From Kutzneria sp. CA-103260 (GTDB lineage Bacteria; Actinomycetota; Actinomycetes; Mycobacteriales; Pseudonocardiaceae), in the NCBI RefSeq assembly GCF_018263855.1, contig NZ_CP073318.1, positions 11,098,001 through 11,162,000 of the forward strand: 64,000 nt of DNA. Reading direction: 5' to 3'. Both the position numbers and the translations under genes were made by a program. This document shows, one piece after another, positions 1-64,000 of the stretch. The notes under the pieces are model-generated. The model worked only from the letters and a program-made list of their open reading frames with translations. It was not told the DNA's origin and ran no database searches. The first letter of the stretch is position 1; every line of letters starts with the position of its first letter.

Positions 1-165
1 GAGGCCGAGATCGAGCGGTCCCGCCGGATCATCGAGGCGTTCGAGGAGGCCGCCAGGCGCGGCGACGGCGTGGTCACCGTGGATGGTCGGATGATCGAGA
101 ACCTGCACGTCGACGACGCCCGCCGGCTGCTCGCGCTCGCCGACGCCGTCGAGGCGATCGGTTGA
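1..165 (+). CDS. C-terminal end of a CitE/HpcH-HpaI-type CoA-ester lyase (partial)
   Basis: The reading frame is open from the window edge and ends at TGA 163-165, leaving the last 54 residues. The tail has an arginine-rich helix followed by [24 protein letters not shown], cut here for brevity to its key parts: V-DGRMI then an alanine/leucine helix. This pattern is typical of the C-terminus of citrate lyase beta / malyl-CoA lyase family proteins, which cleave CoA thioesters such as citryl-, malyl- or methylmalyl-CoA. The catalytic barrel lies outside the window, so the substrate cannot be inferred. Its 3' end overlaps the convergent membrane-protein gene on the other strand by about 90 bp. 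Confidence 0.6.
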   Translation, partial: EAEIERSRRIIEAFEEAARRGDGVVTVDGRMIENLHVDDARRLLALADAVEAIG

Positions 166-538
166 ACGCCAGCAGCCACAGCACGCCGCCCAGCGCGAAC
201 CACGGGTTCCACAGCACCAGGCTCCAGAACCGTTCCTCGGCGCTGACCTCGGCGATGCCGGTCAGCAGCAGGAACTCGATCAGCACGCCGCGGGCGAACA
301 GAATGGCCCCGGCGAACTGACCGACCCGCTGCCACGGGTGCCGGAGCAGGCAGAACGCGGCTCCGGCAGCCAACAGCAGGGCCACGCCCCACAGTCCGAA
401 CAGGACGAACCAGAGTGGGCGCTGTGCCGCGAGGTCCGGGCCGGCCGAGGCGGCCAGCCCGATGTCGCCGCCGAGGGCCCAGTACACGTGCAGTGCCGCG
501 AACAGCGCGCACCAGCACGCCGCGATCTTCCCCCACAT
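74..538 (-). CDS. DUF3995-type integral membrane protein
   Basis: A 154-residue protein with four hydrophobic segments: about residues 5-25, 42-65, 76-97 and 105-125. The N-terminus [24 protein letters not shown], with W and H in helix 1, matches the DUF3995 family of small four-helix membrane proteins of unknown function. After the last helix comes an arginine-rich tail ([13 protein letters not shown]...) that reads antisense through the end of the lyase gene. The tail may be real or an accident of a lost earlier stop. The gene is transcribed divergently from the zinc-finger gene, sharing a 47-bp promoter region with a palindromic operator. Confidence 0.7.
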
Positions 539-549
539 GTCCAGTCATG

Positions 550-572
550 CTAGACGAATTCACGTCGTCTAG
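550..572. promoter_or_regulatory. Palindromic operator between divergent genes
   Basis: CTAGACGA-N7-TCGTCTAG is a perfect inverted repeat with 8-bp arms. It sits between the start of the DUF3995 gene (538, minus) and the ATG at 586 of the zinc-finger/HTH gene. A half-site-like copy (GGTAGAC) follows at 578-584. It probably controls both genes; the HTH protein encoded next to it is the obvious candidate ligand. Confidence 0.5.
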
Positions 573-585
573 ATACGGTAGACAG

Positions 586-1071
586 ATGCCGGTAGACCGG
601 GATCTGTTGCGGGACGCCCGCGCGGCCGCCGACCAGTGGGCCGAGGCGCAGGAGCGTACCGAACTCGCCAAGGCCGACTACCACCACGCGGTGCGGCGGC
701 TGCACCTGGCCGGGGCCTCGCTGCGCGAGATCGCCGAGGCGCTGGACATCAGCCACCAGCGGGTGCACCAGATGATCGACGAGGCCGGCGGCACCGAGGG
801 CTGGAAGCCACGGCTCAAGGTCGGCGACTGCTCGTTCTGCGGCGCGACCGCGGAGGAGGTCGAGCGGCTGATCGCCGGCCCGGGCGTTTTCGTCTGCGAC
901 GGCTGCGTGCGGGCGTTCCGCGCCCAACCGCCGCTGACCTCCAGCGCGGCGGACTGCTCGTTCTGCGACCGCCCGGCCGCCGAGGACGGCTGGCTGGCCG
1001 AGGCGGCGGACGCGCGGATCTGCGACCGCTGCCTGGAGTTCTGCGACGAGGTCCTGGCGACCCAGGTCTGA
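586..1071 (+). CDS. HTH protein with two ClpX-type zinc fingers
   Basis: A 161-residue protein. Residues about 1-45 form a charged helix. Residues about 46-65 read [19 protein letters not shown], a sigma-region-4/Xre-like helix-turn-helix. Two Cys4 fingers follow: CSFCG...VCDGC and CSFCD...ICDRC. This spacing (CxxC-N-CxxC) is that of the ClpX N-terminal zinc-binding domain. No AAA+ domain is present, so this is not ClpX. ATG 586 is preferred over the in-frame ATG 547 because the earlier start would put the palindromic operator inside the gene. Its likely role is a DNA-binding regulator or an adaptor; the family is widespread in actinomycetes and poorly characterised. Confidence 0.75.
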
Positions 1072-1103
1072 CGTGCGGGCCTGGGCAGCCGGGACTGTCG
1101 TGG

Positions 1104-1553
1104 CTACTTCGTCCGGTCGACGACGTGGGTGACCGTGTCGGCGCCGTTCGCCTTGGTGGCGGTGATGCCGACCTTGTCGCCGGTGTGCACGTCGCCGATG
1201 GCGGCGGCCTTGCCGTCCTTGCGGACCTTGCTGTCGCCGTTGACGGTGTAGGTGGCGGTGAAGCCGTCGTCGCTCTTGACGGTGATGGACGTCGAGCTGA
1301 CCGACTGCACCTGGCCGCGCTGCACGTCGATGACGCGGTGGTCCTTGCCGTTCAGGGTGACCTCGCCGTGCGCCACCCGGCCGAGCAGTGCCTTGTGGTG
1401 CTTGGCCTTCGCCGGGGCGGCCGGCTGCGTGGACGACGGGGTGGATGTCGTGGTGGCGGCGGGAGCGCTCACGGCGTAGGCGACGCCGCCGCTGGCGATC
1501 AGCGCGACGGCGGCCGCGCCGGTGATGAGCATGGTCCTGGTTCTGCGGGTCAT
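1104..1553 (-). CDS. Secreted DUF5666-type protein
   Basis: About 149 residues starting MTRRTRTM, with a signal peptide (twin-Arg-like MTRR then a hydrophobic core LITGAAAVALIASGGVAYA). A Thr/Ser/Pro/Ala linker (about 35-55) is followed by a small beta domain: VTLNGKDHRVIDVQRGQVQSVS...ITVKSDDGFTATYTV..SKV. This is the repeating 'G.V.s.s..siTVks.dG..tty.v..dTkV' pattern of DUF5666 domains. ATG 1553 is chosen over 1571 because the shorter form begins directly with the signal peptide. Its function is unknown; it probably acts at the cell surface. Confidence 0.7.
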   Translation of the reverse strand: MTRRTRTMLITGAAAVALIASGGVAYAVSAPAATTTSTPSSTQPAAPAKAKHHKALLGRVAHGEVTLNGKDHRVIDVQRGQVQSVSSTSITVKSDDGFTATYTVNGDSKVRKDGKAAAIGDVHTGDKVGITATKANGADTVTHVVDRTK

Positions 1554-1635
1554 GACCCCACTGTGAGCCACCAGGCTGAACCTGGCCTGAAACCTGCATG
1601 ATCAACATTTTTGGGGCTGCACTAGGGTGTGCGCC

Positions 1636-2715
1636 GTGGCCGAGGTCGACTACTACGAACTGCTCGGGGTTTCTCGGGGCGCTTCAGCCGCCGAGGTGAA
1701 GTCGGCCTACCGGGCGCTCGCCAAGGTGATGCACCCCGACGCCGGCGGCACCGCCGGCACGTTCCGCATGCTCCAGCTCGCGTACGAGACGCTGACCGAC
1801 CCGACCCGGCGCGCCCGCTACGACCTCGGCGATGCCGACGAGCCCGTGCCGGCGACCGCCGCCCCGCGCACCAGAAGACCCACGCCGCGGCGGGACTTCG
1901 GCGACGACCCGAACTACGTGCCGAAGCTGCCGCGGATCGATCCCCGGGGCATTCCCTGGTGGGCCGGTGTGGACGTCGGCGAGCGCGTCCGCTACGTGCC
2001 GCAGGTCGGACCCGGCCACGCGCCGGTCGTGGTGGCCCTGGCCAGCCTGATCGTGCTGCTCTCCATTCTGTTGGCGATCAACCTCAGCCCCCTTTTACTG
2101 GCCGTCGTGCTGGTGCTGGTGGCCGCGACCGTGGTGGTGCTGGTGCGAATGGGGCGCGGTTTACTGGCCGCCAAGCGTGAGCACCAGGCCTTCACCGCCG
2201 AGATCGGCACCAGCCGTTCGTTCGGCCTGCCGGGCGACCGGGCCGAGAAGCTCACCGCCGAGCTGTTGGCCAAGTACCTGACCCGGCTGCCCGGTGTGCG
2301 CATCTTCCACGGCCTCGGTCTGCCGGAGTCGGTGTTCGCCGATGTGGACCACGCCGTGCTGTGCGGGCACCGGCTGGTGCTCATCGAGTCGAAGCTGTGG
2401 CTGCCCGGGCACTACGAGGCCGACGAGACCGGTGCGATGTGGCGCAACGGACATCCGTTCCGCGGCGGTGCCGTGCGGCTGGACGACTCCATCGACGCCT
2501 TCGCCGAGCTGCTGCCCGGCGTGGACGTCCGGGGCGCGGTGCTGATCTATCCGAGTCGGGCCGGCGACGTGTCCACCGGCGATCCCGACGACGCGCTGGC
2601 CCCGCCGATGAGCCCGCAGCGGTTCGTGGTGGAGCTGGGGCAGTGGCTCGCCGCCGATCCCTCCACTGTGGACCGTGACGTGTTCCGCGCCGTGCTGGAC
2701 CGAGTGGTGTCCTAG
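1636..2715 (+). CDS. Membrane-anchored J-domain protein with C-terminal NERD domain
   Basis: Residues 1-67 form a complete J domain: DYYELLGVSRGAS, AYRALAKVMHPDAGG with the HPD motif, and the helix RRARYDL. After a proline/arginine linker, two hydrophobic segments lie at about 137-160 and 162-178. The C-terminal half (about 195-300) resembles the NERD nuclease-related domain: AEKLTAELL, then DVDHAVLCGHRLVLIESKLW, matching the NERD core 'DiDhvlv...g..viEtK.w'. The core acidic and Lys residues of a PD-(D/E)xK-like site are present (D-x-D, E-x-K). J-domain proteins stimulate DnaK; no dnaK is adjacent. GTG 1636 is preferred over GTG 1627 because TAGGG lies 8 nt upstream. Confidence 0.75.
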   Translation: MAEVDYYELLGVSRGASAAEVKSAYRALAKVMHPDAGGTAGTFRMLQLAYETLTDPTRRARYDLGDADEPVPATAAPRTRRPTPRRDFGDDPNYVPKLPRIDPRGIPWWAGVDVGERVRYVPQVGPGHAPVVVALASLIVLLSILLAINLSPLLLAVVLVLVAATVVVLVRMGRGLLAAKREHQAFTAEIGTSRSFGLPGDRAEKLTAELLAKYLTRLPGVRIFHGLGLPESVFADVDHAVLCGHRLVLIESKLWLPGHYEADETGAMWRNGHPFRGGAVRLDDSIDAFAELLPGVDVRGAVLIYPSRAGDVSTGDPDDALAPPMSPQRFVVELGQWLAADPSTVDRDVFRAVLDRVVS

Positions 2716-2760
2716 CGAAATTCGGTGTCGGCGTCACCAGGTGAGGAATACGCTCGCGCG

Positions 2761-3372
2761 ATGTCCATCACCGCGGCCGATGCGGCCGCCACGGTCCGAC
2801 TGACCGTCGCGACGCTGGGCGAGGCGCGCGAAGCCGACTGGGAGGCCAAGGCCGGTCCGTTGGCGTGGACCTGCTGGGAGACCGTCGAGCACATTGCCGA
2901 CAACCTGTTCTTCCACGCCGCACAGCTCGGTCCCGAGACGCCGGACACCGACCGGTCGGTGCCGTTCGCGTGGGCCCGGCACCGTCCGGGCGGCCCGGGT
3001 CTGGTGATCTTCGCCGATCGTGCTGCGGGGCTGGACGGTCTGCTGCGAGTCGTGGACGCGTGCGGCGCAATCCTGGTTTCCATGGTGCGCACCACGTCGC
3101 CGACGGTCCGTGCGTACCACGACGAAGGCGTGCTCGCCGCCGAGGGTTTCGCCGCGATCAGCGTCGGCGAAACCTTGGTGCACATGCACGATGTCGCTGT
3201 TGGACTGGGGTTCGCGTGGACGCCGCCGGACGATCTGTGTGACCGGGTGCTGGCTCGGTTCTTTCCCGACGCGCCAACGGATACCGACCGGTGGGCGACG
3301 CTGCTGTGGGCGACCGGCCGGGGAGAACTGCCGGGCCGCTCGCGGGTCACTGAATGGCAGTGGCGCGTCTAG
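2761..3372 (+). CDS. DinB-like / maleylpyruvate-isomerase-type protein
   Basis: A 203-residue protein resembling the DinB/MDMPI four-helix metal-binding family, members of which use mycothiol in actinobacteria. W-x-T-C-W-E-T-V-E-H-I-A-D-N at about 36-49 holds the first conserved His (family pattern 'T.reHl.hl'). VGETLVHMHDVAVGLG at about 139-154 supplies the second helix with its HxxD motif. ATG 2761 has AGGTGAGG about 12 nt upstream. It may be a thiol-dependent enzyme or simply a DinB hypothetical; no substrate can be inferred. It ends 4 nt inside the convergent SWIM gene. Confidence 0.65.
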   Translation: MSITAADAAATVRLTVATLGEAREADWEAKAGPLAWTCWETVEHIADNLFFHAAQLGPETPDTDRSVPFAWARHRPGGPGLVIFADRAAGLDGLLRVVDACGAILVSMVRTTSPTVRAYHDEGVLAAEGFAAISVGETLVHMHDVAVGLGFAWTPPDDLCDRVLARFFPDAPTDTDRWATLLWATGRGELPGRSRVTEWQWRV

Positions 3373-4121
3373 TCGGCTGAGCGGCGGGTCATGGCCTCGT
3401 AGGCCGGGCGCAGCAGGTCGACGATCCGCTCGCCGCGGAGTTCCAGGGGCAGCGGCGCGAGCTCGTCGAGCACGGCGTCGGGACGGCCACTCGGTGCGGC
3501 AACGGCCGAATCGGCTTGCGGCCATGTGGTGGCCTCGGTGAGCTCGGCGGCAGCCGGGCGCCGTGTGCGCCAGAAGCCCTTGATGGACTGGGGTTCCTGG
3601 GTGCCGCGACGGAGATCGCCCAGACGGGCCAACAGCTCCTCGCGACCGCGGCCACGCCAGGCGAGGGCCTGGAAGGGATCCTGGTCGAACATCTCGGCCA
3701 GCAGGTGGCAGACCGCGGCCAGGTGCTGACAGGGCATGTCCCACGTGTCGCACGTGCAGTCCATGGCCAGTTCACGCATGTCATCGGGGAACAGCCGCAG
3801 GCCGAGGTCGGCGAACATCTCGTAGGGGACCTCGCCGGACAGCAGGCGGGCGGTGTAGAGCGCCTGGGAGACAAGGGCTTTCTCGACGGACGCCCACTCG
3901 GGCTTGGTGAAGGCCTTGATGCCGATGCGGCAGCGGTGGGTGCGGGAGCCGTCCTGCACCTGGGCGACGACCACGCTGGTGGACAACGACATGCTCAGCA
4001 CCTGCCCGGCGCGGGCGGCGAGGCGGCCCTGGCGGAGGCGGGAAGCCATGCCCAGGGATTCCAGCACGGCGACGAAGTGGGAGCCGAGTCCAGTGGTCAC
4101 CGGCGGCCTCCGACGGGGCAA
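3369..4121 (-). CDS. SWIM zinc-finger protein partner of the SNF2 helicase
   Basis: A 250-residue protein. At about residues 115-135 it carries CTCDTWDMPCQHLAAV, the CxC...CxH signature of the SWIM zinc finger. An N-terminal basic segment (MASRLRQGRLAARAGQV) precedes it. SWIM proteins are commonly encoded next to bacterial SNF2 helicases, and here the start lies 25 nt downstream of the SNF2 stop on the same strand. The pair probably works together on DNA. The C-terminal third (about 170-250) is variable and proline/alanine-rich. Confidence 0.85.
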   Translation of the reverse strand: MPRRRPPVTTGLGSHFVAVLESLGMASRLRQGRLAARAGQVLSMSLSTSVVVAQVQDGSRTHRCRIGIKAFTKPEWASVEKALVSQALYTARLLSGEVPYEMFADLGLRLFPDDMRELAMDCTCDTWDMPCQHLAAVCHLLAEMFDQDPFQALAWRGRGREELLARLGDLRRGTQEPQSIKGFWRTRRPAAAELTEATTWPQADSAVAAPSGRPDAVLDELAPLPLELRGERIVDLLRPAYEAMTRRSAD

Positions 4122-4145
4122 GGTGCGGCGAGGAGCGGCGGGGCG

Positions 4146-6962
4146 TTATTCACCGACGGCCTCCGGGGCGAGCGTGATGAGCTCCCGCAGCTCACTGGTG
4201 GACAGCTCGGTGAGCCAGCTTTCGCCGGCCCCGACCACCAACTGGGCCAGGGCGCGCTTCTCGGCGATGACGCGGTCGATGCGTTCCTCCAGGGTGCCCA
4301 GGCAGACGAACTTGCGGACCTGGACGTCGCGGCGCTGGCCGATGCGGAAGGCGCGGTCGGTGGCCTGGTCCTCGACGGCGGGGTTCCACCAGCGGTCCAG
4401 GTGCACGACGTGGTTGGCGGCGGTGAGATTGAGGCCGGTGCCGCCGGCCTTCAACGACACCAACAGGATCGAAGGGCCGTCGGGGGACTGGAAGCGGGCG
4501 ACGAGCTCGTCGCGGGCCCGCTGCGGGGTGCCACCGTGCAGGAAGGGGACCTCGATGCCGAACCGGGCGGAGAGGTGGCCGACCAGCATCCGTCCGAACG
4601 AGACGAACTGGGTGAAGCACAGCACCTTGTCGCCGTCGGCCAGCACCTGCTCGACGATCTCCTCCAGCCGGGCGACCTTGCCGGAGCGGCCGGCCACCCG
4701 GGAGCCGTCGCCGAGCAGTTGGGCGGGGTGGTTGCAGACCTGCTTGAGCTTGGTCATCGCGGCCAGCACGAGACCCTTGCGTTTGATGCCACGGCTTTCG
4801 CCGATCCGGCCGAGCATCTCGTCGACCACTGCCTGGTACAGCGTGGCCTGCTCGACAGTGAGGTTGCACAGCTGCCGAACCTCGAACTTCTCGGGCAGGT
4901 CGTCGATGACGGCACGGTCGGTTTTCAAGCGCCGCAACAGGAACGGCCCGGTGATGCGGCGGAGCCGGGCGGCGGCCTCCTGGTCGTTGAAACGCTCGAT
5001 GGGCACGGCGAACCGGGCCCGGAAGGTGTGCTCGGTGCGCAGCAGCCCGGGATTGAGGAAGTCCATCACCGACCACAGCTCGGCGAGCCGGTTCTCCACG
5101 GGAGTGCCGGTGAGCGCGACCCGGTGCCGGGCCGGCAGCGCCCGCACGGCCCGGGCCTGCACGGAAGCGCTGTTCTTGACGTACTGGGCCTCGTCGAGCA
5201 CGACCCGATCCCAGTCCACTTCGGACAGATTGGCCAGATCCCGGGCCACCACACCGTAAGTGGTGATCACGAGGTCGTGCCGGGCCAGCTCGGCGGCGGA
5301 CACCCGGTCCTCGCCGTGGTGGACGTGCACGGACAGCGTCGGCGCGAACCGCTCGGCCTCCCGCCGCCAATTGCCGACCACGGACATCGGGCACACCACC
5401 AGCGTCGGCCCGCGCCCGGCCGTGGACACGGCCAGCGCCAGCAGCTGCACGGTCTTGCCCAGCCCCATGTCGTCGGCCAGGCAGGCGCCGAGCCCGACCC
5501 GGTCCATCAGGCTCAGCCACGCCAGCCCACGCTCCTGGTACGGCCGCAGGGTCGCCTCGAACGCGGCCGGCGGCTCGACGGGTTCCAGCCGCTGGTCGGT
5601 ATGATCGGACAGCAGCCGTCCGAGCCAGCCCTCGGCGTGCACGTCGGTGACCGGCAGCGGCAGGTCGGCCTGCTCGGCCCACAGCACCTCGCCGGCGGTC
5701 ATGGTGCCCTGACCGGATCGGCCCAGGTAGGCGAGACCGGCGGCCAGGCGTTTGCCGTCCAGGTGCAGCCACCGGCCGCGCAGCCGCACCAGGGGGACTT
5801 TGGCGGCGGCCAGCGTCGCCATCTCCGCCTCGGTCAGCGGCTCGGATCCCAGTGCCAGCTGCCACTTGTAGTCGACGAGCAGGTCGAGGCCCATGCCCCG
5901 CTCGCGGCCGACGGTCCCGACCGACTGGGGGCTGCGCGCCGACAGCCGCAGGCCGAGATGCCCCCACTTGGCCGGCAGCAGCACCGCGAAGCCGGCCTGC
6001 GTGAGCAGCGGCGCGTCGAGCAGAAAGGCATGGGCGCCATCGACATCCGTGCGCAGCTGCGAAGGCTGGGACTGCCGCAGCAGCTGTTCCAGGCCACGAT
6101 GCAGCCGGCTGGCCCGGCCGAGGTCAGCCAGCAGCTGCGCCTGGGGATCGTCGATCCACCGGTACAGCACGTCGTCGTTGCCGTGCCAGAGCTGCCCGGC
6201 CGGCACCAGCACGCTCGGGTCGTCCACCGACTGCAGCAGCACTTCCAGCAGCCAGAAGTCGTCGTCCTCCAGTTCGGGCGAGCTGAGCCGGAAACACGTG
6301 CGCACCGGGCTGTCCGAGGCCAGGCTGGCGCACCACGCTTCCAGCGGCCGGGCCAGGCTGGGGAACGACGTCGGCTCACCGGTCAGCGCGGCCAGCCAGC
6401 GGTCCAGCTCCGCGCGCCCGCGACTGAGCCGCACGCCGCTGAGCCGTTGCCGCACCTCGTCGTCCACCAGTCGGTCCACAGTGGACGTCAGCACCGCGCC
6501 GGCGTCGGACTCCAGGGACTCGGCGCGGCAGGCCGGCGGCATCGCCCCGGCCAGTGCGACGAACCGGGCCGAGTCCACACCGGACAGCACGGCGCGCCAA
6601 CGGGACTGCTCGTCCGGCACGACCCGGCCCCGGGACACCAGGTCCTCGGCGAACGCGGCGACGTCGGCCAGGAACCGGGCCGAGTCGGTGAGTTCGTCGT
6701 CCGACAGCTCGGCCAGCGCCGCCGCGTCCACCACGCCGACCGGCACCCGCCACGGCCGCAGCCGCTGCCCGTTCAACGGATCGGTCGAGGCCAGCGGCCC
6801 GGATTCGGTGGAGGGCAAGGTGATCGTGCGGGTCTCGGGCTTGCCATGACCCGGCGTCACGGCGAACGGGTGGACGTCGCCGTCGGTCTCCCGGGGTAGG
6901 CCAGGATCCTCGGCCCACAGTGCCAGACGGCCGTCCGGCCCGCACAATCCGTGCAACAGCAA
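4146..6962 (-). CDS. SNF2-family DEAD/DEAH-box helicase
   Basis: A 938-residue Swi2/Snf2 ATPase. The N-terminal ~430 residues (LHGLCGPDGRLALWAED... onward) match the DUF3670 region found in bacterial SNF2 proteins. Helicase motifs follow: LADDMGLGKTVQ (Walker A, about 495), DEAQYVKN (motif II, a DEAH variant), ALTGTPVENR (motif III), LLVSLKAGGTGLNLTAA (motif V) and ATDRAFRIGQ (motif VI). All are intact. The start is TTG 6962, one nt after the MarR stop, and fits the usual N-terminus of the family. With the downstream SWIM gene it forms a two-gene module for ATP-driven DNA or nucleoprotein translocation. Co-direction with the pump and MarR genes suggests read-through. Confidence 0.9.
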   Translation of the reverse strand: MLLHGLCGPDGRLALWAEDPGLPRETDGDVHPFAVTPGHGKPETRTITLPSTESGPLASTDPLNGQRLRPWRVPVGVVDAAALAELSDDELTDSARFLADVAAFAEDLVSRGRVVPDEQSRWRAVLSGVDSARFVALAGAMPPACRAESLESDAGAVLTSTVDRLVDDEVRQRLSGVRLSRGRAELDRWLAALTGEPTSFPSLARPLEAWCASLASDSPVRTCFRLSSPELEDDDFWLLEVLLQSVDDPSVLVPAGQLWHGNDDVLYRWIDDPQAQLLADLGRASRLHRGLEQLLRQSQPSQLRTDVDGAHAFLLDAPLLTQAGFAVLLPAKWGHLGLRLSARSPQSVGTVGRERGMGLDLLVDYKWQLALGSEPLTEAEMATLAAAKVPLVRLRGRWLHLDGKRLAAGLAYLGRSGQGTMTAGEVLWAEQADLPLPVTDVHAEGWLGRLLSDHTDQRLEPVEPPAAFEATLRPYQERGLAWLSLMDRVGLGACLADDMGLGKTVQLLALAVSTAGRGPTLVVCPMSVVGNWRREAERFAPTLSVHVHHGEDRVSAAELARHDLVITTYGVVARDLANLSEVDWDRVVLDEAQYVKNSASVQARAVRALPARHRVALTGTPVENRLAELWSVMDFLNPGLLRTEHTFRARFAVPIERFNDQEAAARLRRITGPFLLRRLKTDRAVIDDLPEKFEVRQLCNLTVEQATLYQAVVDEMLGRIGESRGIKRKGLVLAAMTKLKQVCNHPAQLLGDGSRVAGRSGKVARLEEIVEQVLADGDKVLCFTQFVSFGRMLVGHLSARFGIEVPFLHGGTPQRARDELVARFQSPDGPSILLVSLKAGGTGLNLTAANHVVHLDRWWNPAVEDQATDRAFRIGQRRDVQVRKFVCLGTLEERIDRVIAEKRALAQLVVGAGESWLTELSTSELRELITLAPEAVGE

Positions 6963-6963
6963 G

Positions 6964-7377
6964 TCAGTCGCCCGCCAGCTCGGCCAGGATCCGTTCCAGC
7001 TCGGCCACGTCCCGCTCGGACAGCGCCAGCAGCGGGGCCGGCGGCGCGTCGATGATCTCGTCGGCCTTGGCCGCCTCGGCCGCGCCGGCCGCCGTGACCG
7101 TGACGATCTTGCAGCGGCGGTCGTCCGGGTGCCGGCTGCGCTCGACCAGGCCCCGGTCCTCCAGGAAGTCCACCACCAGCGTGGTGTACGGCTTGTCGAT
7201 GGCCAGCGTGTCGGTCAGCTCGCGCATGGTCAGCGGACCCTGGGCCAGCCGCCGCAGGGCCTTGACCTTGATGAAGCTCATGTCCAGCGCTTGGCAGACC
7301 TCGGCCCGGCGGTCGTGCTTCTCCAGCACCAGCTTGCGCATCGCCTGCCAGGCCCGGGCCGCGGTCTGCGTGGTCAT
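6964..7377 (-). CDS. MarR-family transcriptional regulator
   Basis: A 137-residue winged-helix regulator. The recognition core is PLTMRELTDTLAIDKPYTTLVVDFLEDRGLVERSRHPDDRRCKIVTVT, i.e. the MarR helix-turn-helix followed by the DxRxK/R wing. Flanking helices provide the dimer interface. Its ATG overlaps the stop of the upstream efflux-pump gene as ATGA (7374-7377), so it is translationally coupled to the pump. By analogy with MarR/EmrR systems it probably represses the operon and releases on binding a small phenolic or drug ligand. The likely operator is the inverted repeat at 8836-8872. Confidence 0.85.
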   Translation of the reverse strand: MTTQTAARAWQAMRKLVLEKHDRRAEVCQALDMSFIKVKALRRLAQGPLTMRELTDTLAIDKPYTTLVVDFLEDRGLVERSRHPDDRRCKIVTVTAAGAAEAAKADEIIDAPPAPLLALSERDVAELERILAELAGD

Positions 7378-8819
7378 GAGGTGGTCACCGGAATCCTGGG
7401 CTCGTCGCTCTCGAAGGTCGCAGCCGCGGCGTCGGCGGTGCGCCGGGCCCATCGGCTCGTCGTCAGGATACCCATGGCCAGCACCAGCACGCCGCAACCA
7501 GTCATGATCCACCAGCCGAGGTGGCTGGCCGGGGTGAAGCCGGTGGCGAACGAACCGGTCACGTGCGAGGTGACCACCGAGCCGATGATCGCCACGCCCA
7601 GCGCCGCGCCGAGCTGCCGGCTGGTCGAGGCCACCGCCGCGGCCACACCGCCCTGCGCGCGGGGCATGCCGGAGACCGCGGTGTTGGTGATCGGCGCGTT
7701 CAGCGTGCCGAAGCCGATGCCGAACGCGACGTAGGGGAGCAGCAGCAGCGCGATCGGCCAGTCCGCCTGCAGCTGCGTGAGGATCAGGCCGCTGACGATG
7801 AGGCCGCAACCGGCGACGACCAGTGGCAGCCGGGCGCCGCGGGAGGCCACGATCCGGCCGGAGATCGGGGCCAGGACCGCCGTGATCGCGGCCGACGGCA
7901 GCGACAGCAGGCCCGCCTCCAGCGGCGTCATGCCGCGGACCTGCTGGAGGTAGAGGGCGTTGAGGAACAGGTAGCCCGACAGGGCGGCGAAGCCGCTGAT
8001 CGCGATCAGGGTGGTGCCCGAGAACGGGACGCTGCGGAAGAACCGCAGGTCCAGCAGCGGTTCCCGGCGGCGCGGCTCGTACACGGCCAGGCCGACGGCG
8101 GCCAGCGCGGCCAGCGTGAAGCAGCCGATGATCTCCAGGGAGCCCCAGCCGTGGCCCGGGCCCTCGATGATGCCGTAGGTCAGGCCGGCGAACAGCACGA
8201 TGACCAGCAGCTGCCCGACCGGGTCCAGCCGGCGTGGGCGCGGCGAGCGGGACTCGGGCACGAACTTCGCGGCCAGGATGATCGCCGCGACGCACACCGG
8301 GACGTTGATCCAGAAGATCGACTGCCAGCCGGCGGTCTCCACCAGCGTGCCGCCGACCAGCGGGCCCAGCGCCATGCTCAGGCCGACCACGCCGCCCCAC
8401 ACGCCGATCGCCCTGGCCCGCTCGCGGTTGTCGGTGAAGGTGTTGGTGATGATCGACATCGCCACCGGGTTGAGCATCGAGCCGCCGACCGCCTGCACCA
8501 TGCGGAAGGCGATCAGCGCGCCGGCGTTGGGGGCCACGCTGCACAGCAGCGAGCCCAGGCCGAACAGCGTCAGGCCGGTCTGGAAGGTGCGGCGGCGGCC
8601 GATCCGGTCGCCGGTCGAGCCGGCCAGCATCAGCAGGCTGGCCAGCACCAGCACGTAGGCGTCGATGGTCCACTGCAGGCTGGCCACCGAGGCGTGCAGG
8701 TCACGCTGGATCGACGGCAGGGCCAGGTTCACGATCGTGTTGTCCAGGCCGACGATGAACAGGCTCATGCAGCAGATCGCCAGGATGAGTCGCCGTCGGC
8801 CGCGGCTGAGCTCCGGCAC
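7374..8819 (-). CDS. MFS drug-efflux transporter, DHA2 (EmrB/QacA) family
   Basis: A 481-residue protein with about 14 hydrophobic helices, the DHA2 count. Helix 1 carries LFIVGLDNTIVNLALPSI, the family's motif D1. The loop GSTGDRIGRRR is motif A. Helix 5 has GGVVGLSMALGPLVGGTL, motif C of proton/drug antiporters. It expels drugs or endogenous metabolites using the proton gradient. It is the first gene of a leftward operon with marR and is preceded by a candidate operator. Confidence 0.9.
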   Translation of the reverse strand: MPELSRGRRRLILAICCMSLFIVGLDNTIVNLALPSIQRDLHASVASLQWTIDAYVLVLASLLMLAGSTGDRIGRRRTFQTGLTLFGLGSLLCSVAPNAGALIAFRMVQAVGGSMLNPVAMSIITNTFTDNRERARAIGVWGGVVGLSMALGPLVGGTLVETAGWQSIFWINVPVCVAAIILAAKFVPESRSPRPRRLDPVGQLLVIVLFAGLTYGIIEGPGHGWGSLEIIGCFTLAALAAVGLAVYEPRRREPLLDLRFFRSVPFSGTTLIAISGFAALSGYLFLNALYLQQVRGMTPLEAGLLSLPSAAITAVLAPISGRIVASRGARLPLVVAGCGLIVSGLILTQLQADWPIALLLLPYVAFGIGFGTLNAPITNTAVSGMPRAQGGVAAAVASTSRQLGAALGVAIIGSVVTSHVTGSFATGFTPASHLGWWIMTGCGVLVLAMGILTTSRWARRTADAAAATFESDEPRIPVTTS

Positions 8820-8835
8820 CCGCGCCCCCTCAAGA

Positions 8836-8872
8836 TAGTTCTACGTCTGTAATTGTTATCAGCGTACAACTA
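8836..8872. promoter_or_regulatory. Candidate MarR operator upstream of the efflux operon
   Basis: TAGTTCTACG-N17-CGTACAACTA is an inverted repeat with 9 of 10 positions matching. It lies in an A+T-rich island 17 nt upstream of the pump start. The rest of the 361-bp gap (8873-9180) up to the histidine kinase gene shows no gene and no clear structure beyond a weak 6-bp hairpin at 8895-8915. Confidence 0.45.
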
Positions 8873-9180
8873 ACTTGGGTGCGGGGGAACAGTGAGCCCG
8901 TTCACGGACCGGGCTGCTGCCCGCGTCAGAGGTGTCCTTCCGGAACGGTGACAGCGGGTGGCCGGACCGGTGCGCCGTGCGATCGGGCCCTTGGGCAGAC
9001 GTCGCCAAAGGGTCGGGACGCGCCCGGTGAGTCCGGTGTGGACGTCTTCGCGGATCCCTGCGCTGATCGGCTCAAGGGGGTTGCCTTCCCACACCCGGCC
9101 GGCTTCCCTTGAGCCTCTCGAAGGCGTTCCCTCGTCCGGGTACGGTGCGGGGGAAGCCGAGACGCGTCGGAGGGGTCCTG

Positions 9181-10461
9181 ATGTCGTTGGCCGGATACCC
9201 GGCGGGGGCGCCGAGTTTCCTGGGGCAGCTGCTGCGCCGGGGTGCGCCGGTGATCGCGGCTACCCCGAAGGACGTGCCGGACCTGGTGGTGGATCCGACG
9301 CCGGTGCCGGGCTGGCAGCGGATCTCGGCGATGTGCTCGGCCGAGAGCCAGTCGGAGCCGGACTCGCTGATGGTGCGCGCCTGCCGGTACGTGGTGCTGG
9401 TGCCGATGGTGTACCGGTTCGTGGCGCTGCCGGTGATGCTGCTGCCGGTGCTGGGCGCCGGCCACGTGGGCGTGGGGCTCGCGGTGGGGCTGCTGCTGTT
9501 CGTGCTGAACGCGGCGCTGATCGTGTGGGCGCTGCGGGTGCCGGGCGTGCTGAGCGAGTCCCTGCGGGGTCTGCTGATCACGGACGCGTGTGTGGCGATC
9601 GGGGCCAATCTCCTTGTGGGATATGTGGATCCGGGCGCGTCGGCGCTGACGTGGACGCATCTGGTCGGCTCGGTGGCACTGTGGACGGTCGCCTGGGGGA
9701 TCCCGTTCGGGCTGGCGCTCACGGTGCTGAGCGTGCCGCTGCAGGCGATCGTGTCGGTGAACGTGATCACGTTGGCCGCCAACACCTTGCTGTTGGTCGT
9801 GACAATGGTGACGTCGACCGGTGCGCTGCTGCTGGTCGGCCTCGGCACGAGACTGGCGCTGGGACTGGGGATCCGGCGTGGGCGGGAGGCCGAGGCGGCC
9901 AAGGTTCGGCGCGAGTTGCACGACACCGTGCTGCAGGCGTTGGAGGCCATGGCTCTGCCCGGTCCCGGCGACTCCGAGCAGGCCGCCGAACGGCTCGCGG
10001 AGCTGCGGGGGATCGCCCGGGCCCAGGCGATGGAGCTCCGGCGGGGGCTGGCCGGCGAGCCGGACCTGCCGCACCCGACGACCATCGGCGAGGATCTTGC
10101 CTTGCTGGCCACGGAAATGGCCCGTGAAGGGCTGCGCGCCCAGCTGGTGTTCGCCGAGGTGGACGACAGCACGATGCCCGAGGCGCGGCGGCGGGCCGTC
10201 CGCGACGCGGCGCGGGAAGCGTTGCGCAACACGATGAAGCACTCCGGCACCAACAAGGCCGTGCTGCGGATCGAGGAGCGGGACGGCGGCATCGCGGTGA
10301 TCGCCCGTGACCACGGCAGCGGCTTCAGCGACACGGACCGGCCGGCCGGCTTCGGCATCAGCGAGTCGATCACGGCCCGGTTGGCCGAGGTCGGCGGCCG
10401 CTCGCACGTCGACTCGCAGCCGGGGCGGGGAACCAGGGTGACGCTGTGGGTGCCCCGGTGA
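9181..10461 (+). CDS. NarL-family sensor histidine kinase of the T7SS locus
   Basis: About 426 residues from ATG 9181, which has GGAGGGG 6-12 nt upstream. The N-terminal ~80 residues are cytoplasmic without a recognised sensor fold. About five to six hydrophobic helices follow (residues about 70-245). VRRELHDTVLQALEAM (about 266-280) is the HisKA_3 dimerisation helix with the phosphorylated His. EALRNTMKHSG is the N box and DHGSGF the G1 box of the ATPase domain. No response regulator is adjacent; the only NarL regulator of this locus lies 17 kb away at 27923, on the far side of the secretion genes. The stop overlaps the following pseudo-mycosin start (GTGA), so the two are co-translated. Confidence 0.85.
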   Translation: MSLAGYPAGAPSFLGQLLRRGAPVIAATPKDVPDLVVDPTPVPGWQRISAMCSAESQSEPDSLMVRACRYVVLVPMVYRFVALPVMLLPVLGAGHVGVGLAVGLLLFVLNAALIVWALRVPGVLSESLRGLLITDACVAIGANLLVGYVDPGASALTWTHLVGSVALWTVAWGIPFGLALTVLSVPLQAIVSVNVITLAANTLLLVVTMVTSTGALLLVGLGTRLALGLGIRRGREAEAAKVRRELHDTVLQALEAMALPGPGDSEQAAERLAELRGIARAQAMELRRGLAGEPDLPHPTTIGEDLALLATEMAREGLRAQLVFAEVDDSTMPEARRRAVRDAAREALRNTMKHSGTNKAVLRIEERDGGIAVIARDHGSGFSDTDRPAGFGISESITARLAEVGGRSHVDSQPGRGTRVTLWVPR

Positions 10462-11612
10462 GGGCGGCCGCCGCGGCGCTGGTGGCGGTCGTGCTGGCGA
10501 TGATCGTGGACGTGCCGAGCGCACAGGCCGCCGGCTGCGCCACGTCGAAACAGGTCTACCAGGATGCGCCGTCGTGGGCTCAAAAACTGGTCGATCCGTC
10601 GCGGATCTGGTTGCTCACCAAGGGAACCGGGCAGACGGTGGCCATCGTCGGCGCAGGCGTCGACGGCGGCAACCCGCAGTTCGGGGCGGGCCAGGTGTTG
10701 GCGTCCAACGACTTGGTGCCGCGCCCCGGCGGTGTGGCCGACTGCGACGGCCGCGGCACGTTCGCCGCCGGCATCATCGGCGCGCAGCCGAACGACCAGA
10801 CGACGTTCGTCGGCATGGCCCCTGGTGTGAAGCTGCTGCCGCTGCGCTACACCGCTGGCGCGGGCGACACCAATCCCGGCGATCCCGGGCGCCTGGCCAC
10901 TGCGATCACGCAGGCCGTGCATGCCGGGGCCGGCACGATTCTCGTCGATGTTCCGACCACTGTGGACAGTCCGGCGCTGGATGACGCCGTGAGCGCGGCT
11001 CTGGCCGCCGGCTCGGTGATCGTGTCACCGGCGGTCGGCGCCCAGGCCGGCGTGGTCAGCTACCCCACCGCATTGCCGGGAGTGCTCAGTGTTGGCGCTG
11101 CCGACCAGAACGGCGCGGCCGTGCAGACGGAATCCGGCGACTACATCGACATCGCCGCGCCCGGGGCCGACCTCGTCAGCACCTCGGCCGGCGGGTACGG
11201 ACATTCCTGGCCCATCAAGGATCCAGCCGCGGCCGCCGCCTATGTCGCCGCGACTGCGGCGTTGCTGCGGTCGTATCAGCCGACCGCGACGCCCGCGCAG
11301 ATCGTGAACCGGCTGACGCTCACCGCGTCCCGGGCTGCCGGTGGTGGCCGGGATTCCCGGCTGGGTTGGGGAATCGTCGATGCCTACGCGGCCGTCACCT
11401 CGCAGCTGCCGCTGTCCACGCCCGGGCCGGATGCCTCGCCCGCCGCCGCGTCCGTGCCGAATCTGGTGCCGGCCGCCGCGCCGGCCCGGCCGCCGTTGAA
11501 CACCCTGGTCGGCGGCTTGGCGTTGGGTGGAGTCGGCTTGGCGGCGTTGGCCGGGTTGATCACCGTGACCATCCGGCGTGGCCGGGCAAGGGGCTGGAAG
11601 GTCAGGCTGTGA
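10458..11612 (+). CDS. Mycosin-like subtilase (MycP family) lacking every catalytic residue
   Basis: A 384-residue protein with the full mycosin layout: signal peptide (1-24), S8 fold, proline-rich linker and C-terminal membrane helix (about 348-372) ending in basic residues. The active-site blocks align with MycP but are mutated. Asp in 'VAVIDTGVD' is Gly65 (VAIVGAGVD). His in 'CDAHGT' is Arg99 (CDGRGT). The oxyanion Asn in 'AAGN' is Gly194. Ser in 'GTSFAA' is Ala257 (KDPAAAAAYVA). The structural disulphide cysteines (27 and 96) remain, as does the flanking core. The frame is uninterrupted, so this is a maintained pseudoenzyme rather than a broken gene. GTG 10458 overlaps the kinase stop by 4 nt; GTG 10446 is an alternative. 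Confidence 0.88.
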   Translation: MRAAAAALVAVVLAMIVDVPSAQAAGCATSKQVYQDAPSWAQKLVDPSRIWLLTKGTGQTVAIVGAGVDGGNPQFGAGQVLASNDLVPRPGGVADCDGRGTFAAGIIGAQPNDQTTFVGMAPGVKLLPLRYTAGAGDTNPGDPGRLATAITQAVHAGAGTILVDVPTTVDSPALDDAVSAALAAGSVIVSPAVGAQAGVVSYPTALPGVLSVGAADQNGAAVQTESGDYIDIAAPGADLVSTSAGGYGHSWPIKDPAAAAAYVAATAALLRSYQPTATPAQIVNRLTLTASRAAGGGRDSRLGWGIVDAYAAVTSQLPLSTPGPDASPAAASVPNLVPAAAPARPPLNTLVGGLALGGVGLAALAGLITVTIRRGRARGWKVRL

Positions 11613-11616
11613 CATG

Positions 11617-11767
11617 CCGCGCGTTCCGCGCGGGGCTCGGCCCCTTCGGGGGCCGATGCCTCGCCCTTGCCGGATTTCGCCCGCCGCATCCGGCTCGGGT
11701 GGTGGGGCGCGTTGGGTGGCGGCGGGCGAAATCCGGCAACCGGGCGAAGCATCGGCGGGGCCTCGCG
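11617..11767. repeat. Long-hairpin intergenic repeat, copy 1
   Basis: This element fills the space between the mycosin stop and the convergent DUF4231 stop. Its core is a perfect 19-bp inverted repeat (11669-11687 and 11719-11737) around a 31-nt loop rich in GGGTGGTGGGG. Pairing extends outward (GATGC-TCGCCC with GGGCGA-GCATC). It starts with CCGCGCGTTCCGCGCGGGG and ends near GGCCTCGCG. A second copy lies at 36644-36790. Its position between convergent gene ends suggests that it also terminates transcription. Confidence 0.75.
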
Positions 11768-11808
11768 TTCTCCCGTGCTGGCAGCCGAACGTCGCGTGAG
11801 CCGGGCGG

Positions 11809-12297
11809 TCAGCTGCCCTTCGGCTTCTGCGGCACCCCGCCGTAGGCCAGGCGGAGGGCGGCCCAGCCTTCGCGCTCCGTGGCGCAGATCTGCTCGACCG
11901 CCTCGACCAGGGCGACCGCCGCGCCGGGCTCGCCGTATCGGCCGTGGTGCACCGCGAACAGGGCGATCTCCCGCTCGATGGCGTAGCGCGCCCGCGTCCG
12001 GCTGGTCCAGTTCTCCTTGAAACCACCCAACGCCCGCAACCCGTTGACCAGCACCGCGAGTGAGCCGACAGCGGCGACGAGCCGCGCGTCGGGCGCGAAC
12101 ACCGCGAGCGCGGGAATGGTGGCGGTGACGACCAGGCTCGCCGCCTCGATGAGGGAATGCAGACGTCGCGCGGCCCGGGACGACTTCTGGTAGCGCTGCC
12201 ACTCGGCCAGTACGGACGGGGGAACGGCTTCGCCGCCGGCTCCCTTGGCCTCCAGCACCCACTGGCTCTTGGACACGGCACGCTGCTCTGAGGTCAT
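11809..12297 (-). CDS. DUF4231-type membrane protein
   Basis: About 162 residues from ATG 12297 (MTSEQRAVSKSQWVLEAKG). A helical N-terminus with the basic stretch RYQKSSRAARRLHSLIEAAS leads into two adjacent hydrophobic segments (about 55-72 and 76-92). A cytoplasmic helix with FKENWTSRTRARYAIERE and a C-terminal acidic/hydrophobic helix follow. The pattern W.RY....A......R matches DUF4231, a family of small two-helix membrane proteins of unknown function related to SLATT domains. SLATT proteins often accompany defence or signalling genes; nothing here ties it to the neighbouring secretion genes. Confidence 0.65.
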   Translation of the reverse strand: MTSEQRAVSKSQWVLEAKGAGGEAVPPSVLAEWQRYQKSSRAARRLHSLIEAASLVVTATIPALAVFAPDARLVAAVGSLAVLVNGLRALGGFKENWTSRTRARYAIEREIALFAVHHGRYGEPGAAVALVEAVEQICATEREGWAALRLAYGGVPQKPKGS

Positions 12298-12352
12298 GGG
12301 GGAAGATTCACCACCGCTCGCTGTCCAAGCAAGCCGCACCCCACGCCGTTAC

Positions 12353-12405
12353 GCCACATGCGCTTCCCGTTCGGCATCTGGCCGCAACTGGGAAGCGCAT
12401 GTGGC
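12353..12405. terminator. Perfect 16-bp hairpin, probable terminator of the T7SS leftward operon
   Basis: GCCACATGCGCTTCCC (12353-12368) pairs perfectly with GGGAAGCGCATGTGGC (12390-12405). It lies about 55 bp beyond the stop of the secreted-lysozyme gene on the minus strand and upstream of the DUF4231 start. Confidence 0.7.
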
Positions 12406-12461
12406 ATTCGGGTGTGCCGGAAACCGACATTCGGTGTGACGGAGAGCGTGACTCGCGGGGG

Positions 12462-13181
12462 TCAGGCGAGCAGGGACTGGTAGGAGGTGGCGGTCTGGGT
12501 GTCGCCCTGCTGGTAGTTCGCCGAACTCGACTGCACGCCGGTGGCCAGGGTGGAGGTCCGGTTGAGCTGGGCGGTGATCCGGGTGGCCAGCGATTCCACC
12601 AGCTTGGCGTGCGCCTCGGCGGCCTGCTGCGACTGCGGCAGGCCGCCGAAGGCGGTCGAGGCCGGTTCGGGGGATCCGACCTCGCCCTGCACGGACCGCA
12701 GCCGCTGGGCCTGGGCGGCCAACTCGGCGGCCACCTGGTCCAGGGCGCGCGGCGCGGCCCGGAACGAGGTGGGGGTGGCGCCACCGGTCGCCGGGCCGCT
12801 GGTGACCTGGCCGCTGGCGGTCCTCGCCTGGTTCAGATAACTCCGGTACGCCCCGTTGGTGTACGTCGACCAGGGCCGGAAATTGGTGCCCTGATGGGAA
12901 ATGGCGTACGCGTGCCGGGCGTTCACCGCCGGGTCGGCGTTGGCCTGGGCGTTGCGCAGCGCCTGCTCGGCGGCGGTGCCGTGACCGGGGTTGAGCGACC
13001 GGATCTGCCACAGCCCGACCGACGGGCCCCAGGTCCCGGTCTGGAGGTTCACGTCGCCGTGGATGCCGGTGTCGCCGTGGGACTCGGCCAGCGCGACGGC
13101 GACGGCGGTGTTCAGCGACTCGCCGCGGAAGCCGGCGTCGTAGGCGTGCTGGGCGATCTCGCGAGCGCTGATCGTGGGCAT
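12462..13181 (-). CDS. T7SS-associated lysozyme-like peptidoglycan hydrolase
   Basis: A 239-residue protein. The N-terminal ~115 residues are a lysozyme/transglycosylase-like fold: EIAQHAYDAGFRGESLNTAVAVALAESHGDT holds the catalytic-type Glu in 'AVALAESHG', and SVGLWQIRSL supplies the G-L-x-Q-I motif. There is no Sec signal peptide. The C-terminal ~100 residues are helical and WXG100/EspC-like, with YQQGD near residue 226, which fits the T7SS signal YxxxD/E. It is therefore probably exported by the neighbouring secretion system to open or remodel the wall. Its start is 1 nt from the stop of the upstream substrate gene. Confidence 0.75.
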   Translation of the reverse strand: MPTISAREIAQHAYDAGFRGESLNTAVAVALAESHGDTGIHGDVNLQTGTWGPSVGLWQIRSLNPGHGTAAEQALRNAQANADPAVNARHAYAISHQGTNFRPWSTYTNGAYRSYLNQARTASGQVTSGPATGGATPTSFRAAPRALDQVAAELAAQAQRLRSVQGEVGSPEPASTAFGGLPQSQQAAEAHAKLVESLATRITAQLNRTSTLATGVQSSSANYQQGDTQTATSYQSLLA

Positions 13182-13182
13182 G

Positions 13183-14442
13183 TCAGAGGTCCTCGCCGAT
13201 CACCGACGGCGCGACGGCCGACGATTCGCCCCACACGTCCTCGGTCTCCACCAGCCACGGCGGGATCCGCCGGCCGCCGCCCATGTCCCCGGCGCCGGCC
13301 CCGTTCATCGGCATCATGGGCATCATCGGGGCCATCGCCTTGCTGGCGGCGGTGTCCGCGACGGCCGCGCCGAGCGCGCCGCCGGCGATGTCGGCGGTCG
13401 GCCCGGAACCGCCGGACACCATGCTGGCGTCGGCCGTCGGCACGGATCCCGTTGCCCCGCCGCCGATTCCGCCGCCACCGCCGCCGATCCCGCCGGGAAG
13501 CTTGCCGCTGAACGATCCCGAACCGGCCGTGTCACCGAGCTTGGCGCCGGCCGGGGTCGTCGACTTCTCGTCCGTCTTGGGCTTCGCGAAGCCGGGCACC
13601 TTCGGCATGATCGAGCCGAACCTTCCGAACGCCGCCGCCGACGCGGCGGCCAGGCCGGCGGTGAACATGCCGCCGAACAACGGAGAACTGGTCTGCTGCT
13701 GGCCGGAAACCGGCGTGCCGCCGCCCACGGGCAGCGTGGTTGTGGTGCCGGTGGCCACGTTCACCCACGACGAGGCCCCGGTCGACGCGATCGGCACCGC
13801 CGCGGATCCGGTGTCGGACTGGGTGGTCGTCGGCGTGCTGCCGCTGGGCACCTGCTCGGCGTTGGGGGACGGCGGAATCGAGTCCTGCGCCGTCGTGTAG
13901 TCGCCGGCCAGCGCCTGCATCACCATCACGGCCTCGGCGTGCGCGGCGTTCGAGGCCGCCGCGGCCTGCTGCTGGTCGCGCACCTGCGCGACGGCGGCCG
14001 CCTGCTGTTGCTGCATCTGGGCCACCACCTGCGGCGGCGTGTCGGCCTGCACCTGGATCTGCGTGGTGGCAAGGCTCATCACCGACGGCGACACCTGCGG
14101 CACGTTCACCGGCTTGGGCATCTTGGCCCGCGCGGTGACCAGCGCCTCGCCGGCGTCGTGGGTCAGGTCGCGCATCGCGAACGCGGTGTCGGCGACCTTG
14201 CGGATGCCGTCGGCCAGGTCGCTGATCATCGACTGGTACTGCTGGGCCGCGCCGCCCTGCCACTTGTTCTGGAAGCCCGACAGCTGCGACTGGAGGTCGT
14301 TGGCCTTGTCGTGCAGGCCCTTGCCGGTCGTGTCCCAGGTGTCGGCCGCCTCGGTGACCGTGTCCGGGTCGCTGGCGAACAGCATCGTGTAGAGCTGCTC
14401 GTGGCTGTACTGCGCGAAGTTCGTGTGTGGGGTCATGTCCAT
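13183..14442 (-). CDS. Large WXG/PPE-like T7SS substrate
   Basis: A 419-residue protein. The first ~110 residues are a WXG100-type helical hairpin with the turn KWQGGAAQQY (WQG). A long Gln/Ala-rich helix follows (about 135-170, with runs of QQQ and AAA). The middle is a Thr/Ser/Gly-rich low-complexity region with a glycine-rich run and a Met-Met-Pro repeat (about 360-375). The C-terminus RRIPPWLVETEDVWGE...PSVIGEDL is a conserved tail of large T7SS substrates in Pseudonocardiaceae-type actinomycetes. ATG 14436 is an alternative start. The gene overlaps the preceding small gene by 10 nt and is tightly linked to the hydrolase. Confidence 0.7.
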   Translation of the reverse strand: MDMTPHTNFAQYSHEQLYTMLFASDPDTVTEAADTWDTTGKGLHDKANDLQSQLSGFQNKWQGGAAQQYQSMISDLADGIRKVADTAFAMRDLTHDAGEALVTARAKMPKPVNVPQVSPSVMSLATTQIQVQADTPPQVVAQMQQQQAAAVAQVRDQQQAAAASNAAHAEAVMVMQALAGDYTTAQDSIPPSPNAEQVPSGSTPTTTQSDTGSAAVPIASTGASSWVNVATGTTTTLPVGGGTPVSGQQQTSSPLFGGMFTAGLAAASAAAFGRFGSIMPKVPGFAKPKTDEKSTTPAGAKLGDTAGSGSFSGKLPGGIGGGGGGIGGGATGSVPTADASMVSGGSGPTADIAGGALGAAVADTAASKAMAPMMPMMPMNGAGAGDMGGGRRIPPWLVETEDVWGESSAVAPSVIGEDL

Positions 14443-14798
14443 GTCGAGCCCCCCTGGGCCGAGTCACCCTGGGCATCCGCGTAACCGGTCGCCACCTGCA
14501 TGCCGCTGGCGAGGTCGGTGTCAAGCTGCTCGTAGCCGGTGGCCACGGTCTTGGTCACGTTCTCGGCGAACTCGATCGCCTGGCGCACCTGGTCGAGCAG
14601 GCCGTGCATCTCGGCCACCGCCGCCTTGGTGCGCGTCGCCAGCCCGAGCGCCTCGCCGAACTCACCCAGCAGCACCGGCGCCCCGGCCAGCTGCGTGAGC
14701 TGGTCCATCGGGCCGCCCATGCCGTCCAGCTGGGTCTGCAGCTCGCGGGCGAAGTCCGTCAACGACTCCAGGTGGACGGAGAACGACTGGTCCCACAT
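14433..14798 (-). CDS. Small helical T7SS substrate candidate
   Basis: A 121-residue all-helical protein without signal peptide or membrane segment. Two long amphipathic helices are separated at LTQLAGAPVLLGEF. It has no WXG, but YEQLD at about residue 97 fits the YxxxD export signal after the second helix. Size and position in the leftward T7SS operon suggest an EsxA/EspC-like substrate or partner for the large WXG/PPE-like protein, whose gene it overlaps. Confidence 0.6.
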   Translation of the reverse strand: MWDQSFSVHLESLTDFARELQTQLDGMGGPMDQLTQLAGAPVLLGEFGEALGLATRTKAAVAEMHGLLDQVRQAIEFAENVTKTVATGYEQLDTDLASGMQVATGYADAQGDSAQGGSTWT

Positions 14799-14829
14799 CC
14801 CTGGTCAGCTCCCCAGATAGTCGTGGCGA

Positions 14830-14865
14830 CGGCGGCGGTCCGGCGCACACGCCGGACCGCCGCCG
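14830..14865. terminator. Intra-operon hairpin after the WXG100 gene
   Basis: CGGCGGCGGTCCGGC (14830-14844) pairs perfectly with GCCGGACCGCCGCCG (14851-14865) around a 6-nt loop. It is 8 nt beyond the stop of the WXG100 gene (minus strand) and before the next gene of the operon. It probably attenuates transcription or stabilises the upstream WXG100 transcript. Confidence 0.65.
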
Positions 14866-14872
14866 CCGGGGG

Positions 14873-15175
14873 TCACGCGAAGTACTGCGTGTTCTTGTTC
14901 TCCAGCGCCAGCTGGAGGTCGTGCGCCTCCATCACCTTGCCGCCGAACTGGCCGACAATGGTGGCGATGTCGTTGGTGGCGTTGCGCAGCCGCGTCTCGG
15001 CCTGCTCCGCCGCCTGGCCCGCCGCGCTCCCCGAGGCGTACCAGGTGGCCTTGATCGGCTGGAGCGAGGTGTGCAGCTGGTCCAGGTACTCCTGCAACGC
15101 CTTCGCCTTGGCGGCCAGGGTCTGCGAGCTGACCTGGAGCGCCGCGAAGTCGACGCTGATCTGGTCGGCGGTCAT
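14873..15175 (-). CDS. WXG100-family protein (EsxA/EsxB-like)
   Basis: A 100-residue protein, exactly the family size. Two helices (about 10-38 and 50-90) are separated by IKATWYASGSAAG at the hairpin turn, a WxxSG variant of WXG. There is no YxxxD at the C-terminus, so it is more like the EsxA partner that travels with a signal-bearing heterodimer mate. The adjacent WXG100-like gene, 16 nt upstream, is the likely mate. Confidence 0.85.
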   Translation of the reverse strand: MTADQISVDFAALQVSSQTLAAKAKALQEYLDQLHTSLQPIKATWYASGSAAGQAAEQAETRLRNATNDIATIVGQFGGKVMEAHDLQLALENKNTQYFA

Positions 15176-15191
15176 CGTGTGCTCCCTCGGG

Positions 15192-15551
15192 TCAGGCCAG
15201 CGATCCGCCGGTCAGGCGGCCGAAGACCGCGCCACCGGCGTCGACGTTGTTGGACAGGCTGGTCAGGCTCTGGGCGACCGTGCTGTCACCGCTGCCGTAG
15301 TTGTGGAAGCTCTGGTTCACCAGGTTCGACATGGTGTCCAGCTCGGAGCTCGCCGTCCGCATCTTGTCCTGGAGCTGGGTGTGCAGCTGCCAGAACGCGG
15401 TGGCCTGGCTGCCCTGGTAGTGGCTCAGCGCCGAGACCAGGTCGTTCTCCAGGTCCGACATGGTCTTCTTGGCGTTCGCCGCGCACTCCTCGAAACCCTG
15501 GACCGCTCGCGTCATCGCCGCTGCGTCGGCCTTGAAGCCGGGGCTGCTCAC
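15192..15551 (-). CDS. WXG100-family protein, probable heterodimer partner
   Basis: A 119-residue protein from GTG 15551, with the strong ribosome site GGAGG at 15559-15564 on the complement, 7 nt away. It is helical, with SHYQGSQATAFW at the turn: YQG replaces WQG. After helix 2 comes YGSGD, fitting YxxxD, the T7SS export signal usually borne by one member of the pair. Upstream ATG 15593 is less likely because it lacks a ribosome site. It is the first gene of the leftward substrate operon, preceded by two copies of the motif GGTARTWGTGCCGT. Confidence 0.82.
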   Translation of the reverse strand: MSSPGFKADAAAMTRAVQGFEECAANAKKTMSDLENDLVSALSHYQGSQATAFWQLHTQLQDKMRTASSELDTMSNLVNQSFHNYGSGDSTVAQSLTSLSNNVDAGGAVFGRLTGGSLA

Positions 15552-15618
15552 GGGCCACCTCCTCTCGCTCGACTGCTCATCCGTCACCGACAACGCTAGA
15601 AACCTTGAGGCTTAGAGC

Positions 15619-15661
15619 AAACGGCACAACTACCAGGTCGGGTGACGGCACTATTACCCAC
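15619..15661 (-). promoter_or_regulatory. Tandem T7SS promoter motif upstream of the WXG100 operon
   Basis: On the minus strand, GTGGGTAATAGTGCCGTCACCC (15661-15640) is followed by a related copy GGTAGTTGTGCCGT (15634-15621), 24 bp apart. The same motif occurs twice on the plus strand at 19634-19655 and 19746-19763, before the divergent substrate operon. The copies are oriented towards the gene start, about 65-90 nt from it, consistent with a promoter or activator site. Confidence 0.6.
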
Positions 15662-15684
15662 AGGTCGGGCCTCGACCGCCGGCG

Positions 15685-18600
15685 CTACTCCGACATCGCC
15701 ACCTGCACAAGGGAAGTCCGGGAACGCCGGCGGACCAACTGGCCACGGCCGGGCGGCTGGGAGGTGGGTTTGGCGTCGCCCAACAAGATCCCTTCCTCCG
15801 GCGAGCCGGACAGGACCAGGCCGGGTGAGCCGAGTTCACGGACGCGTTGCACGAGGGGTTCGAACAACGCGCGGGAGGCGCCGCCGCTGGCCCTTGCGAT
15901 GATCAGGTGAAGGCCGACGTCCCGAGCCTGGGGCAGGTAGTCCATCAGCGGGGACAGGGGATTGCGGCCGGGATTGGCCACGAGCTCGTAGTCGTCGACG
16001 ATGACGAACAGCTCCGGGCCGGTCCACCAGGTGCGTTCCCGTAGCTGCTCGACGGTCACCTCGGGCCCGGGAAGGCGGGTCTGCATGGCGGCGGCGGCCT
16101 CGGCCACCAGGCCGGTGACGGCGTTCTCGGCGCCGGCGTAGCCCAGCAGGTGCGGACCGGTGACGGCGTCGAGCAGGCCCCGCCGGTAATCCACGACGAT
16201 GATGGCGGCCTCGTTGGCGGTGTACCGGGCGGTGATGCCGTTGGCGATCACCCGCAGCAGGTTGGTCTTGCCCGACTCGACGTCGCCGAAGGCCAGGAAG
16301 TGCGGCTCGGCGGCGAAGTCCAGGTGCACGGGCTTGAGGTCGGCCTCGGCCAGCCCGAGGGGCACGATCTTGCCTTCGCTGCCGGAGACCTCGGCCAGCG
16401 GGACCTCGCGCGGCAGCAGGCGGACCGGCGGGGCGGGCGGACGGGTCCAGGCCTTGGTGACGGCCTCGACGAAGGAGGTGGTGCCGGCGGCCAGGGAGCC
16501 AGGACGCTGATCGCCGTCCACGCGGGGCAGTGCGGTGAGGAAGTGCAGCTTGTCCTTGGTGAGACCGCGACCGGGAGCGCCGGCCGGCACGTTCTGCGCG
16601 GCCCGGCGGTCGATCGACGAGTCGGCGGGGTCGCCCAGCCGCAGCTCGAACCGGGTGCCGGCGGCGTCGCGCAGCTGCGGCCGCACGCCCATCCACCAGT
16701 TGGCCGAGACGACCACGTGGATGCCGAAGCCCAGGCCCCGGGCGGCCAGCCCGATCACGGCCTGCTCCAACGCTTCCTGCTCCTCGCGCAGTGTCGCCCA
16801 GCCGTCCACGACCAGGAACACGTCGCCGAACTCGCGGCCGTCGGCGCTCTCGGTGAACTCGGCCCGCCGTTGCCGGAACGTGGTGATCGAGTCGATTCCG
16901 TTGGCGGCGAAGAAGAGTTCCCGCTCGGCCAGCAGCGTCGTGACCTCGGCGACGACCCGGCGGCAGCGCTCGGGCTCGCGGCGGGTGGCGTAGCCGGAGG
17001 TGTGCGGCAGGCCGGAGATCGGCCGCAGTGCGCCACCACCCATGTCCAGCACGAAGAACTGGGCCTCGGCTGGCGTGTGGGTCAAGGCCAGCACGCCGAT
17101 CAGCGTGCGCAGCAACGTGCTCTTGCCGCTCTGCGGCGCGCCGACGACGATGGCGTTGCCGGCGGCCCCGGACAGGTCGGCCCACAGCAGATCCCGTCGC
17201 TGCTCGAACGGCTTGTCCACGATGGCGATCGGCACGATCAGCCGGCCGTTGCCGCCCCAGCCGACCGGGCACAGCCCACGCTCCGGGTCCACGCCCAGCG
17301 GCGGCATCAGCTGGTCCAGCGTGGGCGGCTCGCCCAGCGGCGGCAGCCAGATCTGATGCGCGTCAGGTCCCTTGCCCTGCAACCGCTCCACGATCGTGCC
17401 CATGATCGTCTCACCGGTGCTGGGCTGCTCCGGCGTCTGCGGCGCGGTGATCACTTCAGGAATCGGCGTCGGGGCAAGGGTGAACGGCAGCACCGCCCGG
17501 ACCTGGGCCGGGCCGGCCTCGACGACGCCGCGAGGCGGCAGGTCGCCGGACACGAACGCGGCCTTGAACCGGATCAGCGTCTCGGTGTCCACGCGCAGGT
17601 AACCCGAACCCGGCACCGGCGGCAGCTGATGTGCGTCGGCGACGCCGAGCACCGACCGGCTCTCCGAGGCGGAGAACGTGCGCAGGCCGACCCGGTAGGA
17701 CAGGTGCGAGTCGAGGCCGCGCAGCCGACCTTCCTCAAGCCGCTGCGAGGCAAGGAGAAGGTGGATGCCGAGGCTGCGGCCGAGCCGGCCGATCATGACG
17801 AACAGGTCGATGAACTCGGGCTGGCTGCTCAGCAGCTCGGAGAACTCGTCGATGATCACCAGCAGCGACGGCAGCGGATCCAGGGTCGCGCCGTCCATCC
17901 GGGCCCGCTCGTAGTCACGCACGGACGCGTAGTTGCCGGCCGCCTTCAGCAACTCCTGCCGGCGGACCAGCTCGCCCTTGATCGCGTCGCCCATGCGGTC
18001 GACCATCGACAGGTCCTCGGCCAGGTTGGTGATCACCGCGCAGGTGTGCGGCAGGCCGGTCATGCCGGCGAAGGTCGCGCCGCCCTTGAAGTCGATCAGG
18101 GCCAGGTTCAGCTGCTCCGAGGAGTGCGTGGCGGCCAGGCCGATGACCAGCGTGCGCAGCAGCTCCGACTTGCCGGAGCCGGTCGCGCCGATCACCAGGC
18201 CGTGCGGACCCATGCCGCCCTCGGCCGACTCCTTGAGGTCCAGGTCGACCGGCCGACCGTCGGGGTCGACGCCGATCGGCAGCCGCAGCCGCTCCCGGGC
18301 GGTGCGGCGGCGCCACGTGACATCCGTGTCGAGGTCACGGGGATCGCCGATGCCGAGCAGGCCCGGCAGCCCGAAGTTGGCCGCCATCGGCGATTCCGCG
18401 ACCACCGGCGAGCCCTGGTAGAGCGGGGCGAGCTGGCGGGCCAGGGCCTCGGCCGAGGCGTGGTCGAACCGGTCCGGGCGGCCCAACAGGGCGATCCGCC
18501 GGTCGCTGTCCTCGCCGACGACCATGCCCAGCCGCTCGCCGGCCACGTGCAGGAACAGGTCGTGGTCCGGGGTCTCGTCCGGGATGCCGCCGCTGACGTC

Positions 18601-19599
18601 GATCACCGTGACGGCCTGGCGGCCGCCGGCCGCGGTCAGCCGGCTGTCGTCGGCGGTGCGGCCGCCGTCCAGCACGACCACGATGTGCTGGTACTCCGGG
18701 GAAGTCGTCTTGCTGAAGGCCGGCCGCTCGCCCAGGTCGGCCCCGAGCAGGTCGGCCAGCGCGCCCACCCGGTCGGCCACCAGCCGGGTCGGGCCGGTCG
18801 GATCGCCGGTCGTGCCCTGGTTGTGCGGCAACCACTTCGCCCACTCCCAGTCCCGGATCCGGTCCGCCGGCACGCAGAACGCGATACGCAGATCGGTCGG
18901 GGAGTGGAAGGCCGCCAGCTGGGCCAGCACGGCGCGGACCAGGTCCAGCACCTGCCGCCGGTCGCCGGTCACGGTGATCCGCGCGAACGAGCGCAGCGAG
19001 ATCGCCACCGGTAGGTCCTGCACCGTGGCGTAGGCACGGATGAAGTGTCGCAATGCCGTGGAGGAGACCGGATCCAGGTCCTCCAGCGGCACGGTCTGCG
19101 GCGCACGCAGCGGCGTGGCCAGGCGCTGTGGGCCGGCCCCGACGCGGACCTTGCCGAACGCCGGGTCCATCCGCCGCCGCTCCCACAGCCGGCCGCGCTC
19201 CACGAACGCCCACAGGTCGACCGGCTCCGGCTGGGCCGCGGTCAGGGCGATCCGCTGCCGCTCCGCCACTTCCCGCACCTGGCCGCGCAGGCCGGTCAGG
19301 TAGCGCTGGTAGTCCCGCCGCTCCTCGTTGATCTGCGCCTTCTTGGCCGCCCCGCCGCGGGCCAGCGACATGATCACCATGCCGGCCATGGACACCGCGA
19401 ACAGCGCGCCGAAGACGTAGGTCATCACGCCGCCGCTGCGTCCGATGTAGACGAACGACATGGCTCCCATGCCGAGCATCATCGGCAGGAAGAACAGCAG
19501 CTGCACCGCGCCCTGGTTGGAGCCCTTGGGCAGCATCGGCGGGGACTGCAACACGATCTCGCCGGTCGGTGGCTCCAGCCTGGTCTGTACCGCACTCAC
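15685..19599 (-). CDS. eccC: EccC, FtsK/SpoIIIE-type ATPase of type VII secretion (EccCa-EccCb fused)
   Basis: About 1304 residues from GTG 19599 (VSAVQTRLEPPTGEIVLQSPP, the usual EccC N-terminus). Two membrane helices lie at about 35-52 and 62-80. Three ATPase domains follow, with Walker A motifs GATGSGKSE (about 471), GAPQSGKST (about 821) and GDVESGKTN (about 1106). Walker B strands are LLVIIDEF, FLVVDGW and LFVIVDDY. All three P-loops keep GKS/GKT. EccC binds substrate signals and drives export across the inner membrane. Fusion of both halves in one chain is as in ESX-4 and non-mycobacterial systems. ATG 19668 is a less likely start because it lies in the palindrome at 19668-19722. Confidence 0.95.
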   Translation of the reverse strand: MSAVQTRLEPPTGEIVLQSPPMLPKGSNQGAVQLLFFLPMMLGMGAMSFVYIGRSGGVMTYVFGALFAVSMAGMVIMSLARGGAAKKAQINEERRDYQRYLTGLRGQVREVAERQRIALTAAQPEPVDLWAFVERGRLWERRRMDPAFGKVRVGAGPQRLATPLRAPQTVPLEDLDPVSSTALRHFIRAYATVQDLPVAISLRSFARITVTGDRRQVLDLVRAVLAQLAAFHSPTDLRIAFCVPADRIRDWEWAKWLPHNQGTTGDPTGPTRLVADRVGALADLLGADLGERPAFSKTTSPEYQHIVVVLDGGRTADDSRLTAAGGRQAVTVIDVSGGIPDETPDHDLFLHVAGERLGMVVGEDSDRRIALLGRPDRFDHASAEALARQLAPLYQGSPVVAESPMAANFGLPGLLGIGDPRDLDTDVTWRRRTARERLRLPIGVDPDGRPVDLDLKESAEGGMGPHGLVIGATGSGKSELLRTLVIGLAATHSSEQLNLALIDFKGGATFAGMTGLPHTCAVITNLAEDLSMVDRMGDAIKGELVRRQELLKAAGNYASVRDYERARMDGATLDPLPSLLVIIDEFSELLSSQPEFIDLFVMIGRLGRSLGIHLLLASQRLEEGRLRGLDSHLSYRVGLRTFSASESRSVLGVADAHQLPPVPGSGYLRVDTETLIRFKAAFVSGDLPPRGVVEAGPAQVRAVLPFTLAPTPIPEVITAPQTPEQPSTGETIMGTIVERLQGKGPDAHQIWLPPLGEPPTLDQLMPPLGVDPERGLCPVGWGGNGRLIVPIAIVDKPFEQRRDLLWADLSGAAGNAIVVGAPQSGKSTLLRTLIGVLALTHTPAEAQFFVLDMGGGALRPISGLPHTSGYATRREPERCRRVVAEVTTLLAERELFFAANGIDSITTFRQRRAEFTESADGREFGDVFLVVDGWATLREEQEALEQAVIGLAARGLGFGIHVVVSANWWMGVRPQLRDAAGTRFELRLGDPADSSIDRRAAQNVPAGAPGRGLTKDKLHFLTALPRVDGDQRPGSLAAGTTSFVEAVTKAWTRPPAPPVRLLPREVPLAEVSGSEGKIVPLGLAEADLKPVHLDFAAEPHFLAFGDVESGKTNLLRVIANGITARYTANEAAIIVVDYRRGLLDAVTGPHLLGYAGAENAVTGLVAEAAAAMQTRLPGPEVTVEQLRERTWWTGPELFVIVDDYELVANPGRNPLSPLMDYLPQARDVGLHLIIARASGGASRALFEPLVQRVRELGSPGLVLSGSPEEGILLGDAKPTSQPPGRGQLVRRRSRTSLVQVAMSE

Positions 19600-19633
19600 C
19601 ACGGCATTCTGCCCAGAGAAGGGTGATCGGTTT

Positions 19634-19655
19634 GTGGGTACTTTTGCCGTCACCC
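19634..19655 (+). promoter_or_regulatory. T7SS promoter motif, plus-strand copy 1
   Basis: GTGGGTACTTTTGCCGTCACCC matches the minus-strand copy at 15661-15640 in 19 of 22 positions. It lies between the eccC start and the long palindrome, facing the rightward substrate operon. Confidence 0.55.
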
Positions 19656-19667
19656 TGCCCCACTTCA

Positions 19668-19722
19668 TGCAGGGAAGGACGCCTTACCCGCGTTGAACGA
19701 GGGTAAGGCGTCCTTCCCTGCA
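19668..19722. terminator. 22-bp perfect hairpin between divergent T7SS operons
   Basis: TGCAGGGAAGGACGCCTTACCC (first 20 of 22: positions 19668-19689) pairs perfectly with 19701-19722 around an 11-nt loop. Its strength resembles a bidirectional terminator. However, it sits between divergently transcribed genes, where a terminator is unexpected. It separates the two plus-strand copies of the T7SS promoter motif. Confidence 0.7.
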
Positions 19723-19745
19723 CGGGGACTCGTGCCGGCGGCACA

Positions 19746-19763
19746 GTGGGTAATTCTGCCGTC
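19746..19763 (+). promoter_or_regulatory. T7SS promoter motif, plus-strand copy 2
   Basis: GTGGGTAATTCTGCCGTC, 64 nt upstream of ATG 19828. It matches the copy before the WXG100 operon in 16 of 18 positions. This distance suits a promoter element or activator site for the substrate/eccD operon. Confidence 0.6.
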
Positions 19764-19827
19764 TGGATCGCCGCCGCATCCGCTCTACTCTCCGTCTGAC
19801 AAGGTCGCCGACCAGGGAGGGAGTGGG

Positions 19828-20568
19828 ATGGACACCGGTCAGTACGAGGTGCGCCCGGAGGCCATGCGGTCCGCGGTCGGCAACATCGGCGGCATCATCA
19901 TGCAGACCGTCAACGCCGTGCTCGACCTGGAGAAGCTGGTGTTGGCGCCGACCTCGTTCGCCATGATCGGCGACGCGGTGGCCTCGGGCAACGTGGCGAT
20001 GCAGGCGCAGCAGGTGGCCGCGATGCAGTCGCTGCTCAAGGGCCTGCAGGCGGTCAACGATCTGATCAAGAAGAGCGCGGACGCCTACGACGAGGCGGAC
20101 CGGGCGGTGGCGCAGGGATTCGGCGGCAGCCCGTCGGCCGGCACGGCCAACACGGCCAGCCTGTGGTCGAGCCCGGCGGCCGGTCTGGTGGCGGCGCAGG
20201 CGTTCAACGACAGCGTCGGCGGCGCGGGCGATCCGCACTCGGTGGCCAACGTGCTGGACTACCTGGGCCACGCGGGTCTGGGCCACGACTCGTCGGCCGG
20301 CCAGTTCGCCCACGACAGCACGGGTTTCGCCAACTGGCTCGACGCCAGCCCCGACCACCAGGCCCAGGTCGGCGTGATCGGCGTGTACTCGGGTGTGGCC
20401 CGAAACCTCGGCGACATCCCCGGCGGCGTGCACGCGGGCGACGTGGTGGTGGTCAACTCCACCATCGGCGTCGCCGGCACCGGCGGCCAGCTCTACAACC
20501 ACGGCCTGCTCACCCCGGACTACGGCGGCCTGGCGATGGTCCGCGTCTACCGTCCGATGCCGGCCTGA
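19828..20568 (+). CDS. EspC/WXG-like T7SS substrate with C-terminal domain
   Basis: A 246-residue protein starting at ATG 19828 behind GGGAGGGAG. Residues 1-98 form a helical hairpin like EspC/DUF2580 proteins: EVRPEAMRSAVGNIGGIIMQTV and a second helix ending SADAYDEADRAVAQGF, where YDEAD is a textbook YxxxD signal. The C-terminal ~130 residues (SVANVLDYLGHAGLGHDSS... GDVVVVNSTIGVAGTGGQLYNHG...) look like a compact globular domain that I do not recognise. It has two GxGxD/H-type turns and ends YGGLAMVRVYRPMPA. It heads the rightward operon. Confidence 0.65.
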   Translation: MDTGQYEVRPEAMRSAVGNIGGIIMQTVNAVLDLEKLVLAPTSFAMIGDAVASGNVAMQAQQVAAMQSLLKGLQAVNDLIKKSADAYDEADRAVAQGFGGSPSAGTANTASLWSSPAAGLVAAQAFNDSVGGAGDPHSVANVLDYLGHAGLGHDSSAGQFAHDSTGFANWLDASPDHQAQVGVIGVYSGVARNLGDIPGGVHAGDVVVVNSTIGVAGTGGQLYNHGLLTPDYGGLAMVRVYRPMPA

Positions 20569-20582
20569 CAGGAGAGACCACC

Positions 20583-21629
20583 GTGCTCACGTTCCCGAAC
20601 TCCAGCGCGATGGACGCGACGGCGAGCTCCGGCGGGCCGATCACGTTCCTGCCGCGCATCGTCACCGGCCAGCCCGAGCAGATCGCCGCGCACGTGACCC
20701 AGGTGCTGGCCAAGGCCAAGCAGTTCGTCACGCTGATGGACGACTTCGCCAAGGCCGAGAAGCAGCTGTCCCAGGTGTGGTCGGGCGCGGCGTCGGAGAC
20801 GGCGCTGAAGAAGATCACCGACTCGCTGCAGTCCTTCGAGAAGATCATCAAGGTGGTGCAGGAGGGCGCGCAGCTGCTGGGCGTGGCCAGCACCCTGGTG
20901 AAGTCCGCGCAGACCGCCTACACCTCGGTGGTCTCGGCGGTGAACCCGACGGTCGCGGCGCTGATGTCGAACCCGTGGACGCACGCGGCGGCGGTCGCGC
21001 TGTCCACCGCCACCTCGGCTTCGCTGCGCGGTTTCATCGAGGCGATCGGCGGCCTGCTCAAGACTCTGGGCCTGACCAATCTCGGCGCGGAGCTGACCAC
21101 GCTGGCGTCGATCATCCAGGAGCTGGAGAAGCTCTTCGGCAATAACAAGTCGGCCTCGGCCTCGACGCCGTCCGGGACCACGCCGTCGACCACGACCGTG
21201 ACCAGCAACCCGGTGACCGCGCCGGTGACGCCGCCGCCGGTGGCCTCGGCCAGCGGCCAGCAGGTCACCTCGACGCCGACCGTGCCCACGGTGAGCACGC
21301 CGACGACGACCGCGCCGACCGGCACGCTGCCGACGACTTCCACTGTGTCGCAGCAGAATCCGTACAACTACACGCCGCCCGCGCTCGGCGGGGCCACCCC
21401 GGGCACGGCGGACACGTGGATCCCGGTCGACCCGCCGGCCGGGTCCACACCCGCCACCCCCGCGCCCAGCACGCCCGTGGACACCGGCGTGATCAAGGTG
21501 ACCACCACGATCGGCGCCGAGTCGACCACCGTGGAGATCCCGACCGGTCACAACGCCCAGCTGGACGTGGACATCCCGGTCAACGGCCAGCACGTCACCG
21601 AGCACATCTCGGTCACGGGCGCGTCGTGA
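20583..21629 (+). CDS. WXG-domain T7SS substrate with Thr/Pro-rich stalk
   Basis: A 348-residue protein from GTG 20583 with AGGAGAG upstream. The N-terminal half is helical, with the WXG turn LSQVWSGAASETALKKI (about 58-75). A second helical hairpin continues to about 190 (ELTTLASIIQELEKLFGNN). A ~130-residue Ser/Thr/Pro-rich region follows, resembling a wall-spanning linker. A small C-terminal beta domain ends the protein: GVIKVTTTIGAESTTVEIPTGHNAQLDVDIPVNGQHVTEHISV. It probably displays this domain at the surface. Its stop overlaps the next start (GTGA). Confidence 0.65.
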   Translation: MLTFPNSSAMDATASSGGPITFLPRIVTGQPEQIAAHVTQVLAKAKQFVTLMDDFAKAEKQLSQVWSGAASETALKKITDSLQSFEKIIKVVQEGAQLLGVASTLVKSAQTAYTSVVSAVNPTVAALMSNPWTHAAAVALSTATSASLRGFIEAIGGLLKTLGLTNLGAELTTLASIIQELEKLFGNNKSASASTPSGTTPSTTTVTSNPVTAPVTPPPVASASGQQVTSTPTVPTVSTPTTTAPTGTLPTTSTVSQQNPYNYTPPALGGATPGTADTWIPVDPPAGSTPATPAPSTPVDTGVIKVTTTIGAESTTVEIPTGHNAQLDVDIPVNGQHVTEHISVTGAS

Positions 21630-23065
21630 CCGACATCTCCGGGGTCGTCACCTCGGTCCTCAGCGGCTACCTGAACGTGCTGGACCAGTGCGCGCAGCAG
21701 GTCACCGGCGATCCTTCGGCGCTGCAACAGCAATCGCAGCGGCAGAACGACGAGGCCACGCAGCTGGCCGCGGTGTCGACGGAGATCTCCAGCTGCGCCA
21801 CGAAAAGCGACGCCAGCTGGCAGGGCACCGCGCAGCAGGCCTTCAAGTCGGCGGCCGGTGTGGTCACCAAGGACATCGACGACGTCACGCAGCAGCTGAA
21901 GACCGAGGCCCAGCGGCTGTCGATGACGGCGAGCGCGATCCAGACGACGATGTCCGCGATGGACACCGTGCGCGGCGAGTTCCTCCAGTACGCCAAGGTG
22001 CTCATCGACGAGGCGCGGACCGCGGCGAACGGGTCCGAGCAGGCGTTCCTGAACGCGGCCCAGCAGCTGGGCGAGTCGGCGGTGAAGTCGGCGACCGCGC
22101 TGCGCCAGCGGCTGGCCGACGCGCTGACCCAGCTGTACGGCCTCAAGCCGGAAACCGCGGAGCCAGCCGAGAACAAGGACGAGAAGAAGGAAGACGACGA
22201 GGGGCCGGGCAAGGTCAAGGTCGACCTGACCCAGCTGAAGAAGGGCCCGCTCGAGTGGATCGGCGACGAGATCCTGGACGGGCGCAAGCGGCCACGGTCG
22301 GTGCCGTCCTGGTTCGCCAACTCCGGCTGGTACAAGCTCACCGAGGACGGCTTCACCGGCACCCGCGCGCCGAAGAAGGACGATACGCCGTTCGGCGACG
22401 CCGAGCTGCCGGAGAACGCCACCACCGGCCAGAAGCTCTGGCACAGCACGGACATCACCCTGCTCAAGGGTGAGGGTGTGATCGCCGACGACAGCTACGG
22501 CGGCAAGATCGGCGACAACGTCGACGAGGCCCACGCCTACCTCGGCCCGCGCGCGACCTGGGACGGGGCGGCGCTGGTGCACGGCGGCGAGTTCCGGCTG
22601 GACGGCAAGGTCCAGGGCACGCTGGCCGATGTCGGCGCCAGCGGGGCGCTGACCGACGGCGTGGTCACGGCCAAAGGCGATGTCGACGCGTACGTCGGCG
22701 GACAGCTGGCCGGTCACCTCGACGGCAGCAGCCATGGCGTCGCCGCGCACCTGGATGCCTTTGCCGGAGCCAAACTCAGCGGCTCCGCCGGGGTCGACGT
22801 GGCCGGCATCGGAGTGGGGGCCAAGGGCGAGCTGGAGGCCGGCATCGGCGCGCAGTTCGACGGCCAGGCCACCATGGACAACTGGCACGTCAAGGTGAAC
22901 TTCAAGGTGGGGGCGGCGCTCGGGGTCGGCGCCAGCCTCGGCGCGAACATCGACGTCGACCTGCCCAAGGTGTACGAGACCGCGTCGCACTACGGTCATG
23001 AGGCGTACGAGTCGGTGAGCAACACGGCGTCGCAGGCGGCGCGGGCGATCGGATCGGTATGGTAG
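21626..23065 (+). CDS. WXG100-type effector with glycine-rich beta-repeat C-terminus
   Basis: A 479-residue protein. Residues 1-170 are WXG100-like, with the turn SDASWQGTAQQAFKSAAG. A Lys/Glu-rich linker (about 178-200) follows. A segment around 205-290 (LEWIGDEILDGRKRPRSVPSWFANSGWYKL...) is unique. From about 300 to 455 it becomes a glycine/alanine-rich alternating-hydrophobic region, with repeats of the type G-x-V/L-x-A-x-V/G-A-G (AAHLDAFAGAKLSGSAGVDVAGIGVGAKG...). This resembles the repeats found before toxin domains in polymorphic-toxin proteins. No toxin domain is recognised. The gene overlaps the next by 7 nt. It is a secreted-effector candidate of unknown activity. Confidence 0.6.
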   Translation: MTDISGVVTSVLSGYLNVLDQCAQQVTGDPSALQQQSQRQNDEATQLAAVSTEISSCATKSDASWQGTAQQAFKSAAGVVTKDIDDVTQQLKTEAQRLSMTASAIQTTMSAMDTVRGEFLQYAKVLIDEARTAANGSEQAFLNAAQQLGESAVKSATALRQRLADALTQLYGLKPETAEPAENKDEKKEDDEGPGKVKVDLTQLKKGPLEWIGDEILDGRKRPRSVPSWFANSGWYKLTEDGFTGTRAPKKDDTPFGDAELPENATTGQKLWHSTDITLLKGEGVIADDSYGGKIGDNVDEAHAYLGPRATWDGAALVHGGEFRLDGKVQGTLADVGASGALTDGVVTAKGDVDAYVGGQLAGHLDGSSHGVAAHLDAFAGAKLSGSAGVDVAGIGVGAKGELEAGIGAQFDGQATMDNWHVKVNFKVGAALGVGASLGANIDVDLPKVYETASHYGHEAYESVSNTASQAARAIGSVW

Positions 23066-23529
23066 AGCTGCCGCTGGGCGTGGACGTGCCGGACGGCTGG
23101 GTGCCCGTCGACCCGGCCGAGGCGGGCGCGCCGGGCGCGGCGCTGGTGGTCGTGCTGCCCACGCCGGAAGGCGAGTTCACGCCCAACATCACCGTCGGCG
23201 TCGGCGAAGTATCGTCCACTGTGGACATTCACGAAGCGGCCGACCAGGCCGTGCGGCGGCTGTCCGAGGTGGCCGACGAGCTGGCCGTGCGCAGCCGGCA
23301 GGACGTGGGCGGGGAGCCGACGCCCGGGGTGGCCCAGGTGATCGACCTGCTGGTCGGCGGGCAGCGGCTGGCCCAGTACCAGGTGCACCTGTCGATTCCG
23401 TTGCCGGCCGACGAGGGCCACGTGCCGGTGGAGATCGCCGGCACCTGCACGCCGTCGCAGGCCGACCGGGCGGTGCCGGACTTCCAGCGGCTGGTGGCCA
23501 GCTTCCACCTGCGCGCGGACGACGAGTGA
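23059..23529 (+). CDS. LpqN/DUF1795-like small protein, candidate effector chaperone
   Basis: A 156-residue soluble protein with no signal peptide. The pattern DVPDGWVPVDPAEAG-PGAALVVVL, FTPNITVGVGEV and a C-terminal VPDFQRLVASFHL resembles LpqN/DUF1795-type proteins, which share a Mog1/PsbP-like fold. LpqN itself is a lipoprotein; this form is cytoplasmic. In T6SS, DUF1795 (Eag) proteins act as effector chaperones, and this gene overlaps a hydrophobic WXG effector. A chaperone or immunity role is therefore possible but inferred. YbaB follows after 10 nt. Confidence 0.55.
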   Translation: MVELPLGVDVPDGWVPVDPAEAGAPGAALVVVLPTPEGEFTPNITVGVGEVSSTVDIHEAADQAVRRLSEVADELAVRSRQDVGGEPTPGVAQVIDLLVGGQRLAQYQVHLSIPLPADEGHVPVEIAGTCTPSQADRAVPDFQRLVASFHLRADDE

Positions 23530-23539
23530 GAGGCTGATC

Positions 23540-23872
23540 ATGGACCTGGAGACCGGTGTCGACGTGCAGGGCCTGCTGGACCAGGTGCGGGCCCAGCAGG
23601 AGCAGGTGCAGCGCATCCAGCGTGGGGTCGAGACCCTGGAGGTCAAGGGCTACTCCCGTGGCAACGAGGTGACGGTGTCGCTGCGCGGCAGCGGGCGGTT
23701 CACCGACATCAGTATCGACCCGGAGTCGATGCGCCGCTACAACGCCCGCGACCTCGGGGACATGGTGCTGGAGGCGGTCAACGACGGGCTGCGCAAGATG
23801 GCCGAGGCCACCAGCGCCCGGTTCGCGCCGGTGATCGAGGCGGCCGGCCGGATGGAGCGGTTCACGTCATGA
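23540..23872 (+). CDS. YbaB/EbfC-family DNA-binding protein
   Basis: A 110-residue protein of YbaB/EbfC type. An N-terminal coiled-coil helix (GLLDQVRAQQEQVQRIQRGVETLEV) precedes the beta sheet VKGYSRGNEVTVSLRGSGRFTDISIDPE and a C-terminal helix LGDMVLEAVNDGLRKMAE. YbaB proteins bind DNA as dimers and organise the nucleoid. The usual copy sits by recR/dnaX; this one is embedded in the T7SS operon and overlaps eccD (ATGA). It is presumably a specialised regulator of this locus. Confidence 0.8.
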   Translation: MDLETGVDVQGLLDQVRAQQEQVQRIQRGVETLEVKGYSRGNEVTVSLRGSGRFTDISIDPESMRRYNARDLGDMVLEAVNDGLRKMAEATSARFAPVIEAAGRMERFTS

Positions 23873-25230
23873 TCTCCACGACGCGCCGGATCACCGTTGT
23901 CACTCCCCGGGCGCGTGTGGATGTCGCGCTGCCGGTGCAGAGCACGCTGGCCGAGCTGGTGCCGCAGCTGGTCCGCCTGTCCGGGGCCGAAGGCCAGGCG
24001 TCGCCGGACAATCCGGGCTGGGTGCTGTCCCGGCTCGGCGACTCGCCGTTCCCGCCGGGGCTCACCGTGGCCGCGATCGGACTGCGGGACGGTGAAGTGC
24101 TGCACCTGAGCCCGCGTGAGCGGCAGGTCGTGCCGCTGCTGTTCGACGACGTGGTGGACGCCATCGCCAGCGTCGCCGGGACCAAAACCGGGGCGTGGGC
24201 CGGGAACATCGCCCGCCGCTGCGCGCAGCTGGCGGCCGTGGTGGCGCTGCTGGGCGCTGCCGTGCTGCTGGCCGCCGGTCTTTCCGGCACGTGGTTCGCC
24301 CCGGCCGCTTGCGGCGTTTTCGCCCTGGTGCTGCTGTTCTCCGGCGGTGCTTTGGCCCGCGCTTACGGCGATTCCGGCTCCGGCGTGGCCTGCGCGGCCG
24401 CCGGCGTCGGCCCCGCTCTGCTGGCTGGTTTGACCGCTGTGCCGCCGTTCCAGGCGTCGCTGGAGGTTGCCTCGATCGCCGCCGGCCTGGCCGCCACGAC
24501 CGGATATGGCGTGCTCGCCGCGGTTCTGTTGTCGGATCGTCTGCCGTGGTTCGGCGGCTTGGCCGTCGCCGCCGGCTTCGGCACCGTCGCCACCGCATTC
24601 GTGCTGCTGTCCGGGGTTCCCGTCGCCGGCCCCGCCGCCGTGCTGGCCGCCGTCGTCACGGCCCTGGCCGCGCTGGCCCCGATGTTGGCCCTGCGCCTGG
24701 GAAAGCTCCCGTTGCCCCGCGTCCCCGCCGACATCGACTCGTTCCGGGCCGAGGAGGAACCCACCCTCGGGCCCGATGTGATCGACCAGACCGCCAACGC
24801 CGAACGCATCCTCACCGGCTTGCTGGCCGCCTTGGCCCTGGCTGCCGTCGGCGGCGTCTTCGCCCTGCTGGCTGACGATTCCCCTTGGTCGGCGGCGCTT
24901 TCCGGCGTGCTGGGCCTGGTCTGGCTGCTGCGCTCCCGGTCCTACGCCGGCACCGCCCAGCGCCTCGTGCTGCTGCTGGCCGGCCTGGCCATGCTCGGCC
25001 GCCTCGGTGCTTGGCTGATCACCTGGCAGCACGGTGTCCTCGTGGCCGTCGCGGTGCTGATCGTCGCCGCCATCCTCTGCCTGGCCCACGCGACCCGTGT
25101 TCGCCGTGGCCACCGATCCCCGTACTGGTCCCGGATGATGGACATCGCCGAATTCCTCGGCCTCATCGCCATCGTCCCGTTGGTCGGCGCGGTGCTCAAC
25201 GTGTACGTGGTCGTCCGCGGCATGCTCTGA
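23869..25230 (+). CDS. eccD: EccD, multi-spanning membrane core of type VII secretion
   Basis: A 453-residue protein. The first ~85 residues form a ubiquitin-like domain (TTRRITVVTPRARVDVALPVQSTLAELVPQLVRL... LRDGEVLHLSPRER). About 11 hydrophobic helices follow to the C-terminus, separated by a cytoplasmic loop at about 275-310 (LPRVPADIDSFRAEEE). This is the standard EccD layout; EccD lines the membrane vestibule of the ESX complex. It overlaps ybaB and ends convergent with eccE across a terminator hairpin. Confidence 0.93.
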   Translation: MISTTRRITVVTPRARVDVALPVQSTLAELVPQLVRLSGAEGQASPDNPGWVLSRLGDSPFPPGLTVAAIGLRDGEVLHLSPRERQVVPLLFDDVVDAIASVAGTKTGAWAGNIARRCAQLAAVVALLGAAVLLAAGLSGTWFAPAACGVFALVLLFSGGALARAYGDSGSGVACAAAGVGPALLAGLTAVPPFQASLEVASIAAGLAATTGYGVLAAVLLSDRLPWFGGLAVAAGFGTVATAFVLLSGVPVAGPAAVLAAVVTALAALAPMLALRLGKLPLPRVPADIDSFRAEEEPTLGPDVIDQTANAERILTGLLAALALAAVGGVFALLADDSPWSAALSGVLGLVWLLRSRSYAGTAQRLVLLLAGLAMLGRLGAWLITWQHGVLVAVAVLIVAAILCLAHATRVRRGHRSPYWSRMMDIAEFLGLIAIVPLVGAVLNVYVVVRGML

Positions 25231-25234
25231 ATCG

Positions 25235-25283
25235 CACATGAGTGGCTGACTTGGCGCTGTCGGCCAGGTCAGCCACTCACGTG
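25235..25283. terminator. Bidirectional terminator between eccD and eccE
   Basis: CACATGAGTGGCTGAC (25235-25250) pairs with GTCAGCCACTCACGTG (25268-25283) with one mismatch. It lies between convergent stops at 25230 and 25288. A closely related hairpin (TGAGTGGCT / AGCCACTCA) lies at 63848-63894. Confidence 0.75.
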
Positions 25284-25287
25284 CGGT

Positions 25288-26379
25288 CTAGTCGGGGTTG
25301 GCCAGGGGGAGCGAGCGCAGCAGGGCGGCGGAGTGGCGGCCGGTGGTGGGGTAGAGGTCGCCGGCCAGCTGCTTGACCAGTGACTCGGGGCGGTGCCGGG
25401 TGTGCTTGGCGACGTAGCCGATACGCACGGAGACGCTGGTTTCCGTGGTGCCACGGGGAGTGCGGCGCAGCAGCAGCGACGTGCAGGTGAACTCGGTGCC
25501 GGGAACCAGCGTCCCCAACACTTCGGTGGCGACGCGGTGGCCGGGACTGAAGCACATCTGGGTGAGCCGGCCGATGGACCAGGTGCGCCACGTCTCCTCG
25601 ACGGTGACGACGGGCCGCGCGCCGGGGGTGCTGCCGGCGAAGGCGCGGGGGTCGGCTCCCAGCGCCACCAAGAGGTCCTGACGGAGTTCGGGTTCGTCCA
25701 GGACGGCGGCGGACTGGCCGGCCTCGGCCAATCGTCCGACCAGACCAAGGGCAGCGCTGGCGGCGGCCCGGTCGGAGCCGGTGGAGCCGCCGCCACGGGC
25801 CAACGCGGCGCCGGGGGCGACGGAGGGCCGGTAGCGAAGGGCCAGCCAGTGGGTCCGCAGCGGTGCGGCGGATGTGGGTCCAGGGCCGGTCCAGATGACG
25901 AGCTGGGCCCCGGCGAGCGGAATGTCGGTGCGCCGCTGGGCCTCTCGCAGGGCGGTGATCACGGCGTCGAGCTCCGGCCGCACGCCGGAAGGCAGCCGCA
26001 CCAAAGCGATCCGGTCGGCGCCGCTGCACGCGAGTCCGACCCGGTTGCCGGCGCGGTCGACATGCCGCACGACGGTCAAACCGGGCAGCACGGCCTCGAT
26101 CGGGTCCGGCGACGGCGTCGGCTTGGCCCGCCGCAGGTACGCCAGCCGCACGCCGAGCCACTGGTAGAGGCACAGCCCGCCGCGCCGCACGGAAGTCGCC
26201 GCCACCATGAGCACGGCGGCGGCCGCGACCGCGATCGCGGTGACGTCGAAGGCCGGCAGGGTCATCAGCACGGCCAGCAGGGCGATCTGCCACACCGCGA
26301 TCTGGCCGGCCGTGACCGGCCGCAGCCAGCGTGCCCTGGCTCGCGGCCTGACCTGCGTGCTCGTGTCGGCTACCGTCAT
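25288..26379 (-). CDS. eccE: EccE, membrane component of type VII secretion
   Basis: A 363-residue protein. Two adjacent membrane helices lie near the N-terminus (about 25-45 and 47-63), followed by W/Y-rich LCLYQWLGVRLAYLRR. The large cytoplasmic domain contains GVRPELDAVITALREAQRRTDIPLAG and a beta-rich C-terminal part with VEETWRTWSIGRLTQMCF. This agrees with EccE, the peripheral subunit of the ESX membrane complex. EccE is absent from ESX-4-type systems, so its presence marks a more complete apparatus. It is transcribed divergently from eccB. Confidence 0.85.
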   Translation of the reverse strand: MTVADTSTQVRPRARARWLRPVTAGQIAVWQIALLAVLMTLPAFDVTAIAVAAAAVLMVAATSVRRGGLCLYQWLGVRLAYLRRAKPTPSPDPIEAVLPGLTVVRHVDRAGNRVGLACSGADRIALVRLPSGVRPELDAVITALREAQRRTDIPLAGAQLVIWTGPGPTSAAPLRTHWLALRYRPSVAPGAALARGGGSTGSDRAAASAALGLVGRLAEAGQSAAVLDEPELRQDLLVALGADPRAFAGSTPGARPVVTVEETWRTWSIGRLTQMCFSPGHRVATEVLGTLVPGTEFTCTSLLLRRTPRGTTETSVSVRIGYVAKHTRHRPESLVKQLAGDLYPTTGRHSAALLRSLPLANPD

Positions 26380-26541
26380 GGCGCTGCGACGCTCCTTGCC
26401 CTTGTGTCCGGCAAAAGTGCCCGAAAATCCCGGAACTTGTCCTGGGCGACCCCCGCAGCATAGGTATGCTCGGGTCGCCCCGTACAGAGGGATTTCTTAC
26501 CGGGCAAGGTGTTTCTAGGGGGCACGGGCTGGGGGCACGTG

Positions 26542-27909
26542 GTGTGGACGCAGCGGGACCAGATCCAGGCGTACCAGTTTCTCCGGCGACGGCTGGTGTC
26601 GGCGCTGGTCGCGGCCGATGCGAACCACCCGGTGTCGCCGAGCCGGCGGCTGGTGCTGGGGGTGGCGATCGGCGTCGGCGCGGCGCTGCTGGTCACCGGT
26701 GTCTACGGCGTGCTGGGGGTGCTGAACCCGACCGGTGACGCCGATTGGCGGCAGGGTGGCCAGGTCATCGTCGAACAGGAGACCGGCGCGCGTTTTGTGC
26801 TGGGCCAGGACAAGCTGCTACACCCGGTGCTGAACTTCGCCTCCGCGCGGCTGCTGGCCGGCGGTAACGGGGACAAGACCGTGACGGTGCCGGCGGCGAC
26901 GCTGGCGACTGTCTCTCGTGGACCGGCCTACGGCATTCCCGGCGCCCCGGACTCGCTGCCGACCGCGGATCGCTTGCTGGGCAGGGCGTTCACCAGTTGC
27001 ACGAGCTCGTCGGCCGACCGCCCGGCCGGCGTCGAACCGGTGTCCACGGTGATCCTCGGCGCGGTCAGTGGCGGCACGCCCGAGCCGGCCGGTCAGGGCC
27101 TGTTGGCCCAGGCCCACTCCGGCGGCCGCTACCTGATCACCGCCGGCCGCCGCTACACCCTGCCCGATGCCGCCTCGATCACCGCCCTCGGCTACGACGG
27201 CCTGCCGTTCGTGCCGGTCGCGGACTCGTGGCTGGACACCGTGCCGGCCGGGCAGTCGCTGGGCCTGGTCAAGGTGGACGACAGCGGCGCCACCGGCCCG
27301 ACCGTCGGCGGTGACTCGGCTCGTGTCGGCCAGGTGCTGCAAGCCGATAATGGTGGCTTCTACTTGGTGCGCAAGGATTCCGTGCAGGCGATCACCCAGA
27401 CCGAGGCGAAGCTGGTGGCCGGCAACCCGGCCAACACCGGCACCCGCGTGATCCAGGTGTCCACGGCCGACGTCAATACCGTGCCACGCGCTCATCAGTC
27501 TACTGTGGACGAGAACAGCGGCGGCTATCCGGTGAAGGCGCCGCAGGTCGTCGCCACCGTGCCGGCGTCGATCACGTTGTGCTCCAACGGGTCCAAGGTG
27601 ACGGTGAGCAAGGACGTGCCGCTGCCGGCGGACGCCCACCCGCTCACCGTGGACCGCACCGACGCCCGTGGCGGGCAGAACGTCTACGTGCCACCGGGAT
27701 CGGGTGCGCTGGTGAAGGACCGCTCGAACGCGGTGTACCTGATCACCGACACCGGCAGCAGGTATCCGGTGGCCGACGACGAGTCGGTGAAGGCGCTGGG
27801 CTACGGCGGCGTCACCGCGCCGGCCGTGGACACCAGCCTGCTCGCGTTGCTGCCCAGGGGACCGGCGCTGGACCGGTCGGCGGCGACGAAGCCGGCGCCG
27901 GTCAACTGA
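26542..27909 (+). CDS. eccB: EccB, periplasmic core component of type VII secretion
   Basis: About 455 residues from GTG 26542 (the adjacent GTG 26539 is possible), with GGGGG 8 nt upstream. The N-terminus WTQRDQIQAYQFLRRRLVSALVAADANHPVSPSRR is the hallmark of EccB. A single membrane helix follows (about 39-59), then a large extracytoplasmic domain of repeats containing GARFVLGQDKLLHPVLNFASARLL and, later, YLITDTGSRYPVADDESVKALGY. These are the characteristic EccB R-repeats. EccB joins EccC, EccD and EccE in the membrane complex. The response-regulator gene follows after 13 nt. Confidence 0.93.
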   Translation: MWTQRDQIQAYQFLRRRLVSALVAADANHPVSPSRRLVLGVAIGVGAALLVTGVYGVLGVLNPTGDADWRQGGQVIVEQETGARFVLGQDKLLHPVLNFASARLLAGGNGDKTVTVPAATLATVSRGPAYGIPGAPDSLPTADRLLGRAFTSCTSSSADRPAGVEPVSTVILGAVSGGTPEPAGQGLLAQAHSGGRYLITAGRRYTLPDAASITALGYDGLPFVPVADSWLDTVPAGQSLGLVKVDDSGATGPTVGGDSARVGQVLQADNGGFYLVRKDSVQAITQTEAKLVAGNPANTGTRVIQVSTADVNTVPRAHQSTVDENSGGYPVKAPQVVATVPASITLCSNGSKVTVSKDVPLPADAHPLTVDRTDARGGQNVYVPPGSGALVKDRSNAVYLITDTGSRYPVADDESVKALGYGGVTAPAVDTSLLALLPRGPALDRSAATKPAPVN

Positions 27910-27922
27910 GGGGAGTGGGTCG

Positions 27923-28570
27923 ATGGGGGCCGAAGGGGAGCCGATCGTCGTCGGCGTGGTCGAGGACCACCCGCTCTACCGGGCCGCGGTGGCCCGGGTG
28001 CTGGCCGACGCGCCCGACATCGAACTGGGCGTGGTCGCCGATTCGGTCGGCCGCTTCGCCGCCGGCCGGCAGCAGCCGGACAGTGTTGTCGTGCTGGACC
28101 TGAAGCTGCGGGGCGTGCAGGACGCGGCGGCCGTGCTGGAAGTCGTCGGCATGGGCCACAAGGTGCTCGTGGTGTCCGCGCACGCCGGGCAGGCCGAGGT
28201 GCTGGGCGCCATCGCCGCCGGCGCCCGCGGCTACCTGTCCAAGGACTCCGACGGCGACGAGATCCTGCGCGCTGTCAGGGAAATCGCCATCGGCAACAGC
28301 TACGTGTCGCCGACGCTGGCCTCGTTCGTGCTCAACTCCTCGCGGGAGCGTCACAGCGGTCCGAAGCTGGTGTTGTCCGATCGTGAACGCCAGGTGCTGT
28401 CACTGCTCGCCGCCGGGGAACGGGACCAGGACATCGCCGAGGCCATGAACATCACCGTCCGCACCGTACGGTCCTATTTGGACCGGATCCGGGACAAGAC
28501 CGGGCGTCGCCGCCGGCCGGAGCTGACCCGGCTGGCCATCGAGGAAGGCATCGCGCACCGGGCCGACTGA
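27923..28570 (+). CDS. NarL/LuxR-family response regulator of the T7SS locus
   Basis: A 215-residue protein. The receiver domain has the acidic pair VVEDHP, the phospho-acceptor VVVLDLKLRG (Asp at about 54) and the Lys of YLSKDSDGDE. The C-terminal LuxR HTH is LVLSDRERQVLSLLAAGERDQDIAEAMNITVRTVRSYLDRIRDKTG. It is the natural partner of the NarL-type kinase at 9181, which has no adjacent regulator. It is co-directional with eccB and 13 nt behind it, so it is probably co-transcribed. Confidence 0.85.
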   Translation: MGAEGEPIVVGVVEDHPLYRAAVARVLADAPDIELGVVADSVGRFAAGRQQPDSVVVLDLKLRGVQDAAAVLEVVGMGHKVLVVSAHAGQAEVLGAIAAGARGYLSKDSDGDEILRAVREIAIGNSYVSPTLASFVLNSSRERHSGPKLVLSDRERQVLSLLAAGERDQDIAEAMNITVRTVRSYLDRIRDKTGRRRRPELTRLAIEEGIAHRAD

Positions 28571-28617
28571 AACCGTATTTCGGTTGTCCGAGAGCGGGAC
28601 TCGCGGGGTTGACGCGA

Positions 28618-28647
28618 AACGGCCCCGGACTCCAGTCCGGGGCCGTT
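28618..28647. terminator. Bidirectional terminator at the right end of the T7SS locus
   Basis: AACGGCCCCGGACT pairs perfectly with AGTCCGGGGCCGTT around a minimal loop. It sits between the convergent response-regulator stop (28570) and permease stop (28661). Confidence 0.85.
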
Positions 28648-28660
28648 GTCGTGCGCTGCG

Positions 28661-30331
28661 TCAGGCGGTGGTGATCTCGGGCTGGTTCTCCAGCTCGATC
28701 TGCTCCCGCTCCACCGCGGCGGTGACCTCCGCGGCGGGCCGGGCGCAGGCGACCGCCCAGTAGTAGACGGCCACCGCGAACGCCGCGATGATCAGCACGT
28801 CGACGCCGTCCGGCAGGATCATCGCCGAGGGCTCGTCGGTGGAGTTGTTGTAGCGGCCCAGGTAGCCCAGGATGACCAGGCCGGCGAACCACGGCACAAC
28901 CCACTGCGCCGCCTTGAGGTCCAGCTTCTCCCGGGTCGCCGGGTTCTGGAACACGCGGGTCACGGCGAACACGACCAGGCCGATCACGATCGCGATGCCG
29001 ATCTTGTAGTTCACGTCCCAGCCGGACCAGTAGATGATCAGGTTGGCGAACACGAAGCCGAGCGGCGCCAGGACCGGCGCGAACGGGGTCAGGTACGGCC
29101 GCTCGCGGCCCGGGTCCCGCTTGCGCAGCGCGGCCAGCGACACCGGGGCAAAGGCGTACATCACGGCGGTGGCCGAGGTGACCACCGAGACCAGGATGCT
29201 CCACGACGGGAACGGCAGGAAGGCCAGCTCGCCGATGACGAACGCGAGCACGATCGACCACAGCGGCACACCGCGCACGCTGAGCTTGCCGAACACGCCC
29301 GGGATCTGCTTGTCGCGGCCCAGGGCGTAGGTCAGGCGGGCCGACGTGCCGACGTAGATCAGGCCGGTGCCGGCCGGCGAGACGAACGCGTCGACGTAGA
29401 GGATGTAGGCCAGCCAGCCGGCGCCGGCGGCGATGGCCAGCGTGGCGTACGGGCCGAAGTCGCCCTTGGCGATCGGGTCGGCCCAGCCGTGCACCAGGGC
29501 GGCAGGGTCGAGGCTGCCGATGAACGCGATCTCCAGCAGGATGTAGACGACCGCGCCGATGCCCATGGCGACCAGCACCGCGCGGGACAGGTCCTTCTTC
29601 GGCTGGGCGGCCTCAGCGGCCAGCTGGATGCACTGTTCGAAGCCCTGCAACGCGAACACCACGCCCAGCGGCAGCGCCTGGAACACGCCGTGCAGGCCGA
29701 ACGGCATGAAACCGCCGCCCGCGCCGAAGTTGGAGCCGTGGAAGCTCAGCGGCACCAGCACGATGACGGTCAGCAGCGGCACCGCGGTCTTCCACAGCAC
29801 CGTGATGGTGTTGCTCTCGGACAGCAGCTTGACGCCGACGATGTTGACCACGGTGAAGATCACCATCAGCAGGCTGGCCCAGGCCAGGCCGCTGCCGGTC
29901 AGCGTGCCGTCCTCGTTGAGCAGGTTCAGGTTGTCCTTCACCCACGCGATGTTGTCCAGGTAGGCCAGGCTGGCCTCGACCTCGATCGGCGCGATGGCCA
30001 CCGCCTGCAACCAGGAGGACCAGCCGGCGATGAAGCCGGCGAGGCCACCGAAGGCGAACAGCGGGAACCGCGCGGTGCCGCCGGCGACCGGGTAGGCCGC
30101 GCCCAGCTCGGCGTGGATCAGCGCCAGCACCGCCAGCATCGCCGCCGCCAGCACCCACGAGATGAGCGAGGCGGGGCCGGCGACCTTGGCCGCGTTCAGC
30201 GCGCCCAGCAGCCAGCCCGACCCGATGATCGAACCCAGCGAGATGAACATCAGGCCGTAGAAGCCGACGGTTCTCTTGAAGTGCCCGTTCCCACCTGTTG
30301 GCGACGAAGCGACGTTGGACGGCGAAGCCAT
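28661..30331 (-). CDS. APC-family amino-acid permease
   Basis: A 556-residue membrane protein with about 12-13 helices. The first helix, GFYGLMFISLGSIIGSGWLLGALNAAKVAG, carries the substrate-binding G-S/T-I-I-G-S-G-W motif of APC transporters. The helix-6 region QGFEQCIQLAAEAAQPKKDLSRAV matches the F-E/S... AEE..NP.. consensus of the family. The C-terminal tail is acidic and glutamate-rich. It imports or exchanges amino acids; the substrate cannot be told. It is monocistronic, flanked by a terminator hairpin downstream. Confidence 0.88.
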   Translation of the reverse strand: MASPSNVASSPTGGNGHFKRTVGFYGLMFISLGSIIGSGWLLGALNAAKVAGPASLISWVLAAAMLAVLALIHAELGAAYPVAGGTARFPLFAFGGLAGFIAGWSSWLQAVAIAPIEVEASLAYLDNIAWVKDNLNLLNEDGTLTGSGLAWASLLMVIFTVVNIVGVKLLSESNTITVLWKTAVPLLTVIVLVPLSFHGSNFGAGGGFMPFGLHGVFQALPLGVVFALQGFEQCIQLAAEAAQPKKDLSRAVLVAMGIGAVVYILLEIAFIGSLDPAALVHGWADPIAKGDFGPYATLAIAAGAGWLAYILYVDAFVSPAGTGLIYVGTSARLTYALGRDKQIPGVFGKLSVRGVPLWSIVLAFVIGELAFLPFPSWSILVSVVTSATAVMYAFAPVSLAALRKRDPGRERPYLTPFAPVLAPLGFVFANLIIYWSGWDVNYKIGIAIVIGLVVFAVTRVFQNPATREKLDLKAAQWVVPWFAGLVILGYLGRYNNSTDEPSAMILPDGVDVLIIAAFAVAVYYWAVACARPAAEVTAAVEREQIELENQPEITTA

Positions 30332-30502
30332 CGCTCACACCCCTGCTCTCTGGTCCACTATGGACGTGACCCGCACCACCCGTTCGGGTTCGGGGAGCAT
30401 GGCGTATGGACGGCATCAATGGAACCGCCACTGACGTTACGATCCGAATATCTGGGGAAACTTGAGCAACATTTGAGGTTCTAGTCCGACAATTCGGGCG
30501 GA

Positions 30503-31000
30503 TCAATCCTCGATGGTCACCCGTTCGGCCCCGTCCATGCGGTAGCCCACACCACGGACCGTAGTGATCAGCTCGGCCGCCGGCCCGAGCTTGCGTCGCA
30601 GCCGGCGGACGTGCACGTCCAGCGTCCTGGTCTCGACGCCGTCGGGCAGACCCCACAACTCGGACAGCAGGGCGGTGCGCAGCAGCACCTGGCCGGGGCG
30701 GCGGGCCAGGTGCAGCAGCAGGTCGAACTCCATCCGGGTCAGGTCGACCGCGCCGTCGCGGTGGAAGACGCGGCGGGCCAACGGCAGGATGCGTAACTCG
30801 CCCGATTCGGGTGTGCGGGCCTGCGGCACGGACACCGTGAGCGTGGTGCCCGGCAGGTCGACGGCGGTGCGCACGGCGTCCACGACGCGGGCGGCCACCG
30901 TCGGCGCCTGGTCGTTGTTCGTACTGACCCGAACGACCACCGTCACCTCGGCGGCCTGGCTGGTGGACAGCGAGAGCGGGGCGGAGAATTGGTACGGCAT
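30503..31000 (-). CDS. Orphan OmpR-type winged-helix regulator without receiver domain
   Basis: A 165-residue protein. The C-terminal ~100 residues are a complete OmpR/PhoB effector domain: GAVDLTRMEFDLLLHLARRPGQVLLRTALLSELWG, then VETRTLDVHVRRLRRKLGPAAELITTVRGVGYRM. The N-terminal ~65 residues (EVTVVVRVSTNNDQAPTVAARVVDAVRTAVDLPGTTLTVSVPQ) are not a receiver: there is no acidic pocket or acceptor Asp in order. This is a small alpha/beta module of unknown role, perhaps for dimerisation or ligand binding. It is divergent from the DUF1684 gene over a 214-bp gap in which I see no structure. Confidence 0.8.
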   Translation of the reverse strand: MPYQFSAPLSLSTSQAAEVTVVVRVSTNNDQAPTVAARVVDAVRTAVDLPGTTLTVSVPQARTPESGELRILPLARRVFHRDGAVDLTRMEFDLLLHLARRPGQVLLRTALLSELWGLPDGVETRTLDVHVRRLRRKLGPAAELITTVRGVGYRMDGAERVTIED

Positions 31001-31214
31001 GGCGGTTTCCTCGCAACGGGGAGATGGACAGGGGGCGGCTACTCCGGCGTGGCCGCACAGCCCTGCGCGTTCACGCGGGCGAGGTCCACGTGCAGGCGCC
31101 TGGTCAGATCCATGAGGTCATCGGACCAGTGCGCAGTGTCACTGTCAACGGCGCTCCAGGATGTGGGACCCGGAAGATTAGACACTGCGGCCGTTTCGCG
31201 GTGTCATACGGAAC

Positions 31215-31964
31215 ATGAGCGGATGGCAGGAGTGGCTGGACCGGCGTCGGCAGGACCTCTGTGCGCCGTACGGGTGGTTGAGCCTGGTCGGGCTGCACTG
31301 GCTGGACTCGACGCCGCAGCGGTTCGCCGACCTGCCGGGGGAGTGGAGCGCCGAGGACGGCGTCATCCGGGTGAAAGCCTCGGTGTCCGACGGACTTTTC
31401 CACGACGGGCGGCCGTTCGACGGCGTTCGTGAGGTCAAGGGCGACGCCGCGGAGTTCGTGGCCTACGGGCGGATCCACGTCGAGGCGCTGATCCGCGACG
31501 GCCGCCCCGGCATCCGGCTGCGCGACCCGGAAGGCCCTGCGCGGCAAGGGTATGACGGCCCCTCAGTGTTCGACCACGCGCCGGAATGGGTGGTGCCGGC
31601 GGAGTTCACGCCACGTAAGCCGGCCAAGCGGCTGGAGGTCGACAGCGCCCAGCCCGGCATCCACGAAGTGCTCTTCGACGTCGGCGAGGTGCGGTTCACC
31701 GTTGGTGGCAAAGAACAACGGCTCACCGCGACCGCCGGCGGCGACACGATCAGCCTGGTGTTCCACGACCCCACCAACGGCGACACCACCGCGCCGTGGC
31801 GGCAGCTCGACGCCCCGCTGCCGGTCGACGGCCGGGTGACGCTGGATTTCAACCAGGCCAGGAACTTCCCGTCCGCCTTCACCGACTACGGCATCTGCCC
31901 GATGCCGCCGGCCGGCAACGAGATCACCGTCCCGGTGACGGCCGGCGAACGCCGCCCGCGCTAG
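31215..31964 (+). CDS. DUF1684-family protein
   Basis: A 249-residue soluble protein with the family's hallmarks: an N-terminal WQEWLDRRRQDLCAPYGWLSLVGLHWL, then 'V...F.P.' strands (PEWVVPAEFTPRKP) and the C-terminal DFNQARNFPSAFTDYGICPMPPAGNEI (key residues: N-x-x-x-N-P-x-x-F-x-x-x-x-x-C-P-x-P-P). DUF1684 proteins are widespread and uncharacterised. The stop overlaps the convergent hypothetical gene by 4 nt. Confidence 0.85.
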   Translation: MSGWQEWLDRRRQDLCAPYGWLSLVGLHWLDSTPQRFADLPGEWSAEDGVIRVKASVSDGLFHDGRPFDGVREVKGDAAEFVAYGRIHVEALIRDGRPGIRLRDPEGPARQGYDGPSVFDHAPEWVVPAEFTPRKPAKRLEVDSAQPGIHEVLFDVGEVRFTVGGKEQRLTATAGGDTISLVFHDPTNGDTTAPWRQLDAPLPVDGRVTLDFNQARNFPSAFTDYGICPMPPAGNEITVPVTAGERRPR

Positions 31965-32590
31965 CGCGGATCGGGGCGGTCCACGTTCCACTGGCGGGCA
32001 TGCGAGACCAGCCAGCCGTCGTCCTGCATCGGCAGCAGGACAAAGCGGCTGATGGTTCGCTGCCCGCCGTCGTGGTCCCCGTACAGGATGTCGACGGTCA
32101 CCGGCTCGCGGTCCTTGATCGCCCGCTGGGCCGCGTCGAACTGCGGATCGCCGCGGTCGCGGAAGGCCCCCTGCCAGTAGCCGAACTCGCCGGCGGCCAC
32201 GTACAGGTCACGGGTCAGCCGGTGGAAGTCGGCCAGGTCCGGCTTCACATGGTTGATCACCCGCTCCGGCGTGAACCGCCAGCCGTGCAGCACGGCCAGC
32301 CCGTTGCCCATGTTCCGCAACGAGATCGCCAGATAGACGGCGTCGTCGCCGACCTCGGCGTTCGCGCCGCCGCCGGGCACCTTGAGCCACTTGCGGTCCT
32401 GGAAGCCGACCTTCTGCACCGGGTCTTCCAGTCGCGAGGTCAGCAGCGCCGGTCGCAGGCCGACCTGTAAGGCCTGTTCGGCGGCGCGCGCCGCGCGGGC
32501 GGCGGCGCGCACCGAGGAGAAGGTGGCCACGGCCAGCACCAACGTGCCGATCGCCGTGGCCAGCGAGGAAATCGTCACCCAGTCGAGCAC
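31961..32590 (-). CDS. Hypothetical membrane-anchored protein
   Basis: A 209-residue protein. A single N-terminal hydrophobic helix (about 5-25, ISSLATAIGTLVLAVATFSSV) is followed by an alanine/arginine helix (RAAARAARAAEQAL) typical of the coiled stalk after such anchors. A beta-rich domain of about 150 residues (VGDDAVYLAISLRNMGNGLAVLHGWRF...) comes next. The 'v.l.vrN.G.G.A.i' strand recalls small Ig-like cytoplasmic-face domains seen in many actinobacterial hypotheticals. No function can be assigned. Confidence 0.6.
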   Translation of the reverse strand: MLDWVTISSLATAIGTLVLAVATFSSVRAAARAARAAEQALQVGLRPALLTSRLEDPVQKVGFQDRKWLKVPGGGANAEVGDDAVYLAISLRNMGNGLAVLHGWRFTPERVINHVKPDLADFHRLTRDLYVAAGEFGYWQGAFRDRGDPQFDAAQRAIKDREPVTVDILYGDHDGGQRTISRFVLLPMQDDGWLVSHARQWNVDRPDPR

Positions 32591-32599
32591 GGGCGGAGC

Positions 32600-33010
32600 C
32601 TAGTCGGCCTCCGGCCCCAGGCGGCGCACAATCGGATGACCCGCGTCCCGCCAGGCCGCGAAACCGCCGTCCACGTCGTTGACGTTGCGCAGGCCCAGCT
32701 GAGTGCGCAGCTGGTAGGCGGCGAGGCTGGAGGTGTAGCCCTCGTTGCAGATCAGGATGATCTCCTGATCGTGGTCGCCGGCCCGGAGTTCCTTGATGCG
32801 GTGCGGACTGGTCACGTCCATCCGCCACTCCAGCACGTGCCGGGAGACGGCGATGGCCCCGGGGATCTCGCCGAACCGCCAGCGGTACTCGGTCGGCCGC
32901 AGGTCGACCAGCACCGCCCCGTTGCGCATCGCCTCGGCCGCCTGTGCCGGGCTGTGCCGGGTGATGTGCTCGCGGGCCTGGTCGAGCAGTCCGGTGATCA
33001 CGTCGCTCAT
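32600..33010 (-). CDS. Rhodanese-like sulfurtransferase
   Basis: A 136-residue single rhodanese domain. DLRPTEYRWRFGEIPGAIAVSR is the CH2A-type N-terminal motif. ICNEGYTSSLAAYQLRTQLG is the active-site loop, with catalytic Cys at about 89 in C-x-E-G-x-T-S-S. NVNDVDGGFAAWRDAGHP is the C-terminal motif. It transfers sulfane sulfur. Its ATG overlaps the stop of the cysteine dioxygenase gene (ATGA), so both belong to one sulfur-amino-acid operon. Confidence 0.9.
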   Translation of the reverse strand: MSDVITGLLDQAREHITRHSPAQAAEAMRNGAVLVDLRPTEYRWRFGEIPGAIAVSRHVLEWRMDVTSPHRIKELRAGDHDQEIILICNEGYTSSLAAYQLRTQLGLRNVNDVDGGFAAWRDAGHPIVRRLGPEAD

Positions 33011-33525
33011 AGCGCTGCCTCACGCAGCCGAGCCGCCGTGGCCTCCAGCGCGGTGGTGTCCGGCTCCGGTGTGTCGCACGGCACTTCACGCAGGTGGTGG
33101 ATGCCGGACGGGAGCCAGCAGTAGAAGTTCATCGCCGTGAGCGGCTTCGAATAGGCGTGAATGGAGATCGCCGGCTCGGTGCCGACATTGACCAGGTTGT
33201 GCAGGTAGGTCCGCCCGAATCCGACGGCGTCGCCGGCCCGGTGCCTTCGGGTCCGCAGGCCTCGCTGGCCGGTGTCGCCGTAGTCCTCGATCAGCTGGCC
33301 GCTGGCCACCGCGAAGGCGCCGACGCTGCCCCCGTGGTCGTGCAGCAGCGTGTCCTGCCCGAGATCCCAGCAGATGAGCCAGACCTCGACGTCGTCATCG
33401 AGGTGCAGGCGTTGGAAGTACCGCTCCGTGAGATCGAAGCGGACGTGCGCCGACCACTCGTCGCGGCGGGCGACGAAGTCGGCGACAAGGTCCCGCAACT
33501 GGGCGGGACGGGTCTGAACGGCCAC
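33007..33525 (-). CDS. Cysteine dioxygenase-family protein
   Basis: A 172-residue cupin. The metal ligands are H-D-H in TLLHDHGGSVGAFAV and the later His in AISIHAYS. The overall pattern (VWLICWDLGQDTLLHDH, then the G-Q-L-x-E-x-Y strand) matches type I cysteine dioxygenases, which oxidise cysteine to cysteine sulfinate with Fe(II). Bacterial homologues may act on 3-mercaptopropionate instead. Coupling with rhodanese fits cysteine catabolism or sulfur oxidation. Confidence 0.85.
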   Translation of the reverse strand: MAVQTRPAQLRDLVADFVARRDEWSAHVRFDLTERYFQRLHLDDDVEVWLICWDLGQDTLLHDHGGSVGAFAVASGQLIEDYGDTGQRGLRTRRHRAGDAVGFGRTYLHNLVNVGTEPAISIHAYSKPLTAMNFYCWLPSGIHHLREVPCDTPEPDTTALEATAARLREAAL

Positions 33526-33733
33526 GAGACAAGCCCTTTCGCTTGGCGTCCCGCGATGTCACCGCTCGCCTTTCCGGGGTGCCGGACCGTCGAGCCGCGC
33601 CAGCACGGGAGGTATCTCGCCCGGGCCACACCGCCTCGGAACAGCTGTTTCGCTGCGAGTGGGCTCGGAAACCACTATGTTGTTGTGATCCGGCCGAGGG
33701 TAACCCCCATAGCCCGCGAGAGGAAAGCCACCG

Positions 33734-34117
33734 GTGCGCATCACCAGGGCCCAACGCAACGCGGTCGCCGAAAAGGTCACGAGCCTGGAGCGATCGTTCT
33801 ACGGGCGGGGTCCCCGCAACGTGAAGGTCTCGGTCAGCGACGACGACCCGATCAGCCTGGTCGTGCTGTCCATCGACAGCCTCACCGTCGCCGACGCCGT
33901 GCTCAACGAACGCGGCTACTCCGACGCCGTGCTGCGCCACCACGAGGCGCTGCACGAAGCCACCAAGCAGGAGTTCCTCGACGCCGTCGAGGAGATCGTC
34001 GGCAGCTCCGTGTCGGCCTACCTGGCCCAGGTGCACCCGACGACCGGCTACGCCGTGCGGGTCTTCGTCTTCTCCGACCTGGGCGACTTCGACGCGGAGC
34101 CGTCAGCGCAGGTGTGA
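33734..34117 (+). CDS. DUF2294-family protein
   Basis: A 127-residue protein from GTG 33734 with GAGAGGAAA upstream. The sequence RITRAQRNAVAEKVTSLERSFYGRGPRNVKVSVSDDDPISLVVL matches DUF2294, with its conserved F-Y-G-R-G-P motif followed by a beta hairpin and a helical C-terminus (QEFLDAVEEIVGSSVSAYLAQVHP). The function is unknown. It is divergent from the cysteine dioxygenase operon; the 208-bp spacer shows no clear structure. Confidence 0.75.
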   Translation: MRITRAQRNAVAEKVTSLERSFYGRGPRNVKVSVSDDDPISLVVLSIDSLTVADAVLNERGYSDAVLRHHEALHEATKQEFLDAVEEIVGSSVSAYLAQVHPTTGYAVRVFVFSDLGDFDAEPSAQV

Positions 34118-34759
34118 CACGTCGTTGAAGCCGCGCAGGATCCACCGCTCACCGGCCACCACCAGCACCGACACCGAGGCGTTGTCCGAGCCGCTGAACG
34201 TGAACGGCTCGGCCCCGGTCGCCGTGGCCAGCACCTGCCCGATCGCGCCGCCGTGGGCCACCACCAACACCCGCTGATCAGGGTGCTTCTCGGCGATGCG
34301 GCGGATGCCCGTGCTGGTCCGCTCGGCCAGCTGCTCGTTCGACTCCGCGCCTGGGATCACGTCCCAGCGCTGCTCGGCGTACAGCTTCACGGCCAGCGGA
34401 TGCCCTTCGGCGACGTGCTTGCGCAGCAGGCCGCCCTCCCACTCGCCGAGGTGCACCTCCCGCAGGTCAGGCTCGACCTGCGGCACGATGCCCAGCCGCT
34501 CGGCCAGCGGCGCGGCCGTCTCGGCGGTGCGGCGCAGGATCGTCACGTAGATGGCGTCGAAGTGCTCGTCCTTGAACCGCTCCGCGAGCCTGTCCGCCTG
34601 CTCACGGCCCTGCGGCGCCAGCTCCGGATCACCGTGCCCGTCCTGGAACGGATAGGGCCGGTCGAACCGGGCCGGCGCCGACTCGCCGTGCCGGACCAGC
34701 ACCAGCTCGGTGGAGCCGGGCGGGCGCTGGAACCGGAACTGCCGGTACTCGGTGGTCAC
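34103..34759 (-). CDS. Histidine phosphatase-family (phosphoglycerate mutase-like) protein
   Basis: A 218-residue protein. LVLVRHGESAPARF carries the catalytic RHG motif. ILRRTAETAAPLAE provides the second Arg pocket, LREVHLGEWEGG the catalytic Glu region, and VLVVAHGGAIGQVL the second His. All four catalytic elements are present. It belongs to the broad-specificity phosphatase branch; the substrate is not determinable. Its 3' end overlaps the DUF2294 gene by 15 nt. Confidence 0.88.
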   Translation of the reverse strand: MTTEYRQFRFQRPPGSTELVLVRHGESAPARFDRPYPFQDGHGDPELAPQGREQADRLAERFKDEHFDAIYVTILRRTAETAAPLAERLGIVPQVEPDLREVHLGEWEGGLLRKHVAEGHPLAVKLYAEQRWDVIPGAESNEQLAERTSTGIRRIAEKHPDQRVLVVAHGGAIGQVLATATGAEPFTFSGSDNASVSVLVVAGERWILRGFNDVSHLR

Positions 34760-34769
34760 ACCACCGACG

Positions 34770-35999
34770 TTAGCGCACGTCGATCTGGCTGATCACCGCT
34801 CCGGAGACGTCCCGGACCACGAACGTGCTGCCGGCGGCCAGGTTCCTCGCCACCGGCTGGAACAGAACGAAGGCGCCGTTCTCGACCGTGCCCTTCAGCT
34901 CGGCGGCCGCGCCGGGCTGATCGAGCCCGACCGTCTTCGCGTTCGGCTGGGCGAGGAATCCGTAGTAGGCGATGCCGCCGCCGACGGCGACGCCCGTCAG
35001 CGTGGTCCGGTCCGGGCTGACCAGGAGTTCGCTGGTCGAGCGCCCGTCGGTGATGTCGTACTGGTCGGGCCCGTGCTGGCACACGACGAGCGTGTCGTCC
35101 AACTTCGCCAGTTGGACCCAGTGTGTGGCGTCGATCTGCCGGTACGTCACCGGCTGCCAGTAGTCGGGGTCCGGCAGCGGGTGGTCGACCATGGCGTCCA
35201 GGCAACCACCGACCCGCTGCCCGGCCGGCGAGGTGCGGTCCGCCTTCGGGTCGTGGGCGGTGATGTTCGGCGGCAGCACCGCCGGCAGGTCCGCCTTCGG
35301 CACGGCGTAGAGCGGATGGATGTAGTCACGCAGGAAGACGTGGTCGCTCGGCTTGTAGCTGTTCGGCACGATGAAGACCCCGTTGCCGACGGCCGCCGCG
35401 TCACCGTTGTTGTCCTTCGAGCCGAGCACCATGGTGCCGACGCCCGGCGCCACCACGCCGGCGTAGGTGCCGTCCTGGGTGGTGAACATGATCTTCGCCG
35501 GCACGTTCCCGGCCGGCGGGTCCGGGTACCGCAGCGCCTTGACCGTCACCGTCTCCTTGGTCAGCTCGCACAGGACCAGGTCGGCGCCGACCCGGTAGAG
35601 CAACGCGGTCAGGCTGTTGCGGCTGACCTGGAGCAGCGGCTCCCAGTCGTTCGGCTTGTGGTCCGCCGACCAGCAGCGCTCCATCTGCGAGCCGGTGCCC
35701 CAGTTGAGCGTCATGCCGTAGAACGGGAAGCCACCCGAGGGCTGGCCGCTGACCGATGTCGTCGGGTGCGGGCTGGTCGGCGAGGCGGTCAGCGTCCGGT
35801 TGTCCTTGGTGTTCAGCGTGCTGGTGACGATCGTCGCGCCGGCCATCAGGGCGATCACCGACGCGGCGATCAGCAGCGGCGCTAGGCCCGTCCTGCGGCG
35901 CGGCGGGGTGCGGTCGATGCCTTCCATCACCCGGAGCAGGGCCAGCTGCCGGACGTGGTCGGGCAGTTCCCGCTCGGGCAGGTCGAACGGGTCACTCAT
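34770..35999 (-). CDS. Sigma-factor-linked single-pass membrane protein
   Basis: A 409-residue protein. A ~40-residue cytoplasmic N-terminus (ELPDHVRQLALLRVMEGIDRTPPRRR) precedes one membrane helix (about 41-62). A ~330-residue extracytoplasmic domain follows, with three visible cysteines (CW, LCEL and GGCLD). It overlaps the ECF sigma gene by 8 nt, the position of an anti-sigma factor. However, it lacks the HxxxCxxC zinc motif, so if it restrains the sigma factor it does so through another fold. The outer domain may be a sensor; I do not recognise it. Confidence 0.65.
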   Translation of the reverse strand: MSDPFDLPERELPDHVRQLALLRVMEGIDRTPPRRRTGLAPLLIAASVIALMAGATIVTSTLNTKDNRTLTASPTSPHPTTSVSGQPSGGFPFYGMTLNWGTGSQMERCWSADHKPNDWEPLLQVSRNSLTALLYRVGADLVLCELTKETVTVKALRYPDPPAGNVPAKIMFTTQDGTYAGVVAPGVGTMVLGSKDNNGDAAAVGNGVFIVPNSYKPSDHVFLRDYIHPLYAVPKADLPAVLPPNITAHDPKADRTSPAGQRVGGCLDAMVDHPLPDPDYWQPVTYRQIDATHWVQLAKLDDTLVVCQHGPDQYDITDGRSTSELLVSPDRTTLTGVAVGGGIAYYGFLAQPNAKTVGLDQPGAAAELKGTVENGAFVLFQPVARNLAAGSTFVVRDVSGAVISQIDVR

Positions 36000-36606
36000 C
36001 GAAGCTCTCCTCGGTCATGCCACCCTCGGTCATGCTGCCCTCGGTCATGCGGCGCAGTCGGGTGCGCGCCCTGGACAGGCGGGAACGGACACTGACCTCG
36101 GTGATGCCGAGCAGTTGGGCGGCGTCGGCCGTGCTCATCCGGCCCACCATGCACAGCTGCACCGCCTCCTTCTCGGCGGCCGGCAGCCGGTCCACGGCCG
36201 CCAGCACCTTGGTGAGGCGCTGCTGAGTGTGGTCCCGCTCGACGAATTCCTCCGCGTGGTCACGGGCCTCGTCGAGCACCGCCAGCTTCGGCACCAGCCG
36301 CAGGAACCGGCCGCGCCGGCGGTGGTCGTTGCGCACCAGGTTGGCCGCCACCGTGTACAGCCAGGGCAACGCGCTGTCCCGGATCAGCACCACGTCGGCC
36401 CGCCGCTGCCACGCCGTCATGAACGCCGTGGCCAGCACGTCCTCAGCCGTCGACCACGAGCCGGTCAGCCGATACGCGTAGTTCCACACCGCCTGGGCGT
36501 GCCGCTCGTACAGCGTGGTGAACGCCGCGTGGTCATCCTCCGCGATCGCCCCCCACAGCGTTGTGTCAGCTGCCGACTCCAAGTCGGCCAGTGTCTCCAC
36601 CCCCAC
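35992..36606 (-). CDS. ECF-type RNA polymerase sigma factor
   Basis: A 204-residue protein. Region 2 is FTTLYERHAQAVWNYAYRLTGSWSTAEDVLATAFMTAWQRR. Region 4 is LPAAEKEAVQLCMVGRMSTADAAQLLGITEVSVRSRLSRARTRLRR. The C-terminus adds a short tandem repeat, MTEGS-MTEGG-MTEES, encoded by a 15-bp near-perfect repeat at 36011-36055. This group lacks the cysteine-rich anti-sigma pairing and is partnered with the downstream membrane protein. Confidence 0.9.
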   Translation of the reverse strand: MGVETLADLESAADTTLWGAIAEDDHAAFTTLYERHAQAVWNYAYRLTGSWSTAEDVLATAFMTAWQRRADVVLIRDSALPWLYTVAANLVRNDHRRRGRFLRLVPKLAVLDEARDHAEEFVERDHTQQRLTKVLAAVDRLPAAEKEAVQLCMVGRMSTADAAQLLGITEVSVRSRLSRARTRLRRMTEGSMTEGGMTEESFDE

Positions 36607-36643
36607 TTGTGGTCACAGCCGGGAGATTGTTGCAGTGTTTTTT

Positions 36644-36790
36644 CCGCGCGTTCCGCGCGGGGCGAGGCCGCTCGTGACCGGTGCCTTCCCTGGCCGGATT
36701 TAGCCCGCCGCATCCGGCTCGGGTGGTGGGGCGCGTCGGGTGGCGGCGGCCGAAATCCGGCGACAGTCCAGGCACCGGCGCGGCCTCGCG
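36644..36790. repeat. Long-hairpin intergenic repeat, copy 2
   Basis: This second copy of the 11617-11767 element lies between the GH3 stop and the sigma-factor start. The core inverted repeat is 36693-36711 / 36743-36761 with a 31-nt loop nearly identical to copy 1. Outer arms differ from copy 1 but pair with each other: GCGAGGCCG (36662-36670) with CGGCCTCGC (36781-36789), and CCGGTGCCT (36678-36686) with AGGCACCGG (36770-36778). It begins with the same CCGCGCGTTCCGCGCGGGG. Confidence 0.75.
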
Positions 36791-36792
36791 AC

Positions 36793-37911
36793 TCAACGCA
36801 ACGTGCCGCGCATGTCCAACACCCGCTCGACGGACGCGTCGAAGGCGCTGTGGTCGAGCTGGTTGTTGGTGACGGCGGCGGAGATGGCGGCGGCGGCCTG
36901 GTCGCCCTGGCTGACGTCACGGCCGGAGCACAGGATGAGGTCCATGCCGGCGCCGGCCGCGGAGACGGCCCGCTGGCCGGTGTCGCCGAAGGCCTTGAGC
37001 GCGCCGGCTTCCAGGGCGTCGGTGATGGTCACGCCCTTGAAGCCGAGCCGGCCCCGCAGCTCCTGGTTGATGATCGTGGGGGACAGGCCGGCCGGCAGCT
37101 TCGGGTCCAGCGAGGAATAGATCGCCCAGGACAGCATCACCGACTTGGCCCCGGCGGCCACCGAGGCCGGATACGCGGCCTCGTCGACGTTGCGCAGGGT
37201 GTCGGCCGACGCGGTCAGGGTCACCGGCTGCTCGTCGGTGTTCTGCTGGGTGGTGGCCGAGCCGAGGCCGGGGAAGTGCTTCACGGTGGCGGCGACGCCG
37301 GTCTGCTGCTGGGCCGAGACGAAGGCCGCGCCCAGGGTGTTCACCTTGGCCGGGTCGGTGCTGTACGAGCGCTGCGCCGAGTCGTCGAAGTCGCCGGGCG
37401 TGCGGTAGACGTCCAGCACGGGCGCGAGGTTGAAGTTCATGTCGACACTGGCCAGGTTCTGCCCGGCCCCGGTGCCCGCGTTGGCGGCCTGCTGCTGCGC
37501 GTTGGCGGCCTGCCCGATCTGCTTCTCCGACATCGTGGGCGCGCCGGGCAGCCGGCGGACCAGCCCGCCCTCCTGGTCGGTCATCAGCAGCAGCGGCTGG
37601 TGCACCGGACTCTTCGAGGCGGCCTGCCGCAGCTGGTCGACCGCGCCCTTGATCTGGGCGGCGGACTGGATGTTCTCGCCGAAGAAGATCACGCCGCCGG
37701 CCCGGCCCTGGCTGATCCGGTCCAGCAGGCTCTGCGGCGGCGTCGCGCCCGGGTAGGAGTAGATGACCCGCTGCCCGGCCAGCTGGTCGGTGGACAGCCC
37801 CGTCGGGAGCGTGCTGTTGGTCGCCAGCGGCGCCGGCGTGCCGACCAGGGCCAGCGGCCCGGCCATGGTGACGACTACGGCCCAGCGGACGACGTCCGAG
37901 ATGCTGCCCAT
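36793..37911 (-). CDS. Secreted glycoside hydrolase family 3 (NagZ-like)
   Basis: About 372 residues from ATG 37911, with an N-terminal hydrophobic segment (VVRWAVVVTMAGPLALVGTPAPLA) that serves as signal peptide or anchor. The GH3 barrel shows LLLMTDQEGGLVRRLPG, NFNLAPVLDVYRTPGDF, ATVKHFPGLGSATTQQNTD (substrate-binding KHFPG) and ITDALEAGAL, where the Asp is the nucleophile. In the loop after KHFPG, the usual D-S-H catalytic dyad of NagZ is replaced by N-T-D, as in many actinobacterial homologues. It probably hydrolyses beta-linked N-acetylhexosamine from the cell wall or scavenged chitin. Confidence 0.85.
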   Translation of the reverse strand: MGSISDVVRWAVVVTMAGPLALVGTPAPLATNSTLPTGLSTDQLAGQRVIYSYPGATPPQSLLDRISQGRAGGVIFFGENIQSAAQIKGAVDQLRQAASKSPVHQPLLLMTDQEGGLVRRLPGAPTMSEKQIGQAANAQQQAANAGTGAGQNLASVDMNFNLAPVLDVYRTPGDFDDSAQRSYSTDPAKVNTLGAAFVSAQQQTGVAATVKHFPGLGSATTQQNTDEQPVTLTASADTLRNVDEAAYPASVAAGAKSVMLSWAIYSSLDPKLPAGLSPTIINQELRGRLGFKGVTITDALEAGALKAFGDTGQRAVSAAGAGMDLILCSGRDVSQGDQAAAAISAAVTNNQLDHSAFDASVERVLDMRGTLR

Positions 37912-38161
37912 GGCCACCAGTTAACCGCATAGGGGGAAATCGAGCCGCGATCGGGCACGGTCACGCTGGGAAACGGGCACGATACGGGCCGATCATGCCC
38001 GGCATCGCTGGTGAGGCTCACTCAAACGGGCGAAAACCGGGCAACCGAGACCCCGTTGTGGCGCTGGCCACACTGTTGCGTCGGTGTTAAACCTATTTCC
38101 TGCCCGAACGGGCGTGGCCTTGCCCGAGTCAACACAACGATGTGCGTGGGAGGTGGGTGCG

Positions 38162-38923
38162 ATGCAGGCTGACGAGCGCCAGCGCCGGATCCTGGCCCGC
38201 GCCCGGGCCAACGGCCGCGTGGACGTCGGCGACGTGGCGGCCGAGCTGGACGTCGCGCCGGAGACCGTGCGCCGCGACCTGAAGTTGCTCGACCAGCACG
38301 GGCTGGTGCGTCGCACGCATGGCGGCGCGGTCCCGGTGGAGACCGCCGGCTACGAGACGGGCATCGCCTACCGTGCGACCTCGCACCTGCCGGAGAAGCG
38401 GCGCATCGCGCGGGCCGCCGCCGACCGGCTCGGCGACGCGGAGACCGTGTTCGTGGACGAGGGCTTCACGCCCCAACTGGTGGCCGAGGCGCTGCCAACT
38501 GATCGCCCGCTGACCGTCGTTACGGCCTCGCTGCCGGCGGCCGCGGCCCTGTCCGGCACGCCCAGCGTCACGGTGCTGCTGCTCGGCGGGCGGCTGCGCG
38601 GGCACACTTTGGCGACCGTTGATCACTGGGTGCTGCGCATGCTGGGCGAGATGGTGATCGATCTCGCCTACCTTGGGGCCAACGGGATTTCCCGTGAGCA
38701 CGGGCTGACCACGCCCGACCCGGCGGTCGGCGCGGTCAAGGCCAAGGCCGTCGCCGTCTCCCGACGGCGTGTTTTTGTTGGTGTGCATACAAAGTTCGGC
38801 GTTTCCAGCTTCAGTCGGTTCGCCGACGTCGCGGACTTCGAGGCCATCGTCACCGACCCCGGACTGTCCACAGCGGACAGCCAGCGGTACGCGGTGCTCG
38901 GGCCGAAGGTGATCCGCGTCTGA
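38162..38923 (+). CDS. DeoR/GlpR-family transcriptional regulator of the polyol cluster
   Basis: About 253 residues from ATG 38162 (GGGAGGTGGG upstream). The N-terminal HTH is DERQRRILARARANGRVDVGDVAAELDVAPETVRRDLKLLDQHGLVRRTHGG, the DeoR signature. The C-terminal sugar-phosphate-binding domain contains EKRRIARAAADRL, VFVDEGFT, VTASLPAAAAL and DLAYLGANGIS. It probably represses the downstream ABC-transporter/dehydrogenase operon until a phosphorylated sugar or polyol binds. In the 250-bp region upstream, GCCCGAACGGGC (38102-38113) is a possible operator. Confidence 0.9.
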   Translation: MQADERQRRILARARANGRVDVGDVAAELDVAPETVRRDLKLLDQHGLVRRTHGGAVPVETAGYETGIAYRATSHLPEKRRIARAAADRLGDAETVFVDEGFTPQLVAEALPTDRPLTVVTASLPAAAALSGTPSVTVLLLGGRLRGHTLATVDHWVLRMLGEMVIDLAYLGANGISREHGLTTPDPAVGAVKAKAVAVSRRRVFVGVHTKFGVSSFSRFADVADFEAIVTDPGLSTADSQRYAVLGPKVIRV

Positions 38924-39004
38924 GAATTCCCGGTGCGCGCCACCGGGATATGGGGGCTGTCCGAAGTGCCCAGGTATACGAGGAACAACGAGGAGATGTC
39001 TCGG

Positions 39005-40366
39005 ATGGCGCGAATCGGAGCACGCCGTGCCGGCTGCGCGGCGATCGGTGCGGTGCTGACAGCCGCGGCGCTGACCGCGTGCAGCGGGGCGGGCGGCGGC
39101 GGCGCGGGCGGCACGAACTCGATCAACGTGCTGATGGTGAACAACCCGCAGATGGTCGACCTCCAGAAGCTCACCGCCGACAACTTCACCAAGCAGACCG
39201 GCATCACGGTGAACTTCACGGTGCTGCCGGAGAACGACGTCCGCGACAAGATCAGCCAGGACTTCTCCAGCCAGGCCGGTCAGTACGACGTGGCCACCAT
39301 CAGCAACTACGAGATCCCGTTCTACGCCAAGAACGGCTGGCTCGCGCCGCTGGACGACTACATCGCCAAGGACAGCTCGTTCGACCAGAACGACATCCTG
39401 GAGCCGATGCGGGTCTCGCTGACCGCCGACGACGGCAAGGTCTACGGCGAGCCGTTCTACGGCGAGTCCTCGTTCCTCATGTACCGCAAGGACGTCTTCC
39501 AGGCCAAGGGCCTGACCATGCCGGCCAACCCCACCTGGCAGCAGGTCGCCGACCTGGCCGCCCAGGTCGACGGGGCGCAGCCGGGCATGAAGGGCATCTG
39601 CCTGCGCGGCCAGCCCGGCTGGGGCGAGGTGATGGCTCCGCTGGACACCGTGGTCAACACCTTCGGCGGCACCTGGTTCACCAAGGACTGGCAGGCCCAG
39701 CTGACCAGCCCGGAGTTCAAGCAGGCCACCCAGTTCTACGTGGACCTGGTCAAGGCGCACGGCGAGTCCGGCGCGCCGCAGGCCGGCTTCACCGAGTGCC
39801 TGAACAACCTGGAGCAGAGCAAGGTCGCCATGTGGTACGACGCCACCTCGGCCGCCGGTTCCCTTGAGGGCAAGGACTCCCCGGTCGCCGGCAAGCTCGG
39901 CTACGCGCCGGCCCCGGTGGTCAAGACCAAGTCCTCCGGCTGGCTGTACACCTGGGCCTGGGGCGTGCAGAAGGCGTCCAAGAAGCAGGACAACGCCTGG
40001 AAGTTCATCTCCTGGGCGTCCAGCAAGGGCTACGAGAACCTGGTCGGGTCTCAGCTGGGTTGGTCCCGGGTGCCGGCCGGCAAGCGCGCCTCCACCTACA
40101 CCAACCCGGACTACGTGAAGGCCGCCGGGCCGTTCGCCTCGCAGACCAAGGACGCCATCACCAGCGCCGACCCGAAGAACCCGGGCGTGCAGCCGCGGCC
40201 GACGCTGGGCATCCAGTTCGTCGACATCCCCGAGTTCACCGACCTGGGCACCCAGGTGTCGCAGCAGATCAGCTCGGCCATCGCCGGATCGACCACAGTG
40301 GACGCCGCGCTGACCGCCGGCCAGGCACTGGCCGAGAAGGTCGCGACCAAGTACCAGGGCAAGTGA
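39005..40366 (+). CDS. Polyol/sugar ABC transporter, lipoprotein substrate-binding subunit
   Basis: A 453-residue lipoprotein. The signal peptide ends in the lipobox LTAC (about residues 20-23). The bacterial extracellular-solute-binding type 1 fold follows (INVLMVNNPQMVDLQKLTADNFTKQTGITVNFTVLPENDVRDKI... YDVATISNYEIPFYAKNGWLAPLDDYI). Similarity in pattern to SmoE-type sorbitol/mannitol binders and the adjacent zinc dehydrogenase suggest a polyol ligand. ATG 39005 has GAGGAG 9 nt upstream; ATG 38996 abuts it and is less likely. Confidence 0.85.
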   Translation: MARIGARRAGCAAIGAVLTAAALTACSGAGGGGAGGTNSINVLMVNNPQMVDLQKLTADNFTKQTGITVNFTVLPENDVRDKISQDFSSQAGQYDVATISNYEIPFYAKNGWLAPLDDYIAKDSSFDQNDILEPMRVSLTADDGKVYGEPFYGESSFLMYRKDVFQAKGLTMPANPTWQQVADLAAQVDGAQPGMKGICLRGQPGWGEVMAPLDTVVNTFGGTWFTKDWQAQLTSPEFKQATQFYVDLVKAHGESGAPQAGFTECLNNLEQSKVAMWYDATSAAGSLEGKDSPVAGKLGYAPAPVVKTKSSGWLYTWAWGVQKASKKQDNAWKFISWASSKGYENLVGSQLGWSRVPAGKRASTYTNPDYVKAAGPFASQTKDAITSADPKNPGVQPRPTLGIQFVDIPEFTDLGTQVSQQISSAIAGSTTVDAALTAGQALAEKVATKYQGK

Positions 40367-40367
40367 C

Positions 40368-41318
40368 ATGGCGACCCAGGCCCTGGTCGACCGACCGCTG
40401 GTGAACCCCGTGCGCACCGGCCCCAAGCGGGCCGCCGAGTGGGCGCGCCGGGCGCCGCTGCTGCCCGCGCTGGTGTTCACGATCATCATCACCCAGCTGC
40501 CGTTCGTCGTGACCCTGATCATCTCCTTCCTGCGCTGGAACGCGCTGGATCCGAGCAATCGCGGGTTCGCCGGCCTGGGCAACTACATCGCGGTCGCCAC
40601 CGACGACGCGCTGCGCTCGTCGGTGGTGACCACGGTGATCCTCACGGTTGCCGTCGTGGTCGTCAGCCTGCTGCTCGGGCTGGGACTCGCGCTGCTGCTG
40701 GACCAGAAGTTCCGCGGCCGCGGGTTCGTGCGCACGCTGCTGATCGCGCCGTTCCTGGTGGTGCCGGTGGCCGCCGCGCTGCTGTGGAAGCACGTGCTCT
40801 ACAACCCCGAGTACGGCCTGCTCAACGGCGCGCTGACCTGGATCTGGGGCCTGTTCGGCGGGGCCACCCCGCCGCAGCCGGACTGGATCTCGTCCATGCC
40901 GCTGATCTCCGTCGAGGCGGCCCTGGTGTGGCAGTGGACCCCGTTCATGATGCTGATCCTGTTGGCGGGCCTGCAAAGTCGTCCGGGTGACGCCATCGAG
41001 GCGGCCCGCATGGACGGCGCCACGCCATGGCAGGTCTTCCGCTACCTGACGCTGCCGCACCTGCGGCAGTACCTGGAGCTGGGCGGGCTGCTCGGGTCGA
41101 TCTACATCGTGCAGAACTTCGACGCGGTGTTCACCATCACCTCCGGCGGCCTGGGCACCGCGAACCTGCCGTACACCATCTACCAGACCTTCTTCCAGGC
41201 CCATGACTACGGGCAGGCGTCGGCGGCCGGCGTGATCGTGGTGATCGCCTCGATCGTCATCGCCACCTTCGCGCTGCGTGTGGTGTCCTCCCTGCTGCGC
41301 AACGAGGTGACACGATGA
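40368..41318 (+). CDS. Sugar/polyol ABC transporter permease (SmoF-like)
   Basis: A 316-residue MalF-family permease with six predicted helices. The conserved EAA loop is DAIEAARMDGATPWQVFRYLTLPHL (about 205-229), which docks the ATPase. Helix 1 is PLLPALVFTIIITQLPFVVTLIISFL. It follows the binding-protein gene by 1 nt and overlaps the next permease (ATGA). No ATPase gene is in the cluster. Confidence 0.92.
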   Translation: MATQALVDRPLVNPVRTGPKRAAEWARRAPLLPALVFTIIITQLPFVVTLIISFLRWNALDPSNRGFAGLGNYIAVATDDALRSSVVTTVILTVAVVVVSLLLGLGLALLLDQKFRGRGFVRTLLIAPFLVVPVAAALLWKHVLYNPEYGLLNGALTWIWGLFGGATPPQPDWISSMPLISVEAALVWQWTPFMMLILLAGLQSRPGDAIEAARMDGATPWQVFRYLTLPHLRQYLELGGLLGSIYIVQNFDAVFTITSGGLGTANLPYTIYQTFFQAHDYGQASAAGVIVVIASIVIATFALRVVSSLLRNEVTR

Positions 41319-42142
41319 GCCCGCGCAAGGTGTGGCGGCCGTGGGGCGTTTTCGCCTGGCTGGCCGGGATCCTGTTCGCCCTGCCGGTGCTGTGGATGGT
41401 GCTGACCTCGTTCCACAGCGAGTCCGACGCCGCCACCAACCCGCCGTCGCTGTTCGCGCCGCTGACCCTGTCCGGCTACGAGGAGTTCTTCGGCGCCAGC
41501 AGCGGGGTCAGCCCGTGGCCGCCGCTGATCAACTCGGCCAGCGCCAGCATCGGGTCCACAGTCCTGGTGCTGCTGCTGGCGATCCCGGCCGCCTACGCGC
41601 TGTCGATCAAGCCCGTGCGCAAGTGGTCGGACGTGCTGTTCTTCTTCCTGTCCACCAAGATGCTGCCGGTGGTGGCCGGCACCCTGCCGATCTACCTGTT
41701 CGCCCAGTTCTCCGGGCTGCTGGACAACATCTCGTTCCTGACCGTGCTGTACACCTCGATGAACCTGCCGATCGCGGTGTGGCTGATGCGGTCGTTCCTG
41801 GCCGAGGTGCCGGTGGAGATGCTGGAGGCCGCCGCGCTGGACGGGGCCGGGCTGATCACCACGCTGCGGCGGGTGGTCGCCCCGGTCGCCATGCCCGGCA
41901 TCGCCGCGACCTCGTTGATCTGCTTCATCTTCAGCTGGAACGAGCTGCTGTTCGCGCGGGTGCTGACCGGCGTGGTCGCGGGCACCGCGCCGGTGTTCCT
42001 CACCAGTTTCGTCACCAGTCAGGGGTTGTTCCTGGCCAAGGTGTGCGCGGCGGCGACGGTGATCTCGTTGCCGGTGCTCGCCGCGGGGTTCGCCGCCCAG
42101 GACAAGTTGGTCCAGGGCCTGTCGTTGGGAGCCGTGAAGTGA
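41315..42142 (+). CDS. Sugar/polyol ABC transporter permease (SmoG-like)
   Basis: A 275-residue MalG-family permease with six helices. Its EAA loop is VPVEMLEAAALDGAGLITTLRRVVAPVAMPGI. The N-terminal helix WGVFAWLAGILFALPVLWMVLTSFHSE and the periplasmic loop are typical of this family. It overlaps the upstream permease and the downstream dehydrogenase by 4 nt each. Confidence 0.92.
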   Translation: MSPRKVWRPWGVFAWLAGILFALPVLWMVLTSFHSESDAATNPPSLFAPLTLSGYEEFFGASSGVSPWPPLINSASASIGSTVLVLLLAIPAAYALSIKPVRKWSDVLFFFLSTKMLPVVAGTLPIYLFAQFSGLLDNISFLTVLYTSMNLPIAVWLMRSFLAEVPVEMLEAAALDGAGLITTLRRVVAPVAMPGIAATSLICFIFSWNELLFARVLTGVVAGTAPVFLTSFVTSQGLFLAKVCAAATVISLPVLAAGFAAQDKLVQGLSLGAVK

Positions 42143-43125
42143 AGGCAGCCGTCATCAGCGGGGTCGGCCAGGTCGAAGTGACCACTGTGGACGATCCGAC
42201 GCCGCAGCGCCGGCAGGTGGTCGTGGACGTGTCCGCCTGCGGGCTGTGCGGCACCGACCTGCACATCCTGCAGGGCGAGTTCGCGCCGACGCTGCCCGTG
42301 ATCCCCGGCCACGAGTTCGCCGGCGTGGTGGCCGAGATCGGCGCCGACGTCACCGAGGTCGCGGTCGGCGACCGGGTGGCCGTGGACCCGTCGCTGTACT
42401 GCTTCGAGTGCCGGTACTGCCGGTCCGGGCGCAACAACCTGTGCGAGCGCTGGGGCGGTATCGGCGTCTCCACCGCCGGCGGTGCCGCCGAGTTCGCCGT
42501 CGCGCCCGTGGCCAACTGCGTCAAGCTGCCCGATCACGTGCGCACCGAGGACGCCGCCCTCATCGAGCCGCTGTCCTGTGCCGTGCGGGGCTACGACGTG
42601 CTGCGCTCCCAGCTCGCCTCGTCCGTGCTGATCTACGGCTCCGGCACCATGGGCCTGATGATGCTGGAGCTGGGCAAGCTCACCGGCGCCGCCAGCATCG
42701 AGGTCGTCGACCTCAACGAGGAGCGCCTGGCCACCGCCCGCCAGCTGGGCTGCACCACCGCCGCCACCAGCGCCGACGAGCTCGACCGGGCCGGCTGGGA
42801 TGTCGTCATCGACGCCACCGGCAACGCCCGGGCCATCCAGGACGGCCTGTCCCGGGTGGCCAAGGGCGGCACCTTCCTCCAGTTCGGCGTGGCCGACTAC
42901 GCCGCCCGCGTGGAGATCGACCCGTACAAGATCTACAACCAGGAGATCACCATCACCGGCTCGATGGCCGTGCTGCACAGCTACGAGCGCGCCGCCGACC
43001 TCTTCGCCGCCGGCGTCCTCGACCCGGAGGTCTTCATCAGCGACCGCCTCCCCCTCGACGACTACGCCGCCGCCCTGGAGCAGTTCAAGGCCGGCAAGGG
43101 CCGCAAGATCCAGGTTCTCCCGTAG
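42139..43125 (+). CDS. Zinc-dependent alcohol/polyol dehydrogenase
   Basis: A 328-residue medium-chain dehydrogenase. The catalytic zinc ligands are C in CGLCGTDLH, H-E in PGHEFAG and the later E in IEPLSCA. The four-cysteine structural zinc lobe is CFECRYCRSGRNNLC. The Rossmann motif is YGSGTMGLMMLEL, and VVDLNE suggests NAD(H) preference. It begins at GTG 42139, overlapping the permease stop. It probably oxidises the imported polyol (sorbitol, arabitol or similar). Confidence 0.9.
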   Translation: MKAAVISGVGQVEVTTVDDPTPQRRQVVVDVSACGLCGTDLHILQGEFAPTLPVIPGHEFAGVVAEIGADVTEVAVGDRVAVDPSLYCFECRYCRSGRNNLCERWGGIGVSTAGGAAEFAVAPVANCVKLPDHVRTEDAALIEPLSCAVRGYDVLRSQLASSVLIYGSGTMGLMMLELGKLTGAASIEVVDLNEERLATARQLGCTTAATSADELDRAGWDVVIDATGNARAIQDGLSRVAKGGTFLQFGVADYAARVEIDPYKIYNQEITITGSMAVLHSYERAADLFAAGVLDPEVFISDRLPLDDYAAALEQFKAGKGRKIQVLP

Positions 43126-43131
43126 TCCCGG

Positions 43132-43170
43132 CCGGTGTGCGCCCGATCCACTCGACCGGGCGCACACCGG
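43132..43170. terminator. Terminator of the polyol operon
   Basis: CCGGTGTGCGCCCG (43132-43145) pairs perfectly with CGGGCGCACACCGG (43157-43170) around an 11-nt loop, 7 bp after the dehydrogenase stop. Confidence 0.85.
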
Positions 43171-43243
43171 TCACCCTCGGTGATATTTTCAACTACGGCG
43201 TGTACCCGCTTGTGGTCAGCGCCCTACCTGCTACCGTCGGGAC

Positions 43244-43579
43244 ATGGCACTGCCCGCGTACGATCACGACCCGGAGCCGGTCCCACCGGAGGCGGAACCG
43301 GGCGCGATCCGCGCCTGCCTGACGGGCCAGATGCTCGCGGACTTCGACCGCGAGTGGGACTTCGTGATGGAAGAGGCGCGGCGGATTCACGACCTTGCCG
43401 GCGTGCAGGACCTGCTCGACAAGTGGCGGCTGATGGCCTACACGGAGCTCAAGCGCCCAGGTAGCTACGCCCGCATGATGGCGACCATCAAAACCACGCT
43501 GGCGACCGGCAAGGCCCCGGCGGGCAGCATTTCCGGCGCGGAGATGTTGGCGCGGATGCAGGCGAGGCTCGCCGGTTAG
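43244..43579 (+). CDS. DUF6247-type antitoxin
   Basis: A 111-residue protein. EPGAIRACLTGQMLADFDREWDFVMEEARRIHDLAGVQDLLDKWR is the DUF6247 helical core, with its F-x-x-E-W/Y and W-R motifs. The C-terminal tail would bind the partner. Its stop is immediately followed by the ATG of a RelE/ParE-like toxin (no gap). This arrangement is typical of actinobacterial DUF6247/RelE modules. Confidence 0.7.
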   Translation: MALPAYDHDPEPVPPEAEPGAIRACLTGQMLADFDREWDFVMEEARRIHDLAGVQDLLDKWRLMAYTELKRPGSYARMMATIKTTLATGKAPAGSISGAEMLARMQARLAG

Positions 43580-43834
43580 ATGTACCGCCTCGACGTCTAT
43601 CCCGAGGCTCAGGAACAGATCGATGCGCTGCCGCCCGAGGCCGTTCCGGGGCTGGCAGAGGTCTTCCGTGTTCTTGAGCTTGCCCCGTGGAACGGGGATT
43701 CTCAGCACGACAAGAACCCAACGGCCGAGGTGCGGAAGTGGAAATTCGGTCCTCACGCTGCCGGTCAGGTGATCTACCTGATCCTCGACCACCAGCGCGA
43801 GGTCCACATCGTCATGGTTCAGTGGTGGGGCTGA
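43580..43834 (+). CDS. RelE/ParE-superfamily toxin candidate
   Basis: An 84-residue protein of beta-alpha-beta type. YRLDVYPEAQEQIDALPPEAVPGLAEVFRVLELAPWNG, then VRKWKFGPHAAGQVIYLILDHQREVHIVMVQWWG, follow the RelE/ParE pattern: F/Y-x-V-x-x-S/P-A-x-x-x-x-x-x-L-P, a central helix, and a C-terminal R-x-V-x-I-x-x-V strand. RelE toxins cleave mRNA at the ribosome; ParE toxins inhibit gyrase. The catalytic type cannot be told here. It is directly behind the antitoxin gene. Confidence 0.7.
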   Translation: MYRLDVYPEAQEQIDALPPEAVPGLAEVFRVLELAPWNGDSQHDKNPTAEVRKWKFGPHAAGQVIYLILDHQREVHIVMVQWWG

Positions 43835-43838
43835 AGCG

Positions 43839-45395
43839 CTAGTGCGCCGCTGGTTCGGGGGTTGGTTCGGCGGCGCGGGTCGGGCGGGCGGTGCGCATGG
43901 CCAGGGCGGCCAACGCGCCCAGCAGTAGGAAACCGGCCGGCAGCCACAGGGTTTGGGCGGCGGCGGTGGTCAGTCCACTGTGGATGGCGTCGGTGATCTG
44001 CTGGCGCAGGCCGGACGGCACGGCGCTGAGATCCGGCGGCCCGCCCTCCAGGTTGGTGTCGCTGGAGATGCCGGAGCGGATCTGGTCGGGCAGCCCGGCG
44101 GTGGAGGCGGCCAGCGATGCGGTGATTCGGGCCTGCAGCAGCACACCGACGGCGGCGCTGCCCAGCACGCCGCCGACCTGGCGGGCGGTGTTGTAGATGC
44201 CGGAGGCGGAGCCGGTGAGCTCCCGCGGCACGGCGCCCATGGTCACGGTGCTCATCGGCGAGAAGATGAACCCGATGCCCAGGCCGCACACCAGCAGCGC
44301 GGGGATCAGGGCCACGGGCGTGGTCGACGGCGTGACCTGGAGCGAGATCCAGGCCAGTCCGACGGCCAGCGCCACGAGTCCGAACATGAGCAGGAACTTG
44401 GCGTTCACCTTGTCCGACAACCGTCCCGTGAACGGCGCGACCACGCCGGACAGCACCGACATCGGCGCGGTGAGCAGGCCGGCCTGCAGCGGCGTCAGCC
44501 CGAGCACGGTCTGCAGGTAGATCACGATCGGGAAGAACATGCCGGTCATGGTGAAGCCGACCGTCACCGAGGCCAGCACACCGCTGGAGAAGTTGCGGTT
44601 GCCGAACACCCGCAGCGGGATCAGGGGTTCCCGCTTGTTGAACCGTTGCCACACGGCGAACGCGACCAACAGCACCACACCGGCGCCGATGATCTCGAAG
44701 ACGGTGATGCCGCCCCACACCTCGCCCCAGTTGTACTGCTGACCGTTCTGCAGCCCGAACACCAGCAGCAGCAACCCGGCGCCGGACAGCAGAATGCCCG
44801 GCACGTCGAAGGAGTGCGCGGCGCCGGGCCGCCAGTCGGGCACCAGCGCCATCGTCATCACGACCGCGAGCACGCCGACCGGCACGTTCACGAAGAAGAT
44901 CCACTGCCAGCCGAGGTTGTCCACCAGCAGGCCGCCCAGCAGCGGCCCGGCCACGGTGGCCAGGCCGGCGATCGCGCCCCACACGCCCATCGCCGCGCCG
45001 CGGCGGGCCGGCGGGAACAGGAAGCTGATGAACGCCAGCGTCTGCGGCGTCATCAGCGCCGCGCCGATGCCCTGCACGCCGCGGGCCGCGATCAGCGTGC
45101 CGACGTCGCCGGCCAGGCCGCACCACAGCGAGGCCAGCGTGAACAGCACCAGGCCGACCAGGAACACCCGCTTGGGGCCGAACCGGTCGCCGAGCCGGCT
45201 GGTGAACAGCATCGGCACGGCATAGGTGAGCAGGTAGACGCTGGTCACCCAGACGACGGAGTTCAGGCTGGCGTTCAGCCCGCGCAGCATCGCCGGAATC
45301 GCGATGGACACGATGGTCGCGTCCAGCAGGATCATGAAGAAGCCGATGCAGAGCGCGGCCAGCGCGCCCCACGGATTGCCGGGTCTCTCGTTCAC
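43839..45395 (-). CDS. MFS drug-efflux transporter, DHA2 family
   Basis: A 518-residue 14-helix protein. Helix 1 has GFFMILLDATIVSIAIPAML (motif D1), the loop TSRLGDRFGPKRV is motif A, and helix 5 has GAIAGLATVAGPLLGGLLVD (motif C). The start is GTG 45395. It is the second of two DHA2 pumps in the window. It is preceded on the same strand by a padR gene, with an inverted repeat in the gap. It probably exports a drug or secondary metabolite. Confidence 0.9.
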   Translation of the reverse strand: MNERPGNPWGALAALCIGFFMILLDATIVSIAIPAMLRGLNASLNSVVWVTSVYLLTYAVPMLFTSRLGDRFGPKRVFLVGLVLFTLASLWCGLAGDVGTLIAARGVQGIGAALMTPQTLAFISFLFPPARRGAAMGVWGAIAGLATVAGPLLGGLLVDNLGWQWIFFVNVPVGVLAVVMTMALVPDWRPGAAHSFDVPGILLSGAGLLLLVFGLQNGQQYNWGEVWGGITVFEIIGAGVVLLVAFAVWQRFNKREPLIPLRVFGNRNFSSGVLASVTVGFTMTGMFFPIVIYLQTVLGLTPLQAGLLTAPMSVLSGVVAPFTGRLSDKVNAKFLLMFGLVALAVGLAWISLQVTPSTTPVALIPALLVCGLGIGFIFSPMSTVTMGAVPRELTGSASGIYNTARQVGGVLGSAAVGVLLQARITASLAASTAGLPDQIRSGISSDTNLEGGPPDLSAVPSGLRQQITDAIHSGLTTAAAQTLWLPAGFLLLGALAALAMRTARPTRAAEPTPEPAAH

Positions 45396-45419
45396 TGCGG
45401 CACCTCGCTGGCGCTCGGT

Positions 45420-45435
45420 GTCCGCGTTCGCGGAC
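45420..45435. promoter_or_regulatory. Short palindrome between padR and the efflux pump
   Basis: GTCCGCG-TT-CGCGGAC is a perfect 7-bp inverted repeat, 24 nt upstream of the pump start. It could be an internal operator or hairpin. Confidence 0.3.
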
Positions 45436-45468
45436 GTTCTGCGTTGAATGGTTCGCTCGCTAGCTCGC

Positions 45469-46047
45469 TCACGCCTCGTCCTTGGTCTCGGCGGGCACCC
45501 AATCGACCCGGCCGGTGGTGATGTCCTCGATCAACTGGTTCGTCCAGGCCAGCTCGAACGCGCGCCGGTCGGCGATGAACCTCTTGTCCAGCCAGTAGAT
45601 GGACGGCAGCGGCTTGGCCCGCAGGCTCTCCATGATCACCTCGTCGGCCGCCGCGGCGGCCGACAGCGTCAGCGCGCGGGTGCGCAGTTCGGCCAACGCG
45701 TCCTCGCGGTCCAGCTCGTTCATCCCGGCCAGCCCGCTGGCGTACTCCGGGTGCTCCTGCTCCACCGAGCCGAGCATCGCCTTGGCCCGCTCCAGGAACG
45801 CGTCCCGGCCGGCCTCGGTCACCCCGTACACCGTGCGCTCCGGGCGGCGGCCCTCGCGCTGGGTGTCCACCACCTCGATGTGGCCGTGCGTCTCCAGCCG
45901 CTCCACCGCGTGGTACAGCGAGCCGGGCTTGACGTTCGCCCTGGTCTCGATGTGCCGGGCCCGCAGCACCTGGGCCATCTCGTAGGGGTGCATCGGCTTC
46001 TCCATCAGGAGCTCCAGCACCGCCATGGCCAGCGGGGTGAGCTTCAC
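45469..46047 (-). CDS. PadR-family transcriptional regulator
   Basis: A 192-residue protein. The N-terminal winged helix is LAMAVLELLMEKPMHPYEMAQVLRARHI...VKPGSLYHAVERLETHGHIEVVDTQREGRRPERTVYGVTEAGR, the PadR signature (K-x-x-x-G-S-L-Y-x-x-x-x-R-L and R-x-Y-x-x-T-x-x-G). The C-terminal helical domain is long, as in the Vir-type subgroup. It is likely the ligand-responsive repressor of the downstream pump. Confidence 0.9.
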   Translation of the reverse strand: MKLTPLAMAVLELLMEKPMHPYEMAQVLRARHIETRANVKPGSLYHAVERLETHGHIEVVDTQREGRRPERTVYGVTEAGRDAFLERAKAMLGSVEQEHPEYASGLAGMNELDREDALAELRTRALTLSAAAAADEVIMESLRAKPLPSIYWLDKRFIADRRAFELAWTNQLIEDITTGRVDWVPAETKDEA

Positions 46048-46071
46048 GGCGTCCTCTCGGGTGACCTAGCA

Positions 46072-46090
46072 TTGATTGTTCAAGCGTTGA
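46072..46090. promoter_or_regulatory. A+T-rich putative operator upstream of padR
   Basis: TTGA-N4-TCAA-N3-TTGA forms two overlapping 4-bp inverted repeats in the only A+T-rich stretch between the divergent padR and PAC2 genes. It may be the PadR autoregulatory site. Confidence 0.3.
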
Positions 46091-46176
46091 CTATAGCTGA
46101 CCGGCGGGGATGAATCCGAACCCTTCACGCGTTGCACATCGGAGAGCTCTGTACGGCTGGTTGTGGGAGGTATGCG

Positions 46177-47085
46177 GTGGCACGGGATCCGGAAGACCTG
46201 GTCGAGGTCGACTCGGACACGCCCGACCTGGACGGATCGGTCCTGTTGGTGAACTTCGACGGTTTCGTCGACGCGGGCAGCGCCGGCAAGCTGCTGGTCG
46301 AGCACCTGCTGGAGCGGTTCGACAACCGGGTGGTCGCGACCTTCGACGTGGACCGGCTGATCGACTACCGGTCGCGCCGGCCGATCATGACGTACAGCAC
46401 CGACCGCTGGGAGAGCTACCAGGCGCCGGCGCTGGAGGTGCGGCTGCTGCACGACGCGCTCGGCGCGCCGTTCCTGATCCTGACCGGGCCCGAGCCCGAC
46501 CACGAGTGGGAGCTGTTCATCCAGGCCGTGACGGCGCTGATGGACCGCTGGGGCGTGCGGCTGGCTGCCAACTTCCACGGCATTCCGATGGGCGCCCCGC
46601 ACACGCGCGCTCTCGGCGTGACCGCGCACGGCACCCGGCCCGAGCTGATCGGCGAGCACCAGCAGATGCCCAACAACCTTCAGGTGCCGGCCAGCATCGG
46701 CGCGCTGCTGGAGTTCCGGCTCGGCGAGGCCGGCCGGGACGCCGTGGGCTTCGCCGCGCACGTGCCGCACTACCTGGCCCAGACCTCGTACCCGACCGCC
46801 GCGGTCACGCTGCTGGAGCACGTCGTCCGGGCCACCGGCCTCAGCCTGCCCGACGACTCGCTGCGGGAGTCCGCCCGCCGGGCCGCCGTCGAGATCGACC
46901 GCCAGGTCAACGAGTCCGCCGAGGTCGCCGACGTGGTGCGGGCGCTGGAGCGCCAGTACGACACGTTCGCCGAGGCCGCCGCCAAGCCCAGCCTGCTCAG
47001 CGACGTGCTGGAGCAGATGCCCACCGCCGACGAGCTCGGCGACCAGTTCGAACAGTTCCTGGCCGAGCAGTCACCGAACGAATGA
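46177..47085 (+). CDS. PAC2-family (proteasome assembly chaperone-like) protein
   Basis: About 302 residues from GTG 46177 (GGGAGGT 7 nt upstream). The PAC2 pattern is clear: GSVLLVNFDGFVDAGSAGKLLVEHL...FDNRVVATFDVDRLIDYRSRRP, PFLILTGPEPDHEWELF, and VRLAANFHGIPMGAPHTR. A helical C-terminal tail (ESARRAAVEIDRQVNES...) is characteristic of actinobacterial members. PAC2 proteins help assemble the archaeal/eukaryotic 20S proteasome; the role in actinobacteria is not settled, though Pup-proteasome links are plausible. Confidence 0.88.
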   Translation: MARDPEDLVEVDSDTPDLDGSVLLVNFDGFVDAGSAGKLLVEHLLERFDNRVVATFDVDRLIDYRSRRPIMTYSTDRWESYQAPALEVRLLHDALGAPFLILTGPEPDHEWELFIQAVTALMDRWGVRLAANFHGIPMGAPHTRALGVTAHGTRPELIGEHQQMPNNLQVPASIGALLEFRLGEAGRDAVGFAAHVPHYLAQTSYPTAAVTLLEHVVRATGLSLPDDSLRESARRAAVEIDRQVNESAEVADVVRALERQYDTFAEAAAKPSLLSDVLEQMPTADELGDQFEQFLAEQSPNE

Positions 47086-47101
47086 TGGGGATTCACAACT
47101 G

Positions 47102-47887
47102 ATGGCGACGATCGTCACCTTCCACGCCCACCCGGACGACGAGTCGATCGCCACCGGCGGCGTGATGCGCAAGGCCGCCGACGAGGGGCACCGGGTGGTG
47201 CTCGTGGTCGCGACTGACGGCGAACAGGGCGAGATCCCCGAGGGCCTGCTGGCCGAGGGGGAGACCCTGGTCCAGCGGCGCTTCGCCGAGACCAGGGCCG
47301 CTGCCGACGTCCTGGGCGTCAAGCGGCTGGAGTTCCTGGGGTACAAGGACTCCGGCATGATGGGCTGGGACGCCAACACCGCGCCCGGCTCCTTCTGGAC
47401 CGCCCCCGTCGAGGAGGCTGCCGCCAAGCTCGCCGCCATCCTCGTCGAGGAGCGGGCCGACGTGCTCACCGTCTACGACGACAACGGCGGCTACGGCCAC
47501 CCCGACCACATCCAGGTGCACCGCGTCGGCATGCGCGCCGCCGAACTGGCCGGCACGCCCCGCGTCTACCAGAGCACCATGAACCGCGAGGCCGCCATCG
47601 CCAACTGGACCGCCATCGCCGCCGAGACCGGCGCCGAGATGCCCGACTTCAGCGAGCGCGAGTTCGGCAAGCCCGAGGCGATCATCACCGCCCGCGTCGA
47701 CGTCAGCGCCTACGCGCCCGTCAAACGGACCGCCATGCGCGCCCACACCAGCCAGATCTCGGACGACTCCTTCTTCCTGAGCCTGCCGGACGAGCACTTC
47801 AACCGCACCTTCGGCACCGAGTGGTTCATCCGCGACGGCCAGGGCCCCGGCATCACCGAGACCGACCTGCTGGCCGGCCTGAACTAA
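47102..47887 (+). CDS. PIG-L/LmbE-family deacetylase (mycothiol-type)
   Basis: A 261-residue protein. TFHAHPDDESIATGG is the zinc-binding A-H-P-D-D-E motif, and DDNGGYGHPDHIQVHRVG the second metal ligand (HPDH). The family includes MshB and Mca, which deacetylate GlcNAc-inositol and cleave mycothiol conjugates. The neighbourhood (PAC2, VOC, deazaflavin enzyme) does not fix the substrate. It follows the PAC2 gene by 16 nt. Confidence 0.88.
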   Translation: MATIVTFHAHPDDESIATGGVMRKAADEGHRVVLVVATDGEQGEIPEGLLAEGETLVQRRFAETRAAADVLGVKRLEFLGYKDSGMMGWDANTAPGSFWTAPVEEAAAKLAAILVEERADVLTVYDDNGGYGHPDHIQVHRVGMRAAELAGTPRVYQSTMNREAAIANWTAIAAETGAEMPDFSEREFGKPEAIITARVDVSAYAPVKRTAMRAHTSQISDDSFFLSLPDEHFNRTFGTEWFIRDGQGPGITETDLLAGLN

Positions 47888-48267
47888 CTTCCGACCAGCT
47901 CCACCTCGAAGCCGTCCTCGTCGGCGAGGTAGGCGGCGTAGTGGTCGGGGCCGCCCGCGTACGGATGCTTGTCGGGGAACAGCAGGGTCCAGCCATGGTC
48001 CGGAGCCGCGTCGACCAAGGTGTCGACGCGGTCGCCGGCGTGGAAGGCGAGGTGGTTGAGGCCGGGGCGTTGGCGGTCGTGGGTGGCGGAGGTCAGGGCG
48101 GGGGACTGCTCGACGACGAGGTAGGTGTCGCCGAGCCGCCAGCTGCGGCCGGCGGGCCAGTCCTGGTACACGACATAGCCCAGTTCGCCGAGGAGCCAGC
48201 CCCAGCTGCGGGTGGCCCGAGGGAGGTCGGGCACCCACAGCTCGACGTGGTGCAGCAGGCCGATCAC
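47884..48267 (-). CDS. VOC-superfamily (glyoxalase-like) protein
   Basis: About 127 residues from GTG 48267, overlapping the stop of the upstream gene (GTGA). GLLHHVELWVPDLPRATRSWGWLLGELGY is the first beta-alpha-beta module, and LNHLAFHAGDRVDTLVD...YAAYLADEDGFEVELVGS the second. Metal ligands H (LHHVEL), H (LNHLAF) and E (FEVELV) are in the expected positions. It may be a lyase, dioxygenase or resistance protein; the substrate is unknown. Confidence 0.82.
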   Translation of the reverse strand: MIGLLHHVELWVPDLPRATRSWGWLLGELGYVVYQDWPAGRSWRLGDTYLVVEQSPALTSATHDRQRPGLNHLAFHAGDRVDTLVDAAPDHGWTLLFPDKHPYAGGPDHYAAYLADEDGFEVELVGS

Positions 48268-48680
48268 GCGCGGCGGAGGATGACGACGGGGATCTCCCGA
48301 GGGGCGGCCTGGGCGGCGAAGTCGAGGAAGAAGGGCTTCGCGCCGGAGATCGAGGACCACAGGCGGGACCGCTCGGCGCCGGCGGCGACGTGGGCCACGG
48401 CGTCGTACTTGGCGGTGCCGACCTCGACGGTGACGGCGGGGTGGGCGACGAGGTTGTGGTACCAGGACGGATGGGTGGCGCTGCCCCGGTTGGCGGCGAT
48501 GACGACGAGGTCGTCGCCGTCGACGAAGTAGCCCAGGGGAGTGGTGAGGCTACGACCGGTGCGGCCGCCGGTGTGGGTGACGAGCACGAGGTCGATGCCG
48601 GCCAGCGGGCCGCCGACGCGGCCGCCGTTGGCCCGGAACTCACTGATCACCGACTGGTTGATGTCCTGCTGTGACGGCAT
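48264..48680 (-). CDS. Deazaflavin (F420)-dependent nitroreductase-family protein
   Basis: A 138-residue protein. The pattern ISEFRANGGRVGGPLAGIDLVLVTHTGGRTGRSLTTPLGYFVDGDDLVVIAANRGSATHPSWYHNLVAHPAVTVEVG matches the DDN-type split-barrel family that uses F420H2. Key residues are G-x-x-x-G-R-x-R/L-x-x-P-L and HP-x-W-Y-x-N-L. These enzymes reduce quinones or unsaturated substrates. It is co-transcribed with the VOC gene. Confidence 0.88.
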   Translation of the reverse strand: MPSQQDINQSVISEFRANGGRVGGPLAGIDLVLVTHTGGRTGRSLTTPLGYFVDGDDLVVIAANRGSATHPSWYHNLVAHPAVTVEVGTAKYDAVAHVAAGAERSRLWSSISGAKPFFLDFAAQAAPREIPVVILRRA

Positions 48681-48764
48681 GCCTGATGTCTACCCCGTGA
48701 CCGGCGGAAGGGCCGGGTTTGTTCACCGGCGCGTCGCCTGTCGGTCGGGCGGCGTCCACTTGTC

Positions 48765-50321
48765 GTGACGACACTCCTGCCGGTGAATCGTTACCGGATC
48801 GCCGTTACCGCCGGCGCAGTCGCGCTGAGCCTGCTCGCCACGGGCGTCGCGGACGCCAGCACCGACCCCGGCTACCGCACACATCGCGGCCAGCCCCTGA
48901 CCGTGACCGCGAGACAGACGGTCGTGTCGCACACCGCCCCGGCGCACGGAACCGTCACCCGTAACCAGGACGGCTCGCTGCGCTACACCCCGGCCGCCGA
49001 CTTCACCGGCACGGATTCCTTCACCTACACCGAAACCGACGCGGTACGGCTGTACACCACGAACCTGAAGCCGTTAGCCGTCATCGGCGGCGTGCCGGTC
49101 ACGGCCGGCGGCTACGGCTCGTCGCTGGCCCCGGTCCCGGGCAGCTGCGACGAGTACTACGGCCTGACCGACCGCGGCCCGAACGTGGACGGCCCGAACG
49201 GCGTGAAGGTCGAGCCGCTGCCGAACTTCGACCCGGCCATCGGCAAGTTCCGCCTGGTGAACGGGAAAGCGGTGCTGGAGCGCACGATTCCGTTGCGGGC
49301 CAAGGACGGCACGCCCTACTCGGGTCGGGTCAACAGCCAGGCTGGCACCGGCGAGACGATCGTCGACCTGAACGGCAACCCCCTGCTGGCCGACCCCGAC
49401 GGCTACGACTCGGAGGGCCTGGTCGCGCTGCCCGACGGCACCTTCTGGGTGTCCGACGAGTACGGCCCGTTCATCACCCACTTCGACCGCAACGGCCGTG
49501 CGCTGCAACGGTTGTCGCCGTTCGACGGCTCGCTGCCGGCCGAGCTGGCCAACCGGGTGCCGAACAAGGGCATGGAGGGCCTGACCGTCACGCCGGACGG
49601 CCGGACCCTGGTCGGCATGATGCAGTCCGCGCTCCAGCAGCCGGATCTGACCAAGAAGCCCGGCAACGTGACCACGCTGCGCATCGTCACCTACGACCTG
49701 CGCACGCACGCCACGCACGAGTACCTGTACCTGCTCGACGACCCGAAGACCAACAGCGGCGCGGTCAGCGAGATCACCGCGCTGTCCAACACCACGTTCC
49801 TGGTCGACGAGCGGGACGGCAAGCCGGAGCCGGGCGCGTACAAGAAGCTGTTCAAGATCGACCTGGCCGGCGCGACCGACGTCGGCCCGCGGGCGGGCGG
49901 CTACGACGGGGCCAAGGGCGGCCTGCTGGTCGGCCCGAACAAGGCCACCATTGACGCCTACGTCGGCACCGACGACACCAAGACCGCCACCGCGGACCTG
50001 GCCAAGGTGGGTATCACGCCGGTGGGCAAGACGCTGGGCGTCGACCTCGGCGGCCTGCTGACCGGCCTCGACCCGACCGGCGGCTTCTTCGGCCACGACA
50101 AGATCGAGGGCGTCGCCACCACCGACCACGGCCGCACGATCGTCGTCAGCAATGACAGCGACTTCGGCATCGACAGCGTCACCAACACCGCGCCGCCGTT
50201 CCAGCTGCACGCCAAGACGACCCCGGCCGGCACCCAGGACGACGGCGAGTATCTGGCCATCGACACCCGCAAGCTGCCGGCGCAGACGAGGACCGTCACC
50301 GTGACCGTTCAGGTGCGCTGA
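48765..50321 (+). CDS. Secreted phytase-like/esterase-like protein
   Basis: A 518-residue protein from GTG 48765. The signal peptide YRIAVTAGAVALSLLATGVADA is followed by a cadherin/Big-like module (GQPLTVTARQTVVSHTAPAHGTVTRNQDGSLRYTPAADFTGTDSFTYTETD). The large domain is the 'esterase-like activity of phytase' beta-propeller: YDSEGLVALPDGTFWVSDEYGPFITHFDRNG, NKGMEGLTVTPDGRTLVGMMQS and HDKIEGVATTDHGRTIVVSNDSDF. It probably acts extracellularly on organic phosphate; bona fide catalysis is unproven for this family. Confidence 0.85.
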   Translation: MTTLLPVNRYRIAVTAGAVALSLLATGVADASTDPGYRTHRGQPLTVTARQTVVSHTAPAHGTVTRNQDGSLRYTPAADFTGTDSFTYTETDAVRLYTTNLKPLAVIGGVPVTAGGYGSSLAPVPGSCDEYYGLTDRGPNVDGPNGVKVEPLPNFDPAIGKFRLVNGKAVLERTIPLRAKDGTPYSGRVNSQAGTGETIVDLNGNPLLADPDGYDSEGLVALPDGTFWVSDEYGPFITHFDRNGRALQRLSPFDGSLPAELANRVPNKGMEGLTVTPDGRTLVGMMQSALQQPDLTKKPGNVTTLRIVTYDLRTHATHEYLYLLDDPKTNSGAVSEITALSNTTFLVDERDGKPEPGAYKKLFKIDLAGATDVGPRAGGYDGAKGGLLVGPNKATIDAYVGTDDTKTATADLAKVGITPVGKTLGVDLGGLLTGLDPTGGFFGHDKIEGVATTDHGRTIVVSNDSDFGIDSVTNTAPPFQLHAKTTPAGTQDDGEYLAIDTRKLPAQTRTVTVTVQVR

Positions 50322-50326
50322 GGCCG

Positions 50327-50359
50327 CCGCCGCTGCCCGATCGCCTCGGGCAGCGGCGG
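50327..50359. terminator. Terminator after the phytase-like gene
   Basis: CCGCCGCTGCCCGA pairs perfectly with TCGGGCAGCGGCGG around a 5-nt loop, starting 6 bp after the stop. Confidence 0.85.
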
Positions 50360-50431
50360 TTCCGGTCAGCTTGTGGCCGGAAGCGTGGCATGGCAACGGT
50401 TTTCTGGTTCGCGCCGCTTAGGGTCGCGGCC

Positions 50432-52000
50432 ATGAGACGAAGAGCAGGCGTGATCGCCGCCCTCGTGCCGCTCGCGCTGCTGGTGCCGCTGCCGGCCGCC
50501 GCCAGCACCGGCACCTGCGCCAGCCTTCCCGTCGCGGCGCCGGCTGGCGCCACGGTCGAGTCGGTCACCGCCGTGCACAGGCCCGGCGGCACCGTCACCT
50601 TCCCCGACGGCCCGCTCGGCCCGGTTCCGCCGGTCAGCGACGTGCCGTCCTACTGCGAATTCACCGTGACGGTCAGCCATCCCGGCGCTGGCGACCACGT
50701 GCACACCACCGTCGACCTGCCCGACAACGGGTGGAACGGTCGGTTCGAAGCCCTCGGCGGCAGCGCCTACGCGGCCGGTGACTTCGCCGGTGATTCCCTT
50801 GTGCGGGCGGTGAAAGACGGCTACGCCACCGGTACCACCGACGCCGGTCTGCCGGGCAATCCCCTGGACGCCAGCTGGGGCCTCAAGACCGACGGCACGA
50901 TCGACCAAGGCCTGCTGACCGACTTCGCCTACCGGTCCGAGCACGACCTGGCCGTGGTCGGAAAGGACGTAACCGCAAGGTTCTACGGCCACGCGGCGTC
51001 CTATTCGTACTGGAACGGCTGTTCCACCGGCGGTCGCCAGGGCTACGCCGAGGCGCAGCGCTACCCCGATGACTTCGACGGCATCCTGGCCAGCGCGCCG
51101 GCCGTCCACTGGGGACAGTTCGCCGTCGCGACGCTGTGGCCGGCGGTGGTGATGAACCAGGAACACGACATCCTGCCCTCGTGTGAGCTGGACGCGTTCA
51201 CCAAGGCCGCCACCGACCAGTGCGCCGGCCCGGACGGCCTGATCGACCAGCCCGAGCTGTGCGGCTTCGACCCGCGAAAGCTGGTCGGCCAGCGCATCAC
51301 CTGTGACGGCAAGGAGATCACCATCTCCGCCCGGGACGCCGACGTCGTGCGCAAGATATGGGACGGCCCGACCGACGAGCACGGCCACCGGCTGTGGGGC
51401 GGTCTGCCCAAGGGGGCCAGCTTCGCCGGCATCGCCGGCACCCAGGTCGCCCCCGACGGCTCGCTCACCGCGCCCGGCTTCATCGTCGCCGCCGACTGGG
51501 TGCAGACGTTCCTGTTGCACCAGAAGACGTTCGACGTCTCCACCATCACCTACGCCCGGTTCGCCGCCCTGTTCCGGCAGTCCGTGGCCCAGTACGACAA
51601 CGTCATCGGCACCGCCGATCCCGACCTGTCCGGCTTCCGGGCCGCCGGCGGCAAGCTGATCACCACTGTCGGCACCGCCGACCAGCTCATCCCGACCAAC
51701 GGCCTGTTCGACTACCGCCGCCAGGTCGACCGGATTTTCGGCGGCACGCAACGGGTTGACGCGTTCTACCGGCTGTTCGTCGTGCCCGGCGGCTTCCACT
51801 GCGTCGGCGGCGCCGGGGCTCTCCCCACCGATCCGCTGGGCGCCCTGGTGAACTGGGTCGAGCACGGCAAGGCCCCCGACACGCTGCCCGCCGCCAACGC
51901 GACCGGCGCCGTGACCCGGGACATCTGCCGCTACCCCAAGGTGTCCCGCTACCTCGGCCACGGCGACCCTGCCACCGCCAGCAGCTACCGCTGCGTGTGA
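50432..52000 (+). CDS. Secreted tannase/feruloyl esterase-family protein
   Basis: About 522 residues from ATG 50432 with a signal peptide (RRRAGVIAALVPLALLVPLPAAAS). The alpha/beta-hydrolase elements are WNGCSTGGRQGYAEAQRYP (nucleophile Ser preceded by Cys), VGTADQLIPTNGLFDYRR (acid Asp) and VPGGFHCVGG (His followed by Cys). The CS-D-HC arrangement, in which a disulphide joins the residues next to Ser and His, is the mark of the tannase/FaeB family. It hydrolyses feruloyl or galloyl esters of plant material outside the cell. Confidence 0.9.
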   Translation: MRRRAGVIAALVPLALLVPLPAAASTGTCASLPVAAPAGATVESVTAVHRPGGTVTFPDGPLGPVPPVSDVPSYCEFTVTVSHPGAGDHVHTTVDLPDNGWNGRFEALGGSAYAAGDFAGDSLVRAVKDGYATGTTDAGLPGNPLDASWGLKTDGTIDQGLLTDFAYRSEHDLAVVGKDVTARFYGHAASYSYWNGCSTGGRQGYAEAQRYPDDFDGILASAPAVHWGQFAVATLWPAVVMNQEHDILPSCELDAFTKAATDQCAGPDGLIDQPELCGFDPRKLVGQRITCDGKEITISARDADVVRKIWDGPTDEHGHRLWGGLPKGASFAGIAGTQVAPDGSLTAPGFIVAADWVQTFLLHQKTFDVSTITYARFAALFRQSVAQYDNVIGTADPDLSGFRAAGGKLITTVGTADQLIPTNGLFDYRRQVDRIFGGTQRVDAFYRLFVVPGGFHCVGGAGALPTDPLGALVNWVEHGKAPDTLPAANATGAVTRDICRYPKVSRYLGHGDPATASSYRCV

Positions 52001-52003
52001 CCA

Positions 52004-52040
52004 ACGCCGGCCGCGTCGTCCCCTCCGACGCGGCCGGCGT
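52004..52040. terminator. Bidirectional terminator between tannase and DUF5984 genes
   Basis: ACGCCGGCCGCGTCG (52004-52018) pairs perfectly with CGACGCGGCCGGCGT (52026-52040), between convergent stops. Confidence 0.85.
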
Positions 52041-52049
52041 TTCGCCTTG

Positions 52050-52544
52050 TCAGGGCAGGGCTTTTGCCACCCAGCGGGCCCGCTGTTCATGCTCGGCAAG
52101 CAGTTTCGGATCGCCGCCGAGCCGTTCGGCCATGGCGGCGACGAACTCCCGGTCCAACTCCGCCAGCGCCGCGAGCCACTGTTTCATCGGCACGGTCGCG
52201 ACGACGGTGATGTCGTCGATCCGGTCGTGGTAGTGGATCTTGATCCGGTTCTTGGTGCGGCGCAGCGAGAATTCCGGGTTGTGGCGATCGCCGGGGTAGC
52301 CGAGGTAGAACTGGTGCGTCCGGCCGGCGAACAGCGCCAGGGTGGTCTCGACCAGGTCCTCCCAGAATCGGCAGACGTAGTAGTCGATGAACGGCCCGCC
52401 GTCGCGACCGCAGAGCAGCCGGTGGCCGTCGAGCTCGATCCAGTACGTGCCGTCGGACAGCCCGAACCAGTGCGGCCAGTACTCGCTCGACCAGGGCGTG
52501 ACCTGGTCGAGCGGGGTGAGCCGGAACCGGAACCGCAGGGGCAC
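52050..52544 (-). CDS. DUF5984-type protein
   Basis: A 164-residue soluble protein. Its N-terminus MPLRFRFRLTPLDQVTPWSSE..PHWFGLSDGTYWIELDGHRLL fits the DUF5984 pattern of 'F.F.L.P...v.PWg....L.WF.LT.G.Y.i..g...L'. The remainder is mixed alpha/beta, with aromatic-rich IDYYVCRFWEDLVE. The function is unknown. It follows a 63-residue winged-helix gene by 9 nt on the same strand. Confidence 0.7.
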   Translation of the reverse strand: MPLRFRFRLTPLDQVTPWSSEYWPHWFGLSDGTYWIELDGHRLLCGRDGGPFIDYYVCRFWEDLVETTLALFAGRTHQFYLGYPGDRHNPEFSLRRTKNRIKIHYHDRIDDITVVATVPMKQWLAALAELDREFVAAMAERLGGDPKLLAEHEQRARWVAKALP

Positions 52545-52553
52545 GCCGAGCCG

Positions 52554-52745
52554 TCAGCCGTGCGCCGCCACGCGGTATCGCATACCGTCGCGGTCGAACA
52601 GGCCCAGGGTCACCAGCTGGTTGAGCAGCTCCCGCAGCAGCGCCGGGGACGAGGAGGTCTGCCGGGCCAGGTCGCCGGCGCTGGTCCAGTCGGCGGCCCG
52701 CTCGGTCAGGCCGAGGGCCGTGATCACATCGGTCAGCTCGCGCAC
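52554..52745 (-). CDS. Small winged-helix protein resembling an O-methyltransferase dimerisation domain
   Basis: About 63 residues from GTG 52745 (VRELTDVITALGLTERAADWTSAGDLARQ...). The pattern of helix, 'T-A-G-D-L-A-x-x-T-x-x-x-x-x-L-L-R-x-L-L-x-x-L-V-x-L-G-L-F' and a final beta hairpin (DRDGMRYRVAAHG) matches the N-terminal winged-helix dimerisation domain of plant-type O-methyltransferases. No methyltransferase domain follows; the stop is real. It is either a stand-alone DNA-binding-like protein or the remnant of a truncated enzyme. It is probably co-transcribed with the DUF5984 gene. The 227-bp upstream region to 52972 is G+C-rich with no recognised feature. Confidence 0.5.
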   Translation of the reverse strand: MRELTDVITALGLTERAADWTSAGDLARQTSSSPALLRELLNQLVTLGLFDRDGMRYRVAAHG

Positions 52746-52972
52746 GGGCCGGAAACCTAGCAGGCCCGGTCCGCAGCCCGGTCGCCGACGGCCGAAGCGC
52801 CTCGTGTCACGACTTCCGGGCCCGCTCGCGGGCTCCACAAAGGACAGGCGTCGCCCGATCATCCTATGATCCCGCAACCAGCAGCCGGTGCCGCCCGCGT
52901 TTCCCCTCTGAACGCGGCCGCCACCGGCGTGCTGTCTCATCGCGTGCGCGGACCATGCTGCCCGGCCGGCCT

Positions 52973-55777
52973 TCAGTGAAGCTTCGCCAAACCTTCAATC
53001 GGCGTCCGGGCCGAGGCCACCGCCGTTCGCCGCTCGAATCCCCTCAGCTGACGCCGTATCCGCGTCGCGTCCGAGGTGCGGTGCTGTGCCTCGAACAGCG
53101 CCAGCGCCCGCCGCCAGATGGCGTCGGCCTCGGCGCCCTGCCCGAGCGAGCACAGCGAGCGGCCCAGGATGTCGAAGGTGTTGGCCAGTTCGTACACGTG
53201 ACCGAGCTGGCTGAACAGCGTCGCGGCTTGCCGGTAGTGCGCCACCGCCTCGTTGTGCCGGCCGAGGTTGTGCGCGATGAAACCGAGGCTGTCCAAGGTG
53301 TCCGCCTCGACTTCCCGGTTTCCTTCGCGCCGGCACGCGGTCAGGGCGGCCTCGCAGTACTCGAGTGCCTGCTCGAACTGCCCGCTGCGGGCCTTGTACC
53401 AGCCGACGAGGTTGAGCGAGTTGGCGTCCACCGCGGCCTGGGGAAGCAGGCGAAGCGCGCGCTCCGCGTGCAGCAGCGCCTCCGCGTCGCGACCCTGACG
53501 TGCGCAGACCCAGGCGAACGACTGGTGGTTGACGGACAGGTCGGCCGGGTCGCCGGCGCGTTCGGCCACGTCGACGGCCTGCCGTAGCTGTTCCACCGCC
53601 GGTTCGTGTTCGTTGGCGCGCGCGAACGCCAAGCCGAGTCGCCGGTGTGCCTGGCTGAGCATGCTGAGGTCGCCGAGCGCCCGTGCGGCGGCCAGCGCGA
53701 CACGCCAGGTTTCGAGGTTGTCGGCCACATGCCCGCGTCGCCACTGGAACGTGCCCAGCGACCAGGCCAACCGCCACGTCCTGGCGTGATCGCCGGCGCG
53801 GGCCAGCGTCGCGAGCATGGCGAGCGCGGCGGGGTGCTCGGTTTCCAACCAGGCCAGCGCTTCGGTGACGTCGCGATGCCGCTCGGGCGTGCAGGACGGT
53901 GGCGGCGCGGGCAGTTCGATCGCCGGCCGGTCCGGATCCAGCAGCCTTTCCCCCGCGTAGGCGGTGTGGATGTAGAAGTCGCTGAGTCGCTGCGACGCCT
54001 GTGTCCGCTGGACCTGGTCGAGGTGTCGACGCGCCTGCTCGGCGGCGTACAAGGTGATCAGGTCGTGCATCCGGTAACGGCCGGGCAGATGTTGCTGCAC
54101 CAGATGGGCGGCCTCCAGTTCACGCAGTCCGCTCGCGGCCGCCGTGCCGGGCAGTCCGAACAGACTCGCCGCCGCCGACACGCTGATGTCCGGCCCGGGC
54201 ACGAGTCCCAACTGGCAGAACATCAGCGCGACGCCGTCACTGAGCGCGTTGTACGACGCGGTGAACGCCGCACGCAGGTTGGCCGTGAGCTCGCCGACGT
54301 CCAGGGCGTCCAGCCGGGCCGAGGCCGGGGCCATCTCGTCCGCGACCGCGGCCAGGCCGAAGTCGGGGTGGCTGGCCGCGCGGGCGGCGACGATGCCCAG
54401 CGCCAGCGGGAGCCCGGCGCAGTGCCGGACCAGTTCGTCGACCGCGGCGGGTTCGGCGGCGACCTTGTCCTGCCCGAGCCGGCAGGTGAGCAGCGCTCGG
54501 GCGTCCCCTGGGTCGAACCCGCCGAGGGCGAGCGGCTGCGCCCCGTGCGCGGCGACGAGACCGCCGAGCCGATGACGGCTCGTCACCAACACCGTGCAGG
54601 AGGTGCCACCGGGCAGCAGCGGCGCCACCTGGGCGGTGTCCCGGGCGTTGTCGAGCACGATCAACATCCGCCGGTCGGCGACCAGCCCGCGGTACATGCC
54701 GAGTTGGGAGTCCACGTCGGCGGGTATCGCCCCGGCGACCACACCGAGCGCGTCGAGGAAGCGGCGCACCGCGGCCGCGGTCGACACCGGCTCGCCCGTC
54801 CCGTCGAAGCCGCCGAGGTTGACGAACAGTTGGCCGTCGGGGTAGCGGTGCAGGTTTCGGTACGCCCACTGCAGTGCGAGATAGGTCTTTCCGATGCCGC
54901 CCATGCCGCCGATCGTCGAGATCACCACGGTCGACCCGGCGACGATGGCCTGGTCCAGCTGGGCCAGTTCACCGGTACGCCCGATGAACCAGCGCGGCGG
55001 CGCGGGCAGTTGACGCGGAACCGCGTTCGTTGTCACGGGTGCGCCGGCCGGCTCGGCGGCGAGGACCACGAGGTGAGCCTCACGCAGTTGTCGTCCGGGA
55101 TCGATGCCGAGTTCGTCGGCGAGCCGCTTACGGGTCAGCTCATAGCGTTCGAGAGCGTCGGCCTGGCGACCGCTCTGGTGCAGGGCGAGCATCAGCAGCC
55201 CGGCCAGCCGCTCGTCCAGCGGATGTCCCATCGCCAGCGTGGACAGTGCCGGCAACAGTTCGGCATGCCGACCGCAGCGCAACGCGACTTCGGCATGGTC
55301 GAGTTGGACCGCCAGCCGCTCCGTGGCCAACTCGCCGCGAAGCGCCACGAACCACGGCGTGTCCAGATCCGCGACGGCCTCGCCGTACCACAGGCCGAGC
55401 GCCTGGTCGTACAGCGCGAGGGACTCCTCGTCCGACTCGGCGCACCGCGCCCCGGCCACGAGGGTGCGGAACCGGTGCAGGTCCACCGCGCCGTCGTCCA
55501 CGGTGAGGACGTAGCCGCCGGATCGCCGCTCGATCGTCACGCCCACGTCTTCGAATATCCGTCGCAGCCGCGAAAGATAGCCGTAGAGCACCTTGCGGCC
55601 GCCGCTCGGCAGCCGCTCCGCCCACACCCGGTCGGCCAGCTGGTCGAGCGAGGTCGGGTTGCCCGCTCCGACTGCGAGCGCCACCAGCACGCACCGCTGC
55701 CGCGCGGGTCCGAGGTCGAGCGTCCGGCCGTTGGCCGTTGCTTCGACGGCGCCGAGCAACCGCAGCTCGACTGCCAT
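52973..55777 (-). CDS. AfsR/SARP-type regulator with NB-ARC ATPase and TPR repeats
   Basis: A 934-residue protein from ATG 55777. The N-terminal OmpR-like DNA-binding domain (about 1-90) ends in the bacterial transcriptional activation domain (about 95-240: LHRFRTLVAGARCAE... YGEAVADLDTPWF). An NB-ARC ATPase follows at about 270-600: ISTIGGMGGIGKTYLALQ is the P-loop, MLIVLDNARD Walker B, VLVTSRHRL the sensor and LPLALGIVAARA the GLPL motif. The C-terminal ~300 residues are TPR-like repeats. This is the AfsR architecture of pleiotropic activators of secondary metabolism. No biosynthetic cluster is in the window. Confidence 0.93.
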   Translation of the reverse strand: MAVELRLLGAVEATANGRTLDLGPARQRCVLVALAVGAGNPTSLDQLADRVWAERLPSGGRKVLYGYLSRLRRIFEDVGVTIERRSGGYVLTVDDGAVDLHRFRTLVAGARCAESDEESLALYDQALGLWYGEAVADLDTPWFVALRGELATERLAVQLDHAEVALRCGRHAELLPALSTLAMGHPLDERLAGLLMLALHQSGRQADALERYELTRKRLADELGIDPGRQLREAHLVVLAAEPAGAPVTTNAVPRQLPAPPRWFIGRTGELAQLDQAIVAGSTVVISTIGGMGGIGKTYLALQWAYRNLHRYPDGQLFVNLGGFDGTGEPVSTAAAVRRFLDALGVVAGAIPADVDSQLGMYRGLVADRRMLIVLDNARDTAQVAPLLPGGTSCTVLVTSRHRLGGLVAAHGAQPLALGGFDPGDARALLTCRLGQDKVAAEPAAVDELVRHCAGLPLALGIVAARAASHPDFGLAAVADEMAPASARLDALDVGELTANLRAAFTASYNALSDGVALMFCQLGLVPGPDISVSAAASLFGLPGTAAASGLRELEAAHLVQQHLPGRYRMHDLITLYAAEQARRHLDQVQRTQASQRLSDFYIHTAYAGERLLDPDRPAIELPAPPPSCTPERHRDVTEALAWLETEHPAALAMLATLARAGDHARTWRLAWSLGTFQWRRGHVADNLETWRVALAAARALGDLSMLSQAHRRLGLAFARANEHEPAVEQLRQAVDVAERAGDPADLSVNHQSFAWVCARQGRDAEALLHAERALRLLPQAAVDANSLNLVGWYKARSGQFEQALEYCEAALTACRREGNREVEADTLDSLGFIAHNLGRHNEAVAHYRQAATLFSQLGHVYELANTFDILGRSLCSLGQGAEADAIWRRALALFEAQHRTSDATRIRRQLRGFERRTAVASARTPIEGLAKLH

Positions 55778-55889
55778 GTGTGGCCCCCAATCGCAACCTG
55801 TTGCGCCCATCGTCGCGCACCATGGCCTGGGGAATCCAGATTTGCCGAAGAATCCTCGAAGCAGGAGACCTGGCAGGTCCCGGACCTCG

Positions 55890-56852
55890 TCACTGATGGA
55901 CCCACTGCCGGTAGGAGTCCAGGTCGACGTTGCTGCCGCAGATGACGGAGACGACGTGGCGGCCGGCGAACCGGTCGCGGTCCTCCAGGACGGCGGCGAC
56001 GCCGAGGGCGGCCGAGGGCTCGACGACCAGGCCGGTCTGTTCCAGGAGCAGCCGCATGCCGGCCATGATCGACGACTCGCGGACCAGGACGGCGTCGTCG
56101 GCCACGGCCAGCAGGTCGTCCAGGACCTCGGGGATCGGACGTCGGCCGGCGACGCCGTCGGCGATGGTGTCCGTCGACTCGGTGGTGATGACCCGCCGCG
56201 AGTGCCAGGAGCGGGTCATCGCCGGCGCACCCGAGGGTTGCACGCAGATCACCTCGACCTGGGGCGCCAAGGTCTTGAGGACGTAACCCATGCCGGTGGC
56301 CATCGCCCCGCCGCCCAGCGCGATCAGCACCGTGTCGAACGGGACTTCCTTGTCCACCAACTCAAGGCCGATCGTGGCGGCCCCCTCGCAGGTCTCGATG
56401 TCCAGGCTGTCCTCAAGAAGTCGGATGCCGCGTTCCCGCGAGATGTCCACCGCCCGCTCGCGGGCCATGTCGAAGTCGCCGTCCACCAGCTCCAACTCCG
56501 CGCCCAGCGCACGGATCCGGTCGAGCTTGGCCGCGGGCGCTTGCCGCGAGGCCACGACCGTAACGTGCAGACCCCGCCGCTGGCCGGACCAAGCCAGGGC
56601 CTGGCCCAGATTGCCGGCGCTGGCGCAGACAACGGCCGTCCGTCCGGCCGAGGCCAGTAGGCTGGCGACGAGTTCGGTGCCCCTGGCCTTGAAGCTGCGG
56701 ACCGGGTTCGCCGTCTCGACCTTGACGCTCACGGCGCAGCCGAGCCGGCGTCCCAGCGCGTCGCACCGGTACATCGGGGTGTTCAGGAACATCGGGTCGA
56801 TCACCCGGCGTGCGGCGTGGATCCGGTCGAGATCGAGGCGCGTGGTGGGCAC
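55890..56852 (-). CDS. PLP-dependent threonine/serine dehydratase-family enzyme
   Basis: About 320 residues, fold type II. The Schiff-base Lys lies in NPVRSFKARGTE (about 50). The PLP-phosphate-binding glycine loop is LIALGGGAMATGMGY. The N-binding SAGN motif is CASAGNLGQALAW. It probably deaminates serine/threonine or catalyses a related beta-elimination; 3-hydroxyaspartate or diaminopropionate enzymes share this fold. The ORF's upstream codon (56873) is TTG, so GTG 56852 is preferred. Downstream it faces the SARP gene without an obvious terminator. Confidence 0.85.
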   Translation of the reverse strand: MPTTRLDLDRIHAARRVIDPMFLNTPMYRCDALGRRLGCAVSVKVETANPVRSFKARGTELVASLLASAGRTAVVCASAGNLGQALAWSGQRRGLHVTVVASRQAPAAKLDRIRALGAELELVDGDFDMARERAVDISRERGIRLLEDSLDIETCEGAATIGLELVDKEVPFDTVLIALGGGAMATGMGYVLKTLAPQVEVICVQPSGAPAMTRSWHSRRVITTESTDTIADGVAGRRPIPEVLDDLLAVADDAVLVRESSIMAGMRLLLEQTGLVVEPSAALGVAAVLEDRDRFAGRHVVSVICGSNVDLDSYRQWVHQ

Positions 56853-56945
56853 AGCGCGACCATAGTCGGCCAAGTGAAACCCGTGGGTTGCACTTCCGAG
56901 CGGTTAGGTGCAACCTGGGGGTAGCACATGAGGAGGAGAGAACAC

Positions 56946-57341
56946 GTGGACGACATCGAGCGCGAGATCGCCATCAACGCCCCGGTGGCCAAGGTGTGGG
57001 CGCTGGTCAGCGAGGCCGGCTGGTGGATCGGCGACGGCGATCGCAGCAAGCAGACCCGCAGCCGCGAGGCCGAGGACATTGACGTCGTGACAGACCCCAA
57101 GTACGGCAGCTTTCGCATTCGCACGGAAAAGGCCGAACCGCACAGTTACGTCGCGTACCGTTGGTTGGACGACGGCGACGAGCGTGCGACGACGCTCGTG
57201 GAGTTCTGGCTGTCCGAGTCCGACGGCGTGACCACGCTGAAGGTCCTCGAGAGCGGCTTCGTCTCGGCCGAGCACCGGGAGGGGAACGTCAAGGGATGGC
57301 GCATGCAACTGGACTTCGCCAAGGCCGAATGTGAGCGTTGA
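56946..57341 (+). CDS. SRPBCC-family (AHSA1-like) protein
   Basis: About 131 residues from GTG 56946, with a strong AGGAGGAG site 7 nt upstream; ATG 56928 overlaps that site. The fold pattern is IEREIAINAPVAKVWALVSEAGWWIG...HSYVAYRWLDD...TLVEFWLSESDGVTTLKVLESGF, typical of AHSA1/START-like ligand-binding proteins. It overlaps the ArsR gene by 11 nt. AHSA1-ArsR pairs are common in actinomycetes; the protein's ligand is unknown. Confidence 0.85.
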   Translation: MDDIEREIAINAPVAKVWALVSEAGWWIGDGDRSKQTRSREAEDIDVVTDPKYGSFRIRTEKAEPHSYVAYRWLDDGDERATTLVEFWLSESDGVTTLKVLESGFVSAEHREGNVKGWRMQLDFAKAECER

Positions 57342-57648
57342 CGCCGTGCTCGTCGCGCTGGCCGACCCGACCCGCCGCCAGCTGCTGGACGTGCTGGCCG
57401 AGCTCGGGCAGGCCAGCGCGACCACACTCGGCGCGCGGCTGCCGGTCAGCCGGCAGGCCGTGACGAAGCACCTGCTGGTGCTGGAGCAGGCCGGCCTGGT
57501 CAGCGGCTGGCGCGACGGCCGCCAGGTGCTCTACCAGGTGGAGCCCGGCCCGCTTGAGGCCGCTTCCCGTTACCTGGCCGGCCTCGCCTCGGTCTGGGAC
57601 CGCCGGCTCCTCGGCCTCAAGCGCCTGGCTGAGACCGAGTCCACGTAG
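57331..57648 (+). CDS. ArsR-family regulator
   Basis: A 105-residue winged helix from GTG 57331. The core is DAVLVALADPTRRQLLDVLAELGQASATTLGARLPVSRQAVTKHLLVLEQAGLVSGWRDGRQVLYQVEPGPL. No metal-binding Cys motif (ELCVCD) is present, so it is of the non-metal ArsR type. It is co-transcribed with the AHSA1-like gene and probably regulates it. It overlaps the convergent hxlR gene by 32 nt. Confidence 0.88.
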   Translation: MSVDAVLVALADPTRRQLLDVLAELGQASATTLGARLPVSRQAVTKHLLVLEQAGLVSGWRDGRQVLYQVEPGPLEAASRYLAGLASVWDRRLLGLKRLAETEST

Positions 57649-58024
57649 CGGGCTGGTCCGTGTCGCGTGGCGGCAGTCGCCGGGTGATCCGGCCGAACAG
57701 GTCGGCCAGCGGCTCGCCGACGTCCCGGCCGAACTCGGTCAACCCGTAGGTGACCTGAGGTGGCGTCGTCGGCTCGACCCGCCGCCAGACCAGGTCGTCC
57801 TGGACCAGCGCGCGCAGCGTCTGGGCGAGCATCTTCTCGCTGATGCCGTGAATGCTCTCGCGCAGCTCGTAGAACCGGAGATCGTTGCTCTGCAACGAGA
57901 TCAGCACCCAGATGCCCCACCGGCTGGTCACGTGGTCGACCACGTCGCGCGCGGGGCAGTCGGTGTGAAACACCTCATACCGCGCCCCGACCTCGGCTCG
58001 TGTGAACTGCACGCCTCCCGTCAC
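57617..58024 (-). CDS. HxlR-family regulator
   Basis: A 135-residue protein. The HxlR core is CPARDVVDHVTSRWGIWVLISLQSNDLRFYELRESIHGISEKMLAQTLRALVQDDLVWRRVEPTTPPQVTYGLTEFG, with the conserved N-terminal Cys that senses electrophiles in several members. It is divergent from the NmrA-like gene across a 94-bp spacer with an inverted repeat. Confidence 0.9.
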   Translation of the reverse strand: MTGGVQFTRAEVGARYEVFHTDCPARDVVDHVTSRWGIWVLISLQSNDLRFYELRESIHGISEKMLAQTLRALVQDDLVWRRVEPTTPPQVTYGLTEFGRDVGEPLADLFGRITRRLPPRDTDQPATWTRSQPGA

Positions 58025-58034
58025 GTACTGAGCT

Positions 58035-58046
58035 TACCTCCAGGTA
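58035..58046. promoter_or_regulatory. Candidate HxlR operator
   Basis: TACCT-CC-AGGTA is a perfect inverted repeat, 10 nt upstream of the hxlR start and 73 nt before the divergent NmrA-like gene. Another TTACC lies at 58052-58056. It fits the usual layout of HxlR controlling a divergent oxidoreductase. Confidence 0.45.
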
Positions 58047-58118
58047 TGTCCTTACCAAGAGTTAGCCCGGTCTCCTAGCGTCCTGACCACGGAGAACGTT
58101 CGGACGAAGGAGCTGTTC

Positions 58119-58958
58119 ATGATCGTGGTGACCGGGGCTACCGGGAATGTGGGCCGACCGCTGACGCAGGCGCTGGCCGAGGCGGGCGCGCAGGTGACGG
58201 CGGTGTCGCGGCACGCCACGGCGGTGCCGGAGGGCGTCCGCCACGTGGTGGCCGACCTGGCCGAGCCGGCGAGCCTCGAACCAGCGCTGGCCGGGGCGAA
58301 GGCGTTGTTCCTGCTGCTTTCCGGCGACCTGCACGCCGTCGGAGCCAACCCGGCCGACGTCATCGGCAAAGCCGCGGCCGCCGGGGTCCGCCGGGTCGTC
58401 CTGCTGTCCTCGCAGGGGGTGACGACCAGGCCCTTCGGCCCGACGCGGATCGCGATGCTCGCGCTGGAGGACGTGCTGCGGGAGTCCGGCCTGGACTGGG
58501 CCGTCCTGCGGCCGGGTGGCTTCGCCTCGAACGCCTTGTGGTGGGCCGAATCCGTTCGCACCCGGCAGGTCGTCGCCGCGCCCTTCGGCGACACCGGGGT
58601 GCCGATCGTCGACCCGGTGGACATCGCCGAGGTCGCGGCGGCCTGCCTGGTGGAGGACCGGCACACCGGCGGCGTGTACGAGCTGACCGGGCCGGAGGTG
58701 ATCACGCCGCGCCAGCAGGCGGCGGCCATCGCCGCCGCATTGGGCTCGCCGGTGCGGTTTCACGAGCTCACCCGCGAGGAGGCCAAGGCCGGCATGATCC
58801 GGAGCATGCCGGCCGAACTCGCCGACGACACGCTGGACATCCTCGGTTCCCCGAACCCGGCCGAGTTGCGCGTCAGCCCGGACGTCCAGCGGGTCCTCGG
58901 CCGAGCGCCGCGTTCCTTCGCCGACTGGGCCGCCCGCAACATCGCCGCGTTCCGCTGA
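58119..58958 (+). CDS. NmrA-like NAD(P)-binding oxidoreductase
   Basis: A 279-residue extended-SDR-like protein. MIVVTGATGNVGRPLTQALAEAGAQVTAVSR is the Rossmann G-x-x-G-x-x-G motif. VVLLSSQGV, LDWAVLRPGGFASNALWW and VDPVDIAEVAAACL follow the NmrA/QOR2 pattern. The canonical Tyr-x-x-x-Lys is not visible, as in atypical members that sense redox state or reduce quinones. It is divergent from hxlR, its likely regulator. Confidence 0.87.
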   Translation: MIVVTGATGNVGRPLTQALAEAGAQVTAVSRHATAVPEGVRHVVADLAEPASLEPALAGAKALFLLLSGDLHAVGANPADVIGKAAAAGVRRVVLLSSQGVTTRPFGPTRIAMLALEDVLRESGLDWAVLRPGGFASNALWWAESVRTRQVVAAPFGDTGVPIVDPVDIAEVAAACLVEDRHTGGVYELTGPEVITPRQQAAAIAAALGSPVRFHELTREEAKAGMIRSMPAELADDTLDILGSPNPAELRVSPDVQRVLGRAPRSFADWAARNIAAFR

Positions 58959-58991
58959 GACCGGTCGGCACCGTCCACTTCGGACTCGGGG

Positions 58992-59531
58992 TTACGGTTC
59001 CACCAACCGGCGCACGGATTCGGCGACGGTGTCGCGCATCCGCCCCCGCGGCTCGTTGACCGACCAGAGCATGGCGATGTGCTGAATCAGGGCGACCAGC
59101 GTCTCGGCGGGGAAGCGGTCGGAGACCGTGCCGGCGACCTGGGCGGCCCGCACGGCGTCGATCTTGGACCGGGTCGACTGCACTGCCAGCGGCGTGGCCA
59201 GGGCGGCCTCGCCGCGCTCCAGGCGGTACCAGGTGATCAGGCGGACGACCTCGGGGTTGGCCTGGTTGGCGTCGTAGAGCCGGGCGGCGTAGCCGGGCAG
59301 GTCCTCCGGGTCGATGGGCACGGTGCTGACGGTCTGCCGCACGATCTGCTCGTAGACGGCGTCGAACAGCTCGTCCTTGCCCTTGAAGTAGCTGTAGGCG
59401 AGACCGGCGCTGCACCCGGCCCGCTTGGCGACCTGGTCCATCCGCGCGCCGCTGATGCCGTGCGCGGCGAACTCGATCAGGGCGGCGTCGAGCAGCTGCT
59501 GGCGCTTGGCCTCGGGGTCGCGGGTCGCCAT
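58992..59531 (-). CDS. TetR-family regulator
   Basis: A 179-residue protein. The N-terminal HTH is KRQQLLDAALIEFAAHGISGARMDQVAKRAGCSAGLAYSYFKGKDELFDAVYE. The C-terminal ligand-binding domain is helical. A near-palindromic operator lies at 59542-59563, directly upstream of its start, pointing to autoregulation. Its adjacent NmrA-like gene may be a target. Confidence 0.92.
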   Translation of the reverse strand: MATRDPEAKRQQLLDAALIEFAAHGISGARMDQVAKRAGCSAGLAYSYFKGKDELFDAVYEQIVRQTVSTVPIDPEDLPGYAARLYDANQANPEVVRLITWYRLERGEAALATPLAVQSTRSKIDAVRAAQVAGTVSDRFPAETLVALIQHIAMLWSVNEPRGRMRDTVAESVRRLVEP

Positions 59532-59541
59532 GGCGCCAGCC

Positions 59542-59563
59542 TAATTGAGCGAACGTTCAATTA
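59542..59563. promoter_or_regulatory. Candidate TetR operator
   Basis: TAATTGAGCGA-ACGTTCAATTA is a 22-bp imperfect palindrome (9 of 11 positions pair), 10 nt upstream of the TetR start. It overlaps the end of the next minus-strand gene (59557). Confidence 0.6.
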
Positions 59564-59922
59564 CCAAGCCGTCGGCGGCCGGCGAAGCCCAGGTCGTCGC
59601 GGTGGTACCAGGCCAGCTCCCGGTCGCCCTCCAGCCAGCACAGCAGCACCGGCACGCCGTCGAGGTCGGACGGGAAGTCGACCAGCAGCGGCGCCAGGCC
59701 CTTGAGCTCGGCCCCGGTCTGCTGCACCACGGTCATCAGCTCGTCCAGCCGGGCCTGCGCGGCCTTCCACTCGGGCAGCCCGCCGATCGAGGTCGGCCGG
59801 CCACCGGGCGCGAGCGAGGCGGCCACCTCGGCGGCGTCGGCCCGCAGCGCGACGATCTCGTCCAAAACCGGCAAAAGCCGAGCCAGCTCGTCCCGCGCCT
59901 GCCCGAAGGTGAACAATCCCAT
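59557..59922 (-). CDS. DUF2203-family protein
   Basis: A 121-residue protein from ATG 59922. FTFGQARDELARLLPVLDEIVALRADAAEVAASL is the DUF2203 N-terminal helix. LKGLAPLLVDFPSDLDGVPVLLCWLEGDRELAWYHRDDLGFAGRRRL is its conserved C-terminus (key residues: L-V-D-F-P, V-x-L-C-W, W-x-x-x-x-x-G-x-x-x-R). The function is unknown. It is divergent from the DUF4129 operon by 34 bp. Confidence 0.9.
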   Translation of the reverse strand: MGLFTFGQARDELARLLPVLDEIVALRADAAEVAASLAPGGRPTSIGGLPEWKAAQARLDELMTVVQQTGAELKGLAPLLVDFPSDLDGVPVLLCWLEGDRELAWYHRDDLGFAGRRRLGN

Positions 59923-59956
59923 GCGACCAGCCTGGCAGATGGTGCATCCTTCCAGG

Positions 59957-60628
59957 ATGTCGCGTGTCGCGCCCCGGATCCTGGCGTTGGCGGCGCTGCT
60001 GCTGCTCGCGGTGGTCGCCGCCCGCGGCGCGGCGTCGTTCGCGCTGGAGCCGTTGCGGATGACACCCTTCGCGCCCCCCACGACCACTGCGCCGCCCACC
60101 AACACGCCGCCGCCGCAGCTGGGCACCGGCGGCTCGCTGGCCTGGCTGAGCCTGCTCCTGGGGACCGTCGGCCTGCTGCTGGTCGTGTCCACGGTCATCG
60201 CCCTGCTCAGCCTGATCCGCCTGCGCCGTCGAACCCGGACGCTGGTGGCCCCGCACAACGGCGACCAGGAGACCGAGGGCGTGGCCTACGGGTCGCTGGG
60301 ATCGTTGGTGCAGGCCGGAAAGCGAGCGCTCGTCGGGCTGCGGGCCCGCGAAGGCGGCCCGCCGTCGGACCGGGTGATCGCGGCCTGGCTGGCGCTGGAG
60401 GAGGCGGCCACCGAGACCGGCACCGGACGGCAGCCGCACGAGACGCCGACCGAGTTCACCGGCGCGGTCCTGGCCGGGCACGACGTGAACCCCGGGGCGC
60501 TCGACGACCTGCGCCGACTGTACGGGCGGGCCCGATTCGGCCGCGCCGGCGCGATGACCGACGCGGACGCCGAGGCGGCGGGCGACGCGCTCGACCGGAT
60601 CATCGCCGACCTGGAGGCGGCCCGTTGA
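59957..60628 (+). CDS. DUF4129-domain membrane protein
   Basis: About 223 residues from ATG 59957. The first membrane helix or signal anchor (ILALAALLLLAVVAARGA) is followed by a Thr/Pro-rich extracytoplasmic loop and a second helix (about 69-92). The cytoplasmic C-terminal DUF4129 domain is VIAAWLALEEAATETGTGRQPHETPTEFTGAVL...LRRLYGRARFG. DUF4129 proteins accompany MoxR/DUF58 operons. Its stop overlaps the next start (TTGA). Confidence 0.85.
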   Translation: MSRVAPRILALAALLLLAVVAARGAASFALEPLRMTPFAPPTTTAPPTNTPPPQLGTGGSLAWLSLLLGTVGLLLVVSTVIALLSLIRLRRRTRTLVAPHNGDQETEGVAYGSLGSLVQAGKRALVGLRAREGGPPSDRVIAAWLALEEAATETGTGRQPHETPTEFTGAVLAGHDVNPGALDDLRRLYGRARFGRAGAMTDADAEAAGDALDRIIADLEAAR

Positions 60629-61082
60629 CCTGGCTAGTCACCGGCGCCGCGGCCGTGGTCGCGCTGCTGTTCCAGTACATCGTGATCGGCGTGCCGCTGG
60701 TGCCGTGGGCGCTGCTGATCACGCTGGCCATCGCGGCCCTGGTGTTCCTGGGCGTGCGGCTGCTGCCGCCGGTGGACCCGAGCTGGCAGCCGCTGCCCGC
60801 CAGCTCGTCCGCCCCGATCGCCACGCACGCCAGCTCGCTCGGCGCCCGGCTGGCCGACGCGGAGACCGACCCGACCCGCTTCGCCAGCCGGGTCCGCCCG
60901 CGGCTGCAAGCGCTTGCGCTGGGCCGGATCCGCCGCCGTCCCGGCTGCGGCGACCTCGGACTGGACGACCCGGTGGCCCGTGAGCTGCTCGGCGCCGACC
61001 TGCACCGGCTGCTCACCGACCGCACCGCGACCATGCCCAACCCGGCGCGGTTCGCGGAACTGCTGACCCGACTGGAGGAACT

Positions 61083-61086
<4 letters not shown>
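60625..61086 (+). CDS. Membrane protein of the MoxR/DUF58 operon
   Basis: About 153 residues from TTG 60625, overlapping the DUF4129 stop. Two hydrophobic helices (about 3-22 and 26-44) precede a soluble tail of charged helices with RFASRVRPRLQALALGRIRRRPGCGDL and a final DRTATMPNPARFAELLTRLEEL. This arrangement is conserved in actinobacterial operons of this type, but the protein is uncharacterised. The start is inferred from the overlap; no other start in frame fits as well. Confidence 0.75.
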
Positions 61087-62026
<940 letters not shown>

Positions 62027-62030
<4 letters not shown>

Positions 62031-63346
62031 GCATGCGAGCGGAGCGGATCCGCCAGGCGCTGCGGGGCGGCCGCAACGAGACCTGGCACAGCACGGAGAC
62101 CATGCGCCGCGCCCTGCTGCTCGGGGTCGGGCTGGTCGTGGTCGGCGTGATCATGCACAAGGTCGAGCTGGTGCTGGTCGGCGCGCCGCTGCTGATCTCC
62201 GGCGTGCTGGCCGTGTTGGCCGCGCCCTCGGGTGTGCCCGCGGTGAAGGTGACGCGGCCGCCGCGTACGGCTGAGACCACGGACACGACGTCGGTGATCG
62301 TCGAGATCGAGCCGGGCGAGAACGCCGAGCTGCTGGCGATTCGCTTGCCCACCAAGGGAATCAGCGGTCCCGGCCTGGTGCACCTGCTGCCGGCGTCGGC
62401 GCGGCGGGTGTCCGCGCCGCTGCGCCGGTCCGCCTGGGGCGTCGGCGTCGACGTGCGGGTCGACCACCTGCTGGCCGGGCCGGACGCGATGGTCGTGCAC
62501 GGCCCGATGGTCGGCAGCGACATGAGCCGAACCGTGTTGCCGCCGTTGGACAAACTGCCGGTCGGGCCGATGCCGCCGCGGCCGGCTGGCCTGGTCGGCG
62601 CGCACCGCTCCCGCCGCCCCGGCGACGGCGTCGAGCTGCGGGACATCCGCCGGTTCCAGCCGGGGGACCGGCTGCGCGGCATCGACTGGCGGGTTTCCCT
62701 GCGCAGCGACAACGGCGAGTTGTACGTACGCGAACGACACGCGACCGCCGACGCGGACATCGTGCTGGCGCTGGACACCCGATCCGATGTGGTGCCGGAC
62801 ATGTCCGAGTGGCCCACCTCCCTGCTCGGTGCGACGGTCCGTCCCGGTGGCAGCCTCGACACCGCCGTGCGGGCCGCCGTCTCGCTCGCGGCCAGCTACC
62901 TTCGGCTGGGGGACCGGGTCGGGCTGGTCGACCTCGGCCGGCCCCAGCTCGGGCTGGCTCCCGCCGTCGGCCGCCGGCAACTTCTGCGGCTGCGCAACCA
63001 GATCGTCGTGTGTGCGGCCAATGCTGGCTGGTCCCCGATGCCGGTGCTGACCGAGCGGCAGGTGCCGTCGGGAGCCGTGGTGATCGTGTTGTCGCCGTTT
63101 CTCGACGACACCATCGTGCAGGCGGCCGTGCACGCCGCTCGGCGGGGAAACCGGGTGCTGGCCGTGGATGTGCTGCCGTCCGGCCTGATCGCCGACCGGT
63201 CCGACCGCTGGGGCGAGGTCGTGCGGCGGGTTCTCCTGCTGGAGCACGCCGCCCGCCTCACCGCGCTGCGGGATCGGGGCGTGGCTGTGATGTCCTGGTC
63301 GGATGGCGGCTCGGTCGCTGACCTGTTGCGGCGGGTTCGCCGATGA
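62027..63346 (+). CDS. DUF58/VWA-like membrane protein
   Basis: A 439-residue protein from ATG 62027, overlapping the MoxR stop (ATGA). Two N-terminal helices (about 28-45, 47-65) are followed by a beta-rich segment. The DUF58 core is RRPGDGVELRDIRRFQPGDRLRGIDWRVSLRSDNGELYVRERHATADADIVLALD (key residues: E-x-R-x-Y/I-x-x-G-D-x-x-R-x-I-D-W). The last Asp opens a VWA-like metal site. It is the usual substrate or partner of MoxR, associated with cell-envelope integrity. Confidence 0.92.
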
Positions 63347-63837
63347 CCCTGGAGCTGCGCCCGGGCGTGTCGGGCTGGTGGTTGCGGGTCGTGATCGGCC
63401 TGCTCGGTGTGCTGGTACTCGTGCTGCTCACCGCACAGGGGCTGGGCTTCTCCATGCTGATCGTGTTCGGCGTGGTGGTCGCCGTGGCCGCTGCGCTGCC
63501 CAGTTCACCGGCCATGACCGTGCTGATCGGCGGCGCCGCCATTGCCACCGCGTTCATGGACGGGACCGACGTCAGCGTCGAGGCTGTGCTGCTGATCCCG
63601 GTGCTGCACCTGGGACATGTGCTCTCGGCCATCGCCGGCGTGCTGCCGATCGACTCCCGGCTGCACCTGTCCGCGTTCCGCCGGCCGCTGCGCCGCTACC
63701 TGCTCATCCAGATCGGCGTGCTGGCCCTGGTCGCCGTCGCCGTGCTGCTGCCGGCCGGTCAGGTCGACCCGATCATCGAGGTCGCCGGCCTGCTCGCCGC
63801 CGCCGGCGTCGCCCTGCTGGCCCTGCCCCGTAACTGA
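63343..63837 (+). CDS. Small membrane protein closing the MoxR/DUF58 operon
   Basis: A 164-residue protein with about five hydrophobic helices (residues about 14-31, 35-50, 55-70, 80-98, 122-160) and a loop of DSRLHLSAFRRPLRRYL. It starts at ATG 63343, overlapping the DUF58 stop by 4 nt. I recognise no family. By position it belongs to the same complex or pathway as MoxR/DUF58. Confidence 0.75.
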   Translation: MTLELRPGVSGWWLRVVIGLLGVLVLVLLTAQGLGFSMLIVFGVVVAVAAALPSSPAMTVLIGGAAIATAFMDGTDVSVEAVLLIPVLHLGHVLSAIAGVLPIDSRLHLSAFRRPLRRYLLIQIGVLALVAVAVLLPAGQVDPIIEVAGLLAAAGVALLALPRN

Positions 63838-63847
63838 CTCCTCCCGT

Positions 63848-63894
63848 ACCTGAGTGGCTTGTTTGGCCCCAGGACGCAAATGAGCCACTCAAGT
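63848..63894. terminator. Terminator of the MoxR/DUF58 operon
   Basis: ACCTGAGTGGCT (63848-63859) pairs with AGCCACTCAAGT (63883-63894) with one mismatch. It shares its stem with the eccD/eccE terminator at 25235-25283. Confidence 0.75.
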
Positions 63895-63911
63895 GCGGTT
63901 CGGTCACGCCG

Positions 63912-63940
63912 TTGACACGTGCCGCCGGTCACACTAATTT
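63912..63940 (+). promoter_or_regulatory. Consensus-like housekeeping promoter
   Basis: TTGACA (63912-63917), a 17-bp spacer, then TAATTT (63935-63940) match a sigma-70/HrdB-type promoter. The start site would be near 63947, giving a 50-nt leader to the ATG at 63997. Downstream, ATGTGAAGCTGG (63958-63969) and ATGTGAAACTGG (63977-63988) form a 12-nt direct repeat, 19 bp apart, suggesting a regulator site in the leader. Confidence 0.7.
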
Positions 63941-63996
63941 TCCCGTCGTATTCGAGAATGTGAAGCTGGTTCAGATATGTGAAACTGGAGGCGGGG

Positions 63997-64000
63997 ATGT
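63997..64000 (+). CDS. Start codon of a gene running off the window
   Basis: ATG 63997 follows GGAGG (63987-63991) at a good distance and lies downstream of the promoter at 63912. Only the first codon is inside the window, so nothing can be said of the product. Confidence 0.5.

Follow-up and report, generated by a model that had tools for sequence, protein, structure and literature searches.

A catalytically dead mycosin retained in an ESX lineage of Kutzneria and related Pseudonocardiaceae

The window analysed here, a stretch of 64,000 nt at 11.098-11.162 Mb of the 11.6-Mb single-contig genome of a Kutzneria species (Pseudonocardiaceae), encodes at 10458..11612 on the forward strand a MycP homologue whose catalytic residues have all been replaced, which raises the question of what a mycosin is kept for when it appears unable to cut. 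That protease activity is dispensable in mycosins is already known from engineered mutants; as described in passages of PMC5082899, MycP1 and MycP5 stabilise the ESX membrane complex, active-site mutants of both still secrete, and their deletion destroys the membrane complex. A first-pass annotation, made from the sequence of the window, had proposed that the locus uses a naturally dead mycosin as a structural cap coupled to an adjacent sensor kinase. The gene, its relatives and its neighbours were compared across the family and the class to see which parts of this proposal hold.

The gene and its ESX locus

Alignment to the MycP1 crystal sequences placed Gly65 at the catalytic Asp (VIDTG/IVGAG), Arg99 at the catalytic His (DCDAHGT/DCDGRGT), Gly194 at the oxyanion Asn and Ala257 at the catalytic Ser (NGTSFS/KDPAAA), exactly as first called, so that both the Asp-His-Ser triad and the oxyanion Asn are absent. 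A register that would restore the triad was not found in the MycP1 alignments or in the alignment of the 36-member clade described below; the protein has only two histidines, at 155 and 249. The frame is open over 384 aa, TIGR03921 (T7SS mycosin) matches at 7.1e-66 and 222.7 bits, short of its curated equivalog cut-off of 278.75, and Peptidase_S8 (Pfam) matches at 6.2e-18 and 65.6 bits against a cut-off of 21.8, identifying a subtilisin-like (S8) domain. By hydropathy, residues 1-19 and 347-365 form a predicted export signal and membrane anchor, with a C-terminal helix at 354-377 in the predicted model, and a putative disulphide would join Cys27 at the N terminus to Cys96 in the His motif, both of which are present in 36/36 clade members. 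The signal peptide, cysteines, anchor and open frame of the earlier description were thus all recovered. Its intact fold also agrees with the prediction, for which the first Foldseek matches were MycP1 (4kpg, 4kb5, 4m1z) and MycP3 (4kg7); this model was built from 29 sequences, 25 of them other subtilases that could pull the prediction towards an intact fold, and a prediction from five rows (pLDDT 44.7) was excluded. A search of viral contigs with the protein found no relative.

The mycosin is encoded alongside EccB, EccC, EccD and WXG100-like genes. Beyond its 3′ end, on the reverse strand, lie genes for a DUF4231 protein (11809..12339), an SLT_3 lysozyme-like protein (12462..13181; in 14/16 related regions), a PPE/WXG100-like candidate secreted protein with a Gly-rich C-terminal part (13183..14442; in 16/16 related regions), a small conserved locus protein that matched no NCBIfam family (14433..14798), two WXG100-like proteins whose matches fall below curated cut-offs (14873..15175 and 15192..15593), and an EccC ATPase with three Walker A motifs (15685..19668). 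These are followed on the forward strand by two ORFs with weak WXG100-like matches, whose true starts are probably internal (20163..21629 and 21416..23065), a YbaB/EbfC family protein (23540..23872) and EccD (23869..25230). The right end of the locus holds EccE on the reverse strand (25288..26379; above the Pfam cut-off, and at 72 bits below the NCBIfam cut-off of 108) and, on the forward strand, EccB with its GIPGAP motif (26509..27909) and a LuxR-type response regulator (27923..28570). Searches for solved structural relatives gave nothing meaningful for the PPE-like protein (best E 0.42) or the SLT_3 protein (best E 0.064).

Several further features of the region were observed. Directly behind the mycosin gene, at 11630-11790, is a long hairpin repeat (fold z-score -5.5) that recurs in no fewer than 41 long copies across the genome (from 63 listed matches; 40 of 138 candidates scored), another of which lies at 36657-36790, and it looks like a dispersed palindromic element. 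Upstream of the locus a frame of 938 aa (4146-6962, reverse strand) shows a strong coding signal and is matched in two other Kutzneria regions (L066, L074). When the window was compared with regions that include L057 and L113, the EccE-EccB-regulator block (25288-28570) formed the right end of the locus in the window and in G059, a genome of genus g16; in G127 and others it stood to the left of kinase and mycosin. Judged from these gene orders, the block has apparently moved, with kinase and mycosin staying together in Kutzneria.

A clade of dead mycosins under purifying selection

The gene was found in 6/7 genomes of the genus, the five orthologues, among them those of Kutzneria sp. 744, K. 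buriramensis and K. viridogrisea, being 64-87% identical to the window's protein, and all six copies are without Asp, His and Asn. It was not found in the seventh genome (G005), an assembly of 4.7 Mb in 210 contigs that is yet rated 93% complete. A profile of the six copies, run against 249 genomes of the family, gave among the matches listed 36 places at 303 bits or more, followed by a gap to 236 bits; these 36 copies come from 36 genomes in nine genera. All 36 have lost Asp, His and Asn, and 23 have lost Ser: the Asp position holds Gly (31) or Ala (5), the His position Arg (35) or Gln (1), the Asn position Gly (27) or Ala (9), and the Ser position Ala (15), Ser (13), Gly (5), Thr (1), Ile (1) or Leu (1). 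Chance loss is excluded because Asp, His and Asn are gone in every orthologue. Twelve other mycosins of the family aligned with them retain all four residues, and against these the 36 form a single clade with support 100/100, or 100/99 after removal of the catalytic columns. When 394 genomes sampled across the class were searched, no additional member appeared at 1e-60, and the other matches were intact mycosins only (in G050 and in the own genome at 5.6 Mb). Two generic subtilases (L077, L076) were left out of all counts. Nor are the orthologues random or frameshifted: the match is free of stops in 35/36, the exception (L045), with one in-frame TGA, coming from a genome 74% complete.

The clade coincides with one type of ESX locus. 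Among the matches listed, the window's EccC has relatives at 64% identity or more in 35 genomes of the family, after which identity drops to 54%, and when the lists were compared by eye a dead mycosin was present in 35/35; among the members listed, this ESX type is therefore always accompanied by one. One EccC of the set (G170) contains an in-frame TGA. The one remaining dead-mycosin genome (G017; 74% complete) carries its mycosin on a contig of 4.8 kb, and its EccC is absent from the places listed. The catalytic loss is thus neither unique nor recent and marks an ESX lineage; the view of the first-pass annotation, that one system carries a dead mycosin, was right as to the mycosin and understated the extent, since a whole ESX lineage and, as shown below, other mycosins are affected.

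Purifying selection acts on the rest of the protein. For ten pairs from five Kutzneria species, dN/dS (Nei-Gojobori) was 0.13-0.20 with a mean of 0.165, well under 1 and also under the 0.35-0.60 (mean 0.475) obtained in the same five species for the active paralogue of the 9.46-Mb ESX locus, a mycosin with all four catalytic motifs in 6/6 Kutzneria species. The mean of 0.165 leaves out the pairs with K. viridogrisea (G006), in which constraint is weaker (0.32-0.42). Values for the other genera were 0.04-0.19 in g16 (9/16 copies), 0.10-0.15 in g25 (four copies) and 0.12-0.19 in g17 (4/5 copies). The old active site has not evolved uniformly: on the clade tree the Ser position changed at least eight times, the Asn position four times and the His position, Arg99, once, and Asp97, Pro166, Glu225 and Ala261, all of them variable in the 12 active mycosins, have not changed at all within the clade. 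The Ser side is drifting and the Asp/His side is fixed in its new state.

Recurrent catalytic loss among mycosins

Catalytic residues are also missing from mycosins outside this clade. At 73 further places in the family, 37 rows keep Asp-His-Asn-Ser (36 new genes, L189 being the same locus as L021) and 36 do not; the 36/73 is not a prevalence, because the loci were hand-chosen from mycosin match lists and lie mostly below the family cut-off. The mycosin alignment in which the query was compared thus has 121 rows from 120 distinct genes. Eight of the 36 broken mycosins keep Asp and His and have Glu for Ser and Val for Asn; ten carry Arg at the His position and either Glu or Gly at the Ser position; in twelve the Asp position holds Ser or Gly, the His position varies and the Ser position is Glu, Gln or Ala; and six show remaining patterns. 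Inactivity has been reached by different routes, given that Asp and His persist in some groups and Ser in part of the window's clade. Stops occurred in eight of the broken rows, within an over-long extracted stretch, and all eight are listed as stop-free within the match. A 98-row tree built without the catalytic columns requires at least four switches between intact and broken states, three of them forced by well-supported branches; it is a quick tree with SH-aLRT support only and many open forks. Twelve broken-mycosin regions were fetched, and 11 contain EccC, nine of them with EccB and EccD too. The broken mycosins are spread across L181-L253, in other genomes of the family, and L267, L282 and L283, in another family.

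Of 50 places sampled across the class, non-randomly in that 30 were the best scorers, 47 were intact (L147 belonging to the same family). Stops left X in 16/50 extracted stretches, taken as mostly past the gene end; among the 30 loci listed a stop inside the match was reported for L140 alone. The three exceptions were L157, whose Asp position is not covered, L168, a larger gene with the Asp motif and Ser that has Asp for the oxyanion Asn, and L167 (L172), cut by a contig end, where Gly stands in place of Ser and Asp in place of Asn. Asp for Asn in the oxyanion motif (AAGD) was also observed in L173, L178 and L179, which are mycosins from a different family within the order. A second sample, also non-random, took 30 places of lower score in other families, of which 26 were intact; the other four all belong to family f19, one lacking Asn only, two with Asp and His but no Ser, and one lacking all four. 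Together the two samples cover 79 distinct places, L254 repeating L162.

Role of the dead subunit and comparison with known systems

With a predicted protease fold, lost catalytic residues and purifying selection, the window's protein has the attributes of a pseudoprotease, and it is here named a mycosin-derived pseudoprotease because it descends from mycosins yet lacks the residues that define their catalysis. We think it probable that the gene encodes a membrane-anchored ESX mycosin subunit that has kept the subtilisin fold and its anchors, does not cut, and most likely forms a trimeric lid on the EccB chamber. Three MycP5 cap the EccB5 chamber with their active sites facing the lumen, according to passages of PMC8131196. 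A dead mycosin trimer, like MycP5 in ESX-5, would clamp three EccB dimers, the clamped dimers would give a closed periplasmic chamber, and secreted proteins would pass through it uncut by this subunit. Because the predicted fold, the anchor, the set of partners and the strong selection are found together with an absence of catalytic residues, the dead mycosin most likely performs the lid part only; it would be expected to stabilise the membrane complex, to be inactive in vitro and to leave its substrates unprocessed. The structural cap first proposed for it is therefore plausible. Against the lid as such may be set the in-frame TGA codons of L045 and of the G170 EccC and the higher dN/dS of the K. 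viridogrisea pairs. Against a lid alone stands the presence of other mycosins. A search for a second, active mycosin in the own genome, as the first-pass annotation had suggested, yielded two that retain the complete set of four residues (L001, and L020 at the place of L002), each beside another ESX locus; a fourth ESX locus (C1:572000-592000, L115; EccB, EccC, EccD) had no mycosin match within 100 kb. At least one further mycosin above the cut-off occurs in 34/35 other dead-clade genomes, so that mixed trimers with an active mycosin, or cutting in trans, are possible.

The near-invariant residues of the Asp/His side also hint at a function beyond scaffolding, and they provide the main sign that the old active site may retain a non-catalytic role. 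The cleft might bind the tail of a substrate, some other peptide or a partner subunit without cutting, and thereby serve as a gate or checkpoint besides holding the complex. The single tree change at Arg99, the four residues without any, the at least eight changes at Ser and the lumen-facing sites of MycP5 (PMC8131196, in part) are all in keeping with such a repurposed site, which we nevertheless regard as unlikely, if the best of the alternatives: the invariance could reflect packing only, the placement of these residues in the cleft is putative, and in M. marinum a bulky residue in the MycP1 groove left secretion running, as stated in a passage of PMC5082899. A broader proposal can be offered tentatively, namely that mycosins became pseudoproteases several times in actinomycetes and that in the window's lineage the site was rebuilt around near-invariant Arg99, with Asp97, Pro166, Glu225 and Ala261, into a non-cutting binding or gating site; cutting would then be dispensable, and chamber closure and gating essential.

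It is improbable that the dead mycosin is instead an accessory sensor that informs the neighbouring membrane kinase and the LuxR-type regulator of how the ESX complex stands. The sensor histidine kinase gene (9109..10461, forward strand; true start maybe downstream of 9109) encodes about six or seven predicted TM segments, which make up most of its N-terminal half, and ATPase motifs, together with ELHDT, which we take to be the phosphoacceptor motif. Its stop overlaps the mycosin start by 4 nt (GTGA, 10458..10461), and the same letters stand at the mycosin start in 6/6 Kutzneria orthologues, with the kinase match stopping at GTGA in the five where a kinase was mapped (the own genome, G003, G004, G001, G006). 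The kinase adjoins the mycosin in 10/16 related genomes whose regions were compared, and in G017; in four of those ten, however, only the C-terminal part of the kinase matches. The regulator lies directly beside the mycosin, with no kinase between, in G111, G060, G022 and G133, a short weak kinase match in G034 is non-adjacent, and the G059 region has no kinase. When 14 genomes were searched, no kinase was matched at 1e-25 in G111, G060, G022 and G034, and in G059, G182, G222 and G213, the four g16 genomes tested, it was located elsewhere. In g17, three of five genomes (L054, L055, L056) have no kinase between regulator and mycosin, and none was found elsewhere at 1e-25; the regulator there is left unpaired. 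Since the dead mycosin is kept where the kinase is undetected or distant, the kinase was rejected as an obligatory partner, and the dead mycosin does not require one beside it; the 4-nt overlap on which the coupling had been proposed is real in Kutzneria, and the coupling itself appears weak.

An unconventional protease with a rebuilt catalytic centre is very improbable. Ser is present at 257 in 13/36 members and His249 in 34/36; the retained Ser, however, coexists with lost Asp, His and oxyanion Asn, and His249 is read as ancestral because 7/12 active mycosins carry a second His at about that place besides the catalytic one. The sole Ser kept in at least 34/36 is Ser171 and the sole Cys are Cys27 and Cys96, so that no conserved Ser or Cys lies near the site. 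That the gene is decaying because the need for a mycosin was lost, as the disappearance of four catalytic residues might suggest, can be dismissed with near certainty, given a frame free of stops in 35/36 copies from nine genera and a dN/dS far below 1 and below that of the active paralogue.

No description of naturally inactive mycosins turned up in the open-access literature searched, a scope that leaves most subscription journals outside, and passages of PMC3482391, PMC1779556, PMC4791881 and PMC5156307 report none. A lineage whose sampled members are all dead, and which is under tighter constraint than an active paralogue of the same species, together with the further losses elsewhere, gives evolutionary support to a structural role for mycosins and suggests a subunit kept to hold the secretion machine together rather than to cut. 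ESX complexes with naturally dead mycosins could allow the lid to be studied without proteolysis.

CspA and CspC of Clostridioides difficile, probable kin within the subtilases, are soluble spore germination proteins and not ESX subunits. The pseudoprotease label has been given to them as well, and their part in germination is one of signalling (PMC12880746, in part). Closer are MycP1 of ESX-1 and MycP3 of ESX-3, the best mycosin matches in sequence and fold, which have in common with the dead mycosin an ESX locus, the N-terminal cysteine and the DCDxxGT cysteine. MycP1 cleaves EspB with its Asp-His-Ser triad, according to parts of PMC5082899 and PMC5156307, whereas none of these three residues, nor the oxyanion Asn, survives here. 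With MycP5 of ESX-5 (7np7, 7npr, 7nps) the dead mycosin would share its working mode as a lid of the EccB chamber (PMC8131196, in part), although MycP5 has 585 residues with a loop-5 insertion against 384 aa. MycP5 retains the features for activity and, in the account given in passages of PMC5082899, was inactivated by engineering only, whereas the protein encoded in the window is naturally dead.
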